From positions 1,860,001 to 1,924,000 of the forward strand of contig NZ_CP073696.1 of NCBI RefSeq assembly GCF_025264645.1: a stretch of 64,000 nt of DNA, read 5' to 3'. The notes beneath the pieces are model-generated. The model made no database searches, was not told the DNA's origin, and saw nothing but the letters and a program-made list of their open reading frames with translations. Each line of letters starts with the position of its first letter. Position 1 is the first letter of the stretch. Positions 1 to 64,000 of the stretch are shown here, piece after piece. Source of the DNA: Edaphobacter lichenicola (GTDB lineage Bacteria > Acidobacteriota > Terriglobia > Terriglobales > Acidobacteriaceae). The position numbers and the translations under genes were made by a program.

Positions 1-732
1 AAGCTCGCTTCCCAAGGTAAAGAGGTTGTCCTCGCTGGGGTCCATTTGAGCGGCAATTTGAAACTCGTTCGCCGCTTGAAGATATCTTCCATCCTTCTCC
101 TCGATCTGACCCAACAAGTTGTGTAGCTCTCCAGTGTTCTTTTGCGCCATGATGCTCTGGATAAGTTGTCGCGCGTCGGCCGACTTTCCTGTTAGGAAGA
201 ATGCCAACGCCAGATCGTAGCTGTTGTTGTAGGAGGAGGGGTTGATTCTCTGGGCTTGCTCCAGGAGAGGGAGCGCATCCGCAATCTTGTTGGACTGAAG
301 ATAGAAGTCGGCCAGGTTATGGTTGGCATCGAAGTCTCGAGGCGCGAGAGCGAGCGCTTTACGAAGTTGTGCTTCAGCTAGATCCAGCTTTCCCGAATGG
401 GTGAGGTTCGCTGCCAGATTCGTTCTAGCGACTGCTGAATCAGGTTTCAGGCGGACTGCTATTTCGAGATGTTTTTGAGCTTTTGCATCTTCCGACTCCG
501 CGGCGTAGACGAGGCCTAAAAGCTCATGGATCTCAAAGCTCTGCGGTGCAGATGGTAAGAGGCGTTCCAGTTGGGTTGCGGCATCGACAAAGTGACCTGC
601 GTCGTATTGCGCTTCCGCAGATTGAAACTCGCGATCAAGTTTCTGGTTGGGCTTGTCTTCTGCCGTCGCAGAGCTTATGCAAAGCAGTGCGAAACAAAAG
701 ACCAGTAGCCGAAACCGAGCCCCCGTGCTCAT
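1..732 (-). CDS. Secreted TPR-repeat protein, C-terminal part cut by window edge
   Basis: Open reading frame on the minus strand from an ATG at 732-730 that continues past base 1, so only the N-terminal 244 residues are visible. The first 24 or so residues form a signal peptide: basic start, hydrophobic LLVFCFALLC core, small residues before EDKPNQ. The rest is helical repeats with TPR spacing, such as AVARTNLAANLTHSGKLDLA and DFDANHNLADFYLQSNKIAD. TPRs mediate protein-protein contacts; no catalytic motif is visible. It lies just downstream of the TonB receptor gene on the same strand but is separated from it by a strong hairpin. It resembles the TPR region of the gene at 10593-12332 (shared YDLAL, LGSELL/WGSELLL and MDPSE/LDPSE positions), so the two look like paralogues. 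Function unknown. Confidence 0.8.
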   Translation of the reverse strand, partial: MSTGARFRLLVFCFALLCISSATAEDKPNQKLDREFQSAEAQYDAGHFVDAATQLERLLPSAPQSFEIHELLGLVYAAESEDAKAQKHLEIAVRLKPDSAVARTNLAANLTHSGKLDLAEAQLRKALALAPRDFDANHNLADFYLQSNKIADALPLLEQAQRINPSSYNNSYDLALAFFLTGKSADARQLIQSIMAQKNTGELHNLLGQIEEKDGRYLQAANEFQIAAQMDPSEDNLFTLGSEL

Positions 733-774
733 ACTCCACCTCTGTGATCGCTGCGTGGGGACGTGCCACGCAGA

Positions 775-820
775 AAGACACCCTTGAAGCCACTTGATTC
801 TGTGACTTCAAGGGTGTCTT
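775..820 (-). terminator. Rho-independent-like terminator of the TonB receptor gene
   Basis: A perfect 15-bp inverted repeat, AAGACACCCTTGAAG (775-789) and its complement (806-820), with a 16-nt loop. Read on the minus strand it begins 11 nt after the stop codon of the TonB receptor gene and is followed by TTTCTGCG. It also lies 43 nt upstream of the TPR gene start, so it should limit read-through between the two. Confidence 0.75.
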
Positions 821-830
821 CCATCTTAGC

Positions 831-3800
831 TTAGAAGTACAGTTTCAGAGCGAATTGGACCTGTCTCGGATTGGTGCGAGTGGATCCAATTTCACCGAAC
901 GTATTGCTGGTGAAGTTGCCAGAACCAGAGATTCCGACAACGCCGTTGCCGCCGAAGTTAGGAGCATTGAAGTTCGGGTGGTTGAAGATGTTGAAGAACT
1001 CAGACCGGAACTGCATCGAGAATCGTTCGGTAAGCTGGAAGGCTTTGAACGCCGAGAAGTCGAAGGTCTTGATTGGTGGGCCGGTAGTGGTTGCTGGGTT
1101 ACCTCCCAGCAGGGCGGCACCGGTTGCAGGGATGCATCCTGCTGTTGCTGGAGAGCCCAGCGGGCAAGGTTGCTGGAACGCATTCGGATTACCGAACCAA
1201 CTCAACTTATTGTTCCCGTCGAGATGCAGGCCAAGCTTCTGACTCTCCCCGGGAACGTTGACATCGTCGCAGTTGGTTCCCGAAGTGGTCGCGGTCGGGC
1301 AGGTGAGGGTGATCGGTTGGCCGCCCTCAAGAGTTACGATCCAGTTTGCGCTCCAACCTCCAATGACAGCGTTGGTCAGCTTCCCTGAGTTGCTCAGGAA
1401 CTGCTTGCCACTGCCAAATGGAAGGCCATATCCGCCGCTGAAGTGAAATACATTTCGGATATCGAAACCGGCGAGCGCATTGTCAAAACCAATACCAAGG
1501 CCCGGTACTGCCGGTGCGCGGTATCCGCCTACGCTCCCTCCGTTCAACAGGTCGCCAGCATCGGAGAGTGTCTTCGAATAGGTGTAAGTGGCGAGGTAGC
1601 TTAGGCCCTTCCAGTTCGCTTGTTCGAGCTTCATTTGCAGGCCGTTGTAGTCGCTACTTCCAATCGTTCGCTGATAACTACCGTTGCGTGCAAAGTCAGG
1701 GAATGGAAGTGCGCCTGGTGTGGTGGTCAGGTTTGTACCGGCTGCCCAGAGTTGGGATGGGTTGTTGTTGCCAATACCTGTCTGAAGATTCCAAGCATTC
1801 GTAAAGACATAGCCCACGGTCGCACTTAGTGTCTGGGTTACCGCATATTGAACAGTAAGGTTCGAGCTCAACGTAACAGGGGTTTGGTAGTTGAACTGAA
1901 GTCCCTGCAGATTGAGCTGCGATCCATTGACCTGAGTGGGCGTAAAGGAGAGACAGGAGAAACCCGACTCAAAGGTTGCGGTTCCACCTGGGCCACCTGT
2001 CGGGCACCCGGCGTAAGGCGTACCAGCACTGACCGGATTGACTGCTCCTTGAATTTGATAGTTGAAGTTGTAGACGAAGGGATAGTTTTCGCCGATATTG
2101 GGGCCATATCCCTGATTTTCAAATGCGTTGTAGAACAAGCCCACGCCGCCGCGTATCACGGCCTTTGGTGACGCTTGATACGCAAATCCTACGCGTGGTG
2201 AGATGTTATTTTTTTGTGTCTGCGTGAGACCATTTCCGTATTTGTTGGTCAACTCAAGCGCAATCCCATCCTGGGCCAATAGATTGACGAAGCTCGTCGA
2301 CAAGGCCCTGTCATCCTTACCGGAGGCCGGAATGATGTAGGTTGGTGTCCCGTTTGGCGGGCCGTCCTGAATGAAGTTGGCCTGACCTCCATTGGACTCG
2401 CCGAGCGGTCCGAAGTAGTCATAACGCACACCAAGATTGAGAGTCATCTTAGGAGTTACCTTCCAGTCATCCTGGAAGTACGCCGCGAAGTAGTTTTTCA
2501 CGTCGTAGGTCTTGTTGATGTTGGAGGCCTGCACCTGATCGGATCCTCCCGAATAATCGACTCCACCCGGAACGGTCGACAGCATTGGCTGCAGGAGAAA
2601 CTGCGCTATGCCGGTGAGGTTTTGGTTGCTGTTCGGAACGTCGGTGTAGGTACCGTTGTAGTCGAACTGACCGCGCGAATATGCAGGCTGCAGGGTCGAA
2701 AACTTTACGTGCTGGTATTCGATACCTGTTTTGAAGCTGTGCTTGCCATAGATTTTCGTGAAGTCGTCGGTGATCTGCAGGGTCTGACTGACTTCGTCCG
2801 ACGGCAGGAAGTTATTGCCGCCCAGGTTCGACAAGCCACCGAATGTGAAGCCGGGAAGACCTCCGTTTTCAGATACCTGCGGTATTCCTTGAATCCCAAA
2901 CTGAGCAGGAATGCCGAGGGTATTGCCCTCTGGACCGAATCGCGTGGTGTGAAGATGATTAAACCCAGCGCGTGCTACGTTGACCGCGCTCTGCGAGAAC
3001 GCATGGGTGTATCCTAACGCGGCCTGATCGGCTTTGGCGGTCTGGATGCCTTGCTGGAAGGCGCCGCCATCTGCAATACCGCCGAAGGTACCAGGAATGA
3101 ATTGAGGGTCATCCACATAGCTGAAGCGGAAGAATATCTGATTTTTGTCGCTGGGGTTGAAGTCCGCCCGGACGTCGAAGGCATTTCGACTCTCGGTCGA
3201 CTTCGGCGATGATGAGAAGTTCGTGGTGTTGAGCGCGCCGCTAGTCGGTAAGGGATACAGGTTCAACAGGGCGACGGCGTTCGGATCGATGCGGGACCTG
3301 GGAATCTGATTGAGGTTGCAGCCAGCGGAAAAGTTCGTGGTCGCAGCGGAACACGGGGATCCAGGCCCGAGAAACGGGTCACGAACAAAGCCGCTACCAA
3401 CCGGTCGCGTCGTTGCCGGATCCAAGACTGTGCCGAGTGGGATGATTCGACCAAGGGCGTCCGTTTGGGTCTTCGTCTGCAGGAGGTCCGAAAGGTTGGT
3501 GTAACCGCTGTTGCGCTCCGTCAACGTTGGCACAGTAGCAGTTGAAGTGACTCCTTGTACGACTCGGAGCCCTTCATAGTCACCGAAGACGAACAACTTG
3601 TTTTTGATGATCGGTCCACCGATGGAGGCTCCGAATTGATTCTGGCGTAGCTCTCCTTTTGGAGTTCCGTTGTTATTGGAAAACCAGTTCGCCGCGTCGA
3701 GCACATCATTGCGGAAGAACTCCCAGACGCTACCGTGAATGCTATTCGTACCGGACTTGATCGTTGCGTTGAGAACGGCACCTGCGGCACGGCCAAGGTC

Positions 3801-4529
3801 GGCGCTGAAGTCCGCGGTCTGAACTTTGAACTCCTGAATTGCATCCACCGGAGGCAGAACGATAAAGTTTGTTCCGTTCAGGAAGTCGACGGTGTCGGAG
3901 TTGTTATCGATACCGTCCAACAGGTAGTTGTTTTGCGAGGGTCGGAGACCGTTGGCGGAGAAGGCACCTGAGGCCGCGTTACCCCGGGTGTCTGCCTGAG
4001 GTGTGTTAACGCCGGCACCGAGCTGTGCCAGGAACGTAAAGTTACGGCCGTTCAGAGGGAGGTCGTTGACCGTCTTTTCACCGATGACCTGCCCGACCGA
4101 CGCTTCATCGGCCTGCAGTTGAGGCGGTGCGGTGTTCACTTCAACGGTTTCAGCGGATACGCCCGTCTTCAACTGCATGTTTGCCTGCAGGTGCTGGCCG
4201 ACTTCCACCTTCAGGTTTTCCTGTGTTGTCGTAGAGAATCCCGCAGCGGTGACGGTGAGGGAATAGTTTCCAATTCTGACCGGCGTAAAGAGGTACTCGC
4301 CGCTGCTGTTCGTCGTGGATTCGAGAGACAAGCCTACATCCTTGTTCAGGAGGGTCACCTTTGCATTGGGGATAAACGCGCCGGTAGAGTCCTGCACGTT
4401 ACCGGCGACTGACCCCTGGTCAACCTGGCCGAATGCGGCCGTGGCTTGCACGAGGAGAAAGAACAAGCAAGTGACGGTTATGTATCCAAAATGTCGAAGC
4501 AAACTCTTTGCGGTGCGATCAGTAGCCAT
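831..4529 (-). CDS. TonB-dependent receptor with carboxypeptidase-regulatory-like domain (Oar-like)
   Basis: About 1,232 residues. From the chosen ATG there is a signal peptide (HFGYITVTCLFFLLVQATAA), then a CarboxypepD_reg-like beta-sandwich (QGSVAGNVQDSTGAFIPNAK onward). Next is a plug domain (NDLPLNGRNF, NNYLLDGIDNN), then a long outer-membrane beta-barrel ending in an aromatic residue (ALKLYF), the usual outer-membrane insertion signal. This architecture is typical of the large Acidobacteriota TonB receptors thought to take up sugars or peptides across the outer membrane; the substrate cannot be read from sequence. The ATG at 4529 is preferred over the longer frame (to 4628) because GAGG lies 8 nt upstream and the signal peptide follows directly. 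A LacI-type palindrome lies about 105 bp upstream. Confidence 0.9.
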   Translation of the reverse strand: MATDRTAKSLLRHFGYITVTCLFFLLVQATAAFGQVDQGSVAGNVQDSTGAFIPNAKVTLLNKDVGLSLESTTNSSGEYLFTPVRIGNYSLTVTAAGFSTTTQENLKVEVGQHLQANMQLKTGVSAETVEVNTAPPQLQADEASVGQVIGEKTVNDLPLNGRNFTFLAQLGAGVNTPQADTRGNAASGAFSANGLRPSQNNYLLDGIDNNSDTVDFLNGTNFIVLPPVDAIQEFKVQTADFSADLGRAAGAVLNATIKSGTNSIHGSVWEFFRNDVLDAANWFSNNNGTPKGELRQNQFGASIGGPIIKNKLFVFGDYEGLRVVQGVTSTATVPTLTERNSGYTNLSDLLQTKTQTDALGRIIPLGTVLDPATTRPVGSGFVRDPFLGPGSPCSAATTNFSAGCNLNQIPRSRIDPNAVALLNLYPLPTSGALNTTNFSSSPKSTESRNAFDVRADFNPSDKNQIFFRFSYVDDPQFIPGTFGGIADGGAFQQGIQTAKADQAALGYTHAFSQSAVNVARAGFNHLHTTRFGPEGNTLGIPAQFGIQGIPQVSENGGLPGFTFGGLSNLGGNNFLPSDEVSQTLQITDDFTKIYGKHSFKTGIEYQHVKFSTLQPAYSRGQFDYNGTYTDVPNSNQNLTGIAQFLLQPMLSTVPGGVDYSGGSDQVQASNINKTYDVKNYFAAYFQDDWKVTPKMTLNLGVRYDYFGPLGESNGGQANFIQDGPPNGTPTYIIPASGKDDRALSTSFVNLLAQDGIALELTNKYGNGLTQTQKNNISPRVGFAYQASPKAVIRGGVGLFYNAFENQGYGPNIGENYPFVYNFNYQIQGAVNPVSAGTPYAGCPTGGPGGTATFESGFSCLSFTPTQVNGSQLNLQGLQFNYQTPVTLSSNLTVQYAVTQTLSATVGYVFTNAWNLQTGIGNNNPSQLWAAGTNLTTTPGALPFPDFARNGSYQRTIGSSDYNGLQMKLEQANWKGLSYLATYTYSKTLSDAGDLLNGGSVGGYRAPAVPGLGIGFDNALAGFDIRNVFHFSGGYGLPFGSGKQFLSNSGKLTNAVIGGWSANWIVTLEGGQPITLTCPTATTSGTNCDDVNVPGESQKLGLHLDGNNKLSWFGNPNAFQQPCPLGSPATAGCIPATGAALLGGNPATTTGPPIKTFDFSAFKAFQLTERFSMQFRSEFFNIFNHPNFNAPNFGGNGVVGISGSGNFTSNTFGEIGSTRTNPRQVQFALKLYF

Positions 4530-4634
4530 CCGAATAACCTCAGTGTTTTTCGTTCCATGGTCTTCGCGCGTCGTCAAAACTCGATGCGCTAATTGGGAGC
4601 CCGAGTAATGCTTTTCTGAAAGCTTCACGGCGAA

Positions 4635-4646
4635 GTAACCGGTTAC
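4635..4646. promoter_or_regulatory. LacI-family operator-like palindrome upstream of the TonB receptor
   Basis: Perfect 12-bp palindrome GTAACCGGTTAC with a central CG, the form expected for LacI/GalR-family operators. It lies about 105 bp upstream of the TonB receptor start and 150 bp before the divergent CRTAC1 gene, so it could act on either. Related sites occur at 12639-12652 and 13991-14004 near the LacI-family gene. Confidence 0.5.
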
Positions 4647-4796
4647 ATTCTTGACGGGAGGAATCTAGAACAAACAAATGACTTTTGTCAATCAAAAGGT
4701 TGAAATTATCGTCCGCACGTCGATGGACGTAATCCGGTTCATCCACGGTGTATTTGCATGGCACGATTTTGGGCTTGATGCAGCCATGGTGCTACC

Positions 4797-7700
4797 ATGG
4801 CCGAAATACGGAACCCCTTTGAAATGACGCACTCCCAGACTAAAAAACACCTTTTTTCCCGCCGGAAACTCCTCAAGGGCCTGGGTTTGTCTCCTATGTT
4901 CTTCCGGCCGGCACCATTTTATGCTTCCTCTTTCTTGTTTGGCCCATCAGAGGTCTTACCAATTCAAGGTTCGGACTACTCGTTCGCCGATATCCGTCTG
5001 ACACCCCACTACCCCGCGAAATCTCCTCTTGAAGATGTCCTCCGCCTAGTGACGCCCGGTTCGGATGAGTACATCACTGAGAGATACGCCTCTGAAATCG
5101 GACTACAGCTCAACGGGTGGAAGCGGGCTCTTGAGGCATCAACGCACGATCTTTCCGTCCTGTCTCGATCGCTGGATCCTTCCCTTCAAGCCTCGTCGCT
5201 GGTTCCCGTCGAGACGAAGACGCTGCGCTCTGGGGACGGGATCGAAACCGTACGGAGACGGTTTGCCAACGAGGTCGTTGCTGGGCGCGAGCAATTTCTC
5301 CACGCGATCCAAGATTGGCTGGGACCGATTTCGCGCGTCGAAACAGCGGAGTTCGAAGTTACAAGTATCGCTGAGATCGCGAGCGCGCCACTCACGGTCC
5401 GCCTGGATATTCGGTATGACCTTGTCGGAACTCGCAGCGATCAGCGCCGCGAGGAACGGGTTGGATCGTGGCGCACGGAGTGGTCGCATGATGAATCCCA
5501 TCCTGCACCCGATGCCTGGAATGTTCGCCGATGGGAGGCGGGTGAGGAGATTCTGAGCGTCACGAACGGTGCCGCATTTGTCGACGTCACATCTCGCGCC
5601 CTAGGCGGAGTGGAGTCGTATACGAGCCAGATGCTTCGCGGGTCTGACTATTGGCGGACGGTTCTAGATGGTGCATGTGGGATTGATGTCTACGGCAACA
5701 ACGGTATCGCCGCGGGTGACTTCGACAACGATGGATTCGACGATCTTTACGTTTGCCAGCCAGCAGGCCTGCCTAACCGGCTCTATCGAAATCGGGGCGA
5801 CGGAACGTTTGAAGACGTAACGGAACGATCGGGCGTCGGAGTACTGGACAACACCGCATGCGCTCTGTTTGCCGACTTTCGGAACAGCGGGCGTCAGGAC
5901 CTTCTGGTGGTGTGTGGGAGCGGACCCCTGCTCTTTCTCAATAAAGGGGACGGAACATTTGCTCTGAAGCGCGACGCATTCAAGTTTAAGGGTGCTCCAC
6001 AGGGATCGTTCACACATGCGGCTGTGGCCGACTATGATTGCGACGGTCGTCTCGATATTTACTTCTGCCTTTACAGCTACTATCTCGGGCTGGATCAGTA
6101 TCACTACCCAGTTCCCTACTTCGACGCGCGCAATGGCCCAGCCAATTGCCTTCTGCACAACGAAGGGGACGGGAACTTCGTTGAGAAGACCGAAGCGGCG
6201 GGATTAAACGTGGATAACAATCGGTACAGCTTCGCTTGCGCGTGGGGCGAATCTGGTTCGAGCGGCTCGCCCGACCTCTATGTGGCCAATGACTTCGGAC
6301 GGAATAATTTATATCGCAACAACGGCGATGGAACGTTCCGCACAGTTTCAAGTTCGTCCCACGTTGAAGATGTAGGGGCTGGAATGAGCGCGTGCTGGTC
6401 CGATTTTAACGACGATGGAAAGCAGGATATTTATGCCGCCGATATGTGGTCGGCGGCAGGCCAAAGGGTTTCAACGCAGAAGCAGTTTCAGGAGCGAGCG
6501 CCGGAAGAGATAAGGGAGCTTTATCGTCGGCATGCACGAGGCAATGCGCTCTATCGAAACCAAGGGAACGGGGTGTTTCAAAACGTCAGCGAGCAGGCTG
6601 GGGTTGAGATGGGCCGCTGGGCCTGGTGTTCGGATTTTTGGGACTTCGATCACGATGGCTACCCCGACCTCTATGTCGCGAACGGGTATATCACAGCACC
6701 GGAACGGAAGCAGGAACGGAGTGATCTTGGCAGCTTCTTCTGGCGACAGGTGGTGGCGAAATCACCGAATGATTCGACTCCCTCACTGGCTTATGAAAAG
6801 GGATGGAATGCTCTGAATGAATTAATTCGGTCGGATGCATCCTGGAGCGGCCATGAAAGGAATGTAGCGTTCGCGAATAACCGAGATGGAACGTTCTCCG
6901 AGGTTTCGGGCGCGCTTGGACTGGATTTCCCCGAGGACAGCCGATCTTTTGTTCTCGCTGATCTCGATCATGATGGCCGCTTGGAACTCATTCTCAAAAA
7001 CCGCAATGCGCCGCAGTTGCGGATTCTTCATAACGGGATGAAGGACCTCGGCGATTCCATCGCATTTCGCTTGCGTGGGACTAAGAGCAATCGCGATGGA
7101 ATCGGAACAGCGATTACGGTCGAAGCAGGAACGCTGAGGCAGACGAAGTATCTGCAAGCGGGCTCGGGGTTTTTGGCTCAGCATTCGAAAGAGTTGTTCT
7201 TCGGAGTCGGGAAGCCGGAGGGGGCGATTCAGTGCACGATTCGTTGGCCTAGCGGTCTGTCTCAGAGATTCGAACATTTACCTGTAAACCATCGGATTGA
7301 ATTTGAGGAGGGTGCGAATACCTTTACTGCGAAACCATTCGCCCCGACAAACTCTTCTTACGCGCAAGCGCCACTACCGCCTGTCTTAGAACCGCTGCCA
7401 GCCCAGGTAGAGACTTGGCTCATTGAGCCATTGCTGGCACCGGGATTTTCCTTGCCAGATCTCTCAGGCGGGATGCGAGAACTGCGATCGCTGCGCGGTA
7501 GCTTTGTGCTGCTCAACTTCTGGGCGACAACGGCGCCTCTCTGCCGTGACCAGTTGAGACTTCTTCATCGTCACGAGTCGACGCTCGCCGCAGGGCAGCT
7601 CAAAGTTCTGGCGGTAAGCGTCGACCAGCCAAACGATACTGCCAAAGCTCGCTCCTTTGCTGCAGAGGAACGATTTTCCTTCCCCGTTGTCTTTGCAACG

Positions 7701-8693
7701 GAAGATGTGGCGGGAATCTACAACATCATCTACCGGTACCTGTTCGATCGCCGCAGGGATCTCGCGATTCCGACCTCACTTCTGCTGGATCGAGAGGGGA
7801 TGATCGTCAAGATTTATCAGGGACCGATTAGCCCGGAGCGCCTGCTTGATGATGTAAAAGCTATCCCAACTACGGCGGCCGGTCGCATGCAAAAGGCGAT
7901 GCCCTTGGGCGGAGTACTGTACCAGGGAGGGTTTCAGCGGAATGACTTTACCTACGGGGTAGCGCTCTATCAACACGGATACCTGGAGCAGGCCGCTGAA
8001 TCATTTCAGCAGGTCATCGCCGCAAAGCCGGATGATCCCGAAGGCTACTACAACCTCGGAACACTCAACTTGCGGAAGAATGATTTCAAGCAGGCGCGAC
8101 AATACCTTCAACAGACCCTGAAGCTGCGTCCAGACTATCCTGAGGCCTGGAACAATCTCGGAATGATGGCTGCGCAGGAAGGCCATCCGGACGAAGCCAT
8201 CCAAAGCTTTCAACAGTCGTTGCTCCTGAGACCCACCTATGCCATCGCGCTATTGAACCTGGGAAATGTCTACCGGCGTCAGGGTGTTTTTGAGAAGGCA
8301 CTCGACTGCTTGAACCGTGCGCTTGCACTTGAACCCGACAATCCCGAGGTCAACTACAGTCTCGGCATGTTCTATGCGCAGCAGAGCCAGATGCAGAGTG
8401 CATCGGATTACCTGCAGAGAGCAATCGAGCTGCGTCCGGATTATCCCGAAGCACTGAACAACCTTGGCGTTCTCTTTGTGCGGGAGCAGAATTACGCGAA
8501 GGCGAGGGAACAGTTCGAGACTTGCATCCGTCTCGTCCCAACCTTCGATCAGTCTTATCTCAATCTTGCTCGACTGTATGCGCTGCAGAACGACAGGGGA
8601 AGAGCGATAGAAGTTTTGCAACAACTGCTGAAGATGCAACCGCAGAACGCTGGGGCCATTCAGGCCACGAAGATGTTAGATAGAGAGCCTTGA
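4797..8693 (+). CDS. CRTAC1-type FG-GAP/ASPIC-UnbV protein fused to a redoxin domain and TPRs
   Basis: 1,298 residues. An N-terminal export signal with a twin arginine (SRRKLLKGLG) suggests Tat secretion. Residues about 300-735 carry FG-GAP/VCBS repeats with calcium-binding loops (GDFDNDGFDD, DFNDDGKQD, DFDHDGYPD). Residues about 755-840 are an ASPIC/UnbV domain (GTKSNRDGIGTAITVEAG). Residues about 875-1020 resemble an AhpC/TlpA redoxin (APGFSLPDLSGG, VLLNFWATTAPLC). The last 240 residues are TPRs with PDYPEA and NNLG signatures. The redoxin lacks the first Cys of the usual WCxxC motif, so it may be redox-inactive or single-Cys. A second start (residue 10) would leave the signal intact. Probably an exported adhesion or scaffold protein; exact role unknown. 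Confidence 0.85.
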   Translation: MAEIRNPFEMTHSQTKKHLFSRRKLLKGLGLSPMFFRPAPFYASSFLFGPSEVLPIQGSDYSFADIRLTPHYPAKSPLEDVLRLVTPGSDEYITERYASEIGLQLNGWKRALEASTHDLSVLSRSLDPSLQASSLVPVETKTLRSGDGIETVRRRFANEVVAGREQFLHAIQDWLGPISRVETAEFEVTSIAEIASAPLTVRLDIRYDLVGTRSDQRREERVGSWRTEWSHDESHPAPDAWNVRRWEAGEEILSVTNGAAFVDVTSRALGGVESYTSQMLRGSDYWRTVLDGACGIDVYGNNGIAAGDFDNDGFDDLYVCQPAGLPNRLYRNRGDGTFEDVTERSGVGVLDNTACALFADFRNSGRQDLLVVCGSGPLLFLNKGDGTFALKRDAFKFKGAPQGSFTHAAVADYDCDGRLDIYFCLYSYYLGLDQYHYPVPYFDARNGPANCLLHNEGDGNFVEKTEAAGLNVDNNRYSFACAWGESGSSGSPDLYVANDFGRNNLYRNNGDGTFRTVSSSSHVEDVGAGMSACWSDFNDDGKQDIYAADMWSAAGQRVSTQKQFQERAPEEIRELYRRHARGNALYRNQGNGVFQNVSEQAGVEMGRWAWCSDFWDFDHDGYPDLYVANGYITAPERKQERSDLGSFFWRQVVAKSPNDSTPSLAYEKGWNALNELIRSDASWSGHERNVAFANNRDGTFSEVSGALGLDFPEDSRSFVLADLDHDGRLELILKNRNAPQLRILHNGMKDLGDSIAFRLRGTKSNRDGIGTAITVEAGTLRQTKYLQAGSGFLAQHSKELFFGVGKPEGAIQCTIRWPSGLSQRFEHLPVNHRIEFEEGANTFTAKPFAPTNSSYAQAPLPPVLEPLPAQVETWLIEPLLAPGFSLPDLSGGMRELRSLRGSFVLLNFWATTAPLCRDQLRLLHRHESTLAAGQLKVLAVSVDQPNDTAKARSFAAEERFSFPVVFATEDVAGIYNIIYRYLFDRRRDLAIPTSLLLDREGMIVKIYQGPISPERLLDDVKAIPTTAAGRMQKAMPLGGVLYQGGFQRNDFTYGVALYQHGYLEQAAESFQQVIAAKPDDPEGYYNLGTLNLRKNDFKQARQYLQQTLKLRPDYPEAWNNLGMMAAQEGHPDEAIQSFQQSLLLRPTYAIALLNLGNVYRRQGVFEKALDCLNRALALEPDNPEVNYSLGMFYAQQSQMQSASDYLQRAIELRPDYPEALNNLGVLFVREQNYAKAREQFETCIRLVPTFDQSYLNLARLYALQNDRGRAIEVLQQLLKMQPQNAGAIQATKMLDREP

Positions 8694-8748
8694 CAGGCAC
8701 TTCAAATGATGAGGTCTAAGGCGTGGTGTGCCTTTATAATCGCAGCCT

Positions 8749-10530
8749 ATGAATCTTCCGCGCCGGCGTTTTCTCGGCTCATCTCTTTTTGTACTTGGTA
8801 GTACGTTGGTTGAGGCTTTGGCGACTCCACTTTCGCAGTGGAGAGATCCAACACTTGTAGAAGCTGCGATGTCTAACCCTGTTCCTCCTCAGGTTCAGTT
8901 TGTCGATGTTGCGCAGCAGGCCGGCCTGAACATTCCGAATGTGTGGGGTGGGATTGACCATAAGCGATCCATTATTGAAGCCAAAGGAAGCGGACTCGCT
9001 TTTTTTGACTACGACCACGACGGATGGCTGGATATCTATCTCACCAATGGAAATCGGCTCGATATAAACTGGCCGGCTGGAAAGGCTCCCACATCACACC
9101 TCTACAAGAACAATCGAGATGGCACTTTTACTGACGTCACGGAGAAATCAGGATTGGGAGTTACCGGCTGGCAGACCGGCGTATGCGTTGGCGACTACGA
9201 CAATGATGGATGGGATGATCTGTTTTGCACCTTCTGGGGTCATAACATTCTCTTCCACAATAATGGGAATGGCACTTTTACGGATGTCACGCGCAAAGCA
9301 GGTCTCCGTCAGGAACACATTCGCTGGGGTGCAGGGTGTACCTTTCTCGACTACGACCGGGACGGTCACCTCGACCTGTTTGTATGTAATTACCTCAAGC
9401 TTGATCCCGAGAAGATACCCGCGGCCGCTGACACGCACTTTTGCCAGTGGAAGGGCGTTCCAATCATGTGTGGGCCACGCGGGCTTCCTGGCGACACGAA
9501 CATCCTCTATCACAACAATGGTGACGGTACCTTCACTGACGTTTCAGAGAAGTCCGGCATCTTGAAACCTGGTCCACGATATTCCATTACCTCGGTCTCT
9601 TACGATTTTGATAACGATGGATGGCCCGATATTTATGTCGCGGTGGACTCTCAACCGAGCATCCTCTTTCAGAACAACCATGACGGAACGTTCACCGATG
9701 TTGCAGTCATGGCTGGTTGTGCCTATAGCGATGGTGGACATGAACAGGCCGGGATGGGAGTCGCCGTCGCGGACTACGACTGCGACGGCTGGTTTGACAT
9801 ATTCAAAACTAATTTTGCGGATGATACCTGCAACTTGTACCACAACAATGGTGACGGTACGTTTAGCGATGTTACGTTTGCCGCAGGCGTCGGAGTCAAT
9901 AATCGCTACGTCGCGTGGGGATGTGGGTTTATCGACTATGACAATGACGGTTGGCAGGACATACTTCAAGTGAATGGACATGTGTACCCGGAGATTGATA
10001 ACTACCACTTTGATCAAACTTTCAAGAATCCGCGCCTGGTCTACAAGAATCTTGGCAATGGACACTTCAAAGATGTTTCGCCGGAGATGGGGTCCGGCAT
10101 CAATGAGCACTTCTCCAGCCGAGGCGCAGCCTTTGGAGACTATGATAACGATGGTGATATGGATGCACTGATTTTAAATATGAATGATGTGCCATCGCTC
10201 CTTCGTAATGATGGAGGGAACAAACAGAACTGGATCAAGATCAAGCTCGTGGGAACGAAGTGCAATCGCACGGCGATTGGAGCAAGGGTGCGGATTATCA
10301 CGGGCAAACATATCCAAATGGACGAAGTTAATAGCGGTTCAAGCGTCATGTCGCAAAATGACCTGCGCCTTCACTTTGGACTAGGGAAAGTCGAGACCGT
10401 GGATGCGATCGAAGTCAAGTGGCCAACTACGCAGAAGGTCGAAAAATTTACGTTGGTCAAAGCAAACCAGATACTCACGATCCGCGAAGGCGATGGCATC
10501 GTCAGTACGATGAAACCGGTCTCGGCGTAG
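8749..10530 (+). CDS. CRTAC1 family FG-GAP/ASPIC-UnbV secreted protein
   Basis: 593 residues. It starts with a Tat-like signal (LPRRRFLGSSLFVLGSTLVE). Many FG-GAP/VCBS blades follow, each with an Asp-rich loop (FDYDHDGWLD, GDYDNDGWDD, FDNDGWPD), interleaved with the LYHNNGDGTFTDVT motif typical of the family. The C-terminal 90 residues form an ASPIC/UnbV domain (GTKCNRTAIGARVRI, then a GLGKVETVDAIEVKWP stretch). The family is expected to fold as a calcium-binding beta-propeller outside the cytoplasm, but its function in bacteria is not established. It follows the fusion gene after 55 bp on the same strand and may be co-transcribed with it. Confidence 0.88.
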   Translation: MNLPRRRFLGSSLFVLGSTLVEALATPLSQWRDPTLVEAAMSNPVPPQVQFVDVAQQAGLNIPNVWGGIDHKRSIIEAKGSGLAFFDYDHDGWLDIYLTNGNRLDINWPAGKAPTSHLYKNNRDGTFTDVTEKSGLGVTGWQTGVCVGDYDNDGWDDLFCTFWGHNILFHNNGNGTFTDVTRKAGLRQEHIRWGAGCTFLDYDRDGHLDLFVCNYLKLDPEKIPAAADTHFCQWKGVPIMCGPRGLPGDTNILYHNNGDGTFTDVSEKSGILKPGPRYSITSVSYDFDNDGWPDIYVAVDSQPSILFQNNHDGTFTDVAVMAGCAYSDGGHEQAGMGVAVADYDCDGWFDIFKTNFADDTCNLYHNNGDGTFSDVTFAAGVGVNNRYVAWGCGFIDYDNDGWQDILQVNGHVYPEIDNYHFDQTFKNPRLVYKNLGNGHFKDVSPEMGSGINEHFSSRGAAFGDYDNDGDMDALILNMNDVPSLLRNDGGNKQNWIKIKLVGTKCNRTAIGARVRIITGKHIQMDEVNSGSSVMSQNDLRLHFGLGKVETVDAIEVKWPTTQKVEKFTLVKANQILTIREGDGIVSTMKPVSA

Positions 10531-10592
10531 ACCCTTTTGTAATTTGGAATGGCAGGAATTTTAAGTACGTTCTGCAGAACGTAACGACTTGA

Positions 10593-12332
10593 TCATTGCG
10601 CCGGAGGGTGTGTCGGCTGCTCCTGCAGAACAACCAAGAACTGCTTGACCTCGCGCCTCTGACTTTCAACAGCATCCGCTTGCTTCTTTTCAATCTCGTC
10701 ATGAAGCAGGAACTCACTTTTAGCTTTTGCCGACTGCCCCGTTCTGTCGTAAGCCACGCCGAGACGATAGTGGGCCTCGCCTAACTGTGGGTCCGCTTTG
10801 ATTGCTTTCCTATAGAAACCAATCGCCTTCTCATAGTCATGCTGTGAAGAATAAAGAATTCCAAGTTGGAGATAGGCGTCTACGCAGTTGGGATCGAGCG
10901 TCACGGCCTTGATGAGCAGAGTTTCTACCTGTTGCAAGGACTGCTGCTCGGCCGGCTGTTCCTGGCGTTTCCAAACAGTCATAGCATAAAGATAGTTCGC
11001 GACAGGGTTTCCAGGTTGCTCCTGCACGAATCGCGCCAGTTTCTGTTCTATGCACGGTAACCGTGTCGGTGCGGCGATCTCTATCTTTCCCATGAAAACG
11101 TACGGTTCGGGAGCTGCTGGATTGAGATCGGAAGCATCGCAGAGTCGAAGAGCCGCCTCATCGTATAGAGCACCCGCAAAGAGAGAGGCACCGAGCGCAG
11201 TCAGCATTCGGGATGACTTTGGATATGCCTTTGCTCCATTTTTGAAGACCTCTACAGCCTGCCAGACTGCCCGGTGCAGTAACAGCTCTGAGCCCCATTC
11301 AAAGTAATTTTGCTCGCTTGGATCCAGACGAACGGCCTGCTCATCTTCCCTGACCGCAGCCAACGGATCGCCGAGCTTTTCGTCCAGTTCGCCCGCAAGG
11401 AGATGCAGGTCTGCAGAGTCGTTGTGCGCCAATAGTTTCTCGACATATTTGCGAGCCTGTGAAAGGTCACCCACTTCCCTGTAAGCCAGTGCCAGATCGT
11501 ACGCATTGCTATTCACCGTCGGATCGATTTCATATGCAGTCAACAACAGCGGGATAGAGTCCTGGTATCTGCCCAGGCGAAAATAGAATTCGCCAAGCTG
11601 ATGGTTTGCCTCGAAGCTCGCCGGAGCGCTTGCATGAGCGGCCCTTAGGTGGCTCTCGGATTCGTGCCCTTTAGCTTCGCTGTCACCTCGAGCAGCACCG
11701 TTGGATCTGGAACTTTCAGGTTTAAGGGTAAGAGTTTCACGCGCGAGATCTTCACTGGTTCTCAACGCGGAATCCGATCCATGCCCTCCAACAGCTGTCC
11801 AGTCAACAACTCCAGCGATGGTGAAGTTCGGCTGATCGGAAAACTGCATTGTCTGGGATGAAGACGGTGAAGATGGACCCGATTTTGGTTGCGTATCTCC
11901 GGGGGCTTCGAGAGTCAACTCGACAGTCTTTCGATCGCCCTTGGTCTGTACAAGAACGGCGGTACTACGACTTCTTTGACCTGACTTTTCAGCGCTGATT
12001 AGATATCGACCCGGTGGGAGAGCAGTAAACATAAACGCGCCCGCAGCGTTGGTCTTCGTCTCCAGGGTTTCGCGAACATCTTTTTGTTCTAGCTTTACCG
12101 ATGCGCCGACTACCGAGCTACCCCCCAGGTCGAGAACACTGCCTTGGATGGTGACTCCGTCCTGGGGCTGCTCATGAGGTTGCTGAGCAGATAACATCGA
12201 AGCCAAAATGACGGTCAAGGCCAGGACGGCTGAAAAAGCGCCAGCGAAAAACCAAGATCTACCACTCTTAAATAAACATCGCGATCCGTGACAAGCATTC
12301 GTGCTGAGATCGACTTCACTTACGTGGCGCAT
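10593..12332 (-). CDS. TPR protein with carboxypeptidase-regulatory-like domain
   Basis: About 579 residues from the ATG at 12332; a longer TTG start at 12368 is possible. There is one N-terminal hydrophobic segment (FFAGAFSAVLALTVILASML), either a signal peptide or an anchor. A CarboxypepD_reg-like beta-sandwich follows (VTIQGSVLDLGGSSVVGASV, then the AFMFTALPPGRYLISA motif). After a Ser/Pro-rich linker come about eight TPRs, ending with the clear pair DPNCVDAYLQLGILYSSQ and ADPQLGEAHYRLGVAYDRTG. It is convergent with the CRTAC1 gene and similar to the TPR protein at the left edge. It is probably a periplasmic or membrane-bound scaffold that works with the CRTAC1/TonB proteins around it; that role is inference. 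Confidence 0.8.
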   Translation of the reverse strand: MRHVSEVDLSTNACHGSRCLFKSGRSWFFAGAFSAVLALTVILASMLSAQQPHEQPQDGVTIQGSVLDLGGSSVVGASVKLEQKDVRETLETKTNAAGAFMFTALPPGRYLISAEKSGQRSRSTAVLVQTKGDRKTVELTLEAPGDTQPKSGPSSPSSSQTMQFSDQPNFTIAGVVDWTAVGGHGSDSALRTSEDLARETLTLKPESSRSNGAARGDSEAKGHESESHLRAAHASAPASFEANHQLGEFYFRLGRYQDSIPLLLTAYEIDPTVNSNAYDLALAYREVGDLSQARKYVEKLLAHNDSADLHLLAGELDEKLGDPLAAVREDEQAVRLDPSEQNYFEWGSELLLHRAVWQAVEVFKNGAKAYPKSSRMLTALGASLFAGALYDEAALRLCDASDLNPAAPEPYVFMGKIEIAAPTRLPCIEQKLARFVQEQPGNPVANYLYAMTVWKRQEQPAEQQSLQQVETLLIKAVTLDPNCVDAYLQLGILYSSQHDYEKAIGFYRKAIKADPQLGEAHYRLGVAYDRTGQSAKAKSEFLLHDEIEKKQADAVESQRREVKQFLVVLQEQPTHPPAQ

Positions 12333-12937
12333 TTTACTTAGTTGCCTCTTATTTCTTCTCTTCCGCAATGCACTCTCGTTAGGAGATCAACTTGGTCTTC
12401 CTGAATTACGATCTTTCCAGACGACTGCGACCAATAAAGGTGCATGGTAGTCTCGTGCTCATACCGCTCCATTCAGGTTAGCGTCGGCGCTTGGGAGTGT
12501 CCATTTAAGAGAAGAACTCTAACGTATACAGAAAAGCAACATCATAACCTAAACAAAAAGTTCGGCTTCATGACAAGAGTGAGGCTGGGAGGTCACTCAA
12601 GTTTTTAATGGATCTGCATTGCATTCTCACCCTTTGAATGCAATCGGTTACAGGGAAATCAAGATGCCGGATCGAACGTAAGCAGCATAGCTGCTTTATC
12701 CGAGGTAAGTTCAGATAGTTTTTCTTGTATCTGCCACAACGGGCCAAGCTGGACTCGAATGCTAAGTGATAACTTTTGATGTGCGCCACACGAATGTACT
12801 ACTCGCGCGGAATGAATTGTTTAATTGATGGGCTATAGTGACTGTGATCTCATGAAGTCGTGAAAGCACGCGCTGTTAGCAAAATTTGCATTCGCGTTGA
12901 GGCGAATACAGAAAGGTGATGGCTCCCCACTAGACAC
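12333..12937. other. Intergenic region upstream of LacI-type gene
   Basis: About 600 bp between divergent genes with no credible coding sequence; the short frames present lack family signatures and ribosome-binding sites. It holds a LacI operator-like site (12639-12652). Just before the regulator is a four-codon frame, ATG GCT CCC CAC TAG (12919-12933), ending 4 nt before its GTG start. Confidence 0.5.
12639..12652. promoter_or_regulatory. LacI operator-like site upstream of the LacI-family gene
   Basis: TGCAATCGGTTACA, an imperfect palindrome (5 of 7 pairs match) with a central CG. It shares the CGGTTACA half with the sites at 4635-4646 and 13991-14004. It lies about 285 bp upstream of the regulator's GTG, consistent with autoregulation from a distance. 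Confidence 0.4.
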
Positions 12938-13939
12938 GTGAATATTCGAGAAGTAGCAAAAAAAGCTGGGGTCTCCACGGCCACTGTATCCCGAGTTGTC
13001 AATGGAACCGTTCCTGTCAGCGCCCAAATTGAGCGCCAAGTTCGCAGCGCTATAAAATCCCTGGGCTACTATCCCAATACGCATGCACGTACTTTAGGCT
13101 CCGGTAGAAGCCATATGTATGGCCTGATTATCTCGGATATCGCCAATCCATTCTTCCCAGATATTGCGAAGTGCTTCGAGCGAATTGCTGTAGAGCACGG
13201 GCAAGAACTTCTAATCGCGAATACCGACTACCAGCCGAAACGGATGCAGGTATGCGTCCGGCGGATGCTTGAGCGCAAAGTCGATGGCGTCGCCATCATG
13301 ACATCGGAGATGGATCTCAAACTCATCCAACTACTCAACAAGCGTGGTGTCCCAATCGTATTCCTCGACACCGGACGGGTGGGACCGAATATCAGCAACA
13401 TCTTTATTGACTACGTCAGTGGTATCGAACAAGCTATCGAACACTTGGTTTCCTTGGGGCACACAAGGATTGCTTTCGTGAGCGGTCCACCTACCCTCGC
13501 GTCTGCAAAAATCCGGAGCGAGGCCTTCGTACTTTCTTTGAAGAAAAAGGGGCTTAGGTATAGTGCCGACCACATGCAAGTCGGCAACCATCGAATTGAC
13601 GGGGGGCAGAGCGCCATGGCACAGTTGCTGAAGTTGCGTATACCCCCAACGGCCGTGATGGCTTCAAATGACCTAACGGCAATCGGGATGATGCGCGCAA
13701 TTCACGCCGCGGGTCTCCGTGTGCCAGAAGATATCTCGGTGATGGGCTTTGACGATATTGAAATAAGCACTTTTCTACAACCGCCGTTGAGCACAATTCG
13801 TGTTCCGCGTGCGGAAATTGCAGTGAGCGCTTTTACTGCTCTCTACGCGGCCAGCCATAAGCATGTAAACAATGGAACGGAGTATCGAATTTCAACCGAA
13901 CTCGTTGTGAGGCAGACGACCGGCGTAGTTAAAAGGTGA
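12938..13939 (+). CDS. LacI/GalR-family transcriptional regulator
   Basis: 333 residues, full family length. The N-terminal helix-turn-helix is textbook: NIREVAKKAGVSTATVSRVV, then NGTVPVS, then the hinge helix region around YYPNTHARTL. The periplasmic-binding-protein-like effector domain follows (GLIISDIANPFFPDI, VMASNDLTAIGMMRAI, ISVMGFDDIE), which normally binds a sugar. The frame is closed by a TGA at 12917, so GTG at 12938 is the first usable start, with no good Shine-Dalgarno. A fucosidase gene and a sugar-dehydrogenase relic downstream suggest the effector is a sugar such as fucose, which is inference. Candidate operators are at 4635, 12639 and 13991. Confidence 0.93.
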   Translation: MNIREVAKKAGVSTATVSRVVNGTVPVSAQIERQVRSAIKSLGYYPNTHARTLGSGRSHMYGLIISDIANPFFPDIAKCFERIAVEHGQELLIANTDYQPKRMQVCVRRMLERKVDGVAIMTSEMDLKLIQLLNKRGVPIVFLDTGRVGPNISNIFIDYVSGIEQAIEHLVSLGHTRIAFVSGPPTLASAKIRSEAFVLSLKKKGLRYSADHMQVGNHRIDGGQSAMAQLLKLRIPPTAVMASNDLTAIGMMRAIHAAGLRVPEDISVMGFDDIEISTFLQPPLSTIRVPRAEIAVSAFTALYAASHKHVNNGTEYRISTELVVRQTTGVVKR

Positions 13940-14295
13940 TGGTTCGATATACCTGCATTGGTATCAAAAATTGCGGTGATAGGTGACACATGAAATCGGT
14001 TACATCATTCTCCGATTCTTCATGCAATGAAGCCCAATAAGGAAACAGGCAGTTTTGTTTGCATTTCTGCACACCAGTCAGATGGGCTACCCCTTCCCGC
14101 GCATCAACTTTCAGGGACTTGATCGAATGACGCAATATCGAGTGACTCCAATCTCGGAATCACTCGCAAAAGAAACGCCCGCAATTTCGTCCGGGCGGTT
14201 ACTGATGGGACATGGAGTGGAGGTAGACCTTCGAGGGGATATGCAGGCCGCGGCCCTTAAGTTTAAAGCTCAATAGTCCGCCCCTCCAACAATCG
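13940..14295. other. Intergenic region between convergent regulator and fucosidase
   Basis: It holds a LacI operator-like site (13991-14004), an interrupted repeat ATACC-N6-GGTAT (13949-13964) and a hairpin CGAGTGA/TCACTCG (14139-14166). A possible 49-codon frame from an ATG at 14127 to 14276 has a weak AGGGA site and resembles no family I know, so it is not called as a gene. An operator-like site between convergent genes is odd and suggests that a gene once started here. Confidence 0.4.
13991..14004. promoter_or_regulatory. LacI operator-like site
   Basis: TGAAATCGGTTACA, with the same half-site TCGGTTACA as the copy at 12639-12652. It lies 52 bp after the regulator's stop codon, with no obvious gene start nearby to control. 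Confidence 0.35.
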
Positions 14296-15969
14296 TTAGT
14301 GCTTCTCATCTTCAAAGCTAATCCGATACACGAAAGCATATTTACCTGGTGCTTCTGCCGGCAGATGAATATGTAATCCGTCCGCCTGTTGGGTAAAGCT
14401 AAGTTCAGCAGAAGCTCCGAGGAGATTTACTGCACTGACCTTGCGAGCACCAACGACGTTGTCGCTTAAGGTGTGAATGACTGCTTCGCCTTCCGTCGGC
14501 CACGCCATTTCGATGGCGTATAGAGTCTTCCCTTTTGTGGTGAAACGGAAGTCATACGCTGTGTACGGCTTGGTTTGCGTATCGTGGAACGATCCCGCTT
14601 CTACCTTGGTCGGCCCTTCGCCGAAGTTCGTCCAAGGGCGCGTACCATAGATTGCCTCGCCATTCACTTTTAACCATCCGCCAACCTCAAGGAGTACCTG
14701 TTGAACGGCCTGCGGGATAGTGCCATCAGATTTTGGACCCACGTTTAGCAGCAGATTGCCGTTCTTACTGACTATGTCGGCCAACTGCTGCACGATAAAT
14801 TCGGGGGTTTTGAACGTATCGTTCTCGATGTAGCCCCACGACTTATTACTTACCGACGTATCTGTCTGCCATGCTTCAGAAAGAATGGATGCTGACTGTC
14901 CACGCTCAATATCCAGCACTGTGGACGTCTTCTGCATATCAACCAGTTTCGAGTTGATGACGCCAATCGTTCCGCGCTTTGAAGATTCGTTGTAGTAATA
15001 CGCAGCAAACTCGGCCAGGTATGGCCTCACCGAAGGCTGGCCAATCCACCAATCGAAGTAAATCAGATCAGGATGATATTTCTGCACAATCTCCGCATTC
15101 CGCGCGAGCCAATCTTTTGCATAAGCTGGCGACACATAGGTCCAGTCCTCTGCCAACGACGCTCCATCATCACCCAGTCTGGGGTGAGCTGGTCCGTAAA
15201 ACGCAGCATACTGTGGATCGTTAACATCAGAGCCCTCCTTGCGGCCTCCGTCGAGGAACCAGTCATGTTCAATGCGGTGAGAGGATGCACCGAGGTGAAG
15301 GCCTTCGGCACGAATCGCTAGCGCTATCTCCCCTGCCAGGTCGCGGTGCGGCCCCATCTTCTTCGCCGTCCAATCTGAGAGATCGCTGTCATACATTGCG
15401 AACCCATCGTGGTGCTCAAATACGGGAACAACGTATCGCGCTCCAGATTCCTTGAAAAGTTTTGCCCATGCCTGCGGATCGAAGTGTTCGGCTTTGAACA
15501 TCGGGAGAAAATCCTTGTAGCCGAATTTAGTCAGTGGGCCGTACGTTTCCACATGATGCTTATTGACTGCTGACCCTTCCTGGTACATCTCGCGCGGATA
15601 CCACTCGTTTCCGTACGCAGGTACGGAGTAGAGACCCCAGTGAATGAAGATGCCGAACTTTGCATCCCGATACCAGTCCGGAGCCTGATACTGAGCCAAT
15701 GATTGCCAGTCGGGCTGGAAAGGTCCCTCTCTCGACTCCCGCTCCACTGTGGAGAGCAGAGCGTTACGCTGCTTATCGTACTTTGCACTTGCCTTCTGCC
15801 ACGCTTCATCGAGCTGCACTGCGCTTTGTTTGGCCGTGACCTGGTCTTGTGACAGACCGAGAAGATTCGAGGAAAGGAGCCAGCCCATAACAAGACTCAA
15901 GGCAACATGGTGTGAGCTGAATTCCCTGCTGCGTGACTTATGTGAGGGGTTTTCGCGGGTGCTGAGCAT
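14296..15969 (-). CDS. Alpha-L-fucosidase, GH29 family, secreted
   Basis: 557 residues, normal for GH29. It hydrolyses terminal alpha-linked L-fucose from glycans. A signal-like hydrophobic stretch (HVALSLVMGWLLSSNLLGLS) near residues 20-40 indicates export. Family motifs are clear: AKFGIFIHWGLYSVPAYGNE near residue 100 with the substrate-binding His and Trp, FEHHDGFAMYDS, and DLIYFDWWIG, whose Asp (near residue 306) is the expected nucleophile. A C-terminal beta-sandwich region follows (TVKGKTLYAIEMAWP-like). The start has AAGGGA 9 nt upstream. Convergent with the LacI-family regulator; the upstream dehydrogenase relic fits a former fucose-use operon. Confidence 0.92.
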   Translation of the reverse strand: MLSTRENPSHKSRSREFSSHHVALSLVMGWLLSSNLLGLSQDQVTAKQSAVQLDEAWQKASAKYDKQRNALLSTVERESREGPFQPDWQSLAQYQAPDWYRDAKFGIFIHWGLYSVPAYGNEWYPREMYQEGSAVNKHHVETYGPLTKFGYKDFLPMFKAEHFDPQAWAKLFKESGARYVVPVFEHHDGFAMYDSDLSDWTAKKMGPHRDLAGEIALAIRAEGLHLGASSHRIEHDWFLDGGRKEGSDVNDPQYAAFYGPAHPRLGDDGASLAEDWTYVSPAYAKDWLARNAEIVQKYHPDLIYFDWWIGQPSVRPYLAEFAAYYYNESSKRGTIGVINSKLVDMQKTSTVLDIERGQSASILSEAWQTDTSVSNKSWGYIENDTFKTPEFIVQQLADIVSKNGNLLLNVGPKSDGTIPQAVQQVLLEVGGWLKVNGEAIYGTRPWTNFGEGPTKVEAGSFHDTQTKPYTAYDFRFTTKGKTLYAIEMAWPTEGEAVIHTLSDNVVGARKVSAVNLLGASAELSFTQQADGLHIHLPAEAPGKYAFVYRISFEDEKH

Positions 15970-16494
15970 TATTTTCGATCCCTTTTCTTCGGCGGCTTGT
16001 GAATCTTGAGATTGCTCTCAATTTGAGACGCAACATGCTGAACGAACAACTGTAACCTATGGACGGTCTGGCGACTTGTAGAAATTTAGGGAGCGGTTCC
16101 AGTTCATTCAACGCATTGGGCTGTTCGATAGCTGTCAGATCGCTGCCACATAGGCCGACTCTTTGTACTCTTAGAAGTATCTCTTCCCCGCTTGGCGAGG
16201 GTTCTCTCACCTGCTGTATCGCTGCATCGCCTGGATTTTTAGTACAAGTGCTTACATCTGGATGCTCCCTCCACAAACGGATTGATGCCCCACACTAGGC
16301 GACAAATCGGGAAAATGAGGTATCGTTTTTTTGAGCTTGAGTAAATGTAGAAATAACTATTGGTATAGAAGTGAATACCAGTATTTAATGGCGAAGGATT
16401 GTCATTCACCAAAGGCATAGGTATATGGTTACAAGCGGCAAGGTATTCTTATGTCTTTGAGTCATCAGCAGATAAGAAGTTGATACGAGGATCC
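15970..16494. other. Intergenic region between divergent fucosidase and CRTAC1 genes
   Basis: It contains the dehydrogenase relic (16081-16249). Nearer the CRTAC1 gene it has a T-run (16326-16332) and an inverted repeat TGGTAT-N8-ATACCA (16361-16380), an operator-like element about 115 bp before the CRTAC1 start. No other gene is seen. Confidence 0.45.
16081..16249 (-). pseudogene. Relic of a zinc-dependent alcohol/sugar dehydrogenase (N-terminal fragment)
   Basis: Minus-strand translation over these bases reads PSPSGEEILLRVQRVGLC followed by GSDL. This is the unmistakable N-terminal GroES-like start of the medium-chain zinc dehydrogenase family, including the catalytic-zinc Cys of the LCGSD motif. 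About 20 residues later the match ends and the frame becomes unrelated sequence that runs into the fucosidase upstream region. The rest of the roughly 340-residue enzyme is absent, so this is a truncated relic. Sugar dehydrogenases of this family often act in fucose or galactose oxidation, which would fit its place directly upstream of the fucosidase. Confidence 0.6.
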
Positions 16495-18267
16495 ATGCGG
16501 AACACAATCTGGCTCGGTTCGCTCACACATGTTCTCGTGGTCGGCCTTCTATTTTCATGCCTCACAGCTTTGCCCCCTGCCGTTTTTGCTCAAAAGCAGT
16601 CTACAACTGATACAAAGTTCAATGATTCTTCAACGTCGACGAAAACTCCCTCTACGCCTGGTCGTTTTATCGATGTAACGAGTAAGAGCCATATTGCATT
16701 CGTCGCACAAGCGTCACATACACCTAAGAAATATCTTCTCGAAACAATGGGGTCCGGAGTTGCGCTCTTCGATTACGACAACGACGGTCTTCTCGACATC
16801 TTCTTCGTTAACGGAGCACCACTTGCTGACCCCACGCCGAAAGGAACTATTCCTCAAAAGGCCGGCCCGAAATATTGGAATCGTCTTTTTCATCAAACGA
16901 AGGATGGAAAGTTCGAAGATGTTACCGAAAAATCCGGTTTGCAAGGGATTGGCTATGGCATGGGGGTTGCAGCGGGCGATTTTGATAATGACGGCTATGA
17001 AGATCTTTATGTGACGGCTTACGGGGGGAATCGTCTTTATCACAACAACGGCAATGGGACTTTTACTGATGTGACTGACAAATCCGGTACTGGCGGCAGC
17101 GGATGGTCCACATCCGCTGCATGGGTCGATCTCGACAATGATGGGCTTCTCGATCTTGTCGTTTTACGCTATTTGAAATGGGATTTCGATGATGTTTGGT
17201 GTGGAGAACATCGAGATGGCTATAGGGCATACTGTCACCCTGACATCTTCCCTGCTATTTCTCCACTCGTCTACCATAACGACGGTAATGGGCATTTCAC
17301 CGATGTAACAGCTAAGGCTGGGTTTGATAAGCCTGGGAAGGGGCTTGGGGTTGCGATCGCCGACTATGACCGCGACGGAAAGATCGACATCGTGGTGGCA
17401 AATGATTCGATGCTCGAGTTTCTCTACCACAACAAGGGGGATGGCACCTTCGAAGAGGTCGGCCTAACTGCAGAGATTGCAGTTGATGGCGACGGGAAGA
17501 CCTACGCTGGCATGGGCGTTGATTTTCAGGATTACGACAACGATGGCCTGCCCGACCTTGTCATCACCAATCTTGCTAATCAGAAGTATGCTCTCTATCG
17601 CAACAGTGGAGATTCCAGCTTTACCTACGACAGCTATATGAGCGGTATTGGAGGCATGACGTTGCTGCACTCCGGCTGGGGGATTCGATTTCTCGACTAC
17701 GACAATGATGGACGCAAGGACCTACTCATCGCTCAGGGCCATGATTTGGACACCATTGAACTGAACTTTCCTCAGCTTCGATATAAAGAGCCGATGCTTC
17801 TTGCGCACAATACCGGCAAAGGTTTTGTCGATGTCTCTGCGGATTCGGGGGAAGTGTTCCAACACGCTTGGGTTGGGCGCGGGATGGCTGTTGGAGATAT
17901 AGATAACGATGGACGCGTCGATGCTGTCGTTACTACGAACGACGGACCTGCGTATATCCTGCACAATGAATTAGCGACTGAAAATCACTGGCTTACTCTC
18001 TCGCTTGTGGGTCATCGCAGCAATCGCGATGGAATAGGCACCCTGATTCGGGTCAATACTTCGGCGGGTTCGCAGTATGTGACGGTGACAACCGCAGGCA
18101 GTTATCTCTCTTCGAGCGACAAACGCGCGCACTTCGGTCTTGGGGCGGACAGTGTTGTGAAATCGATTGAGATTCATTGGCCCAGCGGCATTGTTCAAAA
18201 GTTGAATGATGTTCGTGCGGATCAGATCCTTACGGTCGATGAGCCCATGGCTTCTGCTAAACCTTGA
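16495..18267 (+). CDS. CRTAC1 family FG-GAP/ASPIC-UnbV secreted protein
   Basis: About 590 residues from the ATG at 16495, which has GAGG 4 nt upstream and opens directly into a signal peptide (hydrophobic VLVVGLLFSCL, cleavage near AVFAQ). The longer frame from 16399 adds 32 residues ahead of the signal and is less likely. FG-GAP/VCBS repeats with Asp-rich loops (FDYDNDGLLD, GDFDNDGYED, DIDNDGRVDA) alternate with HNNGNGTFTDVT motifs. The C-terminal ASPIC/UnbV domain contains SNRDGIGTLIRV and a GLGADSVVKSIEIHWPSG stretch. This is the third such protein in the window and the only one with a Sec-type rather than Tat-type signal. Role unknown; probably extracellular. Confidence 0.88.
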   Translation: MRNTIWLGSLTHVLVVGLLFSCLTALPPAVFAQKQSTTDTKFNDSSTSTKTPSTPGRFIDVTSKSHIAFVAQASHTPKKYLLETMGSGVALFDYDNDGLLDIFFVNGAPLADPTPKGTIPQKAGPKYWNRLFHQTKDGKFEDVTEKSGLQGIGYGMGVAAGDFDNDGYEDLYVTAYGGNRLYHNNGNGTFTDVTDKSGTGGSGWSTSAAWVDLDNDGLLDLVVLRYLKWDFDDVWCGEHRDGYRAYCHPDIFPAISPLVYHNDGNGHFTDVTAKAGFDKPGKGLGVAIADYDRDGKIDIVVANDSMLEFLYHNKGDGTFEEVGLTAEIAVDGDGKTYAGMGVDFQDYDNDGLPDLVITNLANQKYALYRNSGDSSFTYDSYMSGIGGMTLLHSGWGIRFLDYDNDGRKDLLIAQGHDLDTIELNFPQLRYKEPMLLAHNTGKGFVDVSADSGEVFQHAWVGRGMAVGDIDNDGRVDAVVTTNDGPAYILHNELATENHWLTLSLVGHRSNRDGIGTLIRVNTSAGSQYVTVTTAGSYLSSSDKRAHFGLGADSVVKSIEIHWPSGIVQKLNDVRADQILTVDEPMASAKP

Positions 18268-18327
18268 AGTTTCACGGCACCGATCTTGCGCGCCAGAGTT
18301 TGAATCCTCTTCTCTTGACCGAATCAC

Positions 18328-18333
18328 TATAAT
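18328..18333 (+). promoter_or_regulatory. Possible -10 element before the methionine synthase genes
   Basis: A consensus TATAAT hexamer lies about 115 bp before the first metH gene. No good -35 is found at 16-18 bp spacing, so this is a weak call. The leader between it and the start shows no riboswitch structure I can recognise. Confidence 0.25.
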
Positions 18334-18445
18334 GAAAGGAGCGCCCTATGGTGCCTAATGTGTTCTAAGCGCTGAGTTCCGGAGACCAGAACGCCAAGCG
18401 ATCGCTATTGTTAGACAGAGCTAAGTGACAGTAAGTCAGGGAGAT

Positions 18446-19546
18446 ATGACAAAAGTCGACAGGCATCCTCTTGAAAAGATCCTCGATAACCGAATTGCCA
18501 TCATCGATGGAGCGATGGGCACGACGATCCGCACCTACGGCATGTCGGAGGCAGACATCCGCGGTGAGCGCTTCAAGGACTCCACGAAGGACCTGCTGAA
18601 TAACGGCGACATCTTCTCGCTTACTCAGCCGAAGATGATCATGGACATACATCGCCGGTTCCTTGAGGCTGGAGCGGACATCATCGAGACGAATACCTTT
18701 GGGGCTACCAGCATCACTCAGAGTGAGTTTTTTGTTGAGGATCCGCGGGAGCATGGAGGACGAAAGGACCCCGAGTTTTACCAGAAGATCATTGAAGATA
18801 AGTTCCTCGGAGACCTCGCGTGGGAGATCAATGAGCAGTCAGCACGGCAGTGCCGTGAGTGGGCTGATCGCGTCGGGAACGAGACCTCGCGTCAACGGTT
18901 CGTAGCAGGGGCGATCGGGCCACTGACTGTTTCTCTGTCGAACTCGCCTGATGCGGATGATGCGGGTTTTCGCGTCGTCACGTTCGATCAGGTAAAGACT
19001 GCCTACGCTCAGCAGGTGCGAGCCCTTATCGCGGGTGGCTCCGATCTGTTGCTGGTTGAGACGATCTTCGATTCATTGAATGCTAAGGCTGCGCTCGTCG
19101 CAATTCGCGAGGTGTTCGATCAGGATGGCACAAAGCTGCCGGTGATGATCTCGGCAGCTGTGGGACGCGGCGGCGAGACACTGATCTCCGCACAGACCAC
19201 GGAGGCGTTCTGGAACGCTGTGCATCACGTGAAGCCACTGTCAGTGGGGCTCAACTGCTCTCTTGGCCCTGACCTGATGTATCCGTTTCTTGAGGAGCTC
19301 TCGGAGAAGGCGGACACGGCGATCTCGTGCTATCCGAATGCAGGTCTGCCGAATCCCCTCTCAGAGACAGGGTTTGATCTGGGACCAGACGACATGGCCC
19401 GCTATCTGAGCGACTTTGCAAAGGGCGGTCTGATCAATATTGCGGGCGGATGCTGCGGAAATACGCCTGAGCATATCGCTGCGATTGCAAAAGCACTCGA
19501 AGGCAAGGCACCGCGAAAGCTCGGCCAGATTGAGGTTGCTGCGTGA
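18446..19546 (+). CDS. metH: Methionine synthase N-terminal part: homocysteine S-methyltransferase domain
   Basis: About 366 residues covering only the homocysteine-binding barrel of cobalamin-dependent methionine synthase. It begins with the conserved [17 protein letters not shown]. It keeps the zinc ligands that activate homocysteine: the Cys in GLNCSLG (near residue 270) and the Cys pair in [15 protein letters not shown] (near 335). The folate, B12 and activation domains are encoded by the next gene, which overlaps it by 4 nt (GTGA). Together the two match the size of one MetH. Start is uncertain: ATG at 18446 with GGGAG very close, or GTG at 18425. Confidence 0.92.
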
Positions 19547-22251
19547 GCGTGACCGTCGAGGCAAAGCCTCTCCGTCTGTCCGGATCGCAGCCATTCACCC
19601 AGCAGGCCGGCGTGTACATCATGATCGGTGAGCGAACCAACGTTGCCGGTTCGCCCAAATTTGCGAAGCTCGTTAAAGAGGGTAAGTACGAAGAGGCAGT
19701 AAGCATTGCCCGGCAGCAGGTCGAGAATGGCGCAAACGTTCTCGACATCTGCATGGACGAGGGCATGATCGACGGCGCTGTGGCTATGACGCGCTACCTG
19801 CAACTGCTGGGGAGCGAACCCGAAGTCGCCAAGGTTCCCTTTATGGTGGACTCCTCGAAGTGGGAGGTCATTGAGGCGGGACTGAAGTGCATGCAAGGCA
19901 AAGGCATCGTCAACTCCATCTCGCTGAAGGAAGGCGAAGAGAAGTTTAGGCAGAACGCCGCTACGGTGCTGAAGTATGGCGCGGCGGTGGTGGTGATGGC
20001 CTTTGATGAGCAGGGCCAAGCTGCGACGTATGACGAGAAGATTCGTATCTGCGAGCGCGCCTATCGCATTCTGGTCGATGAGGTAGGATTTCCGCCGGAA
20101 GACATCATCTTCGATCCCAACATTCTTACCGTTGCGACCGGTATGGAAGAACACAACAACTACGCGGTCGATTACATCAACGCAACGCGCTGGATCAAGG
20201 CCAATCTGCCGCATGCGAAGGTCAGTGGCGGCGTCTCGAACATTTCATTTAGCTTTCGAGGTAACAACAAGGTCCGCGAAGCTATGCACTCCGCATTTCT
20301 CTATCATGCGATTGCGGCAGGCATGGACATGGGTATCGTGAATGCCGGAATGCTTGAGGTGTATGAAGAGATTGACCCTGAGCTGAAGGTGCTGATTGAG
20401 GATGTACTGCTGAACCGGCGCCAAGATGCGACAGAGCGCCTGGTGGATTTTGGTGAAGCACTGAAGCATGTTGGCACGGTCGTCAGCGAAAAGAAGGCAG
20501 AAGAGTGGCGCCACGGCACGGTCGAGGAGCGTCTTTCTCATGCGCTCGTCAAAGGCATCGACGCGTACATTGAGATCGACACCGAAGAGGCACGCGTCAA
20601 ACTAGGCCGTCCCTTGCTGGTTATTGAAGGCCCGTTGATGGATGGCATGGGCGTAGTTGGCGATCTGTTTGGTTCCGGCAAGATGTTCTTGCCACAGGTT
20701 GTTAAGTCTGCCCGCGTGATGAAGAAAGCGGTGGCGCACCTTACGCCGTTCATGGAGGCTGAGAAGGCCGCGCTGGAGGCATCTGGCCAGGTGGTTAAGG
20801 CGCAGGGAAAGATTCTGCTTGCGACGGTGAAGGGCGACGTTCACGACATCGGCAAGAACATCGTCGGCGTTGTGCTCGCCTGTAACAACTACGAGGTCAT
20901 CGATATGGGGGTGATGGTTTCCTCTGAGAAGATCCTCGAACGTGCCAAAGCTGAGAAGGTAGACCTGATCGGTCTTAGCGGGTTGATCACGCCGTCTCTC
21001 GATGAGATGGTGCATGTGGCTCGGGAGATGGAGCGTCAGGGCTTTAAGCTGCCGCTGCTCATCGGTGGGGCGACCACGAGTCGGAGACACACAGCCGTCA
21101 AGATTGCACCGCACTACAGTGAGCCGGTGGTCCATATTCTGGATGCCAGTCGTGCAGTGCCTGTAACAACGAGCCTTCTGAGCGACGAAGGTAAGCTGGC
21201 GTTCGTCGTACAGCATCGTGCCGAATACGAGGCGCTTCGCAAAGCTCACGCCGCTCCGCGTCAGCAGGTCGTGTCGCTTGAGACTGCTCGCGCAAGGCGA
21301 ACCCCGATCGAGTGGCGTGCCGATGATTTGCCTGTGCCTGCGTTTATCGGTGTACGAGTGCTGGATAAGTTTCCTCTGGCGACACTTCGCGATTACATCG
21401 ATTGGTCGCCACTCTTTCACGCCTGGGGGCTGAAAGGTATCTATCCACGCATCTTTGAGCACCCCGAGCAAGGCGAACAGGCGCGCCAGCTCTTCGCTGA
21501 TGCGAATACCCTGCTGGATCGCATGATCGAAAAGAATCTGATTACTGCGCGTGGCGTGTATGGGTTCTTTCCTGCCAGCGCGGTAGGCGACGATGTTGAG
21601 CTTTACACGGACGAAACGCGCGGTAAGGTGCTCGAGCGATTCCATTTTCTCCGACAACAATCGAACAAGGAAGGTAGCGAACCATGCCGGTCGCTCTCCG
21701 ACTTTATTGCGCCGAAGGAGACGGGACTGCACGACTACATCGGCGGGTTTGCTGTAACGAGCGGGATCGGCTTGAAGGAGCTGTGCGATCAGTTCAGAGC
21801 TGAGAACGATGATTACAACGCGATCATGGCAGAGGCTGTTGCAGATCGCCTGGCGGAGGCTTTTGCCGAATGTTTGCACAAGCGGGTGCGTGATGAGTGG
21901 GGTTACGGTCTTGAGGAAGGCTTGAGCAACTCGGATCTCATCGAGGAAAAATATCGAGGGATCAGGCCGGCTGCAGGCTACCCGGCGTGCCCGGATCACA
22001 CGGAAAAGGGCCCGCTGTGGCGACTGCTCGATGTCCAGGCAAACACCGGCATGATGATTACGGAGTCGTTTGCGATGTGGCCCGGCTCGAGCGTGAGTGG
22101 GCTTTACTTTGCTCATCCGGAGTCGCGATATTTCAGCCTCGGGAAGATCGATCGCGATCAGGTCGCCGATTATCACGAACGCAAGGGGATGAGTCTGGCT
22201 GAGGTTGAGCGTTGGCTCGGTCCTAACCTGAACTACGATCCTTCGGAGTAG
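19543..22251 (+). CDS. metH: Methionine synthase C-terminal part: folate, cobalamin and activation domains
   Basis: 902 residues. A pterin-binding barrel (residues about 20-290) opens with [16 protein letters not shown]. The helical cap and B12-binding domain carry [10 protein letters not shown] (near residue 432), whose His is the lower cobalt ligand, followed by [13 protein letters not shown] and GGATTSRRH. The C-terminal S-adenosylmethionine-dependent reactivation domain is complete, ending with [13 protein letters not shown]. It transfers methyl from methyltetrahydrofolate through cobalamin to homocysteine held by the partner protein. The GTG start overlaps the upstream stop (GTGA), implying coupled translation and equal amounts of both halves. 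Confidence 0.94.
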
Positions 22252-22271
22252 CGTAGTTGTGAAGATGGGCT

Positions 22272-25256
22272 CTATTTAGGACAACTTGGTGGACCTTTTA
22301 TCGCACTGTCTCGCAGCATTGTCCAAACGGCGCGATAGATCTTCTCCACCGCAGGTCGACGATAGTCCCAGCGCTGATCTTTGTCGGGGACAATGACCGC
22401 CATGGTTGCATTCGCTTCAAATAACAGAACCTCGCCTCGCTCGGTCAGGCCGAAGTCGATTCCACCATAGTCCAGACCGAGCGTCCGTTGAATCTGCTGA
22501 AGCGCAGCTACCGCACGCTGCCCCAAGACGCCGTCCATGTCTGCCAGAAACGCGGCATCCTCGGCGCGATGCTCTGGACAATCCGCCATGTCGGCGCTGT
22601 AGTAGTGAATCTTCCAGTTTCCGGAGATCGCAACATGCAGCGGGTAGAGCTTGCCATCAACCATCATGACGCGATATTTGCGGGAGTTGCCATCGGCTCC
22701 GCGGGCATCAAGGTACTGGATGATGAAGAGGTTATCTCCTGGAAGCTCGTTGACCGCAGCGGCCAGATCTTCGAAGACTTCAACGCGTAGAAAATTTTCG
22801 CCCCCATGGAAGCCGGGCGAACGAAGCAGGAGGGGGAAGCTGAAGCCGTGGAGAGCCAACGTCGCAGCGGCTTCCGAGGCCAGAAGCTGCTCACATGACA
22901 GAAGGAGCGTCCGCGCGACGATCAGGTTTGGGATATGAGAGAGACGCTGCACGATCTCGCACCGACCTGTAGCCAGCACCGCCGATGGTGGATTGATCAC
23001 AGGAGCGTCTGTGTGCGCCAGAACAGAGAGTGCGCCTTCCAGCGCCGCAGAAGCACCGTCGGCCTCACCGATCGCATTGACGACGAGGTGGTGTGGAGGC
23101 AGGATCGTCCTGGGATCGTAAAACTCCGTGGTGACAAGAATTCGTTGAAAGGCACGGTCGCTGAGATAGTCGTCGGTGCGGATGTTGCCGCCAGTGGTGG
23201 AGACCAGCTCGAGTACGATGATAGGCGATTTCGTGCCCCGATAGGGCGTTACCACAACACAACGATCGTGAAAGGCCTTGTTGCGATGCCATGTGGCGCG
23301 CCCAGTGTCTCCGAGATGCCCTAGAACAAAGGACAGCCCCGCGTGTGCGGGACGATAGTTGGGATCGACCCGCAACGCCTGTTCAAACTGATCTCGTGCA
23401 GCCTCATGTTCGCCACCTTTGATCATGAGATTGCCCAGGTTTGCGCGGCAAGGCGGATGGTCAGGATGGTGTTCGATCGCCAGTTCATAGAGACGCCTCG
23501 CCTCAGGAGTCTCTCTGGAAGCAAGTAAGAGGTTTCCCAGACACTTCAGTGCTTCGAGATGAGAAGGCTCGCGAGCGAGCAGGTCAAGGTATACGCCGCG
23601 GGCCTCCTGCAGCCGGCCAGTTTGCTCAAGAAAACAGGCTCGTTGAAACAAAAGAGTAGTCGAGTCCGGCCTAAGTTGCAGTTGTGTTTCCACCGACCGT
23701 AACGCTAGTTGCATATTCGTGAGGCTTCGCTCCGCTGGTGTTGCATCGGTTGACTGGCGGGACACAGAGTTACCTGCGAGCGCGCGGCCCAACGCCAGGG
23801 TCTCGTCAACCAGCGTTCTTATCTCTACGCGACTGGTGCGGTGGTTGACGATGGCGGCGCGGATAGCCACGCGGCCATTCAACCTGGTCGTCGACGGGGC
23901 AACACTGCCACACTCCTGTAGATCGACCACGATCTGTTCGTTGATGCGATCGGAGTCCTCAGCACTATAGCGGAAGCAGACGATATTAAGTTCGACTGGA
24001 GCCAGAAGTTCGAGCTCGGAGCTATCGGCAACCAGCCCTTCCAAATACCGGGCCAGCTCGCAGGTATGCGAGATCACCGCGCCGATGGCCTCCGTCCCAT
24101 AAACCTTGAGGGTGAACCAGACCTTCAGTGCGTGAAAGCCTCGCGAAAGATCGGGTCCAAAGTCGCACGGCCACGGGGCGCCGGCGGCGAGACCGCGAAC
24201 CTCACGCTTCAAGTAGGCGGGCGATGATTCGAACGATCTCCGATGGAGTTGGCCATTTCGTACGAGGACAAATCCTGCATCATATGAAACCTGTCCCCAC
24301 TTGTGAAAGTCAAATCCAAGAGAGTCAGCGCATTCGATTCCTTTCAGGCGCGAGGCAAGATCGGGAGCAAGGATTGCAAGAGCACCATATGCTCCGTCCA
24401 CGTGAAACCAGAGCTTCTCACGCTGACACAGATTGGCAAGCGTGGCGAGATCGTCGATGGCTCCCGTATCGACTGTCCCAGCACTACCGACAACAAGAAA
24501 TGGAGTGAACCCGTCTCTGCGATCTTCACGGATCGCCTGCTCGAGAGCTTCGACGTCGATGCAGTGACGGTCGCAAGTTGAAATAATCCGCAGCGCATCG
24601 CTGCCAAGACCGGCGAGATCCATAGCCTTTGCAAGACAGCCATGGACTGCAGTAGAGCCATACGCCGTCAGCCGCTTGCTACCGGCTGCTGCGACTCCCT
24701 GTTGCCGAACCTGAAAGCCGAGCTCTACGTCACGCGCGACGACCACGGAGATGAAGTTCGCCATCGAGGTGCCAGTTACAAAGAGTCCTGTAGCTCCCTG
24801 TGGAAAGCCAAAGAGCTCACGCACCCAATTAACGACCTGGCGCTCAACCTCGATGGGTGCGTGATCACGGCCACCGAGATTTGCGTTCAATCCAGAAGCG
24901 AGCATCTCCGCCACCATGCCAACCGGCGTCCCTCCGCCATGCACCCAGCCCATAAAGCCTGGGTGAACGTTACCAGCGGCGAACGGCAAGATATTTTGCA
25001 TGAACTCGGCGTGAACCATGCCAAGATCCGTCGGCAGCAGAGGAACACCTTCGCGAAACTGCGCGCGCACGGAGTCCGGAATAGGTTGCCACACGGGCCG
25101 TTCGCGGATGTTCGCGATGTAATCGATCATGTCATCGAGCATCCGGTGCGTTCCCGTGCGAAAGCTGTTCCAGTCGGACGGGTCAAGCGATATGGGCATA
25201 CCCACCGGGGCGCCCGCGCCTTTATTTAAGCTGTTTGTGTCTGCTACGTGAGACAT
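22272..25256 (-). CDS. PLP-dependent decarboxylase - TPR - ATP-grasp fusion protein
   Basis: 994 residues. Residues about 20-480 are a group II (aromatic amino acid/glutamate type) PLP decarboxylase, with HVDGAYG (Asp287 contacts the pyridine nitrogen) and SLGFDFHKWGQ (Lys319 forms the Schiff base). Residues about 500-640 are TPRs (PSHLEALKCLGNLLLASRET, HPPCRANLGNLMIKGGEHEA). Residues about 650-990 look like an ATP-grasp ligase: SRKYRVMMVDGKLYPLHVAI, then GLDYGGIDFGL and GEVLLFEANATMA, the usual nucleotide and Mg-binding strands. One polypeptide could therefore make an amine and ligate it to a carboxylate; substrates cannot be read. GGAGAG sits 4 nt before the ATG. Convergent with metH, with no operon partner. 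Confidence 0.8.
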   Translation of the reverse strand: MSHVADTNSLNKGAGAPVGMPISLDPSDWNSFRTGTHRMLDDMIDYIANIRERPVWQPIPDSVRAQFREGVPLLPTDLGMVHAEFMQNILPFAAGNVHPGFMGWVHGGGTPVGMVAEMLASGLNANLGGRDHAPIEVERQVVNWVRELFGFPQGATGLFVTGTSMANFISVVVARDVELGFQVRQQGVAAAGSKRLTAYGSTAVHGCLAKAMDLAGLGSDALRIISTCDRHCIDVEALEQAIREDRRDGFTPFLVVGSAGTVDTGAIDDLATLANLCQREKLWFHVDGAYGALAILAPDLASRLKGIECADSLGFDFHKWGQVSYDAGFVLVRNGQLHRRSFESSPAYLKREVRGLAAGAPWPCDFGPDLSRGFHALKVWFTLKVYGTEAIGAVISHTCELARYLEGLVADSSELELLAPVELNIVCFRYSAEDSDRINEQIVVDLQECGSVAPSTTRLNGRVAIRAAIVNHRTSRVEIRTLVDETLALGRALAGNSVSRQSTDATPAERSLTNMQLALRSVETQLQLRPDSTTLLFQRACFLEQTGRLQEARGVYLDLLAREPSHLEALKCLGNLLLASRETPEARRLYELAIEHHPDHPPCRANLGNLMIKGGEHEAARDQFEQALRVDPNYRPAHAGLSFVLGHLGDTGRATWHRNKAFHDRCVVVTPYRGTKSPIIVLELVSTTGGNIRTDDYLSDRAFQRILVTTEFYDPRTILPPHHLVVNAIGEADGASAALEGALSVLAHTDAPVINPPSAVLATGRCEIVQRLSHIPNLIVARTLLLSCEQLLASEAAATLALHGFSFPLLLRSPGFHGGENFLRVEVFEDLAAAVNELPGDNLFIIQYLDARGADGNSRKYRVMMVDGKLYPLHVAISGNWKIHYYSADMADCPEHRAEDAAFLADMDGVLGQRAVAALQQIQRTLGLDYGGIDFGLTERGEVLLFEANATMAVIVPDKDQRWDYRRPAVEKIYRAVWTMLRDSAIKGPPSCPK

Positions 25257-25533
25257 TCACTCTCCAGCGTCTTTACAATCGGCCACGCATTAACAATCAG
25301 CAAGCGTCTGACCAAAAACACTTGACGTTCGGATGGAGAAATTAGTGAATTCTCATGAGTCCTTCGCTCGACTTCCCAGCTCCGTGTCTGCTGATCCAAG
25401 TCCCTGACGTCTGTTGGCACACGAAATAAAGAGAGGAGCTATCGGATCTATTTCTATCGACGAATGCTCTAAACGACTGTAGGCCAGCATTTAGCTTCGG
25501 GGGCGATCTCGAGAATTGGGTAGAATCTAATAT

Positions 25534-26100
25534 ATGGCATCTCAGCAAGACCTGATCGGCCAAACTCGGGCTGACGCGACGGAGTACATTGACACATTGT
25601 TCGGTTATGCGCTAATGTTGACTCGCAATCGCGCAGACGCAGAAGATCTTTTGCAGGAGACTTACTTTCGAGCGTTCCGTGCGATGGACAACCTCCGTGA
25701 GAAGAGCACCCTTAAAGGCTGGCTCTTTACAATTCTTCGCAACATCTGGCTCAATGAACTTCGAAGACGTAAAACACTCCCTATGCACGTCGAGATACAC
25801 GAAAATGACTATTTAGCCGATGAACTGACGGGGAGTACGCAAGACTCTCTTGAGACTCTCATTGGCAATGAGGATAGGGAAAGAGTTCGCTCAGCAATTT
25901 ACAGCCTCACAGTCGATTTTCGAGAGATTATTCTGCTCCGAGAGTTCGAAGAGCTTTCTTATCAGGAGATTGCAACTGTTTTGGGTTGTCCGGCAGGCAC
26001 GGTAATGTCGCGACTCGGCAGAGCACGGGCAAAACTTCGAGAGCTGTTGGAAGACACAACGGTGCCACACGAATCTATCGTTAAAGAGAGGGCGCCATGA
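25534..26100 (+). CDS. ECF-type RNA polymerase sigma factor
   Basis: 188 residues. Region 2 is clear (TLFGYALMLTRNRADAEDLL, QETYFRAFRAMDNLRE, then the ILRNIWLNELRRR helix). Region 4 is also clear, with a helix-turn-helix (LREFEELSYQEIATVLGCPA, GTVMSRLGRARAKLRELL). It directs core polymerase to a small regulon. Its stop overlaps the start of the next gene by 4 nt (ATGA), which encodes its likely anti-sigma factor. The 277 bp upstream contain no recognisable gene. Confidence 0.92.
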   Translation: MASQQDLIGQTRADATEYIDTLFGYALMLTRNRADAEDLLQETYFRAFRAMDNLREKSTLKGWLFTILRNIWLNELRRRKTLPMHVEIHENDYLADELTGSTQDSLETLIGNEDRERVRSAIYSLTVDFREIILLREFEELSYQEIATVLGCPAGTVMSRLGRARAKLRELLEDTTVPHESIVKERAP

Positions 26101-26987
26101 TCAACTGCACTGATGGGGCGACCAGTCAACTCCTTCTCGATGGTGAGCTAGTCGGTGAGGAGCTTTATCAGGCACGTGCACATCTGGAGACCTGCAGCAC
26201 TTGCATTCAGTTCTTTGAAGAAGAGCAGCGCCTCTCACAGTTGATTCGACAGGCGCACGATCCTCAAAGGGCACCTAGCTCATTGCGTAATCGAATTGTG
26301 CAGATGGCGGCGGAGACGTCCCCTACTAAACAGAGCGACGAAACACTTCGCTCAATGCCTATATTGTTGCCGGATGTACAGCGTACATCTCACGGTCTGA
26401 TACATAATCGCTTCGTTCTGATGGCCGCCATACTCTTGGTAACGGTCTCTGCGCTTCTGTTTCCTTATCTAAAGAGTCGATCGCGCGCGAACAGTTTCAT
26501 CGATGCCGCCATTCGTGCGGATCATGGCCTTTCGGGGCACGTCATGCCGCTCGACATCCAGTCGAGCTCTCCCAAGGTAGTGGCAGCGTGGTTTTCAGAA
26601 AGGGTTCCCTTTCAGTTCCGACTCCCAAACTCTGGCATCGCCGCCGACGATACCGCGAAGTACACCTTGTTGGGTGGTCGCCTCGTTGATTTCAGAGGAG
26701 AACATGCTGCTTTAATTGCATTTCAGATGTCCGGTGAGAACATCAGCCTTCTGATCGCCTCTGATAAACAGGCCAAGGCAATGGGAGGCAGGTTATCCGA
26801 ATCCGATGGGCATATATTGCACACCAGACAGATGGAAAACCATAGAGTTGTCACGTGGGATAACCAAGGCCTCACGTACGCCTTGATCTTCTCAGCTTCT
26901 CCCTCCACCAGGGCAGCATGCACTTCGTGTCATGCAGATACAGCTATCCACCAAATCAATAAGACGTACTTGTCGAATCCGTTTTAA
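26097..26987 (+). CDS. Membrane anti-sigma factor with zinc-finger and C-terminal CxxCH motif
   Basis: 296 residues. The N-terminus is a zinc-binding anti-sigma domain, with Cys4 and the His29-x3-Cys33-x2-Cys36 motif (HLETCSTC). A single transmembrane helix (FVLMAAILLVTVSALLF, near 103-120) separates it from a periplasmic domain of about 170 residues. That domain ends with CTSCH (Cys275, Cys278, His279), the form of a c-type haem attachment site. It should hold the adjacent sigma factor at the membrane until a periplasmic signal releases it. The CxxCH hints at haem, redox or metal sensing, which is inference; the motif could also be a simple metal or disulfide site. Confidence 0.85.
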   Translation: MINCTDGATSQLLLDGELVGEELYQARAHLETCSTCIQFFEEEQRLSQLIRQAHDPQRAPSSLRNRIVQMAAETSPTKQSDETLRSMPILLPDVQRTSHGLIHNRFVLMAAILLVTVSALLFPYLKSRSRANSFIDAAIRADHGLSGHVMPLDIQSSSPKVVAAWFSERVPFQFRLPNSGIAADDTAKYTLLGGRLVDFRGEHAALIAFQMSGENISLLIASDKQAKAMGGRLSESDGHILHTRQMENHRVVTWDNQGLTYALIFSASPSTRAACTSCHADTAIHQINKTYLSNPF

Positions 26988-27101
26988 CAGAAGACGAGCG
27001 ACGATGTCTGGCTTTCAGAATTCACACTGTTAGTAGGTCCGAAGCACATAGTGCTTAATCAGCGAAGGTCGTGTGCAGTCCTCGCTTGAACCGAATCGAA
27101 G

Positions 27102-28370
27102 CTACGGAATTACTTCGGTGGCAGTGGCGAAGCTAAGCTGATGGATTGCCATCCAGGTCTGGGAGTAGGCGTTAAGAGCGTCCGAGGTGACGGAGCGGGA
27201 TTCGCGGAGGGCGTCGAGATAGTCGATCAGTGCGAGGCCGCCGTGCTCGTAGCTGAACTTCGAAATGTCTAAGACGTCTTTGGCTTCGTCGAGGTAATGG
27301 CCGTTGTAGCGGTCGGAGAGCACCTTCGCGTTGGCGTAACCGGACCATGCCTGATCGACGTCGGCCACAACCTGATTGCGAGTGGCGAGTTCGGTGAAGC
27401 GGCTGGCCTGAGCGAGATATTTGCTGGTCGCCTTGTTGCCTTGATTGCGGTCGAAGATGCGTAGTGGGATGTCGAGGGAGAAGCCTACGGAGTTGTCCGG
27501 GCCATTGCGGTCGTATTCGGCTCCGAGGGTGGGATCAGTTGTGCCGTTGGCGTAGGCGAGTTTGACGTTGGCATCCGCGACGGCGACTCCGAGGTGGGCG
27601 GCGTGGTAGTCGGGGCGCGCGGCGAGGGCTTTTTGCTCGAGGCTCTCCATGGTGTCGGTGACGGGAGGCGGAACGAGGTCGCCGATGACATCGAATTCTG
27701 GACGAGCTTTATCGTAGCCGAGGAGCGCCTGAAGTTGGATGCTGGCCTGCTGAGCGCTTGTAATGGCGTTCGATTCATCGGTCTCGAACTGCGCGAGTTG
27801 GAGATCGAGTCGCTCGAAGTCGAGCTTGGAGAGGTCGCCGGCTTTAAAGCGTTCGTGGCCTATGTCGAGCTCGTGTTTGAAGTCGGCGAGGTTGTCATCG
27901 GCGAGTTTCTTCGCTGCCTTGGCTACGACGAAGTTGGTGAAAGCCTGACGGACCGCCAGGACGGTCTGCTGCTCCTGCGCGTGATACTGGGCGTCGGTCT
28001 GGGCTGTGGTGGAGCGGGCACTGTCGAGGCGCCAGCGTCGCTTTTCGCCTCGTTCAAATAATCGTGAGACTCCAACGTTGTAGTCGTAGGGGTTGTTGGA
28101 CTGCGCGCCTAGAGTAACGTTCGATCCAGAGACGTCGAAGCTGGGGTTTGCGCGAAGGCCTGCTTGAATCTCCTGAGCTTTGACGGAGAGCAGGTTCTGC
28201 TGTGCCGAGAGCAGAGCTGGATTTTTTATTCGTGCGATATCGACCGCTTGCTGCATGGTTAGCGCAGTAAGGGCAGTGCTGGACGACTGGGCCTGAGAGA
28301 AGGCAGCGCACGGCTGGAGCAGCAGGCAGGCAGCGGCGAGAAGGAGGATCTGATACTTTGAGTTCGTCAT
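27102..28370 (-). CDS. TolC-family outer-membrane factor of the metal efflux operon (CzcC-like)
   Basis: About 422 residues from the ATG at 28370, which opens directly into a signal peptide (YQILLLAAACLLLQPCAAFS). The longer frame starts at 28439 and overlaps the pump gene's stop as TAATG. An AAAGGAGG site lies between the two, 13 nt before the inner ATG, so the start is undecided. The body shows the two-fold repeat of TolC proteins with long coiled-coil helices (ALLSAQQNLLSVKAQEIQAG, VAVADANVKLAYANGTTDPT). It would form the outer-membrane channel for the RND pump encoded just upstream. Confidence 0.87.
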   Translation of the reverse strand: MTNSKYQILLLAAACLLLQPCAAFSQAQSSSTALTALTMQQAVDIARIKNPALLSAQQNLLSVKAQEIQAGLRANPSFDVSGSNVTLGAQSNNPYDYNVGVSRLFERGEKRRWRLDSARSTTAQTDAQYHAQEQQTVLAVRQAFTNFVVAKAAKKLADDNLADFKHELDIGHERFKAGDLSKLDFERLDLQLAQFETDESNAITSAQQASIQLQALLGYDKARPEFDVIGDLVPPPVTDTMESLEQKALAARPDYHAAHLGVAVADANVKLAYANGTTDPTLGAEYDRNGPDNSVGFSLDIPLRIFDRNQGNKATSKYLAQASRFTELATRNQVVADVDQAWSGYANAKVLSDRYNGHYLDEAKDVLDISKFSYEHGGLALIDYLDALRESRSVTSDALNAYSQTWMAIHQLSFATATEVIP

Positions 28371-28438
28371 TCGGCTTGCAGAACCTCCTTTCGCTTGAGT
28401 GATCATTGTCGAATACTTGCCTACACGCTTGAACAGCA

Positions 28439-31400
28439 TTAGTTCTCAAACTCCGTCTCTGGGTTAGGTAGGACATCGTTGGGCCTTGCGATCCAGACGT
28501 AAAGGGTCGGCAGCAGAAAAACGCTAATGAGGAGCGCTCCGACGAGGCCTCCAACGATGACGATTGCGAATGGACGTTGCGAATCGGATCCGATGCCGTG
28601 CGAAGTTGCAGCGGGAAGCAGACCGAGCGTGGCGACGAGCATTGTCATCATGATGGGGCGCAGGCGCAAGACAGCGCCTTCGATTGCGGCCTCTTCGATG
28701 GAGTGACCGCGAACGCGCATCTGGTTGATGTACTCGAGCATAATGACGCCAACCTGTACCGACACGCCAAAAAGGGCAAGGAAGCCTACGCCGGATGAGA
28801 CGGAAAAGTTGGTGTGGGTGAGGAAGAGAGCGAGCAGCCCACCAAGCGGCGCCATCGAGACATTTACGAGGATGAGGGTGGCCCACTTGCCGGAGTGGAA
28901 CATGATGTAGAGAAGAAGGAAGATGAGAAGAATCGTGATTGGGAGGACAAGCGCAAGACGGCGCGAGGAGCGCTTCTGGCTCTCATACTCTCCAGCCCAG
29001 TCGGTCTTGTAGCCGGTGGGAAGCTTAACCTGCTCATTCACCTTCTTAATCGCTTCTTCTACGGTCGAACCAAGATCCCGGTCACGAACGCTGTACTTGA
29101 TGGCGACGTAGCGTTGGCCTGCTTCACGATAGATCTCTTCAGCACCATCTTCCGTCTTGACCGTGGTGAGCTGCGCGAGCGAGACGCGTTCGCCACTTGG
29201 TGAGAGAAGACGAATGTTGTTGATTGCTTCTTCGGTGTCGCGATATTTCGGCAGGTAGCGGACTACGACGTCGTACCGGGCTTCCTTGTCGAGGACCTGG
29301 CTGACAGCGTTTCCTCCCACGGCGGTTTGAATTGCGTCCTGAACGTCGATGACGTTGATTCCGAAGCGAGCCGCAGCTTCGCGGTTGACAGTGTAGTTGA
29401 GATTTGGCTGGCCAATGACGCGGAAGAGGCCGAGGTCCTGAACGCCTCGAATCTTGCTCATGACAGAGACGATCTCGTCGCCCTTCTGTTCGAGTGTTTT
29501 GAGATCATCGCCGTAGATCTTGATTGCAAGCTCGCCTTTGACGCCGCTAACAGCCTCTTCGACGTTGTCGGAGATGGGTTGTGAGAAGCTCCACAGGACG
29601 CCAGGGGTCTTGTCGAGTTCACGCTCTATTGCGCCGATAAGCTCTTCCTTATTTTGATGGAAGACTGGACGCCACTCAGCTTTGGGCTTGAGATCAACGA
29701 AGTATTCGGTGTTGAAGAAGCCTGTGGTGTCGGTACCGTCGTCGGGGCGGCCGGTCTGGCTGACTACTTTGTAGACCTCCGGAAACGAAGCCAGCGTGGT
29801 GCGCGATTGGTTCATGACGCGCAGGCTTTCGGTCGGGCCAACAGAGGGAGCGAGAGTGCCGCGAACCCAGATGGAACCTTCGTCGAGGTGGGGAAGGAAC
29901 TCGGATCCGATGGCCCCGCTGAATCCGAGGAAGAAGGCGAGCGCCAAGGCGAAGCCAGTGAAAGATAGCGTGACGGTGCGATGTTCTACAGCCCACCGGA
30001 CGGCTAAACGGTAGCGGTCAGTGAGCCACGTCATCACCGGGTTCTTCCACTCTGTGGCGCCGTTTGGAAAAAGCAGGCTTGAGAGGACAGGAGCGAGAAG
30101 GAGAGAGAAGATGAGTGCGCCAAGAAGAGCAAAGCTCACCATCCAGGCCATCGGCTTGAAGAGACGTCCCTCTACTGCCTGAAGGGTGAAGATCGGCAGG
30201 TACGCGGTGATGATCATGCCGCGTGCGAAGAAGACCGGGCGCTGCACTTCATGCGATGCTTCGCGGATCTGGTTGGCCGGCGAGAGAGAGTCTTTGCGTT
30301 GGTGGCTTAGGTGGCGAACGATGTTCTCCACCATCACCACGGAGCCGTCCACCACCATGCCGAAGTCCAGCGCACCGAGAGAGAGGAGGTTAGCGGGAAT
30401 GTGCAGCAGGTTGAGACAGATTGCGGCGAAGAGGAGAGCAAATGGAATGGTAAGGGCGACGATGATGGCGCCGCGTGCGTTGCCAAGGAAGAGAAACAGG
30501 ATGACGACGACGAGGATGATGCCTTCAGTGAGATTGTGAAGGACAGTATGGGTTGTGTAGTGGAGGAGTTCGCTGCGATCGAGAAACGGGATGATCTTAA
30601 CACCGGGCGGCAGAACGTGGTCGTTGAGCTCATCGACTTTTTTGTGGATGCCTTCGAGGACGCCGTCGGAGTCTACGCCCTTTTGGAGGAGTAGGATGCC
30701 TTCGACGACGTCGTCGTTGTCGATGAGCTTTCCGTCCTGGTGACGAATGGCGAGCCTGGTACCGGGCTTGTCGGCGTGATCGACGCAGGGGTCGGTGGCG
30801 CTGAAGGATGCTCCTGATTCTGGTGGCGGTGTGTCACCGTCGCGGCAGGTCTTGCCGATCTGGCCAAGGCGAATCTTTGGCCCCTGCTCCACCGTGGCGA
30901 TGTCTTTCACCCGGATAGCGGCGCCGGCCTGGGTTTTTAAAACAGTCTCTTCAATGTCGTGAACATTCGTGAAGAGACCGACCTCTCGGACGTTCACCTG
31001 CTGCTGACCTTGCTCAATAAAGCTACCGCCAGCATTCTGGTTATTGTTGGCCAACTGCTGCTCTACCTGACTGATAGAGAGGCCATAGGCGATGAGCTTG
31101 TCTGGGTCGATGCGGATCTGGTATTCGCGGGTGGCACCGCCGAAGCTGGAGACGTCTACTACGCCGGGGACAGATTTGAACTCCTTCTCGAGCTTCCAAT
31201 CCTGGAGGGACTTGAGTTCCATACTGTCGTAGGCGGGATTGGTGGAGCGAAGGGTGTACCAGTAGATCTGGCCGACGGGACTCCAGTCGCTTCCCATCTG
31301 TGGCTGTAGGCCAGCGGGAAGGACAACCTGTCCGAGGCGCTGGAATACCTGGTCGCGATTGTCTTTGTTGACGGAGTCGTCGTCGAAGACCATGGTAACG

Positions 31401-31675
31401 CTGGAGAGACCAGCAAGAGAGGTTGAGCGGAGATGGGACATGTGCGGGATACCCGCCATCTGAATCTCGATGGGCGTTGTAACCTGCTGCTCTACCTCTT
31501 CAGCGGCTCGACCGGGCCACTGTGTAATGACCTGAACGTAGTTGTTGGCGACGTCCGGATAGGCCTCGACGGGTAAATTGTGGAAGGAGATAGCTCCCCA
31601 GGCGAAGAGAATAAGCGATGCCCCGAGGACGAGCCATCGATTGTTCAGTGCAAAGTCGATGAGTCCACGAATCAT
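28439..31675 (-). CDS. czcA: Heavy-metal efflux RND pump, CzcA/CusA family
   Basis: 1,078 residues, full length for the HME-RND family, with twelve transmembrane helices in two sets around large periplasmic loops. It begins with a first helix (NNRWLVLGASLILFAWGAI), then the family motif PVEAYPDVANNYVQV. In helix 4 it has DFGMVVDGSVVMVEN, the DFGx3DGx4VEN proton-relay signature of pumps for divalent ions (Zn, Co, Ni, Cd), rather than the Cu/Ag type. A periplasmic insert near residues 270-300 contains two extra Cys (TCRDGDT and DPCVDHAD). It abuts the membrane-fusion gene (1 nt apart). It should drive proton-powered efflux across both membranes. Confidence 0.93.
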   Translation of the reverse strand: MIRGLIDFALNNRWLVLGASLILFAWGAISFHNLPVEAYPDVANNYVQVITQWPGRAAEEVEQQVTTPIEIQMAGIPHMSHLRSTSLAGLSSVTMVFDDDSVNKDNRDQVFQRLGQVVLPAGLQPQMGSDWSPVGQIYWYTLRSTNPAYDSMELKSLQDWKLEKEFKSVPGVVDVSSFGGATREYQIRIDPDKLIAYGLSISQVEQQLANNNQNAGGSFIEQGQQQVNVREVGLFTNVHDIEETVLKTQAGAAIRVKDIATVEQGPKIRLGQIGKTCRDGDTPPPESGASFSATDPCVDHADKPGTRLAIRHQDGKLIDNDDVVEGILLLQKGVDSDGVLEGIHKKVDELNDHVLPPGVKIIPFLDRSELLHYTTHTVLHNLTEGIILVVVILFLFLGNARGAIIVALTIPFALLFAAICLNLLHIPANLLSLGALDFGMVVDGSVVMVENIVRHLSHQRKDSLSPANQIREASHEVQRPVFFARGMIITAYLPIFTLQAVEGRLFKPMAWMVSFALLGALIFSLLLAPVLSSLLFPNGATEWKNPVMTWLTDRYRLAVRWAVEHRTVTLSFTGFALALAFFLGFSGAIGSEFLPHLDEGSIWVRGTLAPSVGPTESLRVMNQSRTTLASFPEVYKVVSQTGRPDDGTDTTGFFNTEYFVDLKPKAEWRPVFHQNKEELIGAIERELDKTPGVLWSFSQPISDNVEEAVSGVKGELAIKIYGDDLKTLEQKGDEIVSVMSKIRGVQDLGLFRVIGQPNLNYTVNREAAARFGINVIDVQDAIQTAVGGNAVSQVLDKEARYDVVVRYLPKYRDTEEAINNIRLLSPSGERVSLAQLTTVKTEDGAEEIYREAGQRYVAIKYSVRDRDLGSTVEEAIKKVNEQVKLPTGYKTDWAGEYESQKRSSRRLALVLPITILLIFLLLYIMFHSGKWATLILVNVSMAPLGGLLALFLTHTNFSVSSGVGFLALFGVSVQVGVIMLEYINQMRVRGHSIEEAAIEGAVLRLRPIMMTMLVATLGLLPAATSHGIGSDSQRPFAIVIVGGLVGALLISVFLLPTLYVWIARPNDVLPNPETEFEN

Positions 31676-32824
31676 CTACTGGTCCACCGTATTCTGCAGC
31701 GCGAGTGCGTTCGAGACGACTTGCTGACCGGCATTGAGTCCTGACAGGAGCTCCTGCATGTTGCCGGATAGTGCGGCTCCTCCCTGAACGGAGACGCGGC
31801 GGAACTTGCCGTCGCTTGCGGGAACGTAGACCCAATCGCGGTCGTGCAAGTGAAGCACTGCGGTGGACGGAACCTGCACGTGGTTTTGGAGGATCTTGCC
31901 ATGGATGGTTGCGGTGGCGAACATGCCGACGCGCATAAGAGTGTTGGGGTTTTCTACCTGAATTCGTACCTTGGCGGTGCGGATCTGTGGGTCGAGGACA
32001 GCGCCGATATCGCTGATTACGCCTGTCAATACGCGGTCGGGGTAGGCCGTGAGGCGAATGTCGGCCTTTTGACCAAGGTGCACGGTAGGAAGATCGTTCT
32101 CGTAGACGTCGCAGATGATCCAGACGTGCGACAGGTCGGCGATGGTGAACGCATTGGCTGACCCAGCGTAGGTGACACCAGCGGCGGCGGCGGTGGTTAC
32201 GGTCTGCGCGATGATGAAGCCGGAGGCCGGGGCATAGACCTTGACGGTGGCGGCCGGGTGATTCTTGTCGACGCCGAGGACGCGGAGCTGCTCCTCGGAT
32301 GCGGAGAGCGCGGCCTTGGCATCGTCTTCGGCATTTTGCGCGATCTCAACCTGACTGTTAGGGATTGCACCCTTATCGTTCAGGATCTTTGCGCGGTCGA
32401 GCTGTACTTTGGCTAATCGCTCGTCATTGACGGCCTTGAGGTATGAGCCAAAGGCGCCGGAGACGTCAGTGCTCTGCACATCCATCAGGAGCTGACCCTT
32501 TTTTACGTAGTCGCCGATGCGCGCATGCACTTCAACGACACGGCCGGAGGCGATCGAGATGACCGGGATGGTGCGGGAGATGTCGGGGTTGACAGTGCCG
32601 GTGACCTGGATGGAGGAAGCAGCCGCGTAGTCAGTCGCCGCAACCAGGCTGAACTGGTCAGGATGATTTACGTGAACCAGATTCGAGTCCGCATCGGCTT
32701 GTACAACCGCTAGCGGGGGAACTTCACTCTTCGGATCGGACGGCTTATCTTTGCAACCTGCCAGAGACAAAGCGCCTAGATAGAACAAGATCGTGGCAGG
32801 ATGCCGGAATCTGATTGAACTCAT
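31676..32824 (-). CDS. RND efflux membrane-fusion lipoprotein (CzcB-like)
   Basis: 382 residues. The N-terminus has a lipoprotein signal with lipobox LAGC, so it is probably anchored to the inner membrane by lipid. Typical adaptor elements follow: a barrel-sandwich/lipoyl half-motif (GRVVEVHARIGDYVKKGQLL), an alpha-hairpin (LKAVNDERLAKVQLDRAKIL), the second lipoyl half and a beta-barrel (GQKADIRLTAYPDRVLTGVI). It links the RND pump to the TolC-type channel encoded downstream. First gene of the operon; the stop codon abuts the pump start. A short inverted repeat (32991-33005) lies about 170 bp upstream. Confidence 0.9.
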   Translation of the reverse strand: MSSIRFRHPATILFYLGALSLAGCKDKPSDPKSEVPPLAVVQADADSNLVHVNHPDQFSLVAATDYAAASSIQVTGTVNPDISRTIPVISIASGRVVEVHARIGDYVKKGQLLMDVQSTDVSGAFGSYLKAVNDERLAKVQLDRAKILNDKGAIPNSQVEIAQNAEDDAKAALSASEEQLRVLGVDKNHPAATVKVYAPASGFIIAQTVTTAAAAGVTYAGSANAFTIADLSHVWIICDVYENDLPTVHLGQKADIRLTAYPDRVLTGVISDIGAVLDPQIRTAKVRIQVENPNTLMRVGMFATATIHGKILQNHVQVPSTAVLHLHDRDWVYVPASDGKFRRVSVQGGAALSGNMQELLSGLNAGQQVVSNALALQNTVDQ

Positions 32825-33167
32825 CGCGTAAACTCGTTGTCTCCCATAGGATCAAGTCAGTTGTTGTTTCCTTCTTAGAGATTACTCGATGCAGGTGACC
32901 TGAGCGGCATGTCGCATCGAGAGACACAGGCATTTCACGCACGGCGAAGGTGCCGTTATATAAAGTCTACCGTTTGGTTGCTAATCACGCGTCAATTCTT
33001 TTGACTGGACATAATGTGGTTTGGTTAGACAGCGGGTACATAAGCCCAATCAAATCTTCGAGAAAAGCGCTCCCCCCTCGTAGTCGCTCCTTAGTAGCAG
33101 CGGAACTTCGACGCCGAAACGCTCATTGCAGTTCGTTGCGGCCCTTCGGCCCGGCCCACCGCAGGGC
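32825..33167. other. Intergenic region upstream of the metal-efflux operon
   Basis: No gene seen. It contains the inverted repeat GTCAA-N5-TTGAC (32991-33005), a possible operator for the efflux operon. It also has a GC-rich stretch (33139-33155) directly after the response-regulator stop that can form a short GGCC hairpin. Confidence 0.35.
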
Positions 33168-33797
33168 TCAGATGTCGAGAAAGCCGCGCTTCAATGCGAT
33201 GATGACAGCGTGTGTGCGATCGCTTGCGCCGAGCTTGGCGAGAATGTTCTTAAGATGACCTTTGACGGTGTGTTCTGAGATGGCGAGCCTCGCAGCGATA
33301 ATTTTGTTGGAATTGCCTTTGGCCACATCGCGCAAAACCTCAATTTCTCTTGTGGTCAGCGTGTCGTCACCGGCATGCTGTGCCATCTCCAAGGCTATCT
33401 CTGGGGGGATGCGCCGCATTCCTGCGTGAGCCGTTCGTATCGTTTCGATCAACTCTGTCCGCAACATACTCTTCAACAGATACCCTACTGCCCCGGCCTT
33501 GAAGGCACGAAGCGCCTGAATGTCGCCGCCGTATGTGGTAAGGACGACGATTCGGGCCCAGGGGAATTCCTTACGAATGGCCAGGATGGCGTCTATGCCG
33601 TTTATTTTGGGCATGCGAAGGTCCATGAGCGTGACGTCAGGACGGTGAACTCGAAAGCAGGCGAGCGCCTCTTCGCCGTCTGAGGCTTCAGCAACCACGG
33701 TCATATCCTTCTGAGCATTGATTGCACCCGAGATTCCTCCCCTGAGTAGAGGGTGATCGTCGACAGTGAGGACTCTGATTGTGTGCCCGTCGCTCAT
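33168..33797 (-). CDS. NarL/FixJ-type response regulator with LuxR DNA-binding domain
   Basis: 209 residues. The receiver domain shows the acidic pair and phosphoacceptor (LTVDDHPLLRGG, DVTLMDLRMPKINGID), the conserved Thr/Ser (VVLTTYGGD) and Lys (GYLLKSM). The C-terminal LuxR helix-turn-helix is complete (LTTREIEVLRDVAKGNSNKI, then the SEHTVKGHLKNILAKLGASD block). It should bind DNA as a dimer after phosphorylation. No histidine kinase is next to it. It sits upstream of the metal-efflux operon on the same strand, but the 343-bp gap means joint transcription is uncertain. An inverted repeat at 33823-33858 lies just upstream of its start. Confidence 0.92.
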   Translation of the reverse strand: MSDGHTIRVLTVDDHPLLRGGISGAINAQKDMTVVAEASDGEEALACFRVHRPDVTLMDLRMPKINGIDAILAIRKEFPWARIVVLTTYGGDIQALRAFKAGAVGYLLKSMLRTELIETIRTAHAGMRRIPPEIALEMAQHAGDDTLTTREIEVLRDVAKGNSNKIIAARLAISEHTVKGHLKNILAKLGASDRTHAVIIALKRGFLDI

Positions 33798-34167
33798 TAC
33801 GTTCCTTAGTCCCGGAGATCCGGTGGTCTGTCAGCGCAGGCACCGTCCGGTAGACCACGACAAGAACCATTCGCAATTCTATCTTCGTGCCCGCGGTTGA
33901 GCATCTACAAACTTCGACACGATAGTGCGAGCACCTGCTGCCCAGCCATTGAACGTGATTTAGGAGCTAGTCCAAATCATTTTGCCAGGGATGTCGTACG
34001 GTTCTGCAGACGAAGTGCCGCTTGTGTGGCTCCATGTGTTCTCTCAGACATCAGCACGAGACTCATTACCCATAGCACTTGTGGAATAGGATACCCCTCG
34101 AAAGTGTTGCTCGTCATACGCTCTCTCCGGGTTTGCCTATTTGTGAGATGGCAATTAACCTCTCCGC
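33798..34167. other. Intergenic region with inverted repeat and one copy of a direct repeat
   Basis: It contains the 7-bp inverted repeat GTGGTCT/AGACCAC (33823-33829 and 33852-33858), 26 bp upstream of the response regulator, and the first copy of a 13-bp direct repeat (34092-34104). Short frames on both strands look non-coding. Confidence 0.35.
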
Positions 34168-34619
34168 GTGCAGAGACTCTTTTCGATGTTTCCAACCGGG
34201 GCGGCTGGCGTTGCATTAGTCCTGCTGCGGATCTCCGTTGCGGCGATGCTGGTCTCAAATGTCATTCCGAGTGAAAACCCAATCGTCCATACAGGTGAAC
34301 TTGTGGGTCTCACTTTGCTCGTGGTGTCGCTGTGTCTGGGAGTTTTTACTCCGGTTGTGTCCATTTTATCGTGCTGTGTTGAGATCGCAGCCATATCGGA
34401 TCTGCGACAGTTGGGTGTCACTCACCTTATCGCATCCATCCTGATCACTGCATCATTGGCGATGCTGGGGCCCGGAGCATATTCCATCGACGCACGCATG
34501 TTCGGACGCCGCCTGGTGGTTTCATCGTCGGATATGAACGACGATTGACCAAGGCTGATCAGGTGTTGATACAAATCGGGCGGAACAACTTTCACCGGAT
34601 GGCTTGTACCCCTCGAAAG
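34092..34619. repeat. 13-bp direct repeat TACCCCTCGAAAG flanking the small membrane-protein gene
   Basis: Identical copies at 34092-34104 and 34607-34619, one on each side of the gene at 34168-34548. The first copy is 63 bp before that gene; the second is 111 bp before the small frame at 34731. They may be shared regulatory sites or the scar of an insertion. Confidence 0.35.
34168..34548 (+). CDS. Small DoxX-like integral membrane protein
   Basis: 126 residues (GTG start), or 120 from the ATG at 34186; neither has a strong ribosome-binding site. Four hydrophobic helices are visible, such as AGVALVLLRISVAAMLVSNV and LVGLTLLVVSLCLGVF. The protein ends with GPGAYSIDARMFGRR, the C-terminal signature seen in many DoxX-type membrane proteins. 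The DoxX family has been tied to thiosulfate:quinone chemistry and other redox tasks, but this protein's role is unknown. It lies between the metal-efflux regulator and an ECF sigma factor. Confidence 0.65.
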   Translation: MQRLFSMFPTGAAGVALVLLRISVAAMLVSNVIPSENPIVHTGELVGLTLLVVSLCLGVFTPVVSILSCCVEIAAISDLRQLGVTHLIASILITASLAMLGPGAYSIDARMFGRRLVVSSSDMNDD

Positions 34620-35050
34620 GGTGTCCCGACGGAGGCACGATTTGGGCTTTCATAAAACAGGGATACACCCTAAGTTGAATAACATCCTCTCCGGTATGAA
34701 ATTTCTCGCCGAAGGATAGGTGGTTCTCCCATGCAAAGCACGGAACTCGCGATCGGAGTCACTCATACCTCAAATCCCCTTCCTTTTTCCGCCAATTTTG
34801 TTCGCCGTTATCAGAAATCTGACCTATCGCAACCCAGAAAAGACACAGATAAGTCAGATAGGTATCGAGCTCAAATCGGGCTCAGCGAATTGTCCAGGCA
34901 GCAAGAGGTTTGAGCAACATATGCACTGTTTGAGAAGTTTCATTCAATATCTCTCAGGTTTTGGGCCCATGACTCGGCTTTTGATTACAGAATAAAGCCC
35001 GACTTATCTGCAAAACAGATCATCCATCCCACGTTCGTAAAGGTGGTTTT
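34549..35050. other. Intergenic region upstream of ECF sigma factor
   Basis: About 500 bp. It holds the second copy of the 13-bp direct repeat and a possible small gene (34731-34913). Nothing else recognisable. Confidence 0.35.
34731..34913 (+). CDS. Possible 60-residue small protein
   Basis: The frame starts with ATG and has a good ribosome-binding site (AGGTGG, 7 nt upstream), which is the main reason to list it. The product is hydrophilic and rich in Ser, Arg and Gln, with no signal peptide, membrane segment or family motif. It could be a short regulatory leader for the sigma factor gene 137 bp downstream, or chance. Confidence 0.25.
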   Translation: MQSTELAIGVTHTSNPLPFSANFVRRYQKSDLSQPRKDTDKSDRYRAQIGLSELSRQQEV

Positions 35051-35656
35051 ATGAGTTCATGTCTTTCATCAGGCGCGATCAGTGTGCAAGCTGTTCTCAA
35101 CACCTCAGGTGACGAGGCGCTTGTCGCTGCAGCTAGATCCGGCGAGCATATGGCTTTCTCCGAGCTTTGGAATCGCCATTCGAAAAAAGTCTTCAACACA
35201 ATGTATCGGATCACACGCAACCGACAGGATGCGGAAGACGCGCTACAGGATGCTTTTCTGAAGGCCTTTGTTCATTTGAAAAATTTTGACGGCAGATCGT
35301 CCTTCTCCACGTGGCTTACGCGAATCGCTATCAACTCCGCACTCATGATCTTGCGCCGGAAGCGCGCACATCCTGAGATTTCGATGGATGGTAGTGTCGA
35401 TGGCGACGCGTGGCAGCATTGGGAAGTGGCGGATAGACGAGTCAATACGGAAGAACACTACGCTAGGTCTGAAAGAGAGAGGCACTTGAAACGTGCCATT
35501 CACCGACTTAGGCCAGCGCTTCGCACTATCGTTGAGATCCAGCAGGTACATGACACCTCGATCAAAGAGATTGCCGAGATTGCGGGCATTTCGGTGGCAG
35601 CCACCAAATCTCGGCTACTGCGTGCCAGGACCGTGCTGCGCCGATCACTGGTATGA
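35051..35656 (+). CDS. ECF-type RNA polymerase sigma factor
   Basis: 201 residues. Region 2 includes NTMYRITRNRQDAEDALQDA and FLKAFVHLKNFDGRSSFSTW; region 4 has IKEIAEIAGISVAATKSRLL. AAGGTGG sits 4 nt before the ATG. No anti-sigma gene is adjacent; the next genes on the same strand, after about 130 bp, form an efflux operon. It may control that operon or the DoxX-like gene, but no promoter motif could be linked to it. Confidence 0.92.
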   Translation: MSSCLSSGAISVQAVLNTSGDEALVAAARSGEHMAFSELWNRHSKKVFNTMYRITRNRQDAEDALQDAFLKAFVHLKNFDGRSSFSTWLTRIAINSALMILRRKRAHPEISMDGSVDGDAWQHWEVADRRVNTEEHYARSERERHLKRAIHRLRPALRTIVEIQQVHDTSIKEIAEIAGISVAATKSRLLRARTVLRRSLV

Positions 35657-35784
35657 AGAACGAACCAGCAGCCGAATCGGCTTTCAAATGATGATTCGCA
35701 AGTCTGCGGTATCGTGGGCAAGACATTCAGTTTTTTCGTTCGGGAAGAACTGTTAGACTTGGCCATCCCTTCATGAGAGGCACG

Positions 35785-37266
35785 ATGCAGCGTCGATCGA
35801 ATTTCAGCTTCAGGCTGATGCCTTTGTTTTTTGTCCTATGGACGCTATCACCATTAACAGGATTACCCCAGTGTGCGGGAATCGCATCGACTCCGATCTC
35901 TGCCTCCGATTGCGCTGCCCATGCCGTACCGCTAGACAAGAAAGCGACGCTCGATCCTGGCCACCCCTATACGCTTGCAGAGCTGATCGACATTGCAGAG
36001 CGCAATAATCCTCGTACCCATGTCGTTTGGGAGTTGGCCAAGCAGCGCGCCGAAAATCTCGGCGTGGCAAAGAGCGCTTATTACCCCGTCTTAGCAGGAC
36101 TGGCAGTATTCTCAGACCAGCGGTTCTATGCGCCTTTCCCGAAGGCGCTTGAGCCGCAGGGCGGTAACATGATTGAAACGCCGCTCGTGCAACCTGAGAT
36201 CACTTTAGAATATCTTTTGTTCGACTTCGGCAAGCGCGAAGCCAAGGTAGACGCAGCTACCGCGGAAAAGCTCGCCGGCGGGGCCAACTTTATCCAGGCA
36301 AATCAGGAGATAGCCTTTCTTGTTGCCAGCGGATACTACAAGCTGCTCACCGCACAGGAACGTCTGCAAGCAGCAAAGGAGACGTTGAAGACTGCACAAA
36401 CGACTCAAGACGCGGCCGAAGATCAATTAACGAATGGACGTTCCACATTGCCGGATGTGCTCAACGCTCGCGCGGAGACTTCGCAGGCCGTCTTCGATAT
36501 GGAGTCTGCGGATGGCGATGAAAAGATAGCGCGAGTCTCACTGACTGAGACGATCGGCGTGGAGCCTTCGCCGGATATCATGATCGATGCCCAGAAAAAT
36601 GCTCCACTGCCAGAATCTCTTACACTCTCCATCAACGAATTGATCGACCGCGCCTTGGCCGATCGACCGGATCTCATGGCCCAGGCTGCAGAGATTCGCG
36701 CAGCAGACGATGAGGTTCGAGTCGCAAAGGCTGAGTATCGACCAAAGATCGTTCTATCGGGTGCAGCTGCGCAGACATCGGTTTGGCCGACAGCAGATTA
36801 TGGCCAGCTCGGCGCTGTAAGCGAGCCCACATGGTCTGCCGCACTGGAGGTGCAATGGCGTATCTTCGACGGTGGCGAGAGAAAAAATGAGTTGGCCATT
36901 GCGGAATCGAAGCGTCGATCTGCACAAGACGTATTGACAGCCAAACATGATCAGGCGACGCGCGAGGTCTGGACAGCATTCATTGCTTTTCGTACCGCCC
37001 AGAAAAAAGAACAAGCGGCAGTGGCACTCCTTGAATCAGCCAATGCTTCTTACTCTGCGTCATTAGACGCGTACAAGTATGGAGTGAAGAATCTGGTCGA
37101 CGTCCTGACTGCAGAGAAACAGCTGGCGCTAGCTCGGCTCTCTGGCGTATCTGCACGCTCACAACTCTTGTTGGAAGCGGTCGATCTGGAGTTTGCAACT
37201 GGAAACCTACTGCGAAGCAAGCCTCCTGCAACGAAACTACAACCACAGAATGACGGGAAGCAATGA
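35785..37266 (+). CDS. TolC-family outer-membrane efflux protein (MdtP-like position)
   Basis: About 493 residues from the ATG at 35785, which has GAGAGG just upstream; the in-frame ATG at 35773 lacks one. The signal peptide core is LMPLFFVLWTLSPLTGL. Two TolC repeats are visible, each with long helices (LAKQRAENLGVAKSAYYPVL and the second-repeat matches DDEVRVAKAEYRPKIVLSGA, ARLSGVSARSQLLLEAVDLE). It would be the outer-membrane exit duct for the HlyD/FUSC system that follows. The stop overlaps the next start (ATGA). Confidence 0.9.
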   Translation: MQRRSNFSFRLMPLFFVLWTLSPLTGLPQCAGIASTPISASDCAAHAVPLDKKATLDPGHPYTLAELIDIAERNNPRTHVVWELAKQRAENLGVAKSAYYPVLAGLAVFSDQRFYAPFPKALEPQGGNMIETPLVQPEITLEYLLFDFGKREAKVDAATAEKLAGGANFIQANQEIAFLVASGYYKLLTAQERLQAAKETLKTAQTTQDAAEDQLTNGRSTLPDVLNARAETSQAVFDMESADGDEKIARVSLTETIGVEPSPDIMIDAQKNAPLPESLTLSINELIDRALADRPDLMAQAAEIRAADDEVRVAKAEYRPKIVLSGAAAQTSVWPTADYGQLGAVSEPTWSAALEVQWRIFDGGERKNELAIAESKRRSAQDVLTAKHDQATREVWTAFIAFRTAQKKEQAAVALLESANASYSASLDAYKYGVKNLVDVLTAEKQLALARLSGVSARSQLLLEAVDLEFATGNLLRSKPPATKLQPQNDGKQ

Positions 37267-37529
37267 CCAACACCAGAAATTGCCTGACTTACTTGACGCC
37301 TCTTTGTCTACTATGTGCAGGGTGTGGACATGCGCCCTCTGTAGATATCATTGGTTCTTTCTTCCCGGTGTGGATGCTCTGTTTATCGGCTGCAATACTA
37401 CTCGCGTTCGTCGTCCGGCATTTGCTGGTCCGATATCATCTGGAGTCCGATGTTGGTCCCGTTGCACTCTTCTACCCCAGCGTGGTCGTTCTTTTCACCA
37501 GCTTGCTTTGGCTGATTTTTTTTCGGTAA
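37263..37529 (+). CDS. ytcA: YtcA-family small inner-membrane lipoprotein
   Basis: 88 residues. The N-terminus ends in a lipobox (LLCAGCGHAPS). The family hallmark IIGSFFPVWMLC follows, then two transmembrane helices (LSAAILLAFVVRHLL and VALFYPSVVVLFTSLLWLIF). Length and motifs match YtcA, the uncharacterised small protein encoded next to mdtNOP in E. coli. It overlaps the upstream TolC gene by 4 nt and precedes the HlyD gene by 9 nt, so it is surely part of the pump operon. Its biochemical role is unknown; it may help assemble the pump. Confidence 0.8.
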   Translation: MTNTRNCLTYLTPLCLLCAGCGHAPSVDIIGSFFPVWMLCLSAAILLAFVVRHLLVRYHLESDVGPVALFYPSVVVLFTSLLWLIFFR

Positions 37530-37538
37530 GGAGAACCA

Positions 37539-38738
37539 ATGGAACAGGCAGCTGAAGTTCTCAGCCGTAAACCCATCGGTCGTTGGATCGGAGTTGGTGT
37601 CGTTGTGGCTGCGGTCATAGCGCTACTGGCTGTCGTCTTGGAGACCGATCTGCATCCGCGGACAGACGACGCCAGTGTGCGAGCAAACTTCATCGAAATT
37701 GCTCCGGAGGTCAGCGGCCGGCTGGTCGAATTACCGGTAAAAGACAATGCATTTGTGAAAAAGGGAGAGCTTCTGTTTCATATCGACCCTCGACCGTACG
37801 AATATGCTTTGCAGCAAGCCCTCTCCGATCAAGAGGCACTGGAACAACAGATCGTTGATGCAAAACGGAGGATTGCAGCACAAAATAGTGCAGCGGAAGC
37901 CGCTTTGGCAGGCGTCCACAACTCGAGAACAGGAATTAAAACCGCTGGCAGCACTGTCGATGTCGCAAAGGCAACCGTGGCTCGCGCTCAGGCAACGGTT
38001 GCAGCTGCCGAGGCACAGTTGAAACTCGCTACGAACAACCTGCACCGCATTGAACCTCTCTTGCAGAAGCAATATGTGACAGTGGAACAAATAGATCAGG
38101 CCAATACTGCAGTTCGTGTTGCACAAGGAAACTACGACGAAGCTCAGGCTGCGCTCTCGCAAGCGAAGGCGCAGCAGACCCAATCCGTCTTACGTCAACA
38201 GGAAGCAGACTCGATCGCTGCCGAATCACAGGCGAAGCTGGGCCAGGCAATTCATACCATCGACACAGTCGATACCTTGATGTCGGAACGACCAGGTAAG
38301 GCAGCCAAGGTCGATAGCGCGAGGCTTGATTTGGAGCGCTGCCGCGTTGTCGCTCCATTTAATGCGTATGTGACCAATATGAATATCTCGGTCGGTGCCT
38401 ATGCCCATCCCGGCACTCCATTGTTCACCCTGATCGATACACGTGTTTGGTATGTCGTTGCCAATTATCGCGAATCAAAGGTGAAGAACATTCGAATTGG
38501 AAGCCACGTCGATGTTTATCTCATGGGACATCCCGATCGTAAATTTAATGGTCTTGTTGAAAGTATTGGGTATGGTGTTTTTCCGGAAGATGGCAATGTG
38601 ACCGCTGGTTTGCCCAATATCGAACGCACGTTGAACTGGGTTCACCTTTCGACGCGCTTCCCTGTCCGCATTCGCATGCAAGATCCCGACCCTGACTTGT
38701 TTCGTATCGGCGCGACAGCAGTAACGGTCGTGAAATAG
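37539..38738 (+). CDS. HlyD/EmrA-type membrane-fusion protein (MdtN-like)
   Basis: 399 residues. One N-terminal transmembrane anchor (IGVGVVVAAVIALLAVVLE) is followed by the adaptor fold: DDASVRANFIEIAPEVSGRL and VKKGELLFHIDPRPYEYAL (lipoyl half), and a long Ala/Gln-rich coiled-coil hairpin (residues about 95-245). The second half then begins with LERCRVVAPFNAYVTNMNIS, and the beta-barrel contains VWYVVANYRESKVKNI. AAGGAGA lies 4 nt before the ATG. It would join the FUSC inner-membrane protein to the TolC-type channel. Confidence 0.92.
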   Translation: MEQAAEVLSRKPIGRWIGVGVVVAAVIALLAVVLETDLHPRTDDASVRANFIEIAPEVSGRLVELPVKDNAFVKKGELLFHIDPRPYEYALQQALSDQEALEQQIVDAKRRIAAQNSAAEAALAGVHNSRTGIKTAGSTVDVAKATVARAQATVAAAEAQLKLATNNLHRIEPLLQKQYVTVEQIDQANTAVRVAQGNYDEAQAALSQAKAQQTQSVLRQQEADSIAAESQAKLGQAIHTIDTVDTLMSERPGKAAKVDSARLDLERCRVVAPFNAYVTNMNISVGAYAHPGTPLFTLIDTRVWYVVANYRESKVKNIRIGSHVDVYLMGHPDRKFNGLVESIGYGVFPEDGNVTAGLPNIERTLNWVHLSTRFPVRIRMQDPDPDLFRIGATAVTVVK

Positions 38739-38742
38739 CCGA

Positions 38743-40815
38743 ATGAATGCGACTTCCGTATCCGCGACTCTCTTCTCCCTAGGCCGAAAGTTCTGGCAGG
38801 ATCTGCAACCGACTCCTGGACGGCTTCATAGCTCGTTACGGATTGTGCTCGCAACTGTTCTTGCTCTGATACTGATGCTGGTTTGGCAGATGCCATTCAT
38901 ATTCATTGGTCTATATTTCATCTTTCTTATCGGGAGAGACAGTCCCGCTGTATCGTTGAAGTCCAGTTTCATCTCCCTTCTGACCGTTGTGCTTGCCGTT
39001 GCTACCGAACTTGCGGTGGTTATTCTTAGTGATAATGATCCAATCGCCCGCGTCCTCAGTATTGCTGTGGTTACATTCATTGCGGGCATGCTGGTAGCCT
39101 CAACTAACTTTCCAACACTCGGCTCAACTTGGGGATTAATTTTTTGTACGGTGATCGCATTCTGGGATAGCCACGCTCCCGCCGATAAACTCGTCAAAAA
39201 CTCGCTTTGGCTGATCGCCACATTTTCTGTCGCCGTAGGGTGCGCAGTTGCGGTGGAATATCTTCTGGGGCATCGCAATCCTGCAGAGAGATTGGAGGAG
39301 CAACGTCGAATTCGATATCAAGTGCTAGACGTGATGTTTAGTGCGTATGCTCAGGGAGCAACCCCAGAGCAAAAAACCGCCGCGGCTATTCCCGTCTCTC
39401 GTCTGGCCATCGCCGGTGCAGCGGGGATGATGGAGCTTTATAACATCATCGTTGAACGAGACCTCGATAGAGGAACTCTTCCGATAGGAACCCGTTTGCG
39501 CATCTCAATGCAGGCCCAACTCATGGACAACGCTGCAGCATTCGGTCTGCAAAACGTTAATGAGGATGGTCCCGAACTGCGGCAACGTTGCGCCAACATT
39601 GCTCAACAATGTCGTGAGCTTATTCCCGACATCATCCCCAAGTCAGAAAAACGCCTGCTGCTGAATCAGCAGAATGTCTTTAGTCTGTTGGATCGTGTGG
39701 AAGGCGTCATCCACGCGATTATGACGATGCCCACTGAGATCGGTTCAACAAAAGACAAAGAGATGGTTGCGCTGCCGACGAAGAAGGTCCAATTCTTCAT
39801 TCCCGGGGCAATCTTCAAGCAGGAAAATGTAGCTTTCGCACTTAAAATCAGCTTATGCGCGACTATCTGCTACATCGCCTATAATGCGGTGGACTGGCCC
39901 GGCATCTCCACCGCCGTGATCACTGTGATTGTGACTGGACTTAGTAGCAGCGGTGCCATCAAGCAACGACTTCTCTTTCGGCTGCTGGGTTCAATCATTG
40001 GCGGCCTCGTGCTCGGCCTTGGGTCTATTTCATTGCTCTTCCCACACATGGATTCGATTACTGCGCTCATCGTCCTTGTCGCGCCCATTGCTCTTCTTTC
40101 GGCATGGACTGCCGCAGGGCCAAGGTTTAACTATGTGGGACTCCAGATTGCATTTTCTTTTTATCTTGTGGCCTTCGAGGGATCAAGTGCACCAACACAA
40201 CTAGCGCCCGCTCGCGATCGTTTTATCGGCATATTGCTCGCACTTATTGTCATGTGGTTCGTCTTCGATCAGATGTGGCCCGTACGAACTGTCACTGTCA
40301 TGCGCCGCCAATTGGCCACTGTCCTTAACAGTAATGCCAGCCTTCTGCGTCTTATGGATTCCACCGAAAAGCATGAAGAGTTGGTTGAACGTGCAGATAT
40401 ACTGCGTGATCGCGTAGGCAAGACTGTCGCTACCCTGCGATCGATGAACGATGCGGTCGATTACGAATTCGGGGTCGACCGTGATGAACATGTTCACACG
40501 AGCACGATGATCCTAAGGACATCCCTTACCGCCGGGGCGTTCTTCTGGAACCAGTTTGCGGTGCTCCATAGCGAGACGGATAGAGACTTTCTCGTCGCGC
40601 CAGCCTTGGTTCAGATGCGTCAGAAATTGGCGGAGAGTATCGACGCTATGGCCGAAGCGGTTGTACAAAAAACCAATTTTCTGGTGACTTCTGCAGAAGA
40701 TCTCGCCGGATCAGACGTGCTGCAGAGCCAACGTTATGGGGAGTATTCGAACAACGCGATTGCGCGGTTCGAAGAACTTCAAGCCTTCACTTCCATGCTA
40801 AGGAATGAGGTCTAG
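38743..40815 (+). CDS. FUSC-family inner-membrane efflux protein (MdtO-like)
   Basis: 690 residues, close to E. coli MdtO. Two sets of transmembrane helices (residues about 25-180 and 355-500) are separated and followed by cytoplasmic helical regions, the standard fusaric-acid-resistance/aromatic-acid-exporter layout. Representative segments are RIVLATVLALILMLVWQMPF and GLSSSGAIKQRLLFRLLGSI, the latter matching the conserved cytoplasmic loop. It starts 4 nt after the HlyD stop and ends the operon. Substrates of such pumps are usually aromatic or hydroxylated small molecules; here one candidate is the product of the adjacent biosynthetic cluster, which is inference. Confidence 0.9.
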   Translation: MNATSVSATLFSLGRKFWQDLQPTPGRLHSSLRIVLATVLALILMLVWQMPFIFIGLYFIFLIGRDSPAVSLKSSFISLLTVVLAVATELAVVILSDNDPIARVLSIAVVTFIAGMLVASTNFPTLGSTWGLIFCTVIAFWDSHAPADKLVKNSLWLIATFSVAVGCAVAVEYLLGHRNPAERLEEQRRIRYQVLDVMFSAYAQGATPEQKTAAAIPVSRLAIAGAAGMMELYNIIVERDLDRGTLPIGTRLRISMQAQLMDNAAAFGLQNVNEDGPELRQRCANIAQQCRELIPDIIPKSEKRLLLNQQNVFSLLDRVEGVIHAIMTMPTEIGSTKDKEMVALPTKKVQFFIPGAIFKQENVAFALKISLCATICYIAYNAVDWPGISTAVITVIVTGLSSSGAIKQRLLFRLLGSIIGGLVLGLGSISLLFPHMDSITALIVLVAPIALLSAWTAAGPRFNYVGLQIAFSFYLVAFEGSSAPTQLAPARDRFIGILLALIVMWFVFDQMWPVRTVTVMRRQLATVLNSNASLLRLMDSTEKHEELVERADILRDRVGKTVATLRSMNDAVDYEFGVDRDEHVHTSTMILRTSLTAGAFFWNQFAVLHSETDRDFLVAPALVQMRQKLAESIDAMAEAVVQKTNFLVTSAEDLAGSDVLQSQRYGEYSNNAIARFEELQAFTSMLRNEV

Positions 40816-40856
40816 GGTATCCGGCGAATTACTCTGCGGCTCGTCGATCAAAAAAC

Positions 40857-41792
40857 TCAGGTGTGACGGATTCGATTGACAACCTTGCGAGCCAGACGGT
40901 CAGGAATAATCGCTTCAGCTTTCACGTTATCGAGCTGCGAGTTCTGTCCAGGAGGCGTGGGCCTCATCCCTAACTTGCGCTCGTAATAATTAAATGCGCG
41001 AGTGCGGCCCAGCGCTCGATCGGCCTTCGTCTCAAAGACGCAGCTATAGGAGATGGATCTGCTCCCGCAAGTCTCGACCCAGTGTGGAGCGTTCTGAGGT
41101 TGGTGGAAGCCATCACCTGCCCTGAGGTTGTAAACCTGTTCTTTTCCTGGGTCGCGTTCCCCCAGGTCGAGTTGGCCAATGCTGACCTTTCCCCGAACGT
41201 AAAAATCCTCGAGATCCTCTTCGCGCACATCGTCTGGAGAATAGACATGGTAGGTCTTATCTCCCTCAATTTGGGTAAAGAATCCAACTTCAGGGTCAAA
41301 ATGAAGTGGCGTTGTGGATGCAGCAGAGGTTATGAATAAGCTGGACTGGATTCGCAGAATCGGTTGATCCCCAAGCCCACCCGGGATGCTGCGAATTTGC
41401 TGGATGATCAGGTCAAGCAGTCTACGGAAGCGATCGTCATGGTTCTCCAAACGCTTGAGCAAGATGCGGGTGGAACGTTCATTAAGCTGATGAATGGCTT
41501 CCTTTGGAGTCAGCTTGATGTGGGGAGCTTCAAAAAAAGCGCTCCCTGCCGTCGCCGCGCTCCCGGCAACATAGTAATCGTTGCTCGCCCCTGTATACCG
41601 ATCCAGCAATTCGGAGATAGAGTCGAACTGGAAGATGTCCAATCGGTGCAAGTTGTGCGTGAACCCGAACGGGGTCTTGTTATACAACGCCTGATAGGAC
41701 TTCGGATCTATATCAAGTTGCATATCCTCGAGGGCAACTCGTGGCAGCACTGTGACATCCGGAGCGGTAGCGATGTTCGAGTTAGCGGACAT
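40857..41792 (-). CDS. JmjC/cupin_8-type Fe(II)/2-oxoglutarate-dependent oxygenase
   Basis: 311 residues. The cupin core keeps the iron triad: the HxD of TPLHFDPEVGFFTQIEGDKT (near residue 165) and a distal His in FHQPQNAPHWVET, with YHVYSPDD between. These proteins usually hydroxylate a side chain of an amino acid or peptide using 2-oxoglutarate and oxygen. The C-terminal tail (GMRPTPPGQNSQLDNVKAEA) resembles that of the divergent neighbour at 42068. GGGAG is 6-7 nt before the ATG. It stands next to the NRPS-PKS genes, so modification of a carrier-bound or finished peptide is plausible but unproven. Confidence 0.8.
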   Translation of the reverse strand: MSANSNIATAPDVTVLPRVALEDMQLDIDPKSYQALYNKTPFGFTHNLHRLDIFQFDSISELLDRYTGASNDYYVAGSAATAGSAFFEAPHIKLTPKEAIHQLNERSTRILLKRLENHDDRFRRLLDLIIQQIRSIPGGLGDQPILRIQSSLFITSAASTTPLHFDPEVGFFTQIEGDKTYHVYSPDDVREEDLEDFYVRGKVSIGQLDLGERDPGKEQVYNLRAGDGFHQPQNAPHWVETCGSRSISYSCVFETKADRALGRTRAFNYYERKLGMRPTPPGQNSQLDNVKAEAIIPDRLARKVVNRIRHT

Positions 41793-42067
41793 AAAATTCT
41801 CCCATGTAGAGCAGAGACGACAGTGATGCGATGATGATAGCAGCCCCTAGCCTTGATCGAACTTCATTTCTTTTTGCATCTAAGTATCAACTCTTGACCC
41901 AAAAGAGCCATCTACAATGGTTAGTGAATTGCGCATAACTCACTGTGAGCAATTGACAAGCCAGACATCACAGTGGACGGCCGCCTTCCGGGCGAAATGG
42001 TTATTGTATCGATGTGGGATTAGGAATAAACTTCGCTTAAATCTAGGTTCCGAGAGCGTGCCGTATT

Positions 42068-42976
42068 ATGTCAACTTCTGTTGTTTCGAATGATCTCCTC
42101 GAAGATTGCTGGATCACTACTGACAGTGAGCTGCTGAGTAGCAAGTTTGATCGTGAACACTTCGAAATCACTCACACCTTAACAGAACATCCACTTCTAC
42201 AGATCCCCGAATTGATGGAGTTGGCGGAGCGAACTTTACAGACCAGGCCAGCTGGCATTTACTACGATGCGGGCGATATACGGGTCGACCAGAGATGGGA
42301 TCAAATGCCGAAGAAACAGTTTTCGGTTGTAGAAACGATGAAACGTATAGAGACATGCGGAGCTTGGCTATTGTTCAAAGACGTGCAGCGTGACCCAGAA
42401 TATCGGGCCTTTCTCGGTAGTGGATGGCACAAGATAAAAGCGAAGATCGGCCACAATCTGGAGTCGCAAATCTTACGTGAAGATGCTCTCATCTTCGTCA
42501 CTTCTCCAAAACGCATCGCAACTTACCACATCGATCGCGAATGCAGTTTTTTGTTACAGATCAAGGGGACAAAGACCATTCACATCTTCGATCGCACAGA
42601 TCGAGAAGTACTTCCCGAAGAAGAAATTGAGCGATTCTGGACAGTTGATAATAATGCTCCTGTTTACAAACCGCAGTTTCAAGCTCGCGCTACTTCTTAT
42701 AAGTTACGCGCCGGCACTGGGGTTCATATTCCCGTGAACTGCCCTCACTGGGTTGAAAATGACGACAACATATCCGTCTCCCTGAATGTGAACGTACAGT
42801 TCAAAGACACTCTCCGAGCAAACACGTATCGCGCAAATCATGCCCTTCGAGCCCTTGGCCTTACTCCGAGACCACCAGGTCAGTCTGCTGCAGTGGACTA
42901 CTTTAAATCTCGGTCCATGGTGCCTGTTCTGGCAGCCAAATCTGCGCTCCATAAGTTAAGCTCTCTCAAGAAGTAG
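42068..42976 (+). CDS. JmjC/cupin_8-type Fe(II)/2-oxoglutarate-dependent oxygenase, paralogue
   Basis: 302 residues. HxD is in TYHIDRECSFLLQIKGTKTI (near residue 154), and the distal His is in GTGVHIPVNCPHWVEN. The layout and C-terminal tail (GLTPRPPGQSAAVDYFKSRS) match the divergent gene at 40857-41792, so the two are paralogues. They differ in the region before the iron site, which suggests different substrates. The 275-bp gap between them must hold both promoters. Expected reaction: hydroxylation or another oxidative change of an amino acid or peptide; no substrate can be assigned. Confidence 0.78.
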   Translation: MSTSVVSNDLLEDCWITTDSELLSSKFDREHFEITHTLTEHPLLQIPELMELAERTLQTRPAGIYYDAGDIRVDQRWDQMPKKQFSVVETMKRIETCGAWLLFKDVQRDPEYRAFLGSGWHKIKAKIGHNLESQILREDALIFVTSPKRIATYHIDRECSFLLQIKGTKTIHIFDRTDREVLPEEEIERFWTVDNNAPVYKPQFQARATSYKLRAGTGVHIPVNCPHWVENDDNISVSLNVNVQFKDTLRANTYRANHALRALGLTPRPPGQSAAVDYFKSRSMVPVLAAKSALHKLSSLKK

Positions 42977-43045
42977 CAGCCGTTAGAATCAGCAAAAAAC
43001 TATTAATGAATCGTCTGTGTATGGGACATTCCTTCTCGATCTTCT

Positions 43046-44467
43046 ATGCGGCTATTCGAAACTATCCTGATTCTTGTTGTAATCGCGGCCGCGCTGGCGC
43101 AAATAGCTGAGATGGCGGATTCTTGGTCCCGATCTCTGATATTTTTAGCTTTCTTACTCGGCACATGGCATATTGTCTACGAAAAGACCTATTGGCAGAT
43201 GTTCCCTGCTCTCGCGGGGTTACTTGTTCTAGTTATTGGGAACTTAGGTCTGCGTCGCCCGCACACTGCGCTCCATCAACCAATGAAGAGACGTTTGGCT
43301 CTTGCGGTTGTTTTGCTCTGCCTGATGAGTTTCGGATTACTTGTGCTTGTGCCGATGTTCGTTCTCCCAAAACCGACCGGCCCGTATCCTGTCGGAACTC
43401 GAATAATTTACCTAAAGGATTCGAGCAGAATTGAGGATGAGGATCAACAACACCCAGGATTGCTTCGCGAGCTTACGGTTCAGATTTGGTATCCGGCCAA
43501 TTATTCGAGCAACCACCTTGCCGCATATCAAAGGCTAGCAGAGACAAATCTCGCCACGTCGTATCGTAGTGTTCTCTGGACAAACTCACGTATCGACGCG
43601 CCCATCACAGGAGAGGGAGGACCTTTTCCTGTTTTACTTTTCAATCACGGATGGGGAGGAAGGCGCACGCAGGATACGTTTTTGACGGAAGATCTTGCGA
43701 GCCACGGTTATGTTGTCGCTGCGATCGATCATACGTATAACGCCGGACGAGTCGCATTGTCAGGTGATCGCGTTATTGATAGCACTAACGGATACGATCC
43801 GATAGACGCTTCAAAGCATACGGCCACAGAGATCAAAAGAACTTGGAATAAAGAACTCCAAAGATGGGTCGAGGACGAAGTGTTTGTTCTTAATGCGTTG
43901 CAAACCGAGAATGCTGATAGCAAAAGCTTTTGGCACGGGCGACTCAATACCGATCGAGCTGGCGCCCTCGGTCACTCGTTCGGCGGGGCTGCTGCAATAC
44001 AGGTCTGCTCTGTTGATCGCCGCATTCGATCCGCACTCAACATGGACGGCTGGACGTTCGGAGACATTCAACATCGCACGTCCGCCCAGCCGACCCTGTT
44101 CATGTACGAAAAGTCAAACCAGCCCCGACAGCAAGATCTGAGCTCTCTGGATGCCGAAGCGCAAACCTTAAATGAATTAGATAAAAATGACGAGAGCGAG
44201 GTCGATGCTAGCCTCAAACAGTATGGCGGATATAAGTTATACGTGAGTAATACCTCACACATGGACTTTACTGATCATCCTTTGATAACTCCCTGGAGTA
44301 ACTGGATACAGCCCAAGCACATCTCTCCCGCGCGAATACAAATGATTATTCGCGCATACGTGCTGGATTTCTTTGATCAGACTATTCAAGGAAAAAAGTC
44401 CAGCTCACTAGAACCTGAAAATCCGAGTCAGTTTCGTGAAGTTCAGGTGGAAAAATGGACGCGCTAA
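43046..44467 (+). CDS. Membrane-anchored alpha/beta hydrolase (PAF-acetylhydrolase-like)
   Basis: 473 residues. The first 115 residues hold three or four transmembrane helices (FETILILVVIAAALAQIAEM, LALAVVLLCLMSFGLLVLVP). The rest is an alpha/beta hydrolase: oxyanion strand FPVLLFNHGWGG, nucleophile elbow GHSFGGAAA (Ser near residue 310), and a late TSHMDFTDHP carrying the probable catalytic His. The arrangement fits the platelet-activating-factor acetylhydrolase/dienelactone-hydrolase group. It is convergent with the C-PCP-TE NRPS gene. It may deacylate or hydrolyse a product of the cluster at the membrane; the substrate is unknown. Confidence 0.78.
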   Translation: MRLFETILILVVIAAALAQIAEMADSWSRSLIFLAFLLGTWHIVYEKTYWQMFPALAGLLVLVIGNLGLRRPHTALHQPMKRRLALAVVLLCLMSFGLLVLVPMFVLPKPTGPYPVGTRIIYLKDSSRIEDEDQQHPGLLRELTVQIWYPANYSSNHLAAYQRLAETNLATSYRSVLWTNSRIDAPITGEGGPFPVLLFNHGWGGRRTQDTFLTEDLASHGYVVAAIDHTYNAGRVALSGDRVIDSTNGYDPIDASKHTATEIKRTWNKELQRWVEDEVFVLNALQTENADSKSFWHGRLNTDRAGALGHSFGGAAAIQVCSVDRRIRSALNMDGWTFGDIQHRTSAQPTLFMYEKSNQPRQQDLSSLDAEAQTLNELDKNDESEVDASLKQYGGYKLYVSNTSHMDFTDHPLITPWSNWIQPKHISPARIQMIIRAYVLDFFDQTIQGKKSSSLEPENPSQFREVQVEKWTR

Positions 44468-44502
44468 TAAAAGTTGTCCGGCCTATCATCAAATCGGCTT
44501 TG

Positions 44503-47082
44503 TTAAGCAGGGTCCTGCCGGTCAAATTTACTGAGGCAGCCATGAATAGTTTTGGCTAATACATCGATTCCCGGCTCCGACAGCACCTGCCAATGATCTC
44601 CCGGTATGTGATGGATTTCGATTCCTTCTTTGAAGATAGGCGACCAACCATTATCGGGGGGTATATTGACGTTCGTCTGTTTTGAGGCCCGAAAAAGAGT
44701 CAGTTTGCCTGGAAATGGTTTTGGACGATAGTTGCGTGCTGCAACGGCATTGATCTCGTGCGTATTTTTCAAAAAGGCAGGAAGTGTAGTGAACAGCTTA
44801 GCGGCGATCGTAGTCATATAGCGCACCCTGCGTTCATCCATGTCTTTGAGAAAAAACTCCGCCCATGCCTTACCACTTCCGTGGCCTTGGTTGCTACGGA
44901 AAAAACCACTAAGCCATCCTCGTTTTTCTAATTTTTCTGATCCACTCTTCTTCGGCATCTCCGGGGTGTAATCTTTGGCTCGTGTATCCAACATTCCTAA
45001 AAGGCCAACTTCTTCGCCAGCGTTGTGTAGCTGTTGGGCCATCTCAAGTACAACAATGCCTCCGAAAGAATACCCGAGAAAATGATACGGTCCATTAGGT
45101 TGAATACGTCGAATCTCTTTCAAATAATGAGCAGCCATGTCCTCCATGCGAAGGAGCGCCGGTTGGTTTGCTTCGAGTGCTTGGGCCTGGACTCCGTACA
45201 CTGGCTGGTCGGCACCAATCCTTGTTGTTAGACCATAAAAATTAACTACATTCCCGCCCGCTCCGTGAACGATATATAGCGGTAGGCGGGTCCCCACAGG
45301 CTGAATCGGCACAAGTGACGTCGCAGTGTTTGGCGCATAACGCCTGCGAACCAGCTCAGCTACAAGCTGGATGGTAGGAGCCGAGATCAAGCTCGCAAGC
45401 CCGAAGCCCATCGAGTAGAGACCATTCATCCGAGTCACGAGCCGGAGAATAGAAAGCGAGCTAACCCCCAACGAAAAAACATTCGTGTCGACAGCGATGT
45501 CTTCGACGGCCAACATAGACCGCCAAAGCTCGAGCAACTGGATCTCAATTGGGTCATTCGTGGTTGCTAGCTGTTCGTCCAATTTCTCCATTATCTCGGC
45601 GCTGTCGACAAATTGCTTCGCTCCGAGAAGTCGTGTGTTTCTCCGGGATGCGGTTCGGTTCAAGACGTCAGGCAAAGTGGCAGGAAGAAAATCGTCCGCC
45701 GAAGCCATCTTCTCTAATTCGATTGAAGGCTCCTGCACCGCTGAGTCAAGCAATGCATTAAAGCTTTTCAGATAGCGTTGAATCGTCGTCGAGCGGAAGT
45801 AGTTGGGATTGTATTCGAGTTGTAGCCGCGGCCCTTCTTCTATTCGATCGACGATCGCGAACATCCATTCAAAGACTGCCCCGGGACTCATTGATCGTAA
45901 AGGCACAATCTCTAGACCGGCAACGCGCTGAGTCACCATGAAAGATTTTTGATAAAGAAAGAAGATTGGGATCTCAAACGAAGTATTGTTGTGCGAAAAA
46001 TGTGAGTCGTATATTAATTCTTCAAACGGAAGCTCCTGATTTTCGTAGGCTCCGAGCGTCCAGTCCTGAACCTTCGTAAGTAGAGAACGGAAAGTCTCGT
46101 GCGGCTCTATCAGAACGCGTAGAACTTGGATGTTCATAAAGAGACCGATCAGATCTTCCGTATCTTCGTTTCGATTCGCACATGGAGAACCAATGACAAT
46201 ATCTCGTTGCCCGGTAAATCGGTGAAGTAAAGCGCAAAAAATACTGAATAGTAAAATATTCAATGTGACATTTTGATCTTTGCAGAATTTATGAGCTAAC
46301 GCAGTAAGCTCTGGCGAGATCAGAAACGTTTCGATATCTCCCGACTCCGAATCTGTACGTGTGTCGCGCACGTTTTCAGGAGAAGCGTCGTGCGGTAGCT
46401 CGATGCGGCTAAAATCGCTGCCGAGGGTCTTATGCCAGAATTCGAGTGAAGCCTCTGCGGCTTCACTCTTTCGCCACTCTTCCTGCCACACCGCAAAATC
46501 TGCAAATTGGATTGGCAACAATGGGAGGACCGGCTGTTTTCTTTCGACCAAAGCTTCATAAAAGACCGCGATATCACGTAGCAAAATACCGAGCGATATG
46601 CCGTCGCAGATAATGTGGTGCATGGTTACGAGTAGTAAATGGTGCTGCGGAGCAAACTTTAGCAGCTTGAGAACGAGAAGCGGGCCGTTGAGTAAGTCCA
46701 TGCGATACGCAGCATGCTCTCGGATAAGAACGCCTGTCTCGGGCGCTTTCACTGCGTCGGGTAAGTGCTGTAAGTCTATAACCGGAAGTGCGACACTGTA
46801 TGGGTTTCCGATTATCTGCGAAAGCTTCCCGTCTACCATCGCAAAGGTGGTTCGCAACATCTCATGACGTTGTACGGCCTGGCTGAAAGCCAAGGCCAAT
46901 AGATCGACGTTCAATTCCCCTCGACATTGCCACATGAGAGGCATGTTTAACGCAGGATTACCGGGGTGCATTTGGTCAAGTGACCAGAAGCGGATCTGCC
47001 CTTGCGTGGCGGGCATGACATACACGTCATCTGCTGGAGGAAGCATCGGATTCAAGACAGAGAGCTCCTCTGAAGCGTTCAT
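44503..47082 (-). CDS. NRPS terminal module: condensation - carrier - thioesterase, no adenylation domain
   Basis: 859 residues. A condensation domain (residues about 20-450) has HHIICDG at 155-161. A carrier domain has FSLGVSSLSI near 540, whose second Ser is the phosphopantetheine site. A type I thioesterase has GYSFGGI (Ser near 672) and a GDHWQ His near 831. The module lacks an adenylation domain, so its carrier must be loaded by another protein or its condensation domain must use a free acceptor. The thioesterase should release the product by hydrolysis or cyclisation. It is the last gene of the three-gene assembly line, 31 bp after the PKS-NRPS gene. Confidence 0.92.
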   Translation of the reverse strand: MNASEELSVLNPMLPPADDVYVMPATQGQIRFWSLDQMHPGNPALNMPLMWQCRGELNVDLLALAFSQAVQRHEMLRTTFAMVDGKLSQIIGNPYSVALPVIDLQHLPDAVKAPETGVLIREHAAYRMDLLNGPLLVLKLLKFAPQHHLLLVTMHHIICDGISLGILLRDIAVFYEALVERKQPVLPLLPIQFADFAVWQEEWRKSEAAEASLEFWHKTLGSDFSRIELPHDASPENVRDTRTDSESGDIETFLISPELTALAHKFCKDQNVTLNILLFSIFCALLHRFTGQRDIVIGSPCANRNEDTEDLIGLFMNIQVLRVLIEPHETFRSLLTKVQDWTLGAYENQELPFEELIYDSHFSHNNTSFEIPIFFLYQKSFMVTQRVAGLEIVPLRSMSPGAVFEWMFAIVDRIEEGPRLQLEYNPNYFRSTTIQRYLKSFNALLDSAVQEPSIELEKMASADDFLPATLPDVLNRTASRRNTRLLGAKQFVDSAEIMEKLDEQLATTNDPIEIQLLELWRSMLAVEDIAVDTNVFSLGVSSLSILRLVTRMNGLYSMGFGLASLISAPTIQLVAELVRRRYAPNTATSLVPIQPVGTRLPLYIVHGAGGNVVNFYGLTTRIGADQPVYGVQAQALEANQPALLRMEDMAAHYLKEIRRIQPNGPYHFLGYSFGGIVVLEMAQQLHNAGEEVGLLGMLDTRAKDYTPEMPKKSGSEKLEKRGWLSGFFRSNQGHGSGKAWAEFFLKDMDERRVRYMTTIAAKLFTTLPAFLKNTHEINAVAARNYRPKPFPGKLTLFRASKQTNVNIPPDNGWSPIFKEGIEIHHIPGDHWQVLSEPGIDVLAKTIHGCLSKFDRQDPA

Positions 47083-47113
47083 AGTTAGTCCTGTCGTCGA
47101 ATGAAATTGTTAT

Positions 47114-50100
47114 TCATTCGCGTATCCCAGTTTGACTGCGATAAGTCTTCCGTGGTGCGACTGCAATTCGTGGTGGGACCTTTACCGTTGTAACCTCTAC
47201 GTCACTTGAATTTCTCAGTTCATTGGACAAAGCCAAGATCGTTCGGTGCTTGAAGATCTGAGCTGCCGTAATGTGCAAACCCTCCTTCTGAGAGCGTGCG
47301 GCGATGCGGAAGATGAGAAGAGAGTCAGCGCCAAGTTCAAAGATACTATCTGTAATACTGACGCGATCGACCATCAGCACCTCCGCCCATATCTCTGCGA
47401 GCTTCTTCTGCTCGACCGTAGAAGGTGGTGTGAACGATCGTTGCGACGAGTGGAGGCCAGATTTGAGAAAGGTCTCCACATCAGGCAGGCTCTTGCGGTC
47501 AATCTTTCCATTCGGAGATCGAGGAAGCTGCGGGAGCGGGAGAAAGACTGCGGGAATCATGTACTCAGGAAGCGTGTCAGTAAGCATCGTGACTAAATCT
47601 GCAGTGAGTGCAGTGGCATGCTCAGCCGAATTGCCAGCGTCGACGTAAGCTACAAGACGAGTGATCGATGCTCCAGCACTTTGACTCGTATGTGCCACCA
47701 CTACGGACTCGCGCACGGCCGGATGACGATTCAACGCGGCCTCAATCTCTCCTAGTTCAATACGGTAGCCACGAATTTTGACTTGAAAATCCGTTCGGCC
47801 GAGCAACTCGACTCGCGCTTGGCCAGAGGAGTTCACACGCCAGCGTCCCAAGTCACCGGTTTTATAGATCCGACCCTCAGTAAATGGGTTTGGCAGAAAG
47901 CGCTCGGCGGTCAAATCTAGCCGCTTCCAATAGCCGCGCGCCAATCCCCTGCCCCCAATATACAGTTCGCCTACTACTCCGACAGGTACGGGCTGCAGGC
48001 GTTGATCCAGTAAATAAAATTGCGTGTTCGATATAGGTGGTCCGATCAATAGCGGTCCTGTTTCACTAACGACTCGAGTCGCAGATGACCAGATGGTCGT
48101 CTCGGTTGGGCCGTACATGTTCCACACTTGCTTGCTTCGTTCAACCAGTTGATTAGCAAGATCTCTCGGCAAAGCCTCACCACCGCACAATACCTTCAGC
48201 GGCAACTGGCTTCCCCATCCTGCGTCGATCAACATTCGCCATGTCCCGGGTGTAGCCTGCAGCACAGTCGCTTTACTCTGTTCGAGCAATTGCAGCAAAA
48301 TGTGTCCGTCCATGACTTGATCTTCGGTTGCTAGCACCAGCCGCGCACCCACTAGAAGCGGCAGTAACAGCTCCAAGCCCGCGATGTCGAAGGCGAGCGT
48401 TGTCACTGCAACCAGTACGTCCTCCCGACTGACTCCAGGTTCATGCTCCATCGAGCGCAACAGGTTCATCAATGCCCTGTGTTCGATAGCCACACCCTTC
48501 GGCCTTCCAGTCGTCCCCGATGTGTAAATCACATAGGCAAGAGAATCTGCCGACGCCGTAACTTCGAGCGGAGCGACACTTTCTTCGGCTATCTGTGCAT
48601 CCAGTACTATCGTCTTCACGGTTGTCGTCAGACCAGGCTGTGCAGAGGCGAACGGGCGGCCTACCAGCAGTAGTTTCGTCCCCGCATCCTCTAGCACCAT
48701 CTCCAACCTTTCACTCGGGTGACGAGGGTCCAACGGAACATAGGCACCACCGGCCTTCAGAATGCCAAGCAACGCACCTACCATCTCCACGGATCGTTCA
48801 ACGCAGAGACCCACCAGATCGCCGGGCTTCAGCCCCTCACGCAGCAGTCGATGAGCAATACGATTTGCATAGTCGTCGAGATTTTTTCTCGTCCAACTCG
48901 ATTTACCACTTTCAACCGCGATCTCGTCCGCATGCGCGTGTGCCTGTATCTCTATCAATCGGTGTATTGGCAGGAATTCTCCCTCGAAATCCACCTCAGT
49001 CTGGTTCCAGCCCTCCAATATCTCAACCCGGTCTTTCTGGTCCAACAGTTCCAATCCATCTACGTTCACTGTCGCGTCCCGGACAACGCTTGCGAGAAGG
49101 TTGGTATAAAGAAGCATCCAGCGACGAACGGTCTCTTCGTCGAAGAGATCCGTATTGAAGTCACAATCGAACTGAAGATCGCTCTCGGTTTCAATCATGT
49201 TGAGAAACATGTCGGTATTAACAAACTGCTTCGGGTTGGCTTTTATCGTTACTGCCAAGCCATCGAATCCGATGCGTGCCCCAATCTTTTCGAGATTGAA
49301 CTGCACTTCGATCAGCGGGAGGCGACTCGCATCTCTTGGGATCGAGAGCTTGTGAAGCAAGCTGCCGTATGTAAACTCCTGATGATCGAATGCATCGAAC
49401 AGCATGTTGCGTGTAGTAGCAATATGGTCTTTGGCCGTCTCAGTCTCGGTGATTCGACTCAACATTGGCAAAAAGTGTACGCAGTGCCCGACGAGACTTG
49501 CATTCTGGAAGAGCGCTTGTCCGGCGGTAGAGATGCCGACGACAACTTCTTGCTGTCGCGTCAGGCGGTGCAGCAGGAGTTGAAAGCCCGATAACAGCGT
49601 TATGTATAGAGTGCATCCAAGCTTGGTACTGACGTCCTTCAAATCGTTATACAGCCCAGAACCGAGACTGCCCTTCAGAGTCGCGCCACGGTAACTCTTG
49701 TTCGTTGGACGCGGCCGGTCGGTGGGCAACTCAAGCACCGGTGCAAGGCCTGTGAATTGCTTTACCCAAAAGGCCTCATTATCTGTAAATTCGCCCGAGC
49801 GGTGACGTGTCTGCTCCTGAACCGCGTAACTACTGAAAGGCAAAAGAGGAAGCAGCTTCACCGTTGCTTTATCTCTCGCGCCATAGAGTTTACTGACTTC
49901 CTCGAATAGCTGATTGACCGACCATCCATCGAGAACAATATGGTGCGCGGTAAAGAGGAGGACAACATCATCCGCGGAGATCCGAAAGATCGTGACGCGA
50001 GCGAGTGGTCCTTCAGTTAGTGAAAATGGGGTCTTCCCTTCTCGTTTTATCGCATCTTGAACTACTGCTTCGCGAGAACCGACCGTTGGAGTTTCTGGAG

Positions 50101-53100
50101 ACTTGGAAAGATCGAGGTACTCGATGACACCAGTAAAGATCTGAGCAATCATGAGCGACTCGCCATCCACACTGATCCTGCTTCGCAACGTATCGTGCCG
50201 TGCAAACACCAATTCCAGTGCTCGCTGCAGTTCCTGCTCCTTCACATCTCCTTGCAACCGTAGGGTGACAGATTCGTTGAAAGCGCAGTTCGCCTCATCA
50301 CCGAGCGCCGCAGCGAAGTATATCTCTCGTTGCGCCTCTGTGATAGGAACCTGCGTAGGATTTTTTAGCAGGGCGGCAGGATGCATTTCAGGCCTTGCTA
50401 CATCTGTGGGAATAACCTTGTGCGTATCGTGGCTGGGAAGCGCGTTGCTCCGCTGCATCTCTTCCACGGTTTCGCGAAACGCCGCCTCAACTGCTGCCAG
50501 ATCCGCATCGGAATGTGCCGTTGTGAGAAAACAGGGATATCCTTCCTGGATGTGAATCCCCTTCTCGCGCATCGCATAGTACAGCAAACTGCCGAGCCGA
50601 GCATCACCATGAAAAGTAAAGTAAAACCAGGATGCAAAGTGATGAATCCTGCTCGGCACTCCTCGCTCAACAAAGAAATTGTCGAGCCTCGTCGCAAGCT
50701 CGGCGGTCTTCCGATTCAAATCTAGCTGGAGTTGCGGCCCTACATCTTTCAGATGTTTGAGCACCGAACGAGCCGCTGCGAGAGCCTGCGGATGTCGGAC
50801 GAAGGTGCCGGCGAAGAAGGTCACGCCAACTTCCGGTATTGACGCATCGCCGTACTGCCAGGCTCCTCCATCGAGTGCGTCCATGAACCGTGCCTTGCCG
50901 GAGAGGACACCAATCGGATAGCCCCCGCCGATCACTTTGCCATAGGTAGCCAGATCTGCGCGAACACCAAATGCCTGCTGCACTCCACCAGGAGCAAGAC
51001 GGAACCCGGTGACAACCTCATCAATGATGAGTGCGATCTCCGCTTGCTCTGTAATCTCCCTCACCGTTTTAATGAATGCAATCGGCTGCAAGCCCGGATT
51101 ACGTGTCTGTACGGGTTCAATGAGCACTGCTGCAATCTCGCTCGCATTCTGTCGTATGTAATCGAGCGACGCATCCGCTCCATATTCAAGTACAACCACG
51201 TTTCCTGTATTTGCTATCGGAATTCCCGGCGCGAGTGGTACCGTGCCACGGGGCGTATTGCGAACCAGCACCTCATCGAATGTTCCATGGTAGTCACCGG
51301 CGAAATAGATGATGCGATCACGTCCTGTAACTGTGCGGGCGACACGAATGGCAGCCATAACCGCTTCGGACCCCGTGTTGCAAAACGTCACCCTATCATT
51401 GCCGGTCAACTCACATATCTGCGCAGCGACCTCGCCTGCCAGCGGAGATTGCGGACCAATAGCGACACCTAACTCGATCTGCTGCCGAACCGCGTCCAGC
51501 ACGAACTGCGGCGAGTGCCCAAACATGATTGCGCCATATCCATTCACGATGTCGATGTATTCGTTGCCATCGACGTCCCATATCCGCGACCCCTTCGCTC
51601 GGTCTGTCACAAGGGGATAGACCATCTCCTTCCACTGCGGGCGAAACCCCGCGACTGCTCGCGGATCCGCCAGATGAACGCGCGCCTTGTCCGTCAAGCC
51701 CTTCGACCCCGGCGTGCGCTTCTCGTACTTCGCAATAAGTGTATCGAGATATTGTTGTTGATCGCTGTCGAGATCCTGCTGAACTCTTGGCTGTAGTGGT
51801 CGATAAGATCCGTGCTTAACTTCAGAGCTTTCGGCTGTTGATGGTACTGGGACTGGCGCAGGTACCGAGGCGACCCCTGGTGCCGGCGAGGCCATCTGCA
51901 CTGTAAGAGCAGGAGCCGAGATACCTGTCGCAGCTCGCAGCGTCAACATCTGTTGCTCGAACATCTTCGACATCATCGCCATCTGCTCGCTAAACAGCCG
52001 TTCCACGGCAGAGCCTGAAGAAGCGGAGGAACCTGTAGAGATCGCCGCTGCCGCAGGTACGCTGGAGGCAACTGCGACTTGCGGCGCGGCAACTGGCGTC
52101 TGCGCGGCTGCTGGAAAGGCATCGGATGGCAGCACGCTATCGAGATACCCAGCAAGACTCGCGATCGTGGAGTATTGTTCCATGATCTGTCGAAACGTTA
52201 GCTTCACTCCAAACTTCTTCTTAAGGCCCTGCGTAGCCTGCGTGAGAAAGAGCGAGTCGAGCCCCAACTCCAAAAACTGGTGGTCGACCTGATCGGGCGT
52301 GATGTCGATCCCGCTAAGCTGGGTAAAAACTTCGGCAACAATGGGCTGCAGGCGCAGCTTACGTTCTGGCATTTGAGCCTCACTCAGTAGTTCAGTTGCA
52401 ACTGAAACAAATTCCTCTTCGCCTCTTGTTTCAAGCGATGCGGAAGTAACAAAAGTTGTTTGCTCATTGGTTGTTGAACCGACCGTGTAAGGTGGTGGCG
52501 CAATCCAATGCAGTTTACGTTCAAAAGGATACGTTGGCAGCGGAACGCGGGATCGCTGCTCCGATGCGTAGACCTCTGTCCAATTTGGAGCGGCACCGGC
52601 CATCCAGAGCTGTCCTAGTGCCTCTTGAAGTGAGCCCGCTTCCGCAGGAGACTGTTCATCACGTTGCGACAATGATGAGATGATGATGGATTCGTTACCG
52701 TTCGGCTGCTGACGCGCCAGCGTGGACAACGTACTTCCCGGCCCCACCTCCAGCAATATCTGCGGAGCCGACATCAAGGTTTTAAGCGCATCGGCAAAGC
52801 GAACCGGATTGCGAACCTGTTCGGACCAGAAGCGAGCACTTGTCGCCTGCTCCGGCAAAATCCATGTGCCGGTAAAACTCGAAACATAAGGACGGTAAGG
52901 TGGACGCAGTGAAACCTTTGCTACCTCCGCTTCAAACGCCGACAGCATTGGATCCATCATCGACGAATGAAATGCGTGTGATGTGCGAAGCCTTCGGAAG
53001 AGCGCTCCATCTGACGTGAGCCTCTGTTTCAGAAGTTCGATTGCTTCGATAGGTCCAGCAAGAACGCTCAGCTTCGGAGCATTCAGGGCAGCCAGCGAGA

Positions 53101-55198
53101 TATCTTCGGAGAGATATGGCTGAAGCTCCGCCTCGCTCAGCCTTACTCCGACCATCCCACCGCGCGCCATCTCCTGCATCATTCGCCCACGAATACTTAC
53201 CAGGCGCAGTGCGTCCTCCCGACTCATGACTCCCGCCAGAACCGCAGCTACATATTCGCCGATGCTGTGACCCGCCATCGTGCGTGGTTCAATTCCCCAC
53301 GACTGCCACAACTTCGCCATCGCGAATTCAGTTACAAAGATTCCCGTCTGCGCGAATTGAGTCTGTTGGATTCGTTCGGCTGCTTCAGGCGTCGTGCTGT
53401 CGGCCGGAAAGAGAACACCGCGAATATCGTGGCCCATTAACGGTAAGAGGATCTCAGCACACTCGTCTACTTGCTGGCGATAGAGGGCCTCCGTAGCATA
53501 GAGCGAGCTGCCCATCCCCGCGAACTGTGAGCCTTGCCCTGGAAAAAGAAAGACCACCTCGGGTCGTCTTGCCGGTGCAACTCGAGTCGTCTGCGGGTTG
53601 GCCGACTGCAATTTTGTAATCGCATCTTCGGCACTCGCACAAACAAATGTGGCGCGATAGTCGAACGCTTTTCTTCCGACGGCCAAGGTATAAGCCACGT
53701 CTTCAATCGGAAGCTCTGGATGCAACTGCAGAGACTGAGCGAGATTTTCAATAGCCGCATTGAGCGCAGGTTGAGATCTCGCGGAGAGACAAAGCACTTG
53801 AGCCGAACGGGGAGAAACCGTCGAAATTATCGGCGGCGGTGCCTCTTCCATGACGATATGTGCGTTCACCCCACCCACTCCGAACGCGCTCACCCCAGCG
53901 CGTCGTGGTCCGTCCGAGCGCCAGGGGCTCAACTCACGGTTCACATAGAAAGGAGAGTTCGCAAAATCAATATTTGGATTTGGCGTTTCAAACTTCGCCA
54001 GCGGAGGCAGCGTCGCCTTACTCAGCGAGATCGCAGTTTTGATCACGCCTGTCACACCAGCCGCTGCGTCAAGATGCCCCACATTTGCCTTCGCAGTCCC
54101 GATCGCACAGAAGCCCGAATCCTCCGTGCTTAGCCGGAATGCCTTCGTAAGCGCCGCAACCTCAATCGGATCCCCGAGCGGCGTCGCCGTGCCATGGGCT
54201 TCAATATAGGTGATCGTGCGTGCGTCTATCCCCGCCATCGCCTGAGCGGCAGCAATTACGCCCGACTGACCATCCACGCCGGGCGCCATGTAACCCGCCT
54301 TCATCGAACCGTCATTGTTCACGCCAAAGCCACGGATCACCGCCGTGATGTGGTCCCGATCCGCGATGGCATCTTCCAGACGCTTCAACACGACCACTCC
54401 TGCGCCATGACTAAAGACAGTGCCCGTTGCCGCAGCATCGAATGGTCGGCAGAGCCCATCTTTCGATCCAATGCTTCCTTCGGAGTACATATGTCCACGC
54501 CTTTGCGGAAACGTAATCGAGACGCCACCAGCCAGCGACATGTCGCATTGATAGTTCAGCAGACTTTGACTTGCCTGACAGATTGCAACCAAAGATGTGG
54601 CGCAGGCAGACGCCACACTGATGCACGGGCCACGGAGATTCAACTTGTAGGCAACACGAGTCGTCAGAAAGTCTTTGTCGTTCCCCATGAACGACCTAAA
54701 TTCACCAACCTGATAGCTTCCCGTCAACTCATCGATAAACGCTCGGTCGTGGCACAGGTTCGCTAAAAGATAAGTATTCAGGCTACATCCTGCAAAGAGG
54801 CCAATTTGTCCGGCGTAGCTCGATGAGTCGTAACCTGCATCTTCCAATGCGTTCCAGCATGTCTCGAGAAAGATACGATGCTGAGGGTCCATACTCTCAG
54901 CATCACGTGGCGAAATGCCGAAGAACTCTGCATCGAACATGCCAGGATCCTTTAGCACGCCGCGTGCAGCAACATAGTCTGGACCATTTTCGAGGCCCGC
55001 ACTGCTTCTCACCTCAAGCTCCGCAGGCGAAAAATGAGAGATCGAACTCTTTCCGGCAGCAACATTTTGCCAAAATGTCGCCACGTTAGGTGCTCCCGGA
55101 AACTGCCCCGCCATGCCGATGATGGCGATGCCTTCCAACAGCTGCTCTAGAGGCTGGTGTTCCGTCAAACTAGTTGTTTCGTTCAACCTGTCGCTCAT
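47114..55198 (-). CDS. Hybrid PKS-NRPS: KS - AT - ACP - aminotransferase - C - A - PCP
   Basis: About 2,694 residues. The ATG at 55198 overlaps the upstream stop (ATGA), so the longer frame is rejected. Approximate domains: ketosynthase 20-450 (Cys in SACATSLVA, HGTATP, NVGHLD); acyltransferase 550-840 (GHSIGEY, HAFH = malonyl type); ACP near 978 (LGLDSL); Ala/Pro linker; class III PLP aminotransferase 1190-1580 (YGKVIGGGYPIG); condensation 1615-2060 (HHIVLDG); adenylation 2080-2570; PCP near 2622 (LGADSL). The A-domain code reads D-I-L-Q-L-G-M-I-W-K, a glycine code. The aminotransferase should turn the new beta-keto group into a beta-amine, as in MycA and McyE. No KR, DH or MT domain. Confidence 0.93.
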   Translation of the reverse strand: MSDRLNETTSLTEHQPLEQLLEGIAIIGMAGQFPGAPNVATFWQNVAAGKSSISHFSPAELEVRSSAGLENGPDYVAARGVLKDPGMFDAEFFGISPRDAESMDPQHRIFLETCWNALEDAGYDSSSYAGQIGLFAGCSLNTYLLANLCHDRAFIDELTGSYQVGEFRSFMGNDKDFLTTRVAYKLNLRGPCISVASACATSLVAICQASQSLLNYQCDMSLAGGVSITFPQRRGHMYSEGSIGSKDGLCRPFDAAATGTVFSHGAGVVVLKRLEDAIADRDHITAVIRGFGVNNDGSMKAGYMAPGVDGQSGVIAAAQAMAGIDARTITYIEAHGTATPLGDPIEVAALTKAFRLSTEDSGFCAIGTAKANVGHLDAAAGVTGVIKTAISLSKATLPPLAKFETPNPNIDFANSPFYVNRELSPWRSDGPRRAGVSAFGVGGVNAHIVMEEAPPPIISTVSPRSAQVLCLSARSQPALNAAIENLAQSLQLHPELPIEDVAYTLAVGRKAFDYRATFVCASAEDAITKLQSANPQTTRVAPARRPEVVFLFPGQGSQFAGMGSSLYATEALYRQQVDECAEILLPLMGHDIRGVLFPADSTTPEAAERIQQTQFAQTGIFVTEFAMAKLWQSWGIEPRTMAGHSIGEYVAAVLAGVMSREDALRLVSIRGRMMQEMARGGMVGVRLSEAELQPYLSEDISLAALNAPKLSVLAGPIEAIELLKQRLTSDGALFRRLRTSHAFHSSMMDPMLSAFEAEVAKVSLRPPYRPYVSSFTGTWILPEQATSARFWSEQVRNPVRFADALKTLMSAPQILLEVGPGSTLSTLARQQPNGNESIIISSLSQRDEQSPAEAGSLQEALGQLWMAGAAPNWTEVYASEQRSRVPLPTYPFERKLHWIAPPPYTVGSTTNEQTTFVTSASLETRGEEEFVSVATELLSEAQMPERKLRLQPIVAEVFTQLSGIDITPDQVDHQFLELGLDSLFLTQATQGLKKKFGVKLTFRQIMEQYSTIASLAGYLDSVLPSDAFPAAAQTPVAAPQVAVASSVPAAAAISTGSSASSGSAVERLFSEQMAMMSKMFEQQMLTLRAATGISAPALTVQMASPAPGVASVPAPVPVPSTAESSEVKHGSYRPLQPRVQQDLDSDQQQYLDTLIAKYEKRTPGSKGLTDKARVHLADPRAVAGFRPQWKEMVYPLVTDRAKGSRIWDVDGNEYIDIVNGYGAIMFGHSPQFVLDAVRQQIELGVAIGPQSPLAGEVAAQICELTGNDRVTFCNTGSEAVMAAIRVARTVTGRDRIIYFAGDYHGTFDEVLVRNTPRGTVPLAPGIPIANTGNVVVLEYGADASLDYIRQNASEIAAVLIEPVQTRNPGLQPIAFIKTVREITEQAEIALIIDEVVTGFRLAPGGVQQAFGVRADLATYGKVIGGGYPIGVLSGKARFMDALDGGAWQYGDASIPEVGVTFFAGTFVRHPQALAAARSVLKHLKDVGPQLQLDLNRKTAELATRLDNFFVERGVPSRIHHFASWFYFTFHGDARLGSLLYYAMREKGIHIQEGYPCFLTTAHSDADLAAVEAAFRETVEEMQRSNALPSHDTHKVIPTDVARPEMHPAALLKNPTQVPITEAQREIYFAAALGDEANCAFNESVTLRLQGDVKEQELQRALELVFARHDTLRSRISVDGESLMIAQIFTGVIEYLDLSKSPETPTVGSREAVVQDAIKREGKTPFSLTEGPLARVTIFRISADDVVLLFTAHHIVLDGWSVNQLFEEVSKLYGARDKATVKLLPLLPFSSYAVQEQTRHRSGEFTDNEAFWVKQFTGLAPVLELPTDRPRPTNKSYRGATLKGSLGSGLYNDLKDVSTKLGCTLYITLLSGFQLLLHRLTRQQEVVVGISTAGQALFQNASLVGHCVHFLPMLSRITETETAKDHIATTRNMLFDAFDHQEFTYGSLLHKLSIPRDASRLPLIEVQFNLEKIGARIGFDGLAVTIKANPKQFVNTDMFLNMIETESDLQFDCDFNTDLFDEETVRRWMLLYTNLLASVVRDATVNVDGLELLDQKDRVEILEGWNQTEVDFEGEFLPIHRLIEIQAHAHADEIAVESGKSSWTRKNLDDYANRIAHRLLREGLKPGDLVGLCVERSVEMVGALLGILKAGGAYVPLDPRHPSERLEMVLEDAGTKLLLVGRPFASAQPGLTTTVKTIVLDAQIAEESVAPLEVTASADSLAYVIYTSGTTGRPKGVAIEHRALMNLLRSMEHEPGVSREDVLVAVTTLAFDIAGLELLLPLLVGARLVLATEDQVMDGHILLQLLEQSKATVLQATPGTWRMLIDAGWGSQLPLKVLCGGEALPRDLANQLVERSKQVWNMYGPTETTIWSSATRVVSETGPLLIGPPISNTQFYLLDQRLQPVPVGVVGELYIGGRGLARGYWKRLDLTAERFLPNPFTEGRIYKTGDLGRWRVNSSGQARVELLGRTDFQVKIRGYRIELGEIEAALNRHPAVRESVVVAHTSQSAGASITRLVAYVDAGNSAEHATALTADLVTMLTDTLPEYMIPAVFLPLPQLPRSPNGKIDRKSLPDVETFLKSGLHSSQRSFTPPSTVEQKKLAEIWAEVLMVDRVSITDSIFELGADSLLIFRIAARSQKEGLHITAAQIFKHRTILALSNELRNSSDVEVTTVKVPPRIAVAPRKTYRSQTGIRE

Positions 55199-57189
55199 GA
55201 TGCTATGCCCTTCGTCGCACGGGCCCGAGCGAACGCGCCTCTTGCTTTTTGTGCCTGCTGCTGAACGACGCTTCTCTCCGATGAGGAAGGTTTGTCGTTC
55301 GAAAGACGCTTTGCCAATGACCGTACAGTCGGGCACTCAAACATTATCGTGACCGGGATCGGCATTTCGAACTGCGCTTGCAAACGTAGGTGAGCGTTGA
55401 TCAACAGCAACGAGGTTCCGCCACAATCGAAAAAATTGTCATCTGGTCCAATTCGTAGAAGACCAAGAACATCCTCGAAGATTCGTGCTACCCGCTCCTC
55501 TATTCCAGACAATGATTGCGGAATCTCTCGCTCTCTCGAGACGAACATCATTGAAGGCATAGGCAAAGCGGCTTGGTCTAATTTGCCATTAACAGTCAAC
55601 GGCATATCCGTTAGCCGCGTGTACGACGAGGGCCTCATATGCGTAGGCAGTCTGCCAGCGAAGAACTCACCCAGTACACGCGCACTCAATTCAATCTCCG
55701 GAGCGGCAACAAAATAAGCAGCAAGCCGATTCCCGCTCCCATCGGCGTGGACAACCACGCACGACTGCTGCACGCCGGGGGCAGCGGCCATTGCGGCCTC
55801 CACCTCTCCGAGTTCGATACGAAAGCCATTGATCTTGACCTGGCTGTCATTCCGTCCGAGATACACCATCTCCCCATCGGGACGCACACGGGCAAGATCA
55901 CCTGATCGATAAAGTCTCGCACCAGGCGACTGCGCGAAGTGATCCACAATAAATCGTTCCTCATTCAGCTGCGGACGATTGAGATAGCCGTGCGTAACGC
56001 CTCCGCCTCCAATGTAAAGCTCCCCTACCTCCCCTTCCGCAACCGGCTTTCCCTCTGCGTCCAGTAGATGAACTTGCATATCGGGAATCGGCACACCAAT
56101 CAGGCTCTCCTGAACTGACTTCGCCTCATCCGCCTTGATGGGTCGATATGTCACATGCACCGTCGTTTCAGTGATGCCATACATGTTCACCAACTGTGGC
56201 GCGGTATCTCCATGCCTCTCGAACCACGGGGCGAGCGTACGATACTGTAGAGCCTCTCCACCGAAGATCACAAGACGCAAAGACAGAGGTGCTGGCGCCG
56301 TACTCTGTTCCACTTGGACCAGCATCGAAAAGGCAGACGGAGTCTGATTCAGCACGGAGACCTGTTCCGCAGAGAGAAGACTATAAAAATCTCTCGGCGA
56401 ACGACTCACCGCGAACGGAACGATCACGAGCCGGCCACCGGTGAGCAGGCATCCCCATATCTCCCACACGGAAAAGTCGAACGCGATCGAATGAAACATC
56501 GTCCAAACGTCGTTCGAATTAAAATGAAACCACTGCTCCGTTTGATCCAGGAGTCGAATAACATTCCTGTGCGATACCATCACACCCTTCGGCTTCCCTG
56601 TCGAACCGGAGGTATACATCAGGTACGCAAGATCGTCGTCGGTGGCGGCAAGTTGGGGATTTTCGGGCTTTGGAGTGGACCCCTCGGACGTGAGAAGCTC
56701 ATCCAGTCTCAACTCCGCTACCGACAGCCTTCGAAACTGATCGGAAAGACCAGCAGCAAGCGATGTTGTCGTCATAATGGCGACCGGTCGCGCATCCTCA
56801 AGCATATCAAGTACCCGAGCTGCAGGATATTTCGAGTCAATCGGTAGATAAGCTCCCCCAGCTTTGAGAGTGCCAAGTATAGCTGTCAGCATCTCAGGCG
56901 ATCGATCCAAATAGATCGCAACGAACGCATTGGTTCGCACACCCGTCTCACGCAGATGCTCCGCGAGACGATTCGCCTGTGCATTCAGTGTGCCGTAGGT
57001 TTGGCTGACCGTCCCGCAGACAGCAGCAACCCTGTCGGGATCTTCCGCAGCGACTCTTTCGAAACGACTCACAATCGTTTCGATAACCTTATTGCCGGAT
57101 CCATCTTTGACGGATTCTTCTGAAATCTGCAATCGACTCAGAAGTCTCTCCCCAGTGGCCGAATTCTTAGAAAGCCTGTTGTTCTCCAT
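55195..57189 (-). CDS. NRPS loading module: adenylation - carrier, predicted threonine-activating
   Basis: 664 residues. The adenylation domain shows its core motifs: LAYLMYTSGSTGKPKGV, FDFSVWEIWG, NMYGITETTVH, YRSGDLARV and NGKLD. A carrier domain follows (FFDCGGTSLLLI, Ser phosphopantetheine site). The ten specificity positions read D-F-W-N-I-G-M-V-H-K, the standard threonine code. No condensation domain comes before it, so it should start the chain by loading threonine and passing it to the ketosynthase of the next protein. A basic, Gln/Ala-rich tail may be a docking segment. First gene of the operon; GGGG lies 4 nt before the ATG. Confidence 0.93.
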   Translation of the reverse strand: MENNRLSKNSATGERLLSRLQISEESVKDGSGNKVIETIVSRFERVAAEDPDRVAAVCGTVSQTYGTLNAQANRLAEHLRETGVRTNAFVAIYLDRSPEMLTAILGTLKAGGAYLPIDSKYPAARVLDMLEDARPVAIMTTTSLAAGLSDQFRRLSVAELRLDELLTSEGSTPKPENPQLAATDDDLAYLMYTSGSTGKPKGVMVSHRNVIRLLDQTEQWFHFNSNDVWTMFHSIAFDFSVWEIWGCLLTGGRLVIVPFAVSRSPRDFYSLLSAEQVSVLNQTPSAFSMLVQVEQSTAPAPLSLRLVIFGGEALQYRTLAPWFERHGDTAPQLVNMYGITETTVHVTYRPIKADEAKSVQESLIGVPIPDMQVHLLDAEGKPVAEGEVGELYIGGGGVTHGYLNRPQLNEERFIVDHFAQSPGARLYRSGDLARVRPDGEMVYLGRNDSQVKINGFRIELGEVEAAMAAAPGVQQSCVVVHADGSGNRLAAYFVAAPEIELSARVLGEFFAGRLPTHMRPSSYTRLTDMPLTVNGKLDQAALPMPSMMFVSREREIPQSLSGIEERVARIFEDVLGLLRIGPDDNFFDCGGTSLLLINAHLRLQAQFEMPIPVTIMFECPTVRSLAKRLSNDKPSSSERSVVQQQAQKARGAFARARATKGIAS

Positions 57190-57519
57190 CGAGCCCCATG
57201 CAAATCAAAGCAGCAGCCGGAACGGACTAACTTAGAGCGCTCAGTATTGACTGGAAGGCACCGGCACTACGGCTCACTTAAATCAATGATGCAATCGGAG
57301 ATAAAAGATGTCACCAGGTGCCTTATCATTCAACCCGTTCTAGCTGCCTAATTGTACGCACACGCAGAAATCCACGAGCATTAACTTGCACCAAAAGTAC
57401 CTGAAAGTTGTACAGTTTTAAGATATCAACAGGCGTTCAACCGCTGATAAACCCCGAAAAACACTACAAAGCTGTAGCTATCATCGGAAAGCTATTCCAT
57501 TTCAGTCAGGCACACATTC
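57190..57519. other. Divergent promoter region of the NRPS-PKS operon and the PPTase gene
   Basis: 330 bp with no gene. Promoters for both directions must lie here, but no clear -35/-10 pair was found. It contains a small inverted repeat CTACA-N4-TGTAG (57464-57477), 43 bp before the phosphopantetheinyl transferase start, and a GTAC-N9-GTAC element near 57400. Confidence 0.35.
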
Positions 57520-58302
57520 ATGTTGAGCAACTGGATTCCGGTTGACACGCTTCCCGTCCTGGATGACAACGAAGTACAACTCTGGCGAATTCAGCCAAGC
57601 GCCGCAGCCAATTCGGGCGAGCACTACAACGCGCTCCTCAGTCCGGTCGAACGAGCCCATGCCGAACGATATCGGCACGCTCAGGCACGAGAGCATTTCA
57701 CTATCGGAAGAGCATGCTTAAGGATTCTTTTAGGAAACGCAATCGGCATCGATTCCAACTCCATAAATATCTCGGCCGGTCCTCATGGCAAGCCGGAGAC
57801 TCCTCCCGTTGGTGGACAGAGCATTTTTTTTAATGTCGCCCACTCAAATGACACGATTCTCATCGCACTTGGCCGGCAGGGCGCACTGGGAGTCGACGTC
57901 GAGTACTTTGATCGGAAGACCGATATCATGGAAGTCGCTAGCTGCAACTTCACAGAAGAAGAGACAAACACCCTTGCGTCAACTGCGGATCAGGAGGTGC
58001 GTATCAGGCTCTTCTACCGCTATTGGACCCGCAAGGAGGCAGTTGCAAAGGCCGACGGTCGAGGCCTTCTGCTGTCTTTATCTTCTTTCGATGTATCGCA
58101 TGAGTCGACGCGTCTGCACCCCGTGCGCGTGAGCGATTCTCCTGGCGAGAATGGCACGTTATATTACGTCAGCGATCTTGACCTGGGCACCGAAGCAACT
58201 GGAGCACTAGCCCTCGAATCCTCGAACTGCCGCGTCGCAGAATTCATCTTCCCCTTAGAGGGGTATAGCCGTCCTGCGACGGTTGGCACTCCTTTAGTCT
58301 AG
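57520..58302 (+). CDS. Sfp-type 4'-phosphopantetheinyl transferase
   Basis: 260 residues, normal for the Sfp group. It transfers the phosphopantetheine arm of coenzyme A to carrier-domain serines. Key motifs are FFNVAHSNDTILIAL (substrate His), ALGVDVEYFDR (Mg-binding Asp and Glu) and YRYWTRKEAVAKADGRGL, the WxxKEAxxK signature. It is divergent from the three megasynthase genes and is their obvious activator, since they contain four carrier domains. Sequence after residue 200 is divergent, as is usual. Confidence 0.93.
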   Translation: MLSNWIPVDTLPVLDDNEVQLWRIQPSAAANSGEHYNALLSPVERAHAERYRHAQAREHFTIGRACLRILLGNAIGIDSNSINISAGPHGKPETPPVGGQSIFFNVAHSNDTILIALGRQGALGVDVEYFDRKTDIMEVASCNFTEEETNTLASTADQEVRIRLFYRYWTRKEAVAKADGRGLLLSLSSFDVSHESTRLHPVRVSDSPGENGTLYYVSDLDLGTEATGALALESSNCRVAEFIFPLEGYSRPATVGTPLV

Positions 58303-58324
58303 AGATCCCATAACGACGGTGGCT

Positions 58325-58582
58325 CTACCCCTCGGGCTTCTTATCCATGCTCCGCATCTCCGCCTCCAGCCTCGCATGCAATCGTTCCCTGAAGCCAAGC
58401 GGCAGTTCAAACACTCGCTCATCGGCGGTAAGAATCAATATGTTCCTTGTGGAATCGAGAATCGCTGAACATATCTCGCAGTGTTCCAAATGCCGCTGCA
58501 CGTCTTCCAGCACCGCAGCATCCAGCGTGCCATCCAGATAGCCGGAGATGTGCTCCCAAACATGTTTGCACTCTAGAACCAT
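58325..58582 (-). CDS. Small zinc-finger anti-sigma factor
   Basis: About 85 residues. The ATG at 58582 is chosen because AAGGTGG lies 5 nt upstream; a GTG 9 nt earlier is possible. It carries the anti-sigma zinc motif (Cys near the start, then HLEHCEIC) and has no transmembrane segment, so it is cytoplasmic. It overlaps the 3' end of the sigma gene by about 10 nt, so translation is coupled. It should bind and hold the adjacent ECF sigma factor, with zinc or thiol chemistry as a possible trigger. Confidence 0.85.
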   Translation of the reverse strand: MVLECKHVWEHISGYLDGTLDAAVLEDVQRHLEHCEICSAILDSTRNILILTADERVFELPLGFRERLHARLEAEMRSMDKKPEG

Positions 58583-59193
58583 GGGAACCACCTTCGCTTC
58601 GGCACAATCTGCTTTAACTGCGGCGCGAGCTTTTTCTGCAGCATCATGCGCGCACGATGCAGCCTGACCTTCGCAGCGGCCACACTGATGCCCAGCGCCT
58701 CGGCTGATTGATTGACGCTGAGTTCCTCCAGGTCGCGAAGTAAAAATATCTCACGATAGATAAGCGGCAAGCCCGTGATCGCTTGCTGCAACATGACACG
58801 CACCTCCCGCCGCTCCAAAACTTCGGACGGAATCTCACGCCAGTCTCGCAAAAGCGCAGGCAAGACATGTCCGTCTTCGGTCAACTCATCGAGCGACTCC
58901 GTCTTTGCAGTCTTCTTCTGCCGCAGGCGGCTTCGAGCCTCGTTCAACGTAATGCTGATTAACCAGGTACTGAACTTCGCCTCGCCACGAAATTTTCCCA
59001 GGTTACGAAACGCCTTGAGAAATGCCTCCTGAGCGGCATCCTCAGCATCCGCCTCATTCTGCAACATCGACAGCGCCATACTATAGACGCTTCGCTCGTA
59101 GGGCTGGATCAGAGTGTGAAACTCATGAGTGTTGCCCGCAAGTATGGAGGCGATCATTTGAGCTTCATCTCTGTTCTCGAATACTCCAGTCAT
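58573..59193 (-). CDS. ECF sigma factor of the bufferin locus
   Basis: About 206 residues from the ATG at 59193, which overlaps the DoxX stop (ATGA); this fixes the start over the longer frame at 59217. Region 2 shows LSMLQNEADAEDAAQEAFLK and FRNLGKFRGEAKFSTWLISI; region 4 shows LRDLEELSVNQSAEALGISV and AAAKVRLHRARMML. It lies between DoxX and anti-sigma genes, divergent from the bufferin operon. It probably controls both through the GTAAC-N16-TCNAA elements. Confidence 0.92.
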   Translation of the reverse strand: MTGVFENRDEAQMIASILAGNTHEFHTLIQPYERSVYSMALSMLQNEADAEDAAQEAFLKAFRNLGKFRGEAKFSTWLISITLNEARSRLRQKKTAKTESLDELTEDGHVLPALLRDWREIPSEVLERREVRVMLQQAITGLPLIYREIFLLRDLEELSVNQSAEALGISVAAAKVRLHRARMMLQKKLAPQLKQIVPKRRWFPWF

Positions 59194-59666
59194 TGCTTCT
59201 CGATCCATCCTCGACACCGCTTTGCCAATAGCGCATCCACGGAAAACAACCCGGCACCGAACACCAACACCATCACTGACGCGAACAGGAACGTGTACGG
59301 GTCCGCGTTATAAAACTTGCCCGGATCGGAAAATACAGCAAAGAGCGCGTCGCGATCTGCAGTCCAATAAGCCACCAGCATATTCACAGTAAGCACCAGA
59401 CCGATAAGCCGCGAACCGAGCCCTAAAATCAGCAGAAGTCCACCTACCCACTCAAGGCCGGAGACGAAGTGTGCCGTGAAAGCTGGAGCAGGCAGGTTTA
59501 GGCTCGTAAAGAAGTCGGTAACCCTGTCAAGATGATGCAACTTCCCCCAGCCGCTCTGCATGAGTTGCCATCCCCAGTAGAGACGAACCACGAGAAGAAA
59601 CGGCGATTTAAGGTACGAAGCAAAGGCAGCAAACCGTTCATATACTCTGTACAGGCTCTTCATCAC
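59190..59666 (-). CDS. DoxX-family membrane protein of the bufferin locus
   Basis: 158 residues with four transmembrane helices. It has the family motif GWQLMQSGWGKLHHLDRVTD after the first helix, then LEWVGGLLLILGLGSRLIGL and a terminal FGAGLFSVDAL. DoxX-like proteins are regular partners of bufferin/HvfA-type operons (HvfD in Haemophilus) and may provide quinone-linked redox or membrane functions there. AAGGA sits 5 nt before the ATG. First gene of the minus-strand operon with the sigma and anti-sigma genes. Confidence 0.9.
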   Translation of the reverse strand: MMKSLYRVYERFAAFASYLKSPFLLVVRLYWGWQLMQSGWGKLHHLDRVTDFFTSLNLPAPAFTAHFVSGLEWVGGLLLILGLGSRLIGLVLTVNMLVAYWTADRDALFAVFSDPGKFYNADPYTFLFASVMVLVFGAGLFSVDALLAKRCRGWIEKQ

Positions 59667-59750
59667 AATCCTTGTCTATTTGTCTTGACTGAAGCATAAA
59701 ATATTGCGCTAGCTGTGGCGCCCAAAGGGTCGTTTCTCAATCTGCATACG

Positions 59751-59778
59751 TTAGAACCGCGTCCATACGATTAGTTAC
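59751..59778 (-). promoter_or_regulatory. Candidate ECF promoter for the DoxX-sigma-anti-sigma operon
   Basis: On the minus strand it reads GTAACT, a 16-nt spacer, then TTCTAA, ending 85 bp before the DoxX start. It matches the element facing the bufferin gene in spacing and in nine of twelve box positions, as expected if the local sigma factor reads both. Confidence 0.4.
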
Positions 59779-60053
59779 AACAATCCACCGATGGCACATA
59801 AAATCTCTCTCCGACAAAGTGAGGTAGAAGGTCATCTCCCTCTGGTGTCTACGCGAAACTCTGCCGAAAACCGAGACACAATGCTATTCCCCTGCGAACT
59901 CCCGAAGTTTTTTATCGTTTTCTCTAAGTCCAATTAACACAATCCAACGAAGCTGTCTCCACGTTAACAGGACGATTCACTCGTTGCTCGATTGGAGTCA
60001 ACCGAACAAAAAAAATATAAAGCTGCTAGTCTTCGGTCGACCTCGAACTGCCT

Positions 60054-60081
60054 GTAACCTTTGCCCCGTATTGCAGTCCAA
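60054..60081 (+). promoter_or_regulatory. Candidate ECF promoter for the bufferin operon
   Basis: GTAACC, a 16-nt spacer, then GTCCAA, about 146 bp before the bufferin precursor start. GTAAC-type -35 boxes with a 16-nt spacer are common for ECF sigma factors. It mirrors the element at 59751-59778. Confidence 0.4.
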
Positions 60082-60227
60082 TCTGCGGCAAGGAGACACG
60101 AGCAGAGATCGACCTTTGCCACATCTGCAACCTTCTCTGGGCCCTCGTCACTTCTTGCTACGATTCTGTAGCCTCTATTAACCAGCACGCTTCGCGTGCT
60201 GCTCAACCAAAGAAAGGTTCAATCATC

Positions 60228-60512
60228 ATGAAGAACTCCGCACAATCGCTCGCTTTGGCCGCCGCATTTGCAGGTCTGCTCGGTGGAACCACAGTGCGCA
60301 TGAATGCACAGACCGCCCAGCCCAACAACACCCCTGCCACCACTGCGCACGCTGGCGTGCTGATCGCCCAGGACAAGCCCGATCTTCCGAAGCACTCTTG
60401 CAAGGGCAAGAATGACTGTAAGGGTCAGGGCGGCGGCAAGCACCCCGGCAAGAACGACTGCAAGGGCAAGGGCGGCTGCGCCACCGACGGCTCCAAGCCC
60501 TCACTGGCATAA
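60228..60512 (+). CDS. bufA: Bufferin-type metallophore precursor (BufA2-like)
   Basis: 94 residues. A signal peptide (SLALAAAFAGLLGG core, cleavage near residue 28) targets it to the periplasm. The mature part is a Gly/Lys/Cys-rich core with two KNDCKGxGG repeats and four Cys (58, 64, 78, 84). In the first repeat the closing Cys position is Gly (GQGGG, compare KGGC in the second). In the bufferin family such Cys are oxidised by the MNIO enzyme to copper-binding heterocycles; here this is inferred from the neighbouring maturase genes. AAAGG lies 10 nt before the ATG. A strong hairpin follows the gene. Confidence 0.85.
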   Translation: MKNSAQSLALAAAFAGLLGGTTVRMNAQTAQPNNTPATTAHAGVLIAQDKPDLPKHSCKGKNDCKGQGGGKHPGKNDCKGKGGCATDGSKPSLA

Positions 60513-60525
60513 CTACCTCCCCTGT

Positions 60526-60556
60526 CTGGAGGCTTGATTCTCTTTCAGGCCTCCAG
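60526..60556 (+). terminator. Intercistronic hairpin after the bufferin precursor gene
   Basis: Perfect 8-bp inverted repeat CTGGAGGC/GCCTCCAG with a 15-nt loop, between the precursor stop and the maturase start. There is no U-run after it, so it is more likely an mRNA-stabilising or partially terminating element that lets the precursor be made in excess of the enzymes. Confidence 0.55.
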
Positions 60557-60591
60557 ATCCTCTCACCATCTACTTCGATTGGGAGCAAGGA

Positions 60592-61485
60592 ATGCCGGCC
60601 AACCGTTTCAACGGTTTTAGTGATTATGGCGTGGGAATCGGTCTGCGCGTCCCGCACTACGACCACATCTTCGCAGAAAAGCCTGTGGTGGACTGGTTTG
60701 AAATCATCTCAGAGAACTACATGGTGGATGGCGGCCGAGCGCTCCAGATTCTGGACCAGATACTCGAGCGATATCGCGTCGTTCAGCACGGCGTTTCCAT
60801 GTACTTTGGCTCGACTCAACCCGCAAATCGCGAACACCTCAAGCGCCTCAAGACCCTGACCCGCCGAACGAAGACTCCATGGCTCTCCGACCATCTCTGC
60901 TGGGGTAGCGTGGATGGCCGTTATACTCACGACCTCCTCCCCATGCCGTACACCTTCGAAGCGGTCAAGGCGACAGCAGCCCGGATCCGCGAGGTTCAGG
61001 ACTTCCTCGAGATCCCCATCGCCGTCGAAAACGTCAGCAGCTACGCGGAATTTCACCAGTCTGAAATGACCGAGTGGGAGTTCCTGAACGAGGTCGTCGA
61101 AGCAGCCGATTGCGGCATCCTGCTCGATGTCAATAACATCTACGTCTCGTCGCAAAATCACGGATTCGATCCGTTCGACTATGTCAACAGCGTCCCTGCC
61201 GAGCGGGTCGCTCAGATTCACATCGCTGGCCACTCCAGGTTCGAGAGGTACATCCTCGACACGCATGATCACCCTGTCCTCGATCCCGTCTGGCGGCTCT
61301 ACGCCCGAGCCATCGAACGCACCGGTCCTACCGCAACACTTCTTGAGTGGGACGACAACATTCCATCCTTCGATGAAGTGCACTCCGAAGCGTTGAAGGC
61401 CACACAGTATCTCGCGCCATCTGACGCCCTCAGCACTTCAGGTCTTCCAGTCGAAGAAGACGCAAGAGAGGTTGTCCACCCGTGA
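60592..61485 (+). CDS. bufB: MNIO (DUF692) bufferin maturase
   Basis: 297 residues, normal for the multinuclear non-haem iron oxidase family. Conserved iron-ligand motifs are visible in order: GIGLRVPHYDHIF, WFEIISENYM, LSDHLCWGS, VENVSSYAEFH, LLDVNNIYVSSQNHGFDP, QIHIAGHSRF, DTHDHPV and LLEWDDNIPSFDEV. The family modifies precursor-peptide Cys using oxygen and two or three iron ions. It sits 79 bp after its likely substrate gene. The stop overlaps the next start (GTGA), so it is coupled to its partner protein. Confidence 0.93.
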   Translation: MPANRFNGFSDYGVGIGLRVPHYDHIFAEKPVVDWFEIISENYMVDGGRALQILDQILERYRVVQHGVSMYFGSTQPANREHLKRLKTLTRRTKTPWLSDHLCWGSVDGRYTHDLLPMPYTFEAVKATAARIREVQDFLEIPIAVENVSSYAEFHQSEMTEWEFLNEVVEAADCGILLDVNNIYVSSQNHGFDPFDYVNSVPAERVAQIHIAGHSRFERYILDTHDHPVLDPVWRLYARAIERTGPTATLLEWDDNIPSFDEVHSEALKATQYLAPSDALSTSGLPVEEDAREVVHP

Positions 61486-62375
61486 ACCTGCTCGAGCTGC
61501 AACGCCGCATGGCGGAAGACGTCATGCGTCCTCTCACGCCGGATCTTCAGATGCAGCCCGCCACCTCCGATGGGCGCTCCACGCAAGAACTCGCCGACAC
61601 CTACATCAAGCCCAATGACCGCCTCTCCTCCTTCGACCGACTCGAGATCTACAACCGACAGTACTGGTTCCGCGTCATTGGGGCCGTATCGGAAGACTTC
61701 CCAGCAATCGGCGCCGTCCTTGGAACTAAAAAATTTGCCTCCCTCATCCTTGCCTACCTCCGCGAGAATCCGTCGACCTCCTTCACTCTGCGCAACCTCG
61801 GCTCGAACCTCCCACAGTGGCTCGAAGATCACCCCGAGTTCGCCCCAAGACGCCACAAGCTCCTCCTCGATGTATCTCGTCTCGAGTGGGCGTACGTCGA
61901 AGCCTTCGACAGTGCGGAACACGCACCTCTAACACCCACTGACTTCGCCGATCTCGGCGCTGAGTCCAAACTCTTCCTGCAACCACACCTCCAGCTTCTA
62001 GATCTGAGCTATCCCGTGGACGAGCTAGTCTTGGCCGTACACCAGCAAACCCCTCCCAGCGACATCATGAGCAACGCCGTCACCGAACGGAAGCAGGTCA
62101 AGCGGGCACGCCTTCCCAAAATGCTTCGTTCACCAGTCCATCTGGCCGTGCATCGTTTTGAAAACTCCGTCTATTACAGACGTATCGACCATGAGGCCCT
62201 TCTCCTGCTCACGGCTTTGAAAGCGGGCACTCCCCTCGGCCAAGCTCTTGAAGCAGCCTTCGTCGGCAGCTCCCTCTCCCCCGACGATCAGGCAGCAAAG
62301 ATCCAGGAGTACTTCGCGCACGCGTCACATCTGGGCTGGTTTTGCAAGCAACCCGACGCTGACTCGCTTCTCTAA
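61482..62375 (+). CDS. bufC: DUF2063 (HvfC/BufC-type) partner of the MNIO maturase
   Basis: 297 residues. The N-terminal domain matches the DUF2063 family (NDRLSSFDRLEIYNRQYWFR, VIGAVSEDFPAIGAVLGTKK, LDVSRLEWAYVEAFD). These proteins accompany DUF692 maturases and are thought to recognise and present the precursor peptide. The C-terminal part (residues about 170-297) is a less conserved helical domain. GTG start overlapping the maturase stop. Confidence 0.9.
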   Translation: MNLLELQRRMAEDVMRPLTPDLQMQPATSDGRSTQELADTYIKPNDRLSSFDRLEIYNRQYWFRVIGAVSEDFPAIGAVLGTKKFASLILAYLRENPSTSFTLRNLGSNLPQWLEDHPEFAPRRHKLLLDVSRLEWAYVEAFDSAEHAPLTPTDFADLGAESKLFLQPHLQLLDLSYPVDELVLAVHQQTPPSDIMSNAVTERKQVKRARLPKMLRSPVHLAVHRFENSVYYRRIDHEALLLLTALKAGTPLGQALEAAFVGSSLSPDDQAAKIQEYFAHASHLGWFCKQPDADSLL

Positions 62376-62381
62376 CCAACA

Positions 62382-62516
62382 TTACTTCCACAGATAAAGC
62401 CTCCCCAGGAGGCCGCCTTCATACGTCACTGAAAGCCGTCCATCCAGCACAGGTACCACCTTCAGCGACGGCCATTCGGCAGGTATCATACAGACACCGC
62501 AACTCCTATTACCCAT
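62382..62516 (-). pseudogene. Possible remnant of a C-terminal coding sequence
   Basis: A 44-codon minus-strand frame reads VPVLDGRLSVTYEGGLLGRL near its end, with codon choice that looks coding. Short beta-strand tails of this kind occur at the C-termini of some transposases. No ribosome-binding site is seen and nothing upstream in the frame is conserved. Low-confidence call; it may be the scar of an old insertion. Confidence 0.2.
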
Positions 62517-62552
62517 GGGGTGCGTCAAAGTGCGACACCTATAAAGCGCTGT

Positions 62553-62574
62553 CATTCCATCGTCGAATGGAATG
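62553..62574. repeat. 8-bp inverted repeat upstream of the GH13-like gene
   Basis: CATTCCAT at 62553-62560 and its exact complement at 62567-62574, with a 6-nt spacer. Candidate operator for the downstream gene, or an insertion-element end linked with the remnant beside it. Confidence 0.35.
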
Positions 62575-62701
62575 CATCTAACTCATCCGACATAGCTTTC
62601 GGATAAGATAGGCAGTCTCAACTGCCCTCGCTTCTGGAGGCTCAACTAAATACTCCGTTAGCGCCGGAGCGCACAAAGGCAGCTGTACAGGGGCATCTCG
62701 T

Positions 62702-64000
62702 ATGGAATTTCACATATCCCGCGCTCTCCGAGAAAAACTCGAAATCGACGATCTCCTGTTCAGCTACACAGGCAACATCGTCTTCGCCAACGTCGCCGCC
62801 AGCCGCACCTTGGCAAAACAGCTTCAGGAACTCCGCGCCCGGAGTACTGGCTCATCGGACCCCGTCAACGCGGGCGCTCTATTCGCAATGGGCCTCATCG
62901 ACGAGCTCAACCACGCGATGGTTGCTCGCTATCGCAAAGAGATCGATCCCTCCGTCCTCAAGGAAGCCGTGCGCTGGTTCGGAAGCCAAATCAAGCCCGC
63001 CGAAATCGAGCGCCTCCTCCTTGCCTTCGCCGCGCAGTTTCCAAATGTAGCTGTCCATCGCGGAGAGTTAACCGTAGCCGAATGGCTGAACGGTACAACG
63101 GACGGCCTGCCGAACCGGGAGGCGGCCCTCGAAGAACTGCTCATGCTGTGGCTCGCCAACATCAACCCCGCGTTCGCCCCGTACCGGGAGCTCTTCGAAG
63201 ACTCCGACCTCAAGCGCCAGACGGTTTATCAAAACGTCACCGCATCATTTCCCGACTACTTCGTCACTCGCCCCCCATTCTCTCCGGAAGTGGGAACCTT
63301 GCTCGACGCCCTTCGCGCCCCACTGCTCGCCTCACCCGACTCACTGACCGGACAACTCGACTACATTCGCGAGCACTGGCCGAAGTTTCTCGGCGAGGAC
63401 CTACGCAGGGTGCTCCTCGCCATCGATGTCCTCCGAGAAGAAGATCTAGCCATTTGGCTGCGGTTTCACCCTCCCGGGCCGGACCAGTTCCGCCACGGCG
63501 CACCGGGTCGAGGAGGAGAAGGATTCGTCGGAGACGAGTACATCGGCTTCGAAGACGAGTTCATCACTGGGCCTGATGGCAGCCGGCAGCGCCGCTACGC
63601 AAGCGACTACCAGGCACCGTTGAATGAATATGAAGCCTTCAGCGCGGACCAGGCTTGGATGCCAAACGTCGTCCTCATGGCGAAGAGCACCTATGTCTGG
63701 CTCGAACAGCTCTCAAAGAAATATCTGAGGCACATTCACCGCCTCGACCAAATCCCCGACGAAGAGTTGCAGCTCCTCTCTGACAGGGGCATCACCGGCC
63801 TGTGGCTGATTGGTCTGTGGGAACGAAGCGTCGCCTCTCGAACAATCAAACGGCTGCGCGGACACAGCGATGCGGTGGCCTCTGCCTATTCGCTCAAGGA
63901 ATACCAGATCGCCGACGACCTGGGCGGAAACGCAGCCTACGAAAACCTCCGCGACCGCGCCGCCAGAGCCCGCATTCGCCTCGCCAGCGACATGGTGCCG
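62702..64000 (+). CDS. Alpha-amylase-family (GH13-like) large protein, N-terminal part cut by window edge
   Basis: Frame from an ATG at 62702, open to the last base, giving 433 visible residues. The N-terminal 280 residues are a helical domain with no family I recognise. An amylase-like barrel then begins, with WLEQLSKKYLRHIHRLDQIP, ITGLWLIGLWERS and the first conserved amylase region LASDMVP starting at the edge. The visible part contains no catalytic residue, since the Asp/Glu motifs come later in the barrel, so activity cannot be judged. It may act on glycogen, trehalose or maltooligosaccharides. No strong ribosome-binding site is visible. Confidence 0.75.
   Translation, partial: MEFHISRALREKLEIDDLLFSYTGNIVFANVAASRTLAKQLQELRARSTGSSDPVNAGALFAMGLIDELNHAMVARYRKEIDPSVLKEAVRWFGSQIKPAEIERLLLAFAAQFPNVAVHRGELTVAEWLNGTTDGLPNREAALEELLMLWLANINPAFAPYRELFEDSDLKRQTVYQNVTASFPDYFVTRPPFSPEVGTLLDALRAPLLASPDSLTGQLDYIREHWPKFLGEDLRRVLLAIDVLREEDLAIWLRFHPPGPDQFRHGAPGRGGEGFVGDEYIGFEDEFITGPDGSRQRRYASDYQAPLNEYEAFSADQAWMPNVVLMAKSTYVWLEQLSKKYLRHIHRLDQIPDEELQLLSDRGITGLWLIGLWERSVASRTIKRLRGHSDAVASAYSLKEYQIADDLGGNAAYENLRDRAARARIRLASDMVP

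Follow-up and report, generated by a model that had tools for sequence, protein, structure and literature searches.

A three-gene NRPS-PKS line of Edaphobacter lichenicola predicted to make a beta,gamma-diamino acid peptide, with a terminal module probably served by a shared adenylation domain

The mycosubtilin synthase MycA of Bacillus has the domain order KS-AT-ACP-AMT-C and works from a fatty-acid start, and in the iturin and mycosubtilin lines a fatty-acyl start (AL-ACP) stands before the KS. McyE of microcystin biosynthesis shows the order KS-AT-ACP-AMT-C-A-PCP, carries a C-methyltransferase in its PKS module, extends a polyketide and activates Glu. One adenylation (A) domain of the yersiniabactin synthetase loads several carrier proteins, some of them on another protein, in a chemistry of Cys and heterocyclisation. 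The syringomycin system (SyrB1/SyrC/SyrE) uses a separate Thr A-PCP protein that supplies an A-less terminal module in trans. Guadinomines are natural products with a vicinal diamine from a PKS-NRPS line that uses different precursors, and the beta,gamma-diamino acid shape occurs in protease inhibitors and in metal-binding compounds. A survey of 2013 tabulated NRPS/PKS proteins with PLP domains, with software-predicted units and without compound names in the parts considered here (PMC3870968). These parts include Pedobacter heparinus C6XWU5, with the layout A-CP-KS-AT-CP-PLP1 and the prediction Nrp-Mal-Gly-Pk, as well as proteins of Thiocapsa marina and Salinisphaera shabanensis (PMC3870968).

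Three genes, all on the minus strand, were found at 44503..57189 of the window, the 64,000-nucleotide stretch of Edaphobacter lichenicola DNA analysed here, where the first-pass annotation had located a three-protein NRPS-PKS line. The domain order read there (A-PCP, KS-AT-ACP-aminotransferase-C-A-PCP, C-PCP-TE) was matched by Pfam, as listed below.

55195..57189, minus strand: gene 1, A1-PCP1, 664 aa (Pfam AMP-binding/PP-binding), A1 code DFWNIGMVHK
47114..55198, minus strand: gene 2, KS-AT-ACP-AMT-C2-A2-PCP2 (longest ORF 47114-55336, 2740 aa)
53990..55135, minus strand: KS domain of gene 2 (Pfam ketoacyl-synt), with Cys, HGT and NVGH motifs present
52706..53554, minus strand: AT domain (Pfam Acyl_transf_1), with GHSIGE and HAFH
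52142..52339, minus strand: ACP (Pfam PP-binding), carrier Ser present
50546..51619, minus strand: class-III aminotransferase domain, AMT (Pfam Aminotran_3), closest solved relative MycA (6kfm)
49019..50356, minus strand: condensation domain C2 (Pfam Condensation), HHIVLDG
47504..48952, minus strand: A2 (Pfam AMP-binding), code DILQLGMIWK
47192..47416, minus strand: PCP2 (Pfam PP-binding), carrier Ser present
44503..47082, minus strand: gene 3, C3-PCP3-TE by Pfam, a terminal module without an A domain, 859 aa
45688..47016, minus strand: condensation domain C3 (Pfam Condensation), HHIICDG
45349..45540, minus strand: PCP3 (Pfam PP-binding), carrier Ser kept
44542..45282, minus strand: TE (Pfam Thioesterase), GYSFGG

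The ATG at 55198, which forms an ATGA overlap with the gene 1 stop codon, is most likely the start of gene 2, which would make the protein about 46 aa shorter than its longest ORF. Gene 3 starts 31 bases downstream of the end of gene 2, and in the seven closest relatives the longest ORFs of genes 2 and 3 overlap by 4 bases. Within gene 2, KS-AT-ACP stands directly before Aminotran_3, which is followed by a C domain, and Pfam gave no match to a ketoreductase, dehydratase or methyltransferase domain (the last at E up to 0.001). Since the same three-gene order recurs in other genomes of the genus and in other phyla, a chance arrangement can be excluded.

Substrate codes were taken at ten positions of the aligned A domains, with the code positions those of GrsA. 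A1 carries DFWNIGMVHK, which we take to be a Thr code, and A2 carries DILQLGMIWK, presumably a Gly code. The assignment of Thr and then Gly made at first pass is thus borne out at the level of codes, and both are conserved within the genus, as DFWN[IV]GMVHK in 17/17 lines with A1 in view and as DILQ[LW]G[MV]IWK in 19/19 lines. The HAFH motif claimed for the AT is there too, together with GHSIGE, and is taken to be of the malonyl type. A profile of the AMT matched the aminotransferase of mycosubtilin synthase (MycA, 6kfm) at 519.7 bits; the highest-scoring solved protein of a different kind, a glutamate-semialdehyde aminomutase, reached 227.3 bits. A single-sequence alignment to the MycA domain spans residues 2-436 of 441, and the lysine of TYGK, which we assume to be the PLP lysine, is conserved. 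Beta-amination of a beta-ketone by this MycA-like AMT is therefore predicted for the window line.

The line shares with MycA a class-III beta-aminotransferase homologous over its length and the order KS-AT-ACP-AMT-C, but differs in what precedes the KS, which is a predicted Thr module and not a fatty acid. The iturin/mycosubtilin start is absent from the line, gene 1 being an amino-acid A-PCP with the presumed Thr code. A Thr module before the KS would place two amines on neighbouring carbons, and a vicinal diamine from a PKS-NRPS line is what the window line would have in common with guadinomines. Gene 2 has the KS-AT-ACP-AMT-C-A-PCP order of McyE but lacks its methyltransferase domain.

We put a probability of about 0.6 on the reading that this is a colinear NRPS-PKS line in which one adenylation domain, A2, is shared and whose product is tailored by an oxygenase and a hydrolase. 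A1 would load L-Thr onto PCP1, from which the KS would take it for extension with malonate supplied by the AT, and transamination of the ACP-bound beta-ketone by the AMT would yield a 3,4-diamino-5-hydroxyhexanoyl (aminostatine-like) unit. Next, C2 and A2 would attach Gly, and C3 would attach a second Gly from PCP3 which, module 3 having no A domain, is proposed to be loaded by A2. The TE would release the product as an acid or as a lactam/lactone, the JmjC-like oxygenase cupA would hydroxylate the chain or the product, and the PAF-acetylhydrolase-like (PAF-AH-like) hydrolase would act on either at some stage. The predicted product is 3,4-diamino-5-hydroxyhexanoyl-Gly-Gly, perhaps hydroxylated or cyclised. 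For the two-Gly product we computed C10H20N4O5 with [M+H]+ 277.1506, and for its variants 293.1456 (plus oxygen), 259.1401 (minus water) and 220.1292 (one Gly).

Relatives were compared in two sets. The first comprised 60 same-genus genomes, the window's own included, and the synthetase was present in 19 of them (AMT at E below 1e-170); G021, with a 52% AMT within another line, falls outside the 19. For the second, genome contigs were searched with a profile of the AMT alignment and the best 80 of 581 relatives were kept, same-genus loci included; domains in these wider loci were called by BLAST, and A classes were assigned by specificity code.

The last modules of the window and of stretches from the 18 other synthetase genomes (not reaching gene 1 in G043 and G016) took three forms. 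The window line, seven close relatives and G020 end in C-PCP-TE, and G046, G043 and G031 in C-A-PCP-TE; C-C-PCP-TE was found in G057, G033, G024 (where it spans two ORFs), G010, G003, G037 and G016, the last of which has an additional lone C-PCP-TE gene on a separate short contig. With this lone gene, the A-less C-PCP-TE form occurs at nine further same-genus loci. An assembly fault behind the absent A domain was considered and rejected, because the A-less form recurs and the joint between C3 and PCP3 is short in the four A-less lines compared (about 36 residues in window gene 3). Among the best 80 of 581 wider loci, A-less tails appeared as C-T-TE in nine (two of them same-genus), C-T in eight and C-TE in six, in stretches that may be cut.

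Tandem C domains before PCP-TE, without an A domain, were observed in seven same-genus loci (L036, L038, L040, L042, L044, L046 and L048). The HH of the first of the two is replaced by HQ in six lines and by YQ in one, and the second has HHxxxDA in all seven.

The third-module A domains (A3) of G046, G043 and G031 all bear the Gly code. In an IQ-TREE phylogeny of Gly-type A domains, A3 was sister to the A2 of its own line with support 100 in G043 and 95 in G031; the two also paired, weakly, in G046, with support not returned by IQ-TREE and a FastTree value of 0.40. In the wider set, L093 (99), L096 (100) and L107 (100) likewise showed pairing of their first two Gly domains, but A2 and A3 were unpaired in L052, L054 and L056, which speaks against the shared origin being general. 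In sliding windows over the A region, the DNA identity of A2 and A3 was 71-87% in G043, 57-80% in G031 and 52-81% in G046, and that of the flanking domains was about 63% or less, mostly 35-55%. The grouping of A3 with its own A2 fits either repeated gain of an A2 copy or loss of A3 in some lines combined with gene conversion, and the slot reads as a Gly slot either way.

A domains were then counted across the nine genomes with A-less lines at the TIGR01733 cut-off of 317.4 bits. Exactly two, A1 and A2, lay over it in 8/9, which hold no other NRPS A domain over the cut-off, and the line has more carrier slots than A domains; in G029 many more A domains lie over the cut-off. From the Gly-code A3 of same-genus lines and the two A domains of whole genomes, we infer that A2 loads both PCP2 and PCP3. 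The X left in the Thr-(beta-amino C2)-Gly-X of the first-pass annotation is then probably a second Gly.

It is also conceivable, though unlikely, that module 3 is idle, so that C3-PCP3-TE just passes on and releases the diamino-acyl-Gly, or that the C domain there serves for ring closure or for coupling to a free amine. In 14 of the best 80 of 581 wider loci, T-TE follows straight after the next A domain without a further module, so a product with a single amino acid after the diamino unit would be viable in this family. Against idleness, the HHxxxDG of C3 is kept in 13/13 same-genus lines ending in C-PCP-TE or C-A-PCP-TE, PCP3 of the window retains its Ser, and a Gly-code A domain occupies that slot in three same-genus lines.

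We consider it improbable that an unlinked enzyme charges PCP3 with a different acid, in which case X would not be Gly. The window genome does contain an orphan A-like ORF of 515 aa (L129:3383-4930, minus strand) that scores 311.5 bits against the cut-off of 317.4 and could load PCP3 in that strain. Among the best 80 of 581 wider loci, A2 could be read in 69 and is Gly-type in 47 and not in the other 22. The A domains in the last modules of these more distant relatives include some of Val-type and some without an assignment, so a Gly in the third slot is not universal, which counts against the two-Gly reading as well. In the seven other two-A-domain genomes, however, the next best TIGR01733 match reaches at most 190 bits, and no counterpart of the orphan ORF was found above that score. 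No unlinked NRPS-type A domain is therefore common to these seven, and a free-standing NRPS A domain shared by the A-less genomes was rejected as the loader of PCP3.

The wider loci also bear on whether A1 serves the KS. Among the best 80 of 581, a KS was seen in 72 and an A domain upstream of it in 68, and in 36 of these 68 the two are fused in one polypeptide (the carrier between them was not called in 3/36). A1 of the window, unlike these, is a separate protein from the KS. The fusions mean that the order rests on more than assumed colinearity, and A1-PCP1 most likely supplies Thr to the KS. Of the upstream A domains in the 68 loci, within the same best 80 of 581, 27 were classed as Val-type, 10 as Pro-type and 8 as Thr-type, the rest being unassigned; two of the Thr-type loci (L066 and L080) have a C-C-T stretch between A-T and KS. 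The plan of Thr, malonate, beta-amination and Gly proposed at first pass is accordingly favoured by the conserved codes, the MycA-like AMT and the A-KS fusion in 36/68 loci.

A free-standing Thr A-PCP with an A-less C-PCP-TE end gives the window a superficial syringomycin layout, and an alpha/beta hydrolase, as SyrC also is, adjoins the line, but a SyrB1-like role for gene 1, feeding the terminal module in trans while the KS begins from another substrate, is very improbable and was set aside: by the fused relatives (36/68, best 80 of 581) A1-PCP1 belongs ahead of the KS, G046 and G031 keep the Thr A-PCP despite a Gly-code A domain of their own in module 3, the hydrolase also stands beside lines with a module 3 A domain (L056, L065 and L074), and none of the 26 window proteins that were scanned is a halogenase.

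The genes beside the line, among them those to which tailoring would fall in the shared-A2 reading, are listed below.

42068..42976, plus strand: cupA, JmjC/FIH-like Fe(II)/2-oxoglutarate oxygenase with an HxD...H triad
43046..44467, plus strand: PAF-AH-like alpha/beta hydrolase with a hydrophobic N-terminus (Pfam, co-occurrence)
57520..58302, plus strand: phosphopantetheinyl transferase, PPTase (Pfam)
40857..41792, minus strand: cupB, a second JmjC-like cupin and tentative member, with relatives upstream of A1 in three same-genus lines
35773..40815, plus strand: tripartite efflux genes resembling MdtP/MdtN/MdtO, scoring under the cut-offs of those models

The PPTase likely activates the carrier proteins of the line. 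The cupA and PAF-AH-like genes lie convergent to gene 3, and cupA, a predicted oxygenase, is likely a tailoring enzyme. Its profile matches FIH/JMJD5 structures (FIH at 1.7e-09), its match to Pfam Cupin_8 is under the cut-off of that model, and the HxD...H triad is invariant in 26/26 cupA and cupB sequences and in 15/15 of a second set. Ser311, Asp334 and His405 of the hydrolase are kept in 6/6 aligned sequences, as is Asp324, and its N-terminus resembles, by eye, several membrane helices. Efflux genes like MdtP/MdtN/MdtO were not found beside the related same-genus clusters, and those of the window are possible members.

Clustering of neighbour ORFs, after removal of the duplicates L049 and L050, found, with the window counted, 19 loci with the cupA family, 17 with PAF-AH and 37 with the PPTase. 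A cupin and a hydrolase stand on the same strand between genes 2 and 3 in Acidicapsa (L051), and in Leptolyngbya (L084) the AMT gene shares its last 4 bases with a cupin ORF. Genome-wide, a cupA homologue (E up to 0.001) was present in 17/19 synthetase genomes and 1/41 others (G053), with a Fisher p of 8e-12 that ignores shared ancestry; it is absent from G020 and G031, and some of the 17 hold distant homologues only (33% in G024). The hydrolase is associated with the synthetase system. At E below 1e-80, a threshold picked after the match list had been viewed, it was present in 15/19 synthetase genomes (absent from G003, G016, G020 and G037) and 0/41 others (Fisher p 7e-11, shared ancestry ignored), and when matches up to E 0.001 are admitted, 6/41 genomes without the synthetase show weaker ones. 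In several genomes both genes are unlinked to the synthetase. No shared biosynthetic context was found around the unlinked homologues in the 19 of 20 stretches examined, where the proteins put to Pfam included SOR/SNZ, PGK, a type II secretion protein, OCD, glycosyltransferases and an ABC exporter. If the prediction holds, the oxygenase and the hydrolase, as genome-wide partners, point to tailoring, and a search of the neighbourhood alone misses the unlinked copies.

A divergent pair of cupA-like oxygenases was observed in L138, L139, L140 and L141, near an ABC exporter (by Pfam in L138) and a second shared protein that had no Pfam match (tested in L139). The pair in L141 lies in a genome without the synthetase (G053).

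The relatives among the best 80 of 581 belong to Acidobacteria, Proteobacteria, Verrucomicrobia, Cyanobacteria, Bacteroidota and Myxococcota, and a plan of the Thr/malonate/amination/Gly style, as predicted from their domains, is widespread across phyla, beyond acidobacteria. The proteins in the parts of PMC3870968 considered here resemble the window line in joining an amino acid, malonate and an aminotransferase, often with Gly; a Thr start, as predicted for the window line, an A-less terminal module and a linked oxygenase are not described in its section 7. The novelty for acidobacteria implied at first pass is weakened by this spread and by the related layouts in those parts of PMC3870968. 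No compound from such a line was found in searches of open-licence PMC papers. What sets the window line apart is its unusual end, which is probably one of a shared A domain. Such an A domain, predicted here, would be its likeness to the yersiniabactin synthetase, from which the chemistry differs.

We tentatively suggest, with somewhat less than even confidence, a large, multi-phylum class of beta,gamma-diamino ('aminostatine-like') peptides built from a starter A domain (Val, Pro, Thr or others), malonate, an AMT and usually Gly, of which no described member was found. Within the Thr branch of this class, the terminal module would be run by the Gly A domain upstream, of which copies would have entered or left the last module repeatedly. 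If the shared-A2 reading is true, a three-gene line predicts the exact mass and structure of a beta,gamma-diamino acid peptide, a natural example of which was not found in open-licence PMC papers, and the same reasoning would cover dozens of clusters across several phyla. Lines that have an A domain in their last module and lines that lack one there would be natural pairs for the study of A-domain sharing and module evolution.

On the far side of the PPTase gene, the following features were recorded at 58573-62375, beside the cluster.

58573-59217, minus strand: ECF sigma factor, adjoining the NRPS-PKS cluster
59190-59666, minus strand: DoxX, adjoining the NRPS-PKS cluster
60228-60512, plus strand: ORF of 94 aa, signal-like at its start, whose tail is rich in Gly and Lys and has four Cys
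60592-61485, plus strand: MbnB/TglH/ChrH enzyme (MNIO-type)
61482-62375, plus strand: DUF2063 partner of an MNIO-type RiPP locus

These genes form an MNIO-type RiPP locus, which we take to resemble a bufferin-type copper peptide locus.
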